A DNA stretch of 25,064 bases from a virus, in IMG/VR virus record IMGVR_UViG_3300042992_000831, positions 1 through 25,064 of that record. One strand, written 5' to 3'. Numbering within the stretch: position 1 is the first letter of the stretch; each line of letters starts with the position of its first letter. The position numbers were made by a program, and so were the translations under genes. The notes below the pieces were generated by a model. That model did no database searches and was not told where the DNA came from. It worked only from the letters and a program-made list of their open reading frames with translations. Of this stretch, positions 1 to 25,064 are shown one piece after another.

Positions 1-174
1 CAAAGATATCAGGGTAAAGATGATTTAGGTGGTATTTCATTCCCTAAATCAAATATAAATTTTACAACAATTAAATTCGGGTTCATAAGAGATTTCAAAT
101 TCTTTAGTTTGAAGTTTGATACTGACCCACTAAGAGGTTATTCACAATTGGGTATTGGGTTGAATAATTTTTAA
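1..174 (+). CDS. C-terminal end of a probable beta-barrel protein (5' truncated by window)
   Basis: Frame 1 is open from the first base to a TAA at 172-174, giving the last 57 residues of a protein whose start lies outside the window. The residues alternate polar and aromatic/hydrophobic (FTTIKFGF, FKFFSLKFD, YSQLGIGLNNF) and the chain ends in Phe. This is the usual look of the last strands of an outer-membrane beta-barrel. The stop overlaps the next ATG by one base, so the two genes are probably co-transcribed. No family can be named from the fragment. It could also be a beta-rich virion protein. Confidence 0.6.
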   Translation, partial: QRYQGKDDLGGISFPKSNINFTTIKFGFIRDFKFFSLKFDTDPLRGYSQLGIGLNNF

Positions 175-1703
175 TGAAGAAATACATATTAGGGTTTATT
201 TTAGTAATGTTTTGCCAAATTGTAATGGGGCAAACATATACACAAACTTATAAGGACAAGTGTACTGGTGAAATTAAGGTTGCCACTACAACAATGGTAA
301 ACGGATTTGCAACTGTATCATTCTACAATCAGGTAAGAGTATTCTCACCAACCGAAGTAATGGCGGGTGCAGTTAATATTTGGATTACTGCAACTTACGC
401 AGCTTTCAACACAATGGCATGTCCTACGAATGTGGTAGTTCAACAAACGGTACAAAACACAGTATCACAGGCAGCAGCAGCGGCAGCAGCGGCAGCAGCA
501 CAAGCAGCAGCTGATGCGGCAGCAAAAGCAGCGGCAGATGCGGCAGCAAAAGCAGCGGCAGATGCGGCAGCAAAATCAGCAAGTTCATCGGCTAGTGCAT
601 CAGCATCTTCATCGGCATCAGCGGCAGCAAGTTCATCAGCAACTGCGGCAATTCCACCTCCACCAACGGCACCTCCACCAACGGCATCAGCCCCTCCACC
701 GGCTTCAAGTAGTAGTTCTACCCCACCACCGGCTTCCTCATCAGGAAGCAGTAGTTCTGGAGGTTCTGGAAGCAGTTCTGGTAGCGGTTCATCTTCATCT
801 ACGGAAACAAAGACTGAAACCAAAACGGAGACTAAAACTGAAACGAAATCTGAATCAAAATCGGAGAGTAAATCGGAAAGTAAGACTGAAGAAAAGAAAG
901 AAGAAACTAAATCGGAAAGCAAAGAAGAAAAGAAAGAAGAATCAAAGTCAGAGGAGAAAAAAGAGGAGAAGAAGGAAGAATCTAAAGAAGAAAAGAAAGA
1001 GGAGAAGAAGGAAGAAAAGAAAAAAGAGGAAAAAAAGAAAACAGTAGCAAATCCAATGATGATGGCATCTGATTTGGCTGGTACGGAAGATGTGGAAGGT
1101 AAGTATGCTGTAATGATGAGTGTGGGTGTATCTAAATCTTCATTGATGGGAGATAAATCATATTCAGCTACCGCACTTATATGGAGTACCCTAAATCAAT
1201 TTGCTTTAAGTGGTGGTATTACAAAGATGGATTTTGAGAACGGACAATTGAACGCAATACATTCATACGGAACTACATTTGCATATCTTAAAGGAACTAT
1301 AATGAATCTTAACGGATACACTTGGATTAAACCTCACCCTAAATACGGAACATTTGGATACAATGTGGGTATAATTACTTTAATGATGGAAAATGCAGTT
1401 AGTGGTGGATATGATGTATCGTTAAGTACATCAGCAGTTGGATTTTGGATGAAACCATATTCTTATAGTAGAAAGGTTACCCTAACTCCGCAAGTATTCG
1501 TAATGCAATCCCCATTAGCTTGGAATACTGTGACTGGGGGAAGTACTGTTAGTAGAACACCTGGCGCAATGGTAGGACTGGGATATGATTACAAATTAAG
1601 TAAAAGATTTGGATTTTCAACATCTTATAAAGCGGCAATGTCATTCGCACCTGAGTTTTCTTTATTGAATAACTTCCAAATTGGTTCAAAAATGATATTT
1701 TAG
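174..1703 (+). CDS. Secreted low-complexity protein with C-terminal barrel-like domain
   Basis: The 509-residue product has three parts. Residues 1-20 look like a signal peptide (basic MKK, a hydrophobic run, and VMG before QTYT). Residues about 95-289 are a chain of low-complexity blocks: poly-Ala, AAADAAAK octapeptides, Ser/Ala, Pro-rich PPPTA, Ser/Gly, TETK and SESK tetrapeptides, and finally Glu/Lys-rich sequence. Residues about 290-509 are Gly/aromatic-rich with alternating strands and end in KMIF, as in outer-membrane barrels or surface domains. The frame stays open across all the repeats, so selection appears to maintain it. It starts one base inside the previous stop codon. The role is unknown. 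An exported envelope protein made late in infection fits best, with the middle as a long spacer. A virion component is possible. Confidence 0.75.
   Translation: MKKYILGFILVMFCQIVMGQTYTQTYKDKCTGEIKVATTTMVNGFATVSFYNQVRVFSPTEVMAGAVNIWITATYAAFNTMACPTNVVVQQTVQNTVSQAAAAAAAAAAQAAADAAAKAAADAAAKAAADAAAKSASSSASASASSSASAAASSSATAAIPPPPTAPPPTASAPPPASSSSSTPPPASSSGSSSSGGSGSSSGSGSSSSTETKTETKTETKTETKSESKSESKSESKTEEKKEETKSESKEEKKEESKSEEKKEEKKEESKEEKKEEKKEEKKKEEKKKTVANPMMMASDLAGTEDVEGKYAVMMSVGVSKSSLMGDKSYSATALIWSTLNQFALSGGITKMDFENGQLNAIHSYGTTFAYLKGTIMNLNGYTWIKPHPKYGTFGYNVGIITLMMENAVSGGYDVSLSTSAVGFWMKPYSYSRKVTLTPQVFVMQSPLAWNTVTGGSTVSRTPGAMVGLGYDYKLSKRFGFSTSYKAAMSFAPEFSLLNNFQIGSKMIF
504..575 (+). repeat. Three tandem 24-bp units encoding AAADAAAK
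   Basis: Units lie at 504-527, 528-551 and 552-575. The last two are identical and the first differs by a few bases. Each unit encodes the octapeptide AAADAAAK in the 509-residue secreted protein. The unit length is a multiple of three, so copy-number changes would keep the frame. Confidence 0.9.
801..1040 (+). repeat. Charged low-complexity tract (TETK, SESK, EEKK blocks)
   Basis: Codons 210-289 of the secreted protein use almost only Thr, Ser, Glu and Lys. They run as short blocks of TETK, then SESK, then mixed EEKK/SKEEKK. The DNA is strongly purine-rich (GAA, AAA, AAG, GAG). The tract should form a highly charged helix or extended spacer between the Ser/Gly region and the C-terminal domain. 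Confidence 0.85.
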
Positions 1704-1713
1704 AATAAATCAA

Positions 1714-1721
1714 TATTTATA
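1714..1721 (+). promoter_or_regulatory. Putative phage late promoter, copy 1 (TATTTATA)
   Basis: TATTTATA followed by cACAT sits in the 37-base gap between two genes, with 19 bases between the motif and the ATG at 1741. The same motif occurs in five other gaps before a gene. No -33 TTG lies at the usual spacing. Confidence 0.6.
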
Positions 1722-1740
1722 CACATAAATCAAATATATT

Positions 1741-2388
1741 ATGAAAAATTTGTTGAACTTTAAGAATATAGCAATCGCAGTATTGATTATATTCGTTTTA
1801 TTGGAGTGGTTTAACCCAGGTGGAGTTATGCCAGGTAAGAAAGTATTCATAGCTGGTAAAGCATATGAAGTAATTAAGCACGAAATTGATACGGTTGATA
1901 TCGTTAAAACTAAAGTGGTAACTAAGAAAGGTGAAGATATCTACCATGAAACAATCGTAGAGAAAGAAGTAATCATTCCAGCGGTTATTGATACTATGGC
2001 TTTATTAAAAGACTATTACTCAAAAGTATTATACAAAGATACATTAGTTTTACCTGATTCATTAGGTATTGTTGCTTTAAATGATACTATCTCACAAAAC
2101 AAAATCTTAGGTAGAACTTTCAACGCAAGTGTTAAGCAAAGAACTATCAAAGAAACTACAATTGTAAAAGAATTACCTAAGACTAAATTATTTTATGGTT
2201 TAGAGGGTGGATTCAACAAAGCAGATTTTGTAAGTTCAGTAGGAGCTGGTGTTTTAATCAATACTAAGAAAGATAAGATATACCAATTGGGTTTAGGCGT
2301 TACTAATCAAACAACCGATGGTACAAATGGTGGATTTACTCCATACGTTAGAGGTGGTGTTTATTGGAAACTTAAATTAAAGAAATAA
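1741..2388 (+). CDS. Membrane-anchored envelope protein, function unknown
   Basis: This 215-residue protein has an N-terminal hydrophobic helix (residues about 9-24, IAIAVLIIFVLLEWF) with no clear cleavage site. The N-terminus is basic, so it is probably a signal anchor with the rest in the periplasm. Residues 45-145 are charged and Thr/Val/Lys-rich. Residues 150-215 carry Gly/aromatic beta strands (FYGLEGGFN, YVRGGVYWKLKLKK) like a barrel or OmpA-type fragment. It is the first gene after the copy 1 promoter and is followed one base later by the next gene. An inner-membrane anchor plus an outer-membrane-like tail would suit an envelope-bridging or lysis role, but I see no family signature for a spanin or holin. 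Confidence 0.7.
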   Translation: MKNLLNFKNIAIAVLIIFVLLEWFNPGGVMPGKKVFIAGKAYEVIKHEIDTVDIVKTKVVTKKGEDIYHETIVEKEVIIPAVIDTMALLKDYYSKVLYKDTLVLPDSLGIVALNDTISQNKILGRTFNASVKQRTIKETTIVKELPKTKLFYGLEGGFNKADFVSSVGAGVLINTKKDKIYQLGLGVTNQTTDGTNGGFTPYVRGGVYWKLKLKK

Positions 2389-2389
2389 G

Positions 2390-2704
2390 ATGATAAAATT
2401 AATGGGTATTGTAACTGGAAAACCTAAAGTAACTGAATCTTTAGATACTAAACAAATAGTAGCTAAGATAGCTAAACTAACTGATAGAAATGACCATACT
2501 GGTTCTGTATTAGAATTAGCAACATTTTTAAACGATACAAAGTCTGTTAAGTTATTACAGGCAATTCAAACAATACATACAATAGAAGGTTCAATGCCAA
2601 ATGAACTTATCAAATATAGAAGTAGTATCCTAAAAGATTTAGTTAGCAAAGTTAAATCAAAGTATGGTTCTGATGCAGCTAAAGAAGTAAATGGAGCATT
2701 TTAA
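2390..2704 (+). CDS. Small hypothetical protein (104 aa)
   Basis: I do not recognise this 104-residue, mostly helical, Lys-rich soluble protein. It has no signal peptide, membrane segment or cysteine. It begins MIKL and has a short disordered-looking stretch (GKPKVTESLD) before a helical body (KQIVAKIAKL to SKVKSKYGSDAAKEV). The ATG comes one base after the previous stop, so it belongs to the same operon. A minor virion or assembly protein is plausible from the neighbourhood, but that is only inference. Confidence 0.7.
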   Translation: MIKLMGIVTGKPKVTESLDTKQIVAKIAKLTDRNDHTGSVLELATFLNDTKSVKLLQAIQTIHTIEGSMPNELIKYRSSILKDLVSKVKSKYGSDAAKEVNGAF

Positions 2705-2715
2705 TAATAAATAAT

Positions 2716-2988
2716 ATGATAAAACTTACTCAATTAAACGAAGCATCGGAAATAAAATTCAAAGAATTAAAACCTATTCAACAAAAACAGGTTGTGGCAT
2801 TTCAAAAAGTAATTGGTGCAGACCATTCTCAAATTTTTGCTGGTATTCACGGAATGGTTGTAGATATTCCAGCAAGAGGCAATTTTGGAACTGGTTATCG
2901 TTTTGGAGCTGATACTCTTAAAAAATTATTAGCATTAAAAATTCGTTGGGTTGAAGCAGATGGTGATGTAATTTCAATAGGATTCTAA
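2716..2988 (+). CDS. Small hypothetical protein (90 aa)
   Basis: This 90-residue soluble protein is not recognised. It opens MIKLTQLNEA, similar in style to the gene before it. Next comes a Lys/Gln-rich helix (residues 14-32), a Gly-rich middle (IHGMVVDIPARGNFGTGYRFG, about 44-64), then a helix and a short C-terminal beta segment ending ISIGF. It lies 11 bases after the preceding gene and its stop abuts the next ATG, so translation of the three genes may be coupled. Confidence 0.7.
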   Translation: MIKLTQLNEASEIKFKELKPIQQKQVVAFQKVIGADHSQIFAGIHGMVVDIPARGNFGTGYRFGADTLKKLLALKIRWVEADGDVISIGF

Positions 2989-3804
2989 ATGAAACTTTCA
3001 GAGTGCATAATCGTATCTAAAGAAATTAAAGATAAGTTTATCCTAGCTAAAAATAGAGATAGGGCTTATAATCCTTCTTTAGAAATTGTACATACTATCA
3101 TTGATGGTGTGGAAGTTGCATATCTGCACGATTTAATAACTGATTGGAGTGAGGGTTTAAACGAAAATGGAATTGGTGTTGTAAACTCAGCACTATTAGT
3201 TGGACACGATGAAGCTGAAGCTAAGCTTGTAAAGAAAGCTGGTAAACCTGGACCTGATGGTGATAAGATGAGAAACATCATTAAGCAACCTACTTTAATT
3301 GATGCAGTACGAGCTGCACTATCATATAAGGGTAAGAGTGGATTGTCTTTGAAAGGTCATACATTTGTATCATCTACAAAACATATGGTTAGTATTGAAA
3401 CTACATCAAAGCATAAGCCTGATGTTAAACTTCAAAATTCTGAATCACCTGTTGTTCGTACAAATCACGGACACATGTTCACCGATGCTGGATATACAAA
3501 TGGTGAAAAATATCTAAGTTCAAAATTGAGAAAGATATCAGCTGAGAAATCAGTTGATAAGGTAGAAGATTGGAAAGCAATAGCACAAGCTATGAGAAAG
3601 GAATACTTTCCAAAGAAACCTCAATTGAATATGAAAAGAGATACGGAAGAAATGTCTACTTCTTCGCAAACGGTAATGAATCTGACAGACCGTATATTAC
3701 AAATAACTTACTTTAAAGGTAAGGTGGATGAATTCAAAGGTATTAATAGACAATTGCCTGAAGGATATCAACCAAAGATTACAATCGAAGTAATCCCAAT
3801 TTAA
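2989..3804 (+). CDS. Ntn-hydrolase-like amidase (choloylglycine hydrolase / C45 acyltransferase type)
   Basis: The 271-residue protein has the landmarks of cysteine Ntn-hydrolases that cleave linear amide bonds. These are a candidate nucleophile Cys6 (MKLSEC), the KNRD stretch at 21-24, the GLNENGIGVVNSAL block from residue 56, and RTNH at 157-160. In this superfamily the Cys must become N-terminal, so removal of MKLSE would be expected. It is therefore probably an amidase or acyltransferase. Known relatives act on bile salts, penicillins, carcinine or peptide-like amides, and the substrate here cannot be read from sequence. It closes the operon that starts with the membrane-anchored protein. 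Possible roles are cleavage of an envelope amide, modification of a signalling molecule, or processing of a virion protein. An inactive structural homologue cannot be excluded. Confidence 0.65.
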   Translation: MKLSECIIVSKEIKDKFILAKNRDRAYNPSLEIVHTIIDGVEVAYLHDLITDWSEGLNENGIGVVNSALLVGHDEAEAKLVKKAGKPGPDGDKMRNIIKQPTLIDAVRAALSYKGKSGLSLKGHTFVSSTKHMVSIETTSKHKPDVKLQNSESPVVRTNHGHMFTDAGYTNGEKYLSSKLRKISAEKSVDKVEDWKAIAQAMRKEYFPKKPQLNMKRDTEEMSTSSQTVMNLTDRILQITYFKGKVDEFKGINRQLPEGYQPKITIEVIPI

Positions 3805-3826
3805 TTTCAACATTTTAATAGAACCA

Positions 3827-3834
3827 TATTTATA
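3827..3834 (+). promoter_or_regulatory. Putative phage late promoter, copy 2 (TATTTATA)
   Basis: TATTTATA followed by TACAT lies in the 56-base gap after the amidase gene, 26 bases before the ATG at 3861. It matches the other five copies, including the downstream ACAT. Confidence 0.6.
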
Positions 3835-3860
3835 TACATACAAAATGTAAATATATTAAT

Positions 3861-4253
3861 ATGTCAACAGAATTCGAATTATTCAAAGGTAAATCATTAA
3901 GTGGTCTTTTTGAGGATATCTATAACAACCAAGTTTCTAAAAAAACAAAGATTAGTGCTCTAATAGAGGAACTAAAGAAAATGGTTAGACACGCAGGAGA
4001 CATGGGAACTTTGGGTCCTGTTATTGGTGGACTAATTGATAGTTCAGTTAGGAATGATGACCAATTAGTTAAATTAGCAACAATAGCAACTAAGATTATA
4101 GCGTCTGAAAAGAAAACCGAAGGACAGGAAGGATTCTTATCAGCATTTGAGAAAGAACAATTACTTAGAGATTTGGAAGATACTAAGCAGGAAGTTGAAA
4201 GAGTTGATGATTTGGAATTTGAGTTAGATGAATTAAAAAAGAAAATGAAATAA
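3861..4253 (+). CDS. Small coiled-coil protein of the tail-spike operon
   Basis: The 130-residue product is soluble. Residues 1-95 are helical and include FELFKGKSLSGLFEDIY near the start and a Gly-containing turn (GDMGTLGPVIGGLIDSS). Residues 98-130 form a strongly charged heptad-like segment rich in Glu, Asp, Leu and Lys, ending DELKKKMK, which is a likely coiled coil. It is the first gene after promoter copy 2 and is followed one base later by the spike gene. I cannot name its family. A virion or assembly factor linked to the central spike is the natural guess. Confidence 0.7.
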   Translation: MSTEFELFKGKSLSGLFEDIYNNQVSKKTKISALIEELKKMVRHAGDMGTLGPVIGGLIDSSVRNDDQLVKLATIATKIIASEKKTEGQEGFLSAFEKEQLLRDLEDTKQEVERVDDLEFELDELKKKMK

Positions 4254-4254
4254 T

Positions 4255-5484
4255 ATGGGATTTAACGATAGAATATTACATAGTAACGCATCTGCAAAAA
4301 CTAATATAAATCTAATACCCAAAAATACGGGTGTAGTATATGATATTTGTTTAGATGATTCACATGAAATAGCTAAGCAAACTAAAGGTGGTGGAGCATT
4401 TATAGGGTCTATTAGATTTAGAAACCCGAATAATTTATCAGCAGATTCATCTCAATTATCAATAGCGCACCCAGCTGATAAAAATTTTATAAACATTCCT
4501 CTAAAGAATGAAATAGTAAAAATACATGAAAGTGATACTGGGCAATACACTTATAGTAGAATTGGTAACGAAGCAAATCCATCAATATCTGCAAATTCAA
4601 ATTTAATAAAAAATAAATTTCCCGAAAAACCACAAGCACAAAATACAGCAAAAAATTATAAAAGCGTAGCTATTACGGGAATTCCAAAATCAAATAAAGG
4701 AGATTCTGATTTATATAGTGGATTTGGTAAATACTACAATCCTCAAGAAAAACTTCACAAATTAAAATTATATGAAGGTGATTCTTTAATACAATCTAGA
4801 TTTGGTCAATCAATAAGATTTTCTGGGTTTAATAATCCAAAAAATAGATTTGCACCAAATATAATAATTAGAAATGGTGAATCTGCTGATAATAGAAAAA
4901 AAGAAGAAAATTCAAATGTTGAAGAAGATATTAATAAAGATGGTTCAATAATAGCTTTAACATCTGGAGAATATCAATTAGGATTCATACCGGGAATAGT
5001 AGATGAAAAGGGTAAGGGTGATTTTCAAACCAAACCGGAATCATTTGAAGATTATCCAACAAAATTAATTGGTGACCAACTGCTTCTTAGCTCAGGTAGA
5101 ATAATACTTTCAGCAAAAAATGCAGAAATGTTATTTTATTCAAAAAAGAATTATGGATTTATATCAGATGGTTCAATGTCAATTGATAACAAAGGTGGTA
5201 TTGATATAAGTGTTGGTGATAATATTAATATTATAACAAATGATAGGGATATAAACTTTGTAACTGGAAATGGTACAATGTTTTTTGGCAGTGTGGATTT
5301 AGAAGCTATGGTTAAAGGTGAAACTTTAGTAGCTTTATTAGGTGAGTTGATTGACGCAATAGGGCAACAGCAATATTTAACACCAGCCGGTCCATCTGCA
5401 CCAGGCCCAATAAACGCACCTGATTTTGGTATGATTAAATCAAAATTGAATAGTATTTTAAGTCAACGAAATCAATTATCATAA
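4255..5484 (+). CDS. Baseplate central spike protein, gp5-like (OB fold plus beta-helix, no lysozyme)
   Basis: The 409-residue protein resembles the tail-spike part of T4 gp5. Residues about 30-105 look like the N-terminal OB-fold domain (GGAFIGSIRFRNP, then IPLKNEIVKIHESD and YTYSRIG). A middle segment (about 165-250) has FGQSIRFSG and a polar region ending GSIIALTSGEY. Residues about 280-345 are short repeated strands (SGRIILSAKNAEM, GGIDISVGDNINI, RDINFVTGNG) typical of the triple-stranded beta-helix of spikes. The end is a helix and a Pro/Ala-rich stretch. The lysozyme domain that sits between these parts in T4 gp5 is absent. The next gene carries an M23 peptidase that may replace it. The protein should form the trimeric needle under the tail tube. 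Confidence 0.75.
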   Translation: MGFNDRILHSNASAKTNINLIPKNTGVVYDICLDDSHEIAKQTKGGGAFIGSIRFRNPNNLSADSSQLSIAHPADKNFINIPLKNEIVKIHESDTGQYTYSRIGNEANPSISANSNLIKNKFPEKPQAQNTAKNYKSVAITGIPKSNKGDSDLYSGFGKYYNPQEKLHKLKLYEGDSLIQSRFGQSIRFSGFNNPKNRFAPNIIIRNGESADNRKKEENSNVEEDINKDGSIIALTSGEYQLGFIPGIVDEKGKGDFQTKPESFEDYPTKLIGDQLLLSSGRIILSAKNAEMLFYSKKNYGFISDGSMSIDNKGGIDISVGDNINIITNDRDINFVTGNGTMFFGSVDLEAMVKGETLVALLGELIDAIGQQQYLTPAGPSAPGPINAPDFGMIKSKLNSILSQRNQLS

Positions 5485-5485
5485 G

Positions 5486-6505
5486 ATGTCTTGGGTAACA
5501 TTTAAACAAAATATAATTAGATTAAGTGAAAATCCAAATGCAATTGGTGATATAGATTTGGTAGCTAAGACATATGCGCAAGAATATGATGCTTGTATAA
5601 AGAGGGGAACTGATACTATTAGTATGGCAAGTGTAAAGCAGGGTAATGTGGAAATGATGAAAACCTTATTTAAATTTGCATTACAACAAGGACAAGTATC
5701 ACCACTACCATATGATTTGGTTGGTGCTATGGGTAGTGGTGTGATTGCATATTGGAGCTCGGCAGTTTTAAATGAATTTCCAATACCAATAATACCAGCA
5801 CCTGGTACTGTTGGAAATATTGGAGTTTATTATAATATGGTAATTAGTCCCGGCATATGGAAGCCTGCATTTATAATCCCACCTACAACTACACCAAAAA
5901 CATTAGTTGATATTTTTGTATTTTGGGCACAACAACATTTAGCAACAGTAACTGGATTAATTATTACAAATTCATTATATCCTCCACTTTCCACACCTGC
6001 TCCTGGTGTAATAAATTGGACTGGATATAAAGTTCCCAATGTTACTGCTAGACTAGGTGCACCCACTTCAACTATGTTATTTGGTGGTGCAACCGTAGTC
6101 TATGATGGAAACACATTATCACACAAAGGTTTCCCAGGTTGGCATAGTGGCAATGCAGTTGATATTTTTACAAAGATTGGTACACCATGTTATACACCAA
6201 TTGGTGGCATAATAGAAGTAACATCAGATTATGGTCCTACTGTAATTGTTAAAGATGGTAAAAAATTATTCGGAGCGGGAATTGTAATACGAAGTGAAGA
6301 TGGTAGAAAAATTTATATGACACATTTAAAAAATATGCCAAAGAATATATTAACGGGTGGTGGTAAACCTATTTTAAAAGGAACATTTGTAGGCGAAGTA
6401 ATGGACTTTCCGGATAGTAGTGCTGACCATTTACATATAGGATTTATAGATGGTACTAGTTTTAAAGATTATATGTTATTGGATGGTAAAGGAACATTTT
6501 TGTAA
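5486..6505 (+). CDS. Tail-associated M23 (LytM-type) peptidoglycan endopeptidase
   Basis: The 339-residue protein has a C-terminal zinc metallopeptidase domain of the M23 family. The metal-binding H220xxxxxD226 (HSGNAVD) and catalytic H315-L-H317 (HLHIG) are both present, with the usual strands between them (GTPCYTPIGGIIEV, IYMTHL). Family members cut peptide crosslinks in peptidoglycan. Residues 1-200 form a separate helical, then Pro/Gly-rich, region (IPIIPAPGTVGN, NMVISPGIWKP) that probably attaches it to the tail. There is no signal peptide, as expected for an enzyme carried on the virion. It follows the spike gene by one base, so it is likely the wall-piercing activity of the baseplate hub rather than the lysis endolysin, though a dual role is possible. 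Confidence 0.85.
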   Translation: MSWVTFKQNIIRLSENPNAIGDIDLVAKTYAQEYDACIKRGTDTISMASVKQGNVEMMKTLFKFALQQGQVSPLPYDLVGAMGSGVIAYWSSAVLNEFPIPIIPAPGTVGNIGVYYNMVISPGIWKPAFIIPPTTTPKTLVDIFVFWAQQHLATVTGLIITNSLYPPLSTPAPGVINWTGYKVPNVTARLGAPTSTMLFGGATVVYDGNTLSHKGFPGWHSGNAVDIFTKIGTPCYTPIGGIIEVTSDYGPTVIVKDGKKLFGAGIVIRSEDGRKIYMTHLKNMPKNILTGGGKPILKGTFVGEVMDFPDSSADHLHIGFIDGTSFKDYMLLDGKGTFL

Positions 6506-6532
6506 TATAATCCCAAAAATACTTAATTCAAA

Positions 6533-6540
6533 TATTTATA
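6533..6540 (+). promoter_or_regulatory. Putative phage late promoter, copy 3 (TATTTATA)
   Basis: TATTTATA followed by aACAT lies in the 63-base gap before the baseplate operon, 28 bases upstream of the ATG at 6569. It is the only such motif before the next 11.5 kb of tightly packed genes, so it probably drives the whole set. Confidence 0.65.
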
Positions 6541-6568
6541 AACATAACAAAACAAAGAATAGAATATT

Positions 6569-7069
6569 ATGGACATGGATAAACTATTAGAAGCCATTCA
6601 AATTCTTGTTAAAGAGGAGCTCAAAGAGCAATTACCTGCTTTAATTAAGGAAGGTGTGAAGGCTGAAATGAAAAAAATGCTATCTGAAACAAAAGTAGCA
6701 CCAAAACCACAATCAAAGGGTATTTCAATGGCTAAGGCTATTTTGGAAGAAGAACCAATACAAGAATCAGTTCAAACCAAAACAGCACCAACAAAACAAT
6801 ACAGCAAAAACCCAATGATTAACCAAATACTAAATGAAACCAGAGGTGGAATACCACAAGGTGATGGTGGATTTAGAACAATGAATTTTGGACAAGGTGA
6901 TATGGGTTCAATTGTAGGTAAAACTGCAATAGCTGAAAAAATGGGATATGGTGAAATGACTAAAGGACCTTCTCCAACTGGATTGGGGGTAAATACTGGA
7001 GTAGCTGAAATTGATAAAGCATTGAATAGAGATTATTCTGAACTTGTAAAAAGATTTAAAAAGAAATAA
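6569..7069 (+). CDS. Hypothetical protein heading the baseplate operon
   Basis: This 166-residue protein is not recognised. Residues 1-40 are an acidic/basic amphipathic helix (MDMDKLLEAIQILVKEELKEQ), likely a coiled coil. Residues 45-115 are Lys/Pro/Gln-rich and probably disordered. A Gly-rich segment (RGGIPQGDGGFRTMNFGQGD) precedes a short C-terminal helix ending VKRFKKK. Its stop overlaps the gp25 start by one base. As the first gene of the baseplate operon it may be a minor baseplate or assembly protein. Confidence 0.7.
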   Translation: MDMDKLLEAIQILVKEELKEQLPALIKEGVKAEMKKMLSETKVAPKPQSKGISMAKAILEEEPIQESVQTKTAPTKQYSKNPMINQILNETRGGIPQGDGGFRTMNFGQGDMGSIVGKTAIAEKMGYGEMTKGPSPTGLGVNTGVAEIDKALNRDYSELVKRFKKK

Positions 7070-7497
7070 TGGCAATAGTATTAGGTAGTAAATTGGTAAA
7101 AGATACAGAAAAGTATAATGATTGGGCCATTGGTGTTGTATTGCCTATACAAATAGGTAATACTGGATTTAATCAATCATATACAACTGCTGTACAAACA
7201 AAATCAAATATAAAAAATTTATTACTTACTAAGAAATATGAAAGATTAATGCAACCAAATTTGGGAAGTGATTTGCAAAAAGTATTGTTTGAAATGAATG
7301 ATGACAGTTTAGAAGAAAAAATAGAAAATGCAATAAACAATTCAATGGAAACTTGGTTACCATTTGTAACTATCGAAGATATATCAGTAGAGCAAACAAA
7401 TGAATTGAAAGATGCTAATCAAGTAAATGTTTCTTTAAAATTTAGAATAGATAACAGTGTTAATTTGGAAACACTATCATTTAACGTTCAAGCATAA
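7069..7497 (+). CDS. 25: Baseplate wedge protein gp25 (GPW/gp25 family)
   Basis: At 142 residues the protein has the usual gp25 length. The conserved block LLLTKKYERLMQPNLGSDL (51-69) matches the family's core, where a helix and an Arg-containing motif precede the hydrophobic FGS-like turn. It is followed by LFEMNDDS and a C-terminal beta sheet (VTIEDISVEQ, VNVSLKFRID). In T4 gp25 sits at the junction of wedge, hub and sheath and helps nucleate sheath polymerisation. The next gene is gp6, the usual T4-like order. The start overlaps the previous stop by one base. Confidence 0.88.
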   Translation: MAIVLGSKLVKDTEKYNDWAIGVVLPIQIGNTGFNQSYTTAVQTKSNIKNLLLTKKYERLMQPNLGSDLQKVLFEMNDDSLEEKIENAINNSMETWLPFVTIEDISVEQTNELKDANQVNVSLKFRIDNSVNLETLSFNVQA

Positions 7498-7502
7498 CAA
7501 AC

Positions 7503-9536
7503 ATGGCAATCAATACAATAAATAAAAATTTTAAAAACAAAGGTAAAGATATTAAATACCTTAATAAAGATTTCTCTACATTTAGAGCTAACTTAATTGA
7601 GTTTGCTAAAACGTATTTTCCAAAAACTTATTCTGATTTTAATGAAACATCACCTGGTATGATGTTTATTGAAATGGCATCTTATATTGGTGATGTATTG
7701 GGATACTATATAGATGATACTTTAAAAGAATCATTAATGCCGTTTGCTGAGGATGAAACGAGTATGTTAGCATTAGCACAATTTTTAGGGTATAAGCCAA
7801 AAGTAACATCTCCTGCAATATCTACATTATCTGTATATCAATTAGTACCATCAATAGGAAGTGGATTTAATAATAGGCCTGATTCAAAGTTTTATTTGAG
7901 AATCAAAGAAGGTATGGCGGTACAATCACCTAATGGTATAGAATTTAGAACAACGAATCTTGTTGATTTTGAAGATGCAGCTGATAGAGAAATAACTGTA
8001 TATGAAAGAGATGCAAATACTGGTGAACCTGTATTTTATTTAGCTAAAAAATATGTACAAGTAATTTCGGCAGTTGTAAATGAAAAAGAAGCATCTTTTG
8101 GTAATTATCAATCTTTTCAAACTATTGATTTGGAAGATACTAATATAATCTCTATATATGATGTTAGGGATTCTAATGGAAACAAATACTATGAAGTACC
8201 TTACTTAGCACAGGAAATGGTATTTATTGATTACCCAAACACAGAAGCAAATGACCAAGAATTATATCAATTCAAATCAACTGTACCATATATTTTAAAA
8301 ACAATTAAAACTGCAAAAAGATTTACTACAAGAATAAATCAAAATAGTACAACAACAATTCAGTTTGGAGCAGGTGACCCAACGGCAAGTGATGAACAAT
8401 TGATTCCAAATCTTAAAAATGTTGGATTGGGTTTACCAAATTCTATAAGTAGATTGGAAGAATCATTTGACCCAACTAATTTCTTAAAAACAAAAACATA
8501 CGGAACATCTCCATCAAATACAACAATAACTGTAAAGTATTACGTTGGCGGAGGTGTTGCATCAAATGTATCACAAGGACAATTAACAAAAATATCTGGA
8601 ATTGAATTTGATGATGATATATCGGCATTTAATGATGCTGATAGAATAACATATAATACTATAAAAAACTCTGTAGCTGTTGATAATGAAATTCCAGCTA
8701 CTGGTGGTAGAGATGGTGAAACATTAGAAGAAATTAGACAAAATGCATTAGCAAACTTTGGTGCACAAAATAGAGCAGTAACTGCAAAAGATTATCAAAT
8801 TAGAGTATTATCATTACCTTCAAAATATGGAGGAATAGCAAAAGCATACGCTGTTGCTGATGGTACGTTAGATAATAATTCACCAGCGTCTATATTAGCA
8901 TCTCCAAATCATTTGCAAGAATTTACTGATTTGGTTATGAGTTTTGTTAATAAGCCAGATTCAGAAGAACCAACAGAAGGAAGTATAAAAGAAGATATTA
9001 CTAAATTTTTAATTGGTAAAACTGCAAATGAAAACGAAAAAAATAATCCATTTGCAATTAATTTATATTTGTTAGGGTATGATGTTAATGGTAATATTAC
9101 TAATCTCAATAGAGCAGTTAAAGAAAATCTTAAAACATATTTAAATGAATATAGATTATTAACTGATGGTATTAATATTAATGATGGGTTTGTTATTAAT
9201 ATTGGTGTTGATTTTGAAATAGTTGTTTTTGGAAACTACAATAAGAGTGAAGTATTAACAAACTGTATAGTTCAGTTAAAGGATTATTTTAGTATTGATA
9301 ATTGGTCATTTAATCAAACAATTAATTTAAGTGAAATCGAATTACTAATAGCAAATGTTGAAGGAGTTTCATCAGTTCCTATGGTTAAAATAACAAATAA
9401 GTGTTCTGGTAAATATTCTTCAAATTCATATAATATAGAAGCGGCAACTAAAGATAAGATTGTATATCCATCGTTAGACCCTTCGGTTTTTGAAATTAAG
9501 TTTCCTGATGCAGACATAAAAGGCAGAGTAAAATAA
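7503..9536 (+). CDS. 6: Baseplate wedge protein gp6 (baseplate J-like)
   Basis: The 677-residue length is close to T4 gp6 (about 660). The N-terminus has the characteristic block with LNKDFSTFRANLIEFAKTYF (residues 20-39) and ETSPGMMFIEMASYIGDVLG (48-67). The middle includes TIQFGAGDPTASDEQLIPN and ETLEEIRQNALANFGAQNRAVTAKDYQ (about 408-434), which is the baseplate J core. Two gp6 copies per wedge form the inner ring of the baseplate in T4 and drive the change in diameter on contraction. It lies five bases after gp25 and overlaps the next gene by one base. Confidence 0.9.
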   Translation: MAINTINKNFKNKGKDIKYLNKDFSTFRANLIEFAKTYFPKTYSDFNETSPGMMFIEMASYIGDVLGYYIDDTLKESLMPFAEDETSMLALAQFLGYKPKVTSPAISTLSVYQLVPSIGSGFNNRPDSKFYLRIKEGMAVQSPNGIEFRTTNLVDFEDAADREITVYERDANTGEPVFYLAKKYVQVISAVVNEKEASFGNYQSFQTIDLEDTNIISIYDVRDSNGNKYYEVPYLAQEMVFIDYPNTEANDQELYQFKSTVPYILKTIKTAKRFTTRINQNSTTTIQFGAGDPTASDEQLIPNLKNVGLGLPNSISRLEESFDPTNFLKTKTYGTSPSNTTITVKYYVGGGVASNVSQGQLTKISGIEFDDDISAFNDADRITYNTIKNSVAVDNEIPATGGRDGETLEEIRQNALANFGAQNRAVTAKDYQIRVLSLPSKYGGIAKAYAVADGTLDNNSPASILASPNHLQEFTDLVMSFVNKPDSEEPTEGSIKEDITKFLIGKTANENEKNNPFAINLYLLGYDVNGNITNLNRAVKENLKTYLNEYRLLTDGININDGFVINIGVDFEIVVFGNYNKSEVLTNCIVQLKDYFSIDNWSFNQTINLSEIELLIANVEGVSSVPMVKITNKCSGKYSSNSYNIEAATKDKIVYPSLDPSVFEIKFPDADIKGRVK

Positions 9537-10606
9537 TGGCATACTATTTTTTAACAGCATCAAAAGATGCATCGGTTTATTTACAACAACCAAATCAGAA
9601 TACTGGTTTGGATGAAATATTGGAAATAAGTAAAGTATATTACGGAAACATTAAAGATGTATCACATGCGTTACTTAAATTTGATTTAGGATATGTATCT
9701 GCATCAATTTCTAACAATAGTATTTCAATGAGTTCTGCAGAATTGATACTAAAAGAAACTAAAAGTGAAGAAATTCCATTAGATTATACTATATTTGCAA
9801 ATGCAATTTCTGGAAGTTGGGAAATGGGTACTGGTACTAGATTTGATAATATATCAACTCAAGGTGTAACTTGGAATTATAGAGAGGGGGATTCTTCGTT
9901 GGAGTGGTTACAAAATAACTTCCAATCGGGAACAGAAGCAAGTACTAATAATGGTGTTGGTGGTACTTGGTACACAAACTATGCAGCATCTCAAACATTT
10001 AGTTATCAAACGGCAGATATTAATATGAATGTAATATCAATACTAAGAGCTTTCATAAGTGGGTCTGTGATAAATGATGGTATTATTTTAAAATACTCAA
10101 CAGCAAATGAAAGCGATACTGCAGATTATGGTATATTAAAATTCTTTAGTAAAGAAACTCACACTATATATCAACCAAAAATAAGAATTGGATGGAATGA
10201 TTCAATATTTTCTACTGGTTCATTAACTCCATTAACTGCAAATGATATTAAAGTTGGTGTAACTAATTTGAAAAAGGAATATAAAGTAGGTACTATTGCA
10301 AAGATACAACTATTTGGTAGAGAGTTGTATCCACCAAAAACATTCTCAGATACATTTAATTATTCAACTTCAAAATATTTACCAGCTACAACTTATTATC
10401 AAATAAGAGATTACGCATCGAATGATATTATAATTCCATTTAGTGATTATTCTAAAGTTAGTTGTGATTCTAATGGAAATTATATAAAAGTTAATTTTTC
10501 AAATTGGGAAGCTAATAGAGTTTATAAAATAGAATTTAAAGTAGATAGTGGTAGTAGTATTGAATACTTTGATAATGATACTACATTTAGTTTAGTTAAA
10601 AATTAA
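9536..10606 (+). CDS. Virion protein with DNRLRE-like domain, baseplate operon
   Basis: The 356-residue protein begins with a segment that fits a DNRLRE/carbohydrate-binding-like beta sandwich. It has DASVYLQQPNQNTGLDEIL at 11-29 and SHALLKFDLG at 43-52, then strands and a Trp-rich stretch up to about residue 220 (PKIRIGWND). The remaining part (about 235-356) is another beta-rich, Ig-like region. No signal peptide or catalytic motif is visible. Its place directly after gp6 is where T4 has gp7, but I see no clear gp7 similarity. A peripheral baseplate component that binds glycans or other baseplate proteins is the best guess. Confidence 0.65.
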   Translation: MAYYFLTASKDASVYLQQPNQNTGLDEILEISKVYYGNIKDVSHALLKFDLGYVSASISNNSISMSSAELILKETKSEEIPLDYTIFANAISGSWEMGTGTRFDNISTQGVTWNYREGDSSLEWLQNNFQSGTEASTNNGVGGTWYTNYAASQTFSYQTADINMNVISILRAFISGSVINDGIILKYSTANESDTADYGILKFFSKETHTIYQPKIRIGWNDSIFSTGSLTPLTANDIKVGVTNLKKEYKVGTIAKIQLFGRELYPPKTFSDTFNYSTSKYLPATTYYQIRDYASNDIIIPFSDYSKVSCDSNGNYIKVNFSNWEANRVYKIEFKVDSGSSIEYFDNDTTFSLVKN

Positions 10607-10608
10607 TA

Positions 10609-11703
10609 ATGGCAAAAACTGGATTACAAAATGAGCAATTAATAAGTGAACTTTTAGTTAGTGGTTCAATGGCAATCACTACTAAAAATCCTTTTGGTGT
10701 CCATACTTTTGAACAAACTAATAATGATGAAGGTGTTATTTCTGGAAAATTAATAAAGCCAAAATATAATGAAGTAGAATTAGTTAAGTCTATTGATACT
10801 AGAATTTTTGAACTATTGCCACCAGAACCACCACCATTTGATGATAGAGTTCCAAGACCAATATATAATGAAGCAACTCAATCGGTAATTGATTTAACTG
10901 CACAAGTAGTTGTTTTAAATAAGACAGTTTTGGATTTAAGAGCAAAAGTGCAAGATGTAGAAATAGTTTCTGAAAGTTTAAAAGTACAATTGGATTTAAA
11001 AGATTTAAATTTAGCAGCTGCACAAAACCAAACTGGACAACTAACAACAAAAATATCAAGTACAATAACCGAATTACAAAACTCTATACAAAAAGGAACT
11101 GCTGAAGCGATTCAAAGAGTTTCTTTATTTGCAAGGAATCAATCATTGGAGCAAGAGTTGAGTGCGTTAAGATTAGCGGTATCAGCAAAAGAGCAGGCGT
11201 TAGCAGCTGGAGCAGTTTCAACTGGACAATTGGCAAGTATATTATTTGATAAAGGTGACCCAACCAAAGCAACCACAGCAAAAATGATTGGTATGGATTA
11301 TGGTGCTGGCGCACGTGGAGTATCAGCTGCAACAGCTGGAACATTTGCAGCTCCTGGTAATGATTATTCAAATACATTTAGAACATATTTTGAAGTAATA
11401 GCATCATCTGATTTAACTGGAAAAAAGGAAATAAGTGTTGATATTAAATTCACAGGAGGTGTTAGTCAATCTATTTGGGATTTTGGATTCGCATTGCCTG
11501 TTAAACTAAAAGCTGGGGAAACTAAAAGATTTGAAATGAAAACGCCTTCAGCATATTTTAAGGGGTTGAGAGGTTCTTATGGTGCTAGTACATTCTCTGC
11601 ATCAAAACCATCACAATATGATTTTACATTTAGTATAATAGTATCTGATGGTACTAAAACTGAAAATAAAGATTTCACTGTACATATATACAAATATGAT
11701 TAA
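10609..11703 (+). CDS. Coiled-coil virion protein with C-terminal beta domain
   Basis: This 364-residue protein has a short N-terminal domain and a Pro-rich hinge (LPPEPPPFDDRVPRP, about 68-82). Next is a long heptad-like region (about 89-200) rich in Leu, Val, Gln, Glu and Lys, including SLEQELSALRLAVSAKEQAL. The C-terminal beta domain (about 255-364) contains KKEISVDIKFTGG and DFTFSIIVSDGTK. The layout is that of a trimeric fibre or rod: attachment, stalk, tip. It lies between two other baseplate-operon genes, two bases after the previous stop. No family is recognised. A short fibre or wedge-linked rod is likely. Confidence 0.65.
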   Translation: MAKTGLQNEQLISELLVSGSMAITTKNPFGVHTFEQTNNDEGVISGKLIKPKYNEVELVKSIDTRIFELLPPEPPPFDDRVPRPIYNEATQSVIDLTAQVVVLNKTVLDLRAKVQDVEIVSESLKVQLDLKDLNLAAAQNQTGQLTTKISSTITELQNSIQKGTAEAIQRVSLFARNQSLEQELSALRLAVSAKEQALAAGAVSTGQLASILFDKGDPTKATTAKMIGMDYGAGARGVSAATAGTFAAPGNDYSNTFRTYFEVIASSDLTGKKEISVDIKFTGGVSQSIWDFGFALPVKLKAGETKRFEMKTPSAYFKGLRGSYGASTFSASKPSQYDFTFSIIVSDGTKTENKDFTVHIYKYD

Positions 11704-11713
11704 TAAATAAAAA

Positions 11714-12937
11714 ATGGCCATAAAAACATTCAAAGAAATATTAGATAACAAAGGATATCGAATTGATTCAAATGATAGAAAGATATTTGAAAATGGAGAT
11801 ATTCAGTCATTTTTTGGATTAGGGCAAAATGATTCTATTGAAGTAATTATATATGATATAAACGATAATCAACTTCCACAAAAAGATGGAAATTTGGTTA
11901 GATACATACCATTAACAACAGATAATATTAAAGATTATTTTTTAATAGCAGAAGGTACTATATTTCAAAAGTATCAATTACCAAATGAATATTTTATAGA
12001 TGTTGAAAGACTTTTAAGAGAAGCTGGATATAATAATGGTAATTTTAAAACACAAATATCTCTTATTAATAAAAGAGTTGGTAGTGAATTAAATAATGAT
12101 AAACTTTGGATATCCGAAATATCACCATCTAGAACTGAAGTTAGATTATTTCCTATAAGAGATGTAAATAATATAAATAAAGAATTGGAAGATAGATTTT
12201 CTTTATTTATGATGGGAGGTGAATTTAGAGATGATACTATAAATTCTTCTTTTTCTTTTGTAGAAGCAATTACACCAACTACAATAAGTTCATTTATGAA
12301 AAGAAAGTATTCTGAAAAGTGGTTGAATAAAATGATTGGTGAATTTAAAATAAAAAATTTTGATACATTTATAACAACAATACATAATAAATTTTTAGAA
12401 GCTTCAACGTATGAATTTACAAATAGGATATCTGATTTAAAAAACATAAATTATGGTAAACCAAATAATAAAAAAACAAAAATTGAATTATCAAAAAGTG
12501 AAATTATAGAAATTTGTAAAAAGATTTTAGTTAGTACAATAGAATATTATTTATCAAAACAAGATATTAAATCTGCTACAACATTTGATTCTGGTATAAA
12601 CGAATCTATGGATGAAGTTGGAAAAGTATTGCAATCATTAGAATCAAATACAACAATAGATACTTCATCTCCTGTTATAAATGAGGGAGTATCTAAGCAA
12701 CTAACACAAACAGATATTGAATTAGAATTGGAAAAACAAATTAAAAAAGAATTGCCAGAGGAAGAAAAAGATATTGAAATAGTAACACCTGATGGTGAAC
12801 CAGATTATATACCACCAGCTGGTGGTGGGAGTGGTGGAACTGGGGGTGGTGGGGGTGGCGGTTTCTTAGATGATGGTTATGATGGAAATGACGGTAGAAT
12901 TAGGTCAGATGATGGGCAGGCTAAAGCATTAAAATAA
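11714..12937 (+). CDS. Baseplate/tail structural protein with Gly-rich tail
   Basis: The 407-residue product starts with a beta-rich domain. It contains EYFIDVERLLREAGYNNGNF (about 93-112), LINKRVGSELNNDKLWISEI and SPSRTEVRLFPIRD, a pattern I associate with structural proteins of marine T4-like phages. Residues 150-290 are helical and Lys-rich. Then come an acidic/basic helix (LELEKQIKKELPEEEKDIEI) and a Gly-rich end from about residue 367 (PAGGGSGGTGGGGGGGF). The next gene starts four bases later and has its own Gly run near the N-terminus. Probably a wedge or fibre-attachment protein, exact role unknown. Confidence 0.65.
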   Translation: MAIKTFKEILDNKGYRIDSNDRKIFENGDIQSFFGLGQNDSIEVIIYDINDNQLPQKDGNLVRYIPLTTDNIKDYFLIAEGTIFQKYQLPNEYFIDVERLLREAGYNNGNFKTQISLINKRVGSELNNDKLWISEISPSRTEVRLFPIRDVNNINKELEDRFSLFMMGGEFRDDTINSSFSFVEAITPTTISSFMKRKYSEKWLNKMIGEFKIKNFDTFITTIHNKFLEASTYEFTNRISDLKNINYGKPNNKKTKIELSKSEIIEICKKILVSTIEYYLSKQDIKSATTFDSGINESMDEVGKVLQSLESNTTIDTSSPVINEGVSKQLTQTDIELELEKQIKKELPEEEKDIEIVTPDGEPDYIPPAGGGSGGTGGGGGGGFLDDGYDGNDGRIRSDDGQAKALK

Positions 12938-12941
12938 AAAA

Positions 12942-15900
12942 ATGAGAGCAGTAGACGATATAATAATTGATGACGAAATTGTAACCGGAGGTGGTGGTGG
13001 TAGTATAACGTCTGCTGGTAGTGGAAATGTAATATTAACAAACACACCAAATACTGTATTATCTAATCAATCATATATTATAAATGTAAATTCAAATGTA
13101 AACGATGCGGATATTATTGTAAATGGTGAATCTGTATCTAAAAAAACAAACAATTCGATTACAATAGCAATTAGTGATTTATTATTAAATGGTGATACTG
13201 AAATTATATTAAAAAAAGATGGATATGTTTCGAATGAAAGATATGTAGTATCACTAGTAGCAAATCCAGATTATAATAGAAATCCAAATTATAATACAGC
13301 AGCTCAGGTATTGGGAAATAATAGTGGTATGGATGCTGAAAATCTTTATGCTTCTTTACCAAACTCTCCAATAGCTAGTTTAGAATATTCAAAAGAATCA
13401 TTATATACCATAGATATAAAGCATTATATAAATGATTTTAAACAATCATATAAAACTTTTAGTGATGGTCAATATTCAAATAATATTTTATTTAAATTAG
13501 AAAAACAAATAATACCAGACGAACCACTATTAAAGTTTACTACAATTAATTTAGATGGTCCTGAGGGGTCTGTTGTTGTAATACCAAATATAGAAAATTC
13601 CGATGGTGTATTAACTGCTGGTGAAAAAATAGTATTAAAAAGTGGAAATAATAAAATAGCAATACCAGAAGGAAGTAAAGCAGTTATACAATCTGCTGAT
13701 TTAAAAAATTATAGAGTTAAAACTATAAATGTAGAATCCGATACATATAAGCCAAAAACTGTAGATGCAAAAACAAACGAAGAAAGCGTATCAGTTACGT
13801 TTGATTTAAATAATGCAAATTATAATATTAGTGTTATTTCTGAAATGTTTGTAACAAAAATAGTAACTAAGCCAACAATAGCATTAAATAATTCTGAACC
13901 AAATAGAAAATACAATTTAAATTCAAAAGCAGATTATCCAATAGGATTATCTAAAAGTACTGACACATATAAGATTACTGCTTATATAAATAATCAAACA
14001 TTTGTATTTTCAAATTTAGATACATCACAACCATCCTTATTTAAAAGGAAAGAATCAGATGCATCCAAAACCGCGGTAATTATTATACCTGCTAAAGCAT
14101 TTTCTACAATTGGAAACTATAAATTGATATTAGTACCATCCGATATAGATGGTGATGGTGATAAGCTTGAATTAACAATAAATGTCAATAGTGAACAATA
14201 TGTTGGTGTTCCTGATATTAGAAATATAAAATATCCATCTTTATTAAAAGGACCTGATTTTGTTGGAACTGATGTAAATTTTGCAATAAGTTATGAATCT
14301 GTAAATACGGATTATGTAAAAATATATAAAGTTGGTAGCGATAGATTTATTAGAGCAACTGCAGCGGGATTAGTAAATTTAAATTTTCAAGAATTATTAA
14401 AATTAGATGGTACTCAAGTTTCCGAAACTGATGATTTAATAAATATTACTTTAAAATTAGTACCTTATAATGAGAGTGGATATCAAGTTGTAGTTGGTAA
14501 AGAAGAATTTATTAATATTAGTTTTGATAAGGGTGATTTAACTATTCCTAGAGATGTTGCTATTAGTAGAATTGCTGATGGATTTATTTCTCAATTTGAT
14601 TCTACAATATTTGAAAACGAAACATCGAAGTATTTAACTCATTTATTACATATTGGTAATGGTGATAATAAAGTAATTACAACTTGGGTTGGTAGTGAAG
14701 GCTCTTTAATATTAAAATTATATGAACCATTAGCAACATCGGTACAAACAAATCAACAAGTTTGGATTTCTAAATTACAATCTCAACCAATAGTTGAAAC
14801 GATAACTATTAATGGTATTGATGAAATATATTGTCATCCATTAAAAGGACCTAATTTCACATTAGAGCAAAGTAATGGAATTGCTTATCAAGTTTACGAT
14901 GATTTAATAGCAAGTGGTTCTACTACATCAAATGATTTAGTAACTAGATTTTTAGAAAGTAGTGGTATAGATACCACTAAATTAAATATACAATATGTAA
15001 GTGGGTCTAATTACACATTTTCTAATTTTACAAACTTTAGCTCAGCTGAAGAGAGAGTAAATAACTTTTTCTATAAAGTAGAATTGATAGAAACTTACAA
15101 AGAAAAATATGAAGGTTTAATATCACCAACATTTATTCCACCATACGGCGCATTTGATGGTGGATTATTAACACAAGATGGTTATCAAACAATTACCGAA
15201 GATGGATTGTTTGACATTCAATGGGAAATTGCACAATTTGCTGGTGTATCGCAAGCTGGCGAAGCTAAAAAAGTATTAAATGCTATAAATTCTTTAATAA
15301 AAGGATTTGACGGATTTGAAAGATTTTTATATTCATCTACAAATAATTTAGCATATCCAAAAACAGCTGAAGCTAATCCTATAACTGGATTGCCATACTA
15401 TAAATTAAGAGCAACTACTAGTTCTCAAGCAAAAGACTGGTATTATAATTTAGTAGATTTATCATCAGAATATGATAAATATAATTCAAATTATTTAGTA
15501 AATAATATACCTGAATTTATAAAAGAAGATTCTGACAATACTGATTTTTTGGTATTTTTGGATATGATAGGTCAACACTTTGATATTCTTTGGGTGTATA
15601 TAAACAATTTATCAAAGACTAAAGTATTAGAGCATAAGCAAGTAAATGGATTTTCAAACAATTTGGTTCATTCTTTATTAGAATCATTTGGTTGGAACGC
15701 TAAAAGAGCATTTAATTCAGAATTAATATGGGAATATGCATTTGGTACTAATAAAGATGGTTTTCAAAAATATAGTATGCCATTGGCAGATGCTAATGAT
15801 GAAGTATGGAGAAGAATTTTAAATAATTTACCATATCTATTAAAGCATAAAGGTACTGCTAGAGCTATGAAAGCTATTATGGCTTGTTATGGTGTTCCGC

Positions 15901-18095
15901 AATCTATGTTGACAATAATGGAATTTGGTGGACCTCAAGACCCAACAAAAGGTGGTAGTTCGCAATTTACATTTGATGATAGAACGGCAGCAATATTATT
16001 AAGAGAAGAATCCAGTGTAATAGTACCTTGGCACGCAATACCTTCTACATTAGAATATCCAAATTGTATTGAGTTTAGAATAAGACCTTCTGGTAGTATA
16101 GATAATGTAGCAACATTAATATCTGGAAGTGAATTTACTTTAGATTTAGTTAATACAACAGGTTCTTTTTATAAATTAGAATTAAATTTTGGTGGAAATG
16201 ATTCAAATAGTACATACTTTGAAACAGGTTCAGTATATGTTGCACCTGAATTAAATGGAGAATATGCATATGGGCCGGATTTAAAAACAGGAAGTTTGGA
16301 TTTTCCATTATCAAATGAACACTATTCAAATGTAGTAATCAATAGACATAACAATCCAGATTCATCTTCTTGGTATGAAGTTTGGTTAGGTACATCAGAT
16401 GGCAATAGAATTATAACTTCGGTTAGTATGTCTATGATGTATAATGATTCTCAATGGACAGGGTCTACGCCTAATTTACTTATTGGTGGTAAGGGATATG
16501 CTGGTGAATTTGATGAATTCCGTTTTTGGAAAGTTCCGTTACAAAGAAGTAAATTTGAAAATCATACTTTATTCCCCGATGCAATCAATGGAAATGATTT
16601 TGATTCATCTACAAAAGATTTAATGTTCCGTTTGGACTTTGAATATCCAAAAGATAGAACTGTAACTCAAAATATAGGAATTAAGAATGTTGCTATAAGT
16701 GATACATATGGTGAACCATTTGCATCAGCAAGTAATATGTATTCGGCTTCAACATATCCATATCAATACGCACCATATGATAGAACTGTAACAGCTACTG
16801 TACCATCTTTAGGATTTAACTATTCTAATAAAATAAGATTTGAATCAGCATCATTAGTTGGTGATTTATCTTATAAAACAAGAGCAACTAAAAAAGCATT
16901 TGATAGAGCTCCAATTGATACAAATCGCTTAGGATTATTTTTCTCTCCAATTAAGGAGTTGAATATGGATATCTTAAAAGCATTTGGTGATTTTAATATT
17001 GATAACTATATTGGCGATCCTGGTGATGAGTATAAAGATACATATTCTCAATTAGATACTTTGAGACATTATTATTTTGAAAGACTTGATAATAGAGATA
17101 TCTATGAATATATAAGATTAATTAAATACATTGATAAATCTTTATTTGAAGTACTTTCCGATTTAGCACCTGCTAGAACAAATATAGTTAAAGGTTTATT
17201 AATAGAACCACACTATTTAGAAAGAAGTAAAACTCGTTGGGATAAACCAGAATCATTAAGAAATGATTTTGAAACTTCAATAGATACTAATAAAAATTAT
17301 ATATTAGAAAGTGAATCAATTCCAAAGGATGCGTTATTAGATGCAACTGATGTGGTAACACTTATAAGTGATGTTAGCAGTGAAGAAACTACAATTGATG
17401 CAAACGATGTAATAACATTTGAAGGAAGTAATCCTAATTATGATACTACAATTGATTCAACTGAAATAATTACATTTGAATCAAGCGCTCCATTCTATGA
17501 TACATTCATTCAATGTCCTAATGGAGCAACTTTGACTGGAGAAGCTGATTCATTTACATTTACTGAAATTGGTATGGATAAAGATTCTTTAGCAAATAGA
17601 GGATTTGGATTATATGCCAAACATGGTACTGGTATAGTTAGTAACTATGAACCATTATTTGGAAATTATCATCCAACTTCCGGAAGTAGAAAAAGTATTT
17701 TCTTAGTAAAGGAGCAATATAGTCAAAATGTAAATACGTTAGTAAAAGGATGGCCAACTAATGGAGCTCTTTTAGGAGAAGCTCAGAAATATGAGAAAGT
17801 AGCAGTTACCAAATACAAATATAAAGTTTCTACACTTAATTGGAGTGGAAGTATATCTATTGGTAATGAAGTAGTTTCGGTAGAAGCATTAAACGGATAT
17901 TTTCCAACGCATTACAAATATAAAAATAACTTGGGTGAAGGTATGATTCGTTCATTTTGGAAAGGTTCTACGCAAACAATAGCAACTACACCTGATGGTT
18001 TAGACCCAGTTGAAACATTTACTACTAATCCTAATATTCTTAAAGTGGCTAAGACTGGTAGAGGTAGTGGTGAACCAATACTTGAGGTAGATTAA
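12942..18095 (+). CDS. Giant multidomain baseplate/tail protein (1717 aa) with tail-protein-I-like and LamG-like domains
   Basis: Visible domains, in order: a Gly run at residues 16-20; a PEGA/Ig-like segment (about 30-110, with ADIIVNGESV and LKKDGYVSNERYVVSL); several beta domains to about 530; and a mixed region with YGAFDGGLLTQDGYQTI near 745. A helical block follows at about 952-986 (VWRRILNNLPYLLKHKGTAR, then MACYGVP) resembling P2 tail protein I. A LamG/concanavalin-like sandwich at about 1040-1205 ends GGKGYAGEFDEFRFWKVPL. Three 19-residue repeats lie at 1467-1523, and a C-terminal beta domain finishes the chain. Its size and position at the end of the baseplate operon suit a large wedge or fibre-network protein, functionally like T4 gp7/gp10, with the LamG part possibly binding surface glycans. 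There is no signal peptide. Confidence 0.75.
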   Translation: MRAVDDIIIDDEIVTGGGGGSITSAGSGNVILTNTPNTVLSNQSYIINVNSNVNDADIIVNGESVSKKTNNSITIAISDLLLNGDTEIILKKDGYVSNERYVVSLVANPDYNRNPNYNTAAQVLGNNSGMDAENLYASLPNSPIASLEYSKESLYTIDIKHYINDFKQSYKTFSDGQYSNNILFKLEKQIIPDEPLLKFTTINLDGPEGSVVVIPNIENSDGVLTAGEKIVLKSGNNKIAIPEGSKAVIQSADLKNYRVKTINVESDTYKPKTVDAKTNEESVSVTFDLNNANYNISVISEMFVTKIVTKPTIALNNSEPNRKYNLNSKADYPIGLSKSTDTYKITAYINNQTFVFSNLDTSQPSLFKRKESDASKTAVIIIPAKAFSTIGNYKLILVPSDIDGDGDKLELTINVNSEQYVGVPDIRNIKYPSLLKGPDFVGTDVNFAISYESVNTDYVKIYKVGSDRFIRATAAGLVNLNFQELLKLDGTQVSETDDLINITLKLVPYNESGYQVVVGKEEFINISFDKGDLTIPRDVAISRIADGFISQFDSTIFENETSKYLTHLLHIGNGDNKVITTWVGSEGSLILKLYEPLATSVQTNQQVWISKLQSQPIVETITINGIDEIYCHPLKGPNFTLEQSNGIAYQVYDDLIASGSTTSNDLVTRFLESSGIDTTKLNIQYVSGSNYTFSNFTNFSSAEERVNNFFYKVELIETYKEKYEGLISPTFIPPYGAFDGGLLTQDGYQTITEDGLFDIQWEIAQFAGVSQAGEAKKVLNAINSLIKGFDGFERFLYSSTNNLAYPKTAEANPITGLPYYKLRATTSSQAKDWYYNLVDLSSEYDKYNSNYLVNNIPEFIKEDSDNTDFLVFLDMIGQHFDILWVYINNLSKTKVLEHKQVNGFSNNLVHSLLESFGWNAKRAFNSELIWEYAFGTNKDGFQKYSMPLADANDEVWRRILNNLPYLLKHKGTARAMKAIMACYGVPQSMLTIMEFGGPQDPTKGGSSQFTFDDRTAAILLREESSVIVPWHAIPSTLEYPNCIEFRIRPSGSIDNVATLISGSEFTLDLVNTTGSFYKLELNFGGNDSNSTYFETGSVYVAPELNGEYAYGPDLKTGSLDFPLSNEHYSNVVINRHNNPDSSSWYEVWLGTSDGNRIITSVSMSMMYNDSQWTGSTPNLLIGGKGYAGEFDEFRFWKVPLQRSKFENHTLFPDAINGNDFDSSTKDLMFRLDFEYPKDRTVTQNIGIKNVAISDTYGEPFASASNMYSASTYPYQYAPYDRTVTATVPSLGFNYSNKIRFESASLVGDLSYKTRATKKAFDRAPIDTNRLGLFFSPIKELNMDILKAFGDFNIDNYIGDPGDEYKDTYSQLDTLRHYYFERLDNRDIYEYIRLIKYIDKSLFEVLSDLAPARTNIVKGLLIEPHYLERSKTRWDKPESLRNDFETSIDTNKNYILESESIPKDALLDATDVVTLISDVSSEETTIDANDVITFEGSNPNYDTTIDSTEIITFESSAPFYDTFIQCPNGATLTGEADSFTFTEIGMDKDSLANRGFGLYAKHGTGIVSNYEPLFGNYHPTSGSRKSIFLVKEQYSQNVNTLVKGWPTNGALLGEAQKYEKVAVTKYKYKVSTLNWSGSISIGNEVVSVEALNGYFPTHYKYKNNLGEGMIRSFWKGSTQTIATTPDGLDPVETFTTNPNILKVAKTGRGSGEPILEVD
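17340..17510 (+). repeat. Three diverged 57-bp units encoding 19-residue repeats
   Basis: Units at 17340-17396, 17397-17453 and 17454-17510 encode DATDVVTLISDVSSEETTI, DANDVITFEGSNPNYDTTI and DSTEIITFESSAPFYDTFI. They are in frame and have diverged, so this is an old duplication inside the 1717-residue protein. It probably forms a small beta stack or linker. Confidence 0.85.
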
Positions 18096-18116
18096 TTGGA
18101 AAATAAAAATTAGTTA

Positions 18117-18124
18117 TATTTATA
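18117..18124 (+). promoter_or_regulatory. Putative phage late promoter, copy 4 (TATTTATA)
   Basis: TATTTATA lies in the 54-base gap after the giant gene, 25 bases before the ATG at 18150. The downstream bases (GAATA) differ from the ACAT seen in most copies. Its distance to 18150 supports that ATG, not 18184, as the real start. Confidence 0.6.
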
Positions 18125-18149
18125 GAATATAGATAAAAAACAATATCAA

Positions 18150-18774
18150 ATGGCATATTTAGATAACACAGAAATTACAGTAGATGCAATTCTTACCAAA
18201 AAAGGAAGACAAAAATTGGCATCAGGTCAATCTAAACATTACAAAGTTTGCTTTGGGTGATGATGAGATTGATTATACGCTTTACGAACCAGCGCATCCA
18301 AAAGGTTCTGCATACTATGATTCAGCAATCAGAGCTATTCCTGTGACGGAAGCATCTCCTGATGAAACTCAAGTATTAAGATACAAATTAGTTACCTTAC
18401 CAAAAGGAACTACTCAAATCCCAACTGTTAAATTGGGTGTACCTCAAATTAATGCAACTCAATTAGAAGGTGGTGTGGGATTAACTCCAACAACATCTCC
18501 TAATGGAAATCAAAATGCTGGATACACAATGGTATTAGCAGACCAAAGAGCTGGTACATTGACTGTAACTGTAGCTGCTGGTTCTGGTACTACAAATATA
18601 TTTTTGGGTGATGAAATTACAACAACTGCACAGGTAGTTACTGGAAAGGAATTTAGATTTACTCCAAATCCAAACTTAACAATTGATGTATCAACAACAA
18701 TAACTGTATTTGGTAATGAAACTGGTGGCTCTCAAACTATACCTGTCATTATAACATACAAACAATCTGTATAA
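18150..18774 (+). CDS. Conserved T4-like virion protein, reading frame interrupted by +1 shift near codon 28
   Basis: Translation from the ATG at 18150 gives MAYLDNTEITVDAILTKKGR and QKLASGQS, which matches the start of a virion protein family I know from T4-like marine phages (MAFLDN..., then GR..LA.G). After the Ser codon at 18231 this frame runs into KHYKVCFG and stops at 18258-18260. The expected continuation, NITKFALGDDEIDYTLYEP, is in the +1 frame and stays open to 18774. Skipping one base between 18231 and 18236 joins the parts into about 207 residues with the family's spacing (ASG-x-x-x-ITKFALGDDEI). The ATG at 18184 in the second frame would replace the conserved N-terminus with unrelated sequence. 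The gene follows late promoter copy 4. Causes could be programmed frameshifting, an assembly error, or a true mutation. It is probably a tail or baseplate component. Confidence 0.75.
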
Positions 18775-18794
18775 AATAAAATAGAAATAAGAAA

Positions 18795-20030
18795 ATGGCA
18801 CAAATAACAAACCCAAATATAACTTCGCAGATTGCAGCATTGGCTAACACTGGTACAATTGATTCAAATGCGATAGTACAATTATTAAATTCAGCACTTC
18901 CAGCTACTCAGCAAATTGCAACTACTGGAACTACTGGTACAGGTCTTTATAAAAGATTTGGTGAATTTGATAAAGTAAACGCAAAAATAGAAGTAGTAAC
19001 AACTGGATTATGGAGTAATGATTCTGGTTCATTAACACAATTCTTTACATCATCAAATCAAGTAGCATCTACAAGTGGTAAATACTATTGGAATGTTTAT
19101 AATTTAGACCCTAGATTAAGTGAAGTAGAAGATATTCAATTTGCAATTGCATATGGACATGTTGATGGAAGTGGTTCTGTTTCTTTACAAAATAGTGATG
19201 AAGCATTGTTACCATCTAAAGCAACCTACGCTCAGTATAAATCGATGTTATTAGACCCAACTCTTTCTAAATTCCAATTTGATAATAGTTCAGGAATTGC
19301 AACTGATGCAAATGGTATCTATATAATTAACTTCTCTAGAAATAGATATAGAGAAAAAATGGACGCTGGTAACTGGTCATTAACGGTATCTGGTTCTAAC
19401 GGATATTTTACATTAATTGATAATAGTGGTAAGAAATTTGGTGATACTTTAGGATTAAGTGGTAACGTATTTAAAGTAGTTTCTGGTTCATTGGAATTAG
19501 GTACTCAAAGTGAAGCAACAATTAAAAATACAACTGAAACTTCAACTGGACAAGGATACGGAGCATTTTATCCTGATAGAGGTATTATAGTACTTAACGC
19601 AGCAGCAATAGGTGGATTAGTTGGAACTGTTAGAGATGGTGGTGGTGCTAGTTTGGGAAGTGTAACTGGTAACCTATCAATATTGGCTGACCAAAGTAAC
19701 CACAAATTATTATATCACGCAATTAGCGCATCGTATAATCCAGCAGCTGGACAAGGTGATTTCCAAGCTAGAAGAACTGAAAACGTATCAACACAACACT
19801 TCTTTGTAAGAGCAACAAATAGAGAATTTAACTATTCTAATAACCCTACTTACTTAGCAGCAGATGGTACATTTACTGAAACTTCATTTAATACTGACCC
19901 ACAAACTTACATTACAACTGTAGGTTTATTAAACGATTCAAATGAATTAGTTGCAATAGCTAAGACTTCTCAACCAATTGTTAAATCTTTTGATAAAGAA
20001 GTTTTAATTAAAGTTAAATTATCATTCTAA
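18795..20030 (+). CDS. Tail fibre/baseplate-type virion protein (411 aa), paralogue of the 298-aa protein
   Basis: This soluble beta-rich protein has no signal peptide. Residues 1-50 are helical and Thr/Ala-rich. The N-terminal domain (about 55-165) contains GKYYWNVYNLDP and FAIAYGHVDGSGS. From about residue 174 it shares a collinear set of motifs with the gene at 20115: YIINFSRNRYREKMDAG, YFTLIDNSG, GAFYPDRGIIVLN, EFNYSNNP (344-351) and YITTVGLLNDSNELVAIAK, with QPI just after. It is the last gene before a strong terminator. The shared block probably makes the same fold twice in the virion. The part played, such as short fibre, collar or baseplate rim, is not clear. Confidence 0.7.
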   Translation: MAQITNPNITSQIAALANTGTIDSNAIVQLLNSALPATQQIATTGTTGTGLYKRFGEFDKVNAKIEVVTTGLWSNDSGSLTQFFTSSNQVASTSGKYYWNVYNLDPRLSEVEDIQFAIAYGHVDGSGSVSLQNSDEALLPSKATYAQYKSMLLDPTLSKFQFDNSSGIATDANGIYIINFSRNRYREKMDAGNWSLTVSGSNGYFTLIDNSGKKFGDTLGLSGNVFKVVSGSLELGTQSEATIKNTTETSTGQGYGAFYPDRGIIVLNAAAIGGLVGTVRDGGGASLGSVTGNLSILADQSNHKLLYHAISASYNPAAGQGDFQARRTENVSTQHFFVRATNREFNYSNNPTYLAADGTFTETSFNTDPQTYITTVGLLNDSNELVAIAKTSQPIVKSFDKEVLIKVKLSF

Positions 20031-20054
20031 TTTAATTAGAAACATAATAAAGAG

Positions 20055-20077
20055 AACCCCCTTCATTGGGGGTTTTT
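20055..20077 (+). terminator. Rho-independent terminator after the structural operon
   Basis: AACCCCC (20055-20061), a 6-base loop TTCATT, GGGGGTT (20068-20074), then further Ts. The GC-rich stem stands out in an AT-rich region, and it lies 24 bases after the stop of the 411-residue gene. The next late promoter copy starts 12 bases downstream. Confidence 0.92.
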
Positions 20078-20088
20078 CATTTAATCAA

Positions 20089-20096
20089 TATTTATA
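20089..20096 (+). promoter_or_regulatory. Putative phage late promoter, copy 5 (TATTTATA)
   Basis: TATTTATA followed by TACA sits just after the terminator, 18 bases before the ATG at 20115. A promoter restarting transcription right after a terminator is a sensible arrangement and supports the reading of this motif as a promoter. Confidence 0.65.
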
Positions 20097-20114
20097 TACA
20101 AATCGGAAGACTAC

Positions 20115-21011
20115 ATGATTAAAGAAATTCCAAAATCTGATATTATAATTAGACCTATGAAGGTCTATAAAGAATGGACATTGGATGAGAATGATATATA
20201 TCCAATTTTCGGTACAAGGGGTGCCAATACATTAATTGATATTGATAATGATGATACAAGTCATGGTTATAATCAAAAAGTAATTCATGCATCAATAAAA
20301 TCCCAATTTTACACAAACCCATCAACAGCATCTATTTTAACAGAAGTTGGATTACGAAAATCATATGCATCAACCGATGAAAGAATTTTAGAAGATGATA
20401 TAGCTGTATTTTCTATCCCACAAATATATTATGGTGAGGGAATAAAAGTTGGAACTGTCGTATTGGAAGATGAACAATTAAGTAGAATTTATACAGATGA
20501 TGGATATTCAAACCTTATTGATTCTGGTAGTAATATTAAAGGAAACATATTTTATGATAGAGGATTGGTTGTAATATCTAAAGATATAGTTAGTGGTTCT
20601 GTATTATCTCAATTTACTTTAAATTTTCGTTCAACAAAAACAATATTTGAAAATGAAGTATTCATACCGGTATTAGAAAGTGAGTTTAATTATTCACAAA
20701 ATCCATCAGCTGTATATGAAGATGGTGGTAGACTTTACACTCATATAATGCAAAGGCCGGGTTCTACAAAAATTGGAGATTTGGTTACATCATCGTTTTA
20801 TGATGCTGGAATTAAATGGGTAAAATCCGCATTTCTTCAATACGAAGCAAGTAGTTCTTTAGACCAAACTGGTTCATTTTTAGCACCATATATTACTACA
20901 ATTGCATTGTATGATAATGAATTAAATATGGTAGCTGTGGCAAAATTACCACAACCAATTAAATCTTTACCTGATTATCCGGTAAACTTTATTATTCGTT
21001 TTGACACATAA
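20115..21011 (+). CDS. Virion protein (298 aa), paralogue of the 411-aa protein
   Basis: The product is soluble and beta-rich. From about residue 99 it follows the 411-residue neighbour motif by motif: FSIPQIYYGEGIKVGTVVL, GYSNLIDSGSN, GNIFYDRGLVVIS, EFNYSQNP (190-197), YITTIALYDNELNMVAVAK and then QPI. It carries about 35-40 extra residues between the last two blocks. The first 95 residues differ from the neighbour. It is transcribed separately, between the terminator at 20055-20077 and late promoter copy 6. A tail or neck component made in different amounts from its paralogue is a reasonable inference. Confidence 0.7.
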   Translation: MIKEIPKSDIIIRPMKVYKEWTLDENDIYPIFGTRGANTLIDIDNDDTSHGYNQKVIHASIKSQFYTNPSTASILTEVGLRKSYASTDERILEDDIAVFSIPQIYYGEGIKVGTVVLEDEQLSRIYTDDGYSNLIDSGSNIKGNIFYDRGLVVISKDIVSGSVLSQFTLNFRSTKTIFENEVFIPVLESEFNYSQNPSAVYEDGGRLYTHIMQRPGSTKIGDLVTSSFYDAGIKWVKSAFLQYEASSSLDQTGSFLAPYITTIALYDNELNMVAVAKLPQPIKSLPDYPVNFIIRFDT

Positions 21012-21016
21012 TGTTA

Positions 21017-21024
21017 TATTTATA
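21017..21024 (+). promoter_or_regulatory. Putative phage late promoter, copy 6 (TATTTATA)
   Basis: TATTTATA lies in the 34-base gap after the 298-residue gene, 21 bases before the ATG at 21046. The downstream bases (TAAAG) lack the ACAT seen in most copies, so this copy may be weaker. Confidence 0.55.
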
Positions 21025-21045
21025 TAAAGAAAACAAACAAAAGAT

Positions 21046-21249
21046 ATGTCTAAAATTTTAGAAACATTTGAAAAAAAACCACCTACAACAAGTAAAATTA
21101 ACAGTAAAGGCGGAGATGTTGAGCCAATAGGCGCTGATAATGCATATAAACCATCCAAAGATTTATCTAAAGATGAAGTAAAGCTTAAAAAAGCAAGAGG
21201 TGGGGATTTGAATACTACAAAGAAGTATTCGGATATGGTAAAAAAGTAA
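21046..21249 (+). CDS. Small basic hypothetical protein (67 aa)
   Basis: This 67-residue Lys-rich protein has no membrane segment or cysteine and is probably disordered for most of its length (KPPTTSKINSKGGDVEPIG, then KDLSKDEVKLKKARGGD). It is preceded by late promoter copy 6 and followed three bases later by the GIY-YIG gene. I do not recognise it. Context allows either a small virion protein or an early accessory protein. Confidence 0.6.
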   Translation: MSKILETFEKKPPTTSKINSKGGDVEPIGADNAYKPSKDLSKDEVKLKKARGGDLNTTKKYSDMVKK

Positions 21250-21252
21250 TTA

Positions 21253-21663
21253 ATGAGTTGGAAATTTAATGGAAATATTGTTACAGAAGAAACCACACCA
21301 GAAGGTGCGGTTGGATTTGTCTATAAAATAATTGATAACAGAACTGGTAGATTCTATATAGGAAAAAAATCTCTATCTCAAACCCGTAGATTGAAACCCC
21401 TTAAGGGAAAGACTCGTAAAAGGGTTGTAAAGAAAGCATCTGATTGGGAAAAATACTATTCATCAAACGAATGGATTAAATCGGAAGTAAAAGCTGGAAA
21501 CGCTGAATATTTTGAAAGAGAAATCATTCAGTTTTGCTTTTCAAAGAAATCCTTATCATATTACGAAATTAAATGGCAGTTTCATTACGATGTACTTGCC
21601 AACGAACAAGCAATAAACGAAAACCTTATGGGAAAATTCTTCCGTAGGGATATTATAAACTAA
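21253..21663 (+). CDS. GIY-YIG-type endonuclease
   Basis: The 136-residue protein shows the two GIY-YIG elements as GFVYKI (21-26) and FYIGKK (34-39). Next comes a basic stretch (RRLKPLKGKTRKRVVKK, 45-61), SDWEKYYSSNEWIK (63-76), and FEREI (87-91) with a candidate metal-binding Glu. Similar proteins occur in many T4-like phages as Seg-like or stand-alone nucleases that cut DNA. No separate DNA-binding module is visible beyond the basic segment. The position between virion genes and the replication operon is typical of a mobile homing endonuclease, but a resident nuclease role in DNA processing is equally possible. It is three bases after the preceding gene and four bases before the next. Confidence 0.75.
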   Translation: MSWKFNGNIVTEETTPEGAVGFVYKIIDNRTGRFYIGKKSLSQTRRLKPLKGKTRKRVVKKASDWEKYYSSNEWIKSEVKAGNAEYFEREIIQFCFSKKSLSYYEIKWQFHYDVLANEQAINENLMGKFFRRDIIN

Positions 21664-21667
21664 AGTT

Positions 21668-21868
21668 ATGACAATACCTGAAATCGCACATAAGTACGGA
21701 ATCTCCGAAGCTTATTTAAACGCAAAAGATGATGCACTTCAAATAGCAGCTGCATCTTTAGTAGACCTTAAAGGAATGTTGGAAGCAAACCAACCAAAAG
21801 CTCCAATTGCAGCAAAAATGCAGTTTTTAGCTGATTTCCTTTACGATGTAAAGAATTCCAATCATTAA
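21668..21868 (+). CDS. Small hypothetical helical protein (66 aa)
   Basis: The 66-residue protein begins MTIPEIAHKYGISEAYL, which looks like part of a helix-turn-helix (IAHKYGIS). It continues as Ala/Leu-rich helices with no other motif. It starts four bases after the GIY-YIG gene and ends just before the host-type promoter. It might be a small regulator, but the helix-turn-helix is too short to be sure. Confidence 0.6.
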   Translation: MTIPEIAHKYGISEAYLNAKDDALQIAAASLVDLKGMLEANQPKAPIAAKMQFLADFLYDVKNSNH

Positions 21869-21900
21869 TTTGGATAATTCCCAAAAAAGTTGTATATTTG
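21869..21900 (+). promoter_or_regulatory. Bacteroidota-type promoter of the replication operon
   Basis: TTTG at 21869-21872, a 20-base spacer, and TATATTTG at 21893-21900 fit the known Bacteroidota housekeeping consensus (TTTG, 19-20 bases, TAnnTTTG). It lies 17 bases before the primase ATG at 21918. It differs from the six TATTTATA copies and is probably read by the host sigma factor early in infection. Confidence 0.8.
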
Positions 21901-21917
21901 TATAGAATATACATAAT

Positions 21918-22856
21918 ATGCTATTTGGGAAGAATAAACTAACGGTCATTAACATTTTAGACACCACATTAGGTGTAGGTTCATCCTTAAAGGGAAATGA
22001 GCAGGCTCACCATTGTCCATTTTGTAATCACCATAAGAAAAAACTTCAAGTAAACTTAGATACCCAAAGATGGCACTGCTGGGTATGTAATTCTAAGGGT
22101 AGGTCAATCCAATCCCTTCTTCGCAAACTCAATGTAGATATAAGAGACCTTAATAGATTGAAAGATATCTATGGTGAGGATGATTATACACTAGTTGAGA
22201 AAGATGAGTATGTGGCTAAGTTACAATTACCATCAGAATTCAAACAATTACACTTCAAACCAAATGGATTCCAACCTGAATACAATCAAGCTATTAACTA
22301 CCTTAAAGAAAGAGGAATTACCCAAGCTGATATCGTTAAATATAACATCGGATATTGTTCTGATGGATTATACTTTGGCAGAATCATTGTACCTTCGTAT
22401 GATGAGAATGGTGACTTAAATTACTTCGTAGCTCGTTCATATTACAAAGAAGAACGAATGAAGTATAAGAATCCACCAGTTAATAGAGATGTAATTGTGT
22501 TTGATAATCAAATCAATTGGAACGAACCCATTACTTTATGTGAGGGTGTATTCGATTCATTCTCAATTAAAAGAAATTGTATTCCTTTGCTTGGAAAGTT
22601 CTTATTGAGCAAATTAAAGAATAAGATTATAGATAAAGGTGTTAAAGAAGTAACTATTATGTTAGATTCAGATGCTATTGCAGATTCAACTAAACATACT
22701 GATTACTTTTTAAAGAACGGAATTAAAGTTCGTAACATTATACCAACTGATAAGGATGCTGGTGAAATGGGATTTAAAAAAGTAAACGAACTCCTAAAGG
22801 GAGCAAAACAAACTGGATGGGATGACTTAGTTCTATCTAAATTAAACAATATATGA
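21918..22856 (+). CDS. 61: DNA primase, gp61-like (zinc ribbon plus Toprim)
   Basis: At 312 residues it is close to T4 gp61 (about 340). The N-terminal zinc ribbon has C33, C36, C54 and C57 (HCPFCNHH and HCWVCNSKG). The Toprim domain shows E209 in CEGVFDS and the DxD pair D250/D252 in MLDSDAIAD. Between them lies the usual primase linker with YLKERGITQADIVKYNIGYC. It makes RNA primers for lagging-strand synthesis and would work with a phage DnaB-type helicase (gp41-like) not in this window. No helicase domain is fused. It is the first gene after the host-type promoter, and its stop overlaps the next ATG by four bases (ATGA). Confidence 0.88.
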   Translation: MLFGKNKLTVINILDTTLGVGSSLKGNEQAHHCPFCNHHKKKLQVNLDTQRWHCWVCNSKGRSIQSLLRKLNVDIRDLNRLKDIYGEDDYTLVEKDEYVAKLQLPSEFKQLHFKPNGFQPEYNQAINYLKERGITQADIVKYNIGYCSDGLYFGRIIVPSYDENGDLNYFVARSYYKEERMKYKNPPVNRDVIVFDNQINWNEPITLCEGVFDSFSIKRNCIPLLGKFLLSKLKNKIIDKGVKEVTIMLDSDAIADSTKHTDYFLKNGIKVRNIIPTDKDAGEMGFKKVNELLKGAKQTGWDDLVLSKLNNI

Positions 22857-23128
22857 AAAACAATCCAAATATAAAAGATAATAGATATAAGGATGGTGTA
22901 GATGCTGGTTTAATGAGCAAATTAAAAATTGCATTACCATTGAAATCAATTGAAAATGAAAAAAATGTCAAGCCACCTATGAGTATGGGTGAAAAATTAA
23001 GATTAAAAGGTTTGACAAAGTTAAATAAAAAAGAAGCAAACGAAATACGAAGATTAATAAATAATAAAATGGAATTGGTTACATCTATTCTAAACGATAA
23101 GGGATATGATGTAGTTAAACGAAAATAA
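22853..23128 (+). CDS. Small basic hypothetical protein (91 aa)
   Basis: The 91-residue Lys/Asn-rich soluble protein has no cysteine and no known motif. It consists of a polar N-terminus, a Pro/Met-rich middle (KPPMSMGEKLRLKG) and a C-terminal helix (KKEANEIRRLINNKMELVTS). It overlaps the primase stop by four bases and precedes the nuclease fusion gene by three bases, so all three are probably translated from one message. A DNA-binding accessory for replication or recombination is conceivable but unsupported. Confidence 0.65.
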   Translation: MKNNPNIKDNRYKDGVDAGLMSKLKIALPLKSIENEKNVKPPMSMGEKLRLKGLTKLNKKEANEIRRLINNKMELVTSILNDKGYDVVKRK

Positions 23129-23131
23129 TAT

Positions 23132-25064
23132 ATGAGGTTAAAGAGAATTTATCACATTGCGGATATACACATCCGTAACATAAAAAGACACAAAGAGTTT
23201 AGAGAAGTATTCTACTCAATGTTCGAAGAAATCAAAAAGAGAGGAACGGAAGATTCCATTATCTACTTAGCTGGTGATATCGCTCATGCTAAATTGGAAA
23301 TGAGTCCTGAATTGGTAAGTGAGATTAGCTGGTTGTTTACTGAATGTAACAAATTATGTCCTACTATTGTAATCGCTGGTAATCACGATTGTAATATGAA
23401 CAATTCGGACAGAATGGATGTACTTACTCCAATTGTAGATGCATTAAAACTACCAAACTTAACTTACTTAAGAGATACGCAGGTTTATGGTATTGGTGGA
23501 GTTGATTTTGCAGTATTCAGTATATTTGACAACAAAGACAATTGGCCTAAAGCTGATACTCTATTTGGTAATAAGAAGATTGCACTATTTCACGGACCTG
23601 TTGATAACTCTACAACCGATGTAGGATATGTAGTTAGTAGTAGACACTTCACAACTGAAATATTTGATGGATACCATTTAGCCTTATTAGGAGATATTCA
23701 TAAAAGACAAGAGATGATATCACCAAGCGGATGTAAGGTGGTATATGCTGGTTCTTTGGTACAACAAAACTTCGGTGAGACATTAGATAAGCACGGATTC
23801 TTAGTTTGGGATTTAGATACAATGACCTATGAGGAAGTTGATATCCAAAACGATTATGGATACTATACTTTAGATGTTGATGGTGGCGTTGTGCCGGATG
23901 TAACTGATATGCCGTTGTATCCTCGTTTAAGAGTGAGGATAACTAATACGGATACCGCAGATACAAAGAGAATGATGGCGGACATTACGGCAAAGTATGG
24001 TGTGGAGGACTTTACAATCATTAGAACGGATACATTTAATAAGAAGAAAACCAACGATAGAGAAGCAAGGTTGGAAGTAGACAGCATAGCTGATATAAAC
24101 CATCAAAACTCTTTAATCGGTGAGTATATTGAACGTATGATGCCATTTGTGACAAAGGAGGACTTAGCTGGAATAGAGAAAATAAATCGTGACATTAATA
24201 GTAGAATACAACCATCAGAACTACAAAGAAACATAAGCTGGAAACCAATTAAGTTTGATTTCAGTAATATGTTCTCATACGGAGAGAGGAATGTAATCAA
24301 CTTCGATAAGATAAACGGACTGATGGGATTATTCGCACCAAATGCACAAGGTAAATCATCCCTATTTGATGCAATCTCATTTTGTTTATTCGATAAGTGT
24401 AGTAGGGCTTACAAAGCATCTGCTATTATGAACAATCGTAAAGCCGATTTCCATTGCCAATTAGAATTCTCCGTAGATGGAGTTGTCTATGGTATTCGTA
24501 GAGAGGGAAGAACAATCAATAAGGGAAAGAACGTTAAAGTGGATGTGGACTTTTGGAGAGAGGGAGATAGTGGTAGAGAATCACTTAACGGAACGGAACG
24601 TAGGGATACCAACCAAGTTATTGAAACCTATGTAGGAAGATATGAGGATTTCATTATGACGGCCCTTTCACTACAAGCTAACAACGCCCTATTCATTGAT
24701 AAATCACAATCGGAAAGGAAAGATTTGATGGCTCAGTTTATGGGCTTGGATATATTTGATAAGCTGTATGATACTGCTACTAACGATATCAAAGATGTAA
24801 ATGCACTTATCAGAAATTTCAGAAAGACCGACTTCACTTCGGAATTAGCCCAAAAAGAAAACGACTTGAATTCAAAGAGAGAGGAGTATGATAATTTAGA
24901 TGCTGAGAAGTTAGAATTGGAAATTAGAAAGGGTGAGTTGGATGAACAAATAATAAATCTATCCCAACAAATCATTCCAATACAAGGTAATTTAAACATT
25001 GATACTCTAAATTCAAAACTTAAAACAATTGAGGGTGATTTAACAACTTGGGGTGGTACTAAAT
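23132..25064 (+). CDS. Mre11-Rad50 (gp47-gp46) fusion, 3' truncated by window
   Basis: A single frame runs from the ATG at 23132 to the last base without a stop (644 codons visible). Residues 1 to about 330 are an Mre11/SbcD/gp47 phosphoesterase, with D11xH13 (ADIH), D49 (AGD), N84-H85-D86 (GNHD), H154 (FHG) and D188xH190 (GDIH). After a short link (SWKPIKFDFSNMFSYGERN) the chain continues into Rad50/SbcC/gp46. The Walker A motif is at G407-K408-S409 (PNAQGKSS), followed by a Q-loop-like region (SLQANNALF) and the start of the coiled coil (from about 540). In T4 these are two genes, 47 and 46. The complex resects DNA ends for recombination-dependent replication and repair. The Zn hook, Walker B and signature motif should lie beyond the window. 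It lies three bases after the 91-residue gene. Confidence 0.9.
   Translation, partial: MRLKRIYHIADIHIRNIKRHKEFREVFYSMFEEIKKRGTEDSIIYLAGDIAHAKLEMSPELVSEISWLFTECNKLCPTIVIAGNHDCNMNNSDRMDVLTPIVDALKLPNLTYLRDTQVYGIGGVDFAVFSIFDNKDNWPKADTLFGNKKIALFHGPVDNSTTDVGYVVSSRHFTTEIFDGYHLALLGDIHKRQEMISPSGCKVVYAGSLVQQNFGETLDKHGFLVWDLDTMTYEEVDIQNDYGYYTLDVDGGVVPDVTDMPLYPRLRVRITNTDTADTKRMMADITAKYGVEDFTIIRTDTFNKKKTNDREARLEVDSIADINHQNSLIGEYIERMMPFVTKEDLAGIEKINRDINSRIQPSELQRNISWKPIKFDFSNMFSYGERNVINFDKINGLMGLFAPNAQGKSSLFDAISFCLFDKCSRAYKASAIMNNRKADFHCQLEFSVDGVVYGIRREGRTINKGKNVKVDVDFWREGDSGRESLNGTERRDTNQVIETYVGRYEDFIMTALSLQANNALFIDKSQSERKDLMAQFMGLDIFDKLYDTATNDIKDVNALIRNFRKTDFTSELAQKENDLNSKREEYDNLDAEKLELEIRKGELDEQIINLSQQIIPIQGNLNIDTLNSKLKTIEGDLTTWGGTK

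Follow-up and report, generated by a model that had tools for sequence, protein, structure and literature searches.

An apparently private two-base loss splits a conserved baseplate-region gene in one phage metagenome contig

The gene that we analyze here has protein matches in six phage records: Flavobacterium phage vB_FspM_immuto_2-6A, three other immuto phages, Microcystis phage Mel-JY01, and the uncultured phage LR756508.1. In the two named phages, immuto and Mel-JY01, the homologues are annotated as single genes, and both products are hypothetical proteins. The immuto_2-6A homologue, immuto26A_164 (QQO91843.1), is an intact single ORF of 219 aa, with 39% identity over the 3′ part of our gene and 48% in a multiple alignment. 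The Mel-JY01 homologue, WWT39512.1, is an intact single ORF of 211 aa, with 39% identity over the 3′ part and 42% in the alignment, and at the junction that concerns us GQSL is replaced by GRNQF. Phage structural genes can also be decoded by +1 frameshifting, for example in Listeria phage PSA, and a review describes the shifts in Listeria phage structural genes as taking place on a proline codon beside a stop or a pseudoknot (PMC5009743).

The window is the whole stretch of 25,064 nucleotides in the IMG/VR record IMGVR_UViG_3300042992_000831, and in it the gene is split between two reading frames. Is the split a way of decoding the gene, a mutation in the phage, or a flaw in the contig? Our preferred reading is a private two-base loss, most likely due to an error in the consensus or the assembly of the contig, to which we give odds of about 0.7 as a matter of judgement.

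The split frame and its intact relatives

The frame break reported in the initial annotation is truly present in the window (Table 1). From the ATG at 18150, the first frame gives MAYLDNTEITVDAILTKKGRQKLASGQS up to a stop at 18258-18260, reading MAYLDNTEITVDAILTKKGRQKLASGQSKHYKVCFG; the continuation in the +1 frame is (L)NITKFALGDDEIDY..., read as LNITKFALGDDEIDYTLYEPAHPKG... from 18232, up to a stop at 18772-18774. The proposal that the break results from one extra base in TCTAAAC was mistaken, and the window is instead two bases short relative to its relatives. Between GQ and I[TS]KF, the junction consists of three codons (Ser/Ala-Leu-Asn/Ser) in 80 out of 80 close relatives, and the close family reads QS-L-NITKF, which takes nine bases from GQ to ITK, against the seven bases in the window. 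Since the window is two bases short at the junction, skipping one base yields a product that falls one residue short of the close family, and the exact family length that had been claimed for it is not reached.

Table 1. Features of the split gene and of the region upstream (window coordinates)
Feature	Coordinates	Strand	Remark
AT-rich element GTTATATTTATAGAATATA, candidate promoter part	18113..18131	+	
5′ gene fragment, 36-codon ORF	18150..18260	+	family match over codons 1-28; last 8 codons out of frame
Seven bases vs. nine in relatives (codons Ser-Leu-Asn)	18231..18237	+	two-base gap at 18233/18234 by BLAST
3′ gene fragment, +1 frame, LNITKFALGDDEIDY... up to stop	18232..18774	+	

As close relatives we took the best 80 of the 588 stretches that were confirmed in IMG/VR, and in all 80 the frame continues without a break across M[AG]YLDN...LASGQ[SA]L[NS]I[TS]KF, including the stretch ...KKGRQKLASGQ[SA]L[NS]I[TS]KF... 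around the site. Comparison with the relatives also bears out the conserved N-terminus. Two further scans were queried with the immuto and Mel-JY01 homologues, and we kept the best 80 of 596 and the best 80 of 544. In the three scans together, the site is open in 240 of 240 relative loci (232 distinct sequences), with identities to the respective query as low as 43%. The frame runs from the N-terminal motif to the stop in 214 of the 240, and in one more it is open to the contig end; the remaining 25 fall outside the motif solely through YLSN or YLSS for YLDN, and their translations are open. Under a stricter motif 239 pass, and the one exception (L370) differs solely by a Y for F downstream.

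The tblastn ranking may sink broken copies below these best-80 lists. A scan of viral_contigs with a degenerate DNA pattern across the site, at varied spacing, is free of that bias but limited to genes with similar DNA; the same pattern finds the window. At the intact spacing of 9, the scan found at least 120 stretches, many of them contigs already among the best 80 of 588, and 120 out of 120 are open for 25 codons. Spacings 0-8 returned no stretches in viral_contigs, a collection that possibly does not hold the window's own record, and spacings 10-25 returned three stretches, all in other protein contexts.

Nearly the same phage occurs in two contigs, each under its own IMG metagenome number, and the gene is intact in both. 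One, IMGVR_UViG_3300033992_000630 (17,703 bases), can be aligned over its entire length with 6541-24242 of the window; apart from the two bases at 18233/18234, it shows just two differences, both within 17 bases of its own end. The other, IMGVR_UViG_3300034093_001163 (47,011 bases), was compared over 2334-25064 of the window (22.7 kb), and its differences are limited to the same two bases and 16 substitutions, which all fall in 21971-22214. An exact signature allowing either form of the junction matched these two contigs, both in the long form, and no others; the short form was found in no contig, and genome_contigs had no match of either kind. The window and the two contigs probably represent one nearly clonal population. 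The 244-bp patch with the 16 substitutions sits inside a DnaG-like gene (21918-22856), and there the window agrees with 3300033992_000630 against 3300034093_001163, apparently by a recombination tract or a chimeric assembly. As for the gene itself, the break is a singleton among intact homologues, as in a private indel, and these comparisons indicate that it is private to the window and is a loss of two bases.

The two halves of the gene had been said to be under selection, and this holds when judged against relatives by dN/dS (five of six compared). We used the NG86 method, ungapped, on the window and six relatives (L002, L003, L004, L005, L006, and L009). For codons 1-28, dN is 0 with dS of 0.16-0.43 against L003, L004, L005, and L009, and against L006 dN is 0.015 with dS of 0.32. 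For the downstream part, dN/dS is 0.11-0.30 against L003, L004, L005, L006, and L009, and the L006 and L009 values are somewhat inflated because both have small compensating gaps. L002 has zero substitutions and thus gives no ratio. The window copy is otherwise identical to intact copies, so that the purifying selection we see is that of the intact gene and is uninformative on the broken copy.

Decoding, mutation, or assembly error

Programmed +1 ribosomal frameshifting would join the two frames, and it has in its favor the conserved parts on both sides of the site, in adjacent frames, besides the precedents in phage structural genes. But the split arrangement occurs in none of the 240 relative loci, and the two near-identical contigs are intact, which together strongly disfavor it. 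The initial annotation had named intact related phages as the observation that would argue against programmed shifting, and they do. The site itself may also speak against it. The first-frame stop lies 8 codons past the site and not at it, the downstream RNA fold is no better than that of shuffled sequences (z = 0.63; 145 of 200 shuffles fold as well or better), and the TCT_AAA_C heptamer is not conserved, as relatives carry two more bases there. To our knowledge, TCT_AAA_C is not among the known shift or slippery sites. In comparison with the Listeria phage shift sites, this one has neither the proline codon nor the stop, and the AGG at 18224-18226 that precedes it, which by eye is Shine-Dalgarno-like, is common to the intact L002. 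Programmed frameshifting is thus very unlikely as the cause, judging from the sequence comparisons. Internal initiation at the ATG at 18184, for a functional product of 196 aa that has a new N-terminus, we regard as hardly credible. The ORF 18184-18774 is indeed open, but this out-of-frame ATG occurs in 80 out of 80 intact relatives, within conserved VDA codons, so that its ORF is uninformative, and a start there would drop conserved N-terminal residues. Phase variation by slipped-strand mispairing was considered and rejected: the site has no repeat tract, only TTT in the nearest relative, and related length variants are absent from the pattern scans at spacings 0-8 and 10-25.

Of the options in the initial annotation, a programmed shift is therefore strongly argued against, and a recent mutation and an assembly error both stand. 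Because the relatives examined are all intact, including the two near-identical phages, what we see is most likely a slip in the assembly or else a mutation of very recent date, rather than a decoding trick. In a genome-wide study, singleton frame breaks are classed as likely indel mutations or sequencing errors (PMC3711429). For an error, we have that the break is the sole difference over 17.7 kb from 3300033992_000630, outside that contig's own end, and that it wrecks a gene under constraint. Within the other covered genes, a BLAST comparison with six contigs found no frame-breaking gap (genes in 174-2388 lie outside the comparison); odd gap totals in it are gaps at a gene's first bases, and the match for 7069-7497 in L090, the one row that was unclear, covers the full length with no gap. 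Against an error, contigs of this kind seldom show private frame breaks. In a survey of about 98,400 aligned residues, a few secondary matches among them, the upstream gene is broken in 1 of 77 loci (L032, no simple indel) and the downstream gene in 0 of 79; four other rows in this survey are secondary to an unbroken match of full length. Among the 240 copies of our gene, there is one in-frame stop elsewhere (L359). Also against an error, the nearest relative has a mere run of three Ts at the site, so that this is not a typical homopolymer error.

The same short run allows a two-base loss as a possible replication slip, and a real frameshift mutation segregating in the phage population, in a defective genome or sustained by mixed infection, would fit the rarity of breaks by error. 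Such a mutation must be recent, given the near-identity between the window and the 17.7-kb contig. On the other hand, the gene is under purifying selection and open in all 240 loci examined, and a lethal minority allele should not surface in a population consensus. A real mutation is on balance an unlikely explanation, if one to be taken seriously. Its fuller version, a loss-of-function allele in a conserved tail-module gene that segregates in an almost clonal population, is common enough to reach the consensus, and is kept by complementation, we consider quite improbable. Returning to a consensus or assembly error, we infer that the loss originated during assembly rather than in the phage. 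Two bases would have been dropped from one contig, with the phage genome unaffected, and the phage would make an ordinary full-length protein without frameshifting (208 aa in the nearest relative).

The case carries a caution, as a conserved gene can look recoded when it is split in a single metagenome contig. Here, it is two nearly identical contigs that expose the split as private. The split would have biological weight only if the defective allele were proved to be at high frequency.

Two other irregularities came up in these comparisons. In L359:1501-2121, the same gene has an in-frame stop at codon 105 with the rest of the frame open, which would be either a recoded stop or a further private break of a metagenome contig. 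In L032:900-1000, the large upstream gene shows a frame change with about 40 residues missing, apparently by a deletion, an inserted element, or an assembly error.

The gene and its surroundings

Upstream of the gene there are two elements that may be phage promoters, as candidates from sequence recurrence. The element TATAGAATATA begins 29 nt before the ATG at 18150 and recurs exactly before 21918 (21897-21916). It is found within 2 substitutions upstream of only 25 of the 80 relatives, and its 20-base version has 2 matches in the window, a number reached by 5 of 100 shuffles. The element GTTATATTTAT, at 18113, is present in 20 of 20 upstream regions printed (20 of the 80), and recurs exactly at 21013 (21013-21023); allowing up to 1 mismatch, it has 7 matches, a number reached by 1 of 100 shuffles. 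These recurrences give a faint hint of the putative late promoter copy that the gene had been credited with. A sigma-70 scan of 17000-19000 finds 9 sites where 10.8 are expected, and thus is uninformative.

Elsewhere in the window, we observe an open frame at 23132-25064 that runs off the window's end. Its residues 4-342 match SbcD-like PHROGs and its residues 309-634 SbcC-like ones, so that it is apparently an SbcD-SbcC fusion in a phage. The small ORF at 21253-21663 matches phrog_447, named 'NAD synthetase', with E 1e-31, and homing endonuclease families less strongly, with E 5e-10; the names conflict. Just upstream of the baseplate genes, 5486-6505 is Peptidase M23-like in Pfam (E 7e-06, with 26.6 bits, below the curated cut-off of 28.7), and has a PHROGs metallo-endopeptidase match too.

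What is the split gene? PHROGs has no match for either fragment, Pfam has none for an intact relative, and we did not find a match in plasmid records. The 47 alignment members compared to PHROGs gave a match for two: phrog_677 (baseplate wedge tail fiber connector) at E 0.0005 for the one, and phrog_19311 at E 0.002 for the other; the first member returned an empty table. A sequence search of solved structures gave only one match, at chance level (E 0.76). An AlphaFold2 model of the intact L002 protein has a mean pLDDT of 65. Its conserved N-terminal third is poorly modelled, with nearly all residues 1-77 below 50, and its C-terminal part is strand-rich. The PDB matches of this C-terminal part are Ig-like and similar folds, such as the C-terminal Ig-like domain of the lambda tail tube (2l04, TM by target 0.59), so that it is predicted to be Ig-like. 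The best viral match, UPI000018F681 (E 3.3e-11), carries no name.

The gene lies downstream of baseplate wedge genes (7069-7497 and 7503-9536, by PHROGs matches), within the baseplate/tail region of the phage, which is a myovirus with relatives among Flavobacterium and Microcystis phages. Judged from its place, it is likely a virion gene, with a putative role in baseplate or fibre attachment. In immuto_2-6A, the homologue is also downstream of baseplate wedge genes and near a very large gene. When sizes and order are compared, however, immuto_2-6A has a 1.2-kb gene between the large gene and the homologue, whereas in the window a 1.2-kb gene precedes the large one. Mel-JY01 is closer in this respect: by the same comparison of size and order, it has a 1.2-kb gene, a 4.0-kb gene, and then directly the homologue, as in the window.
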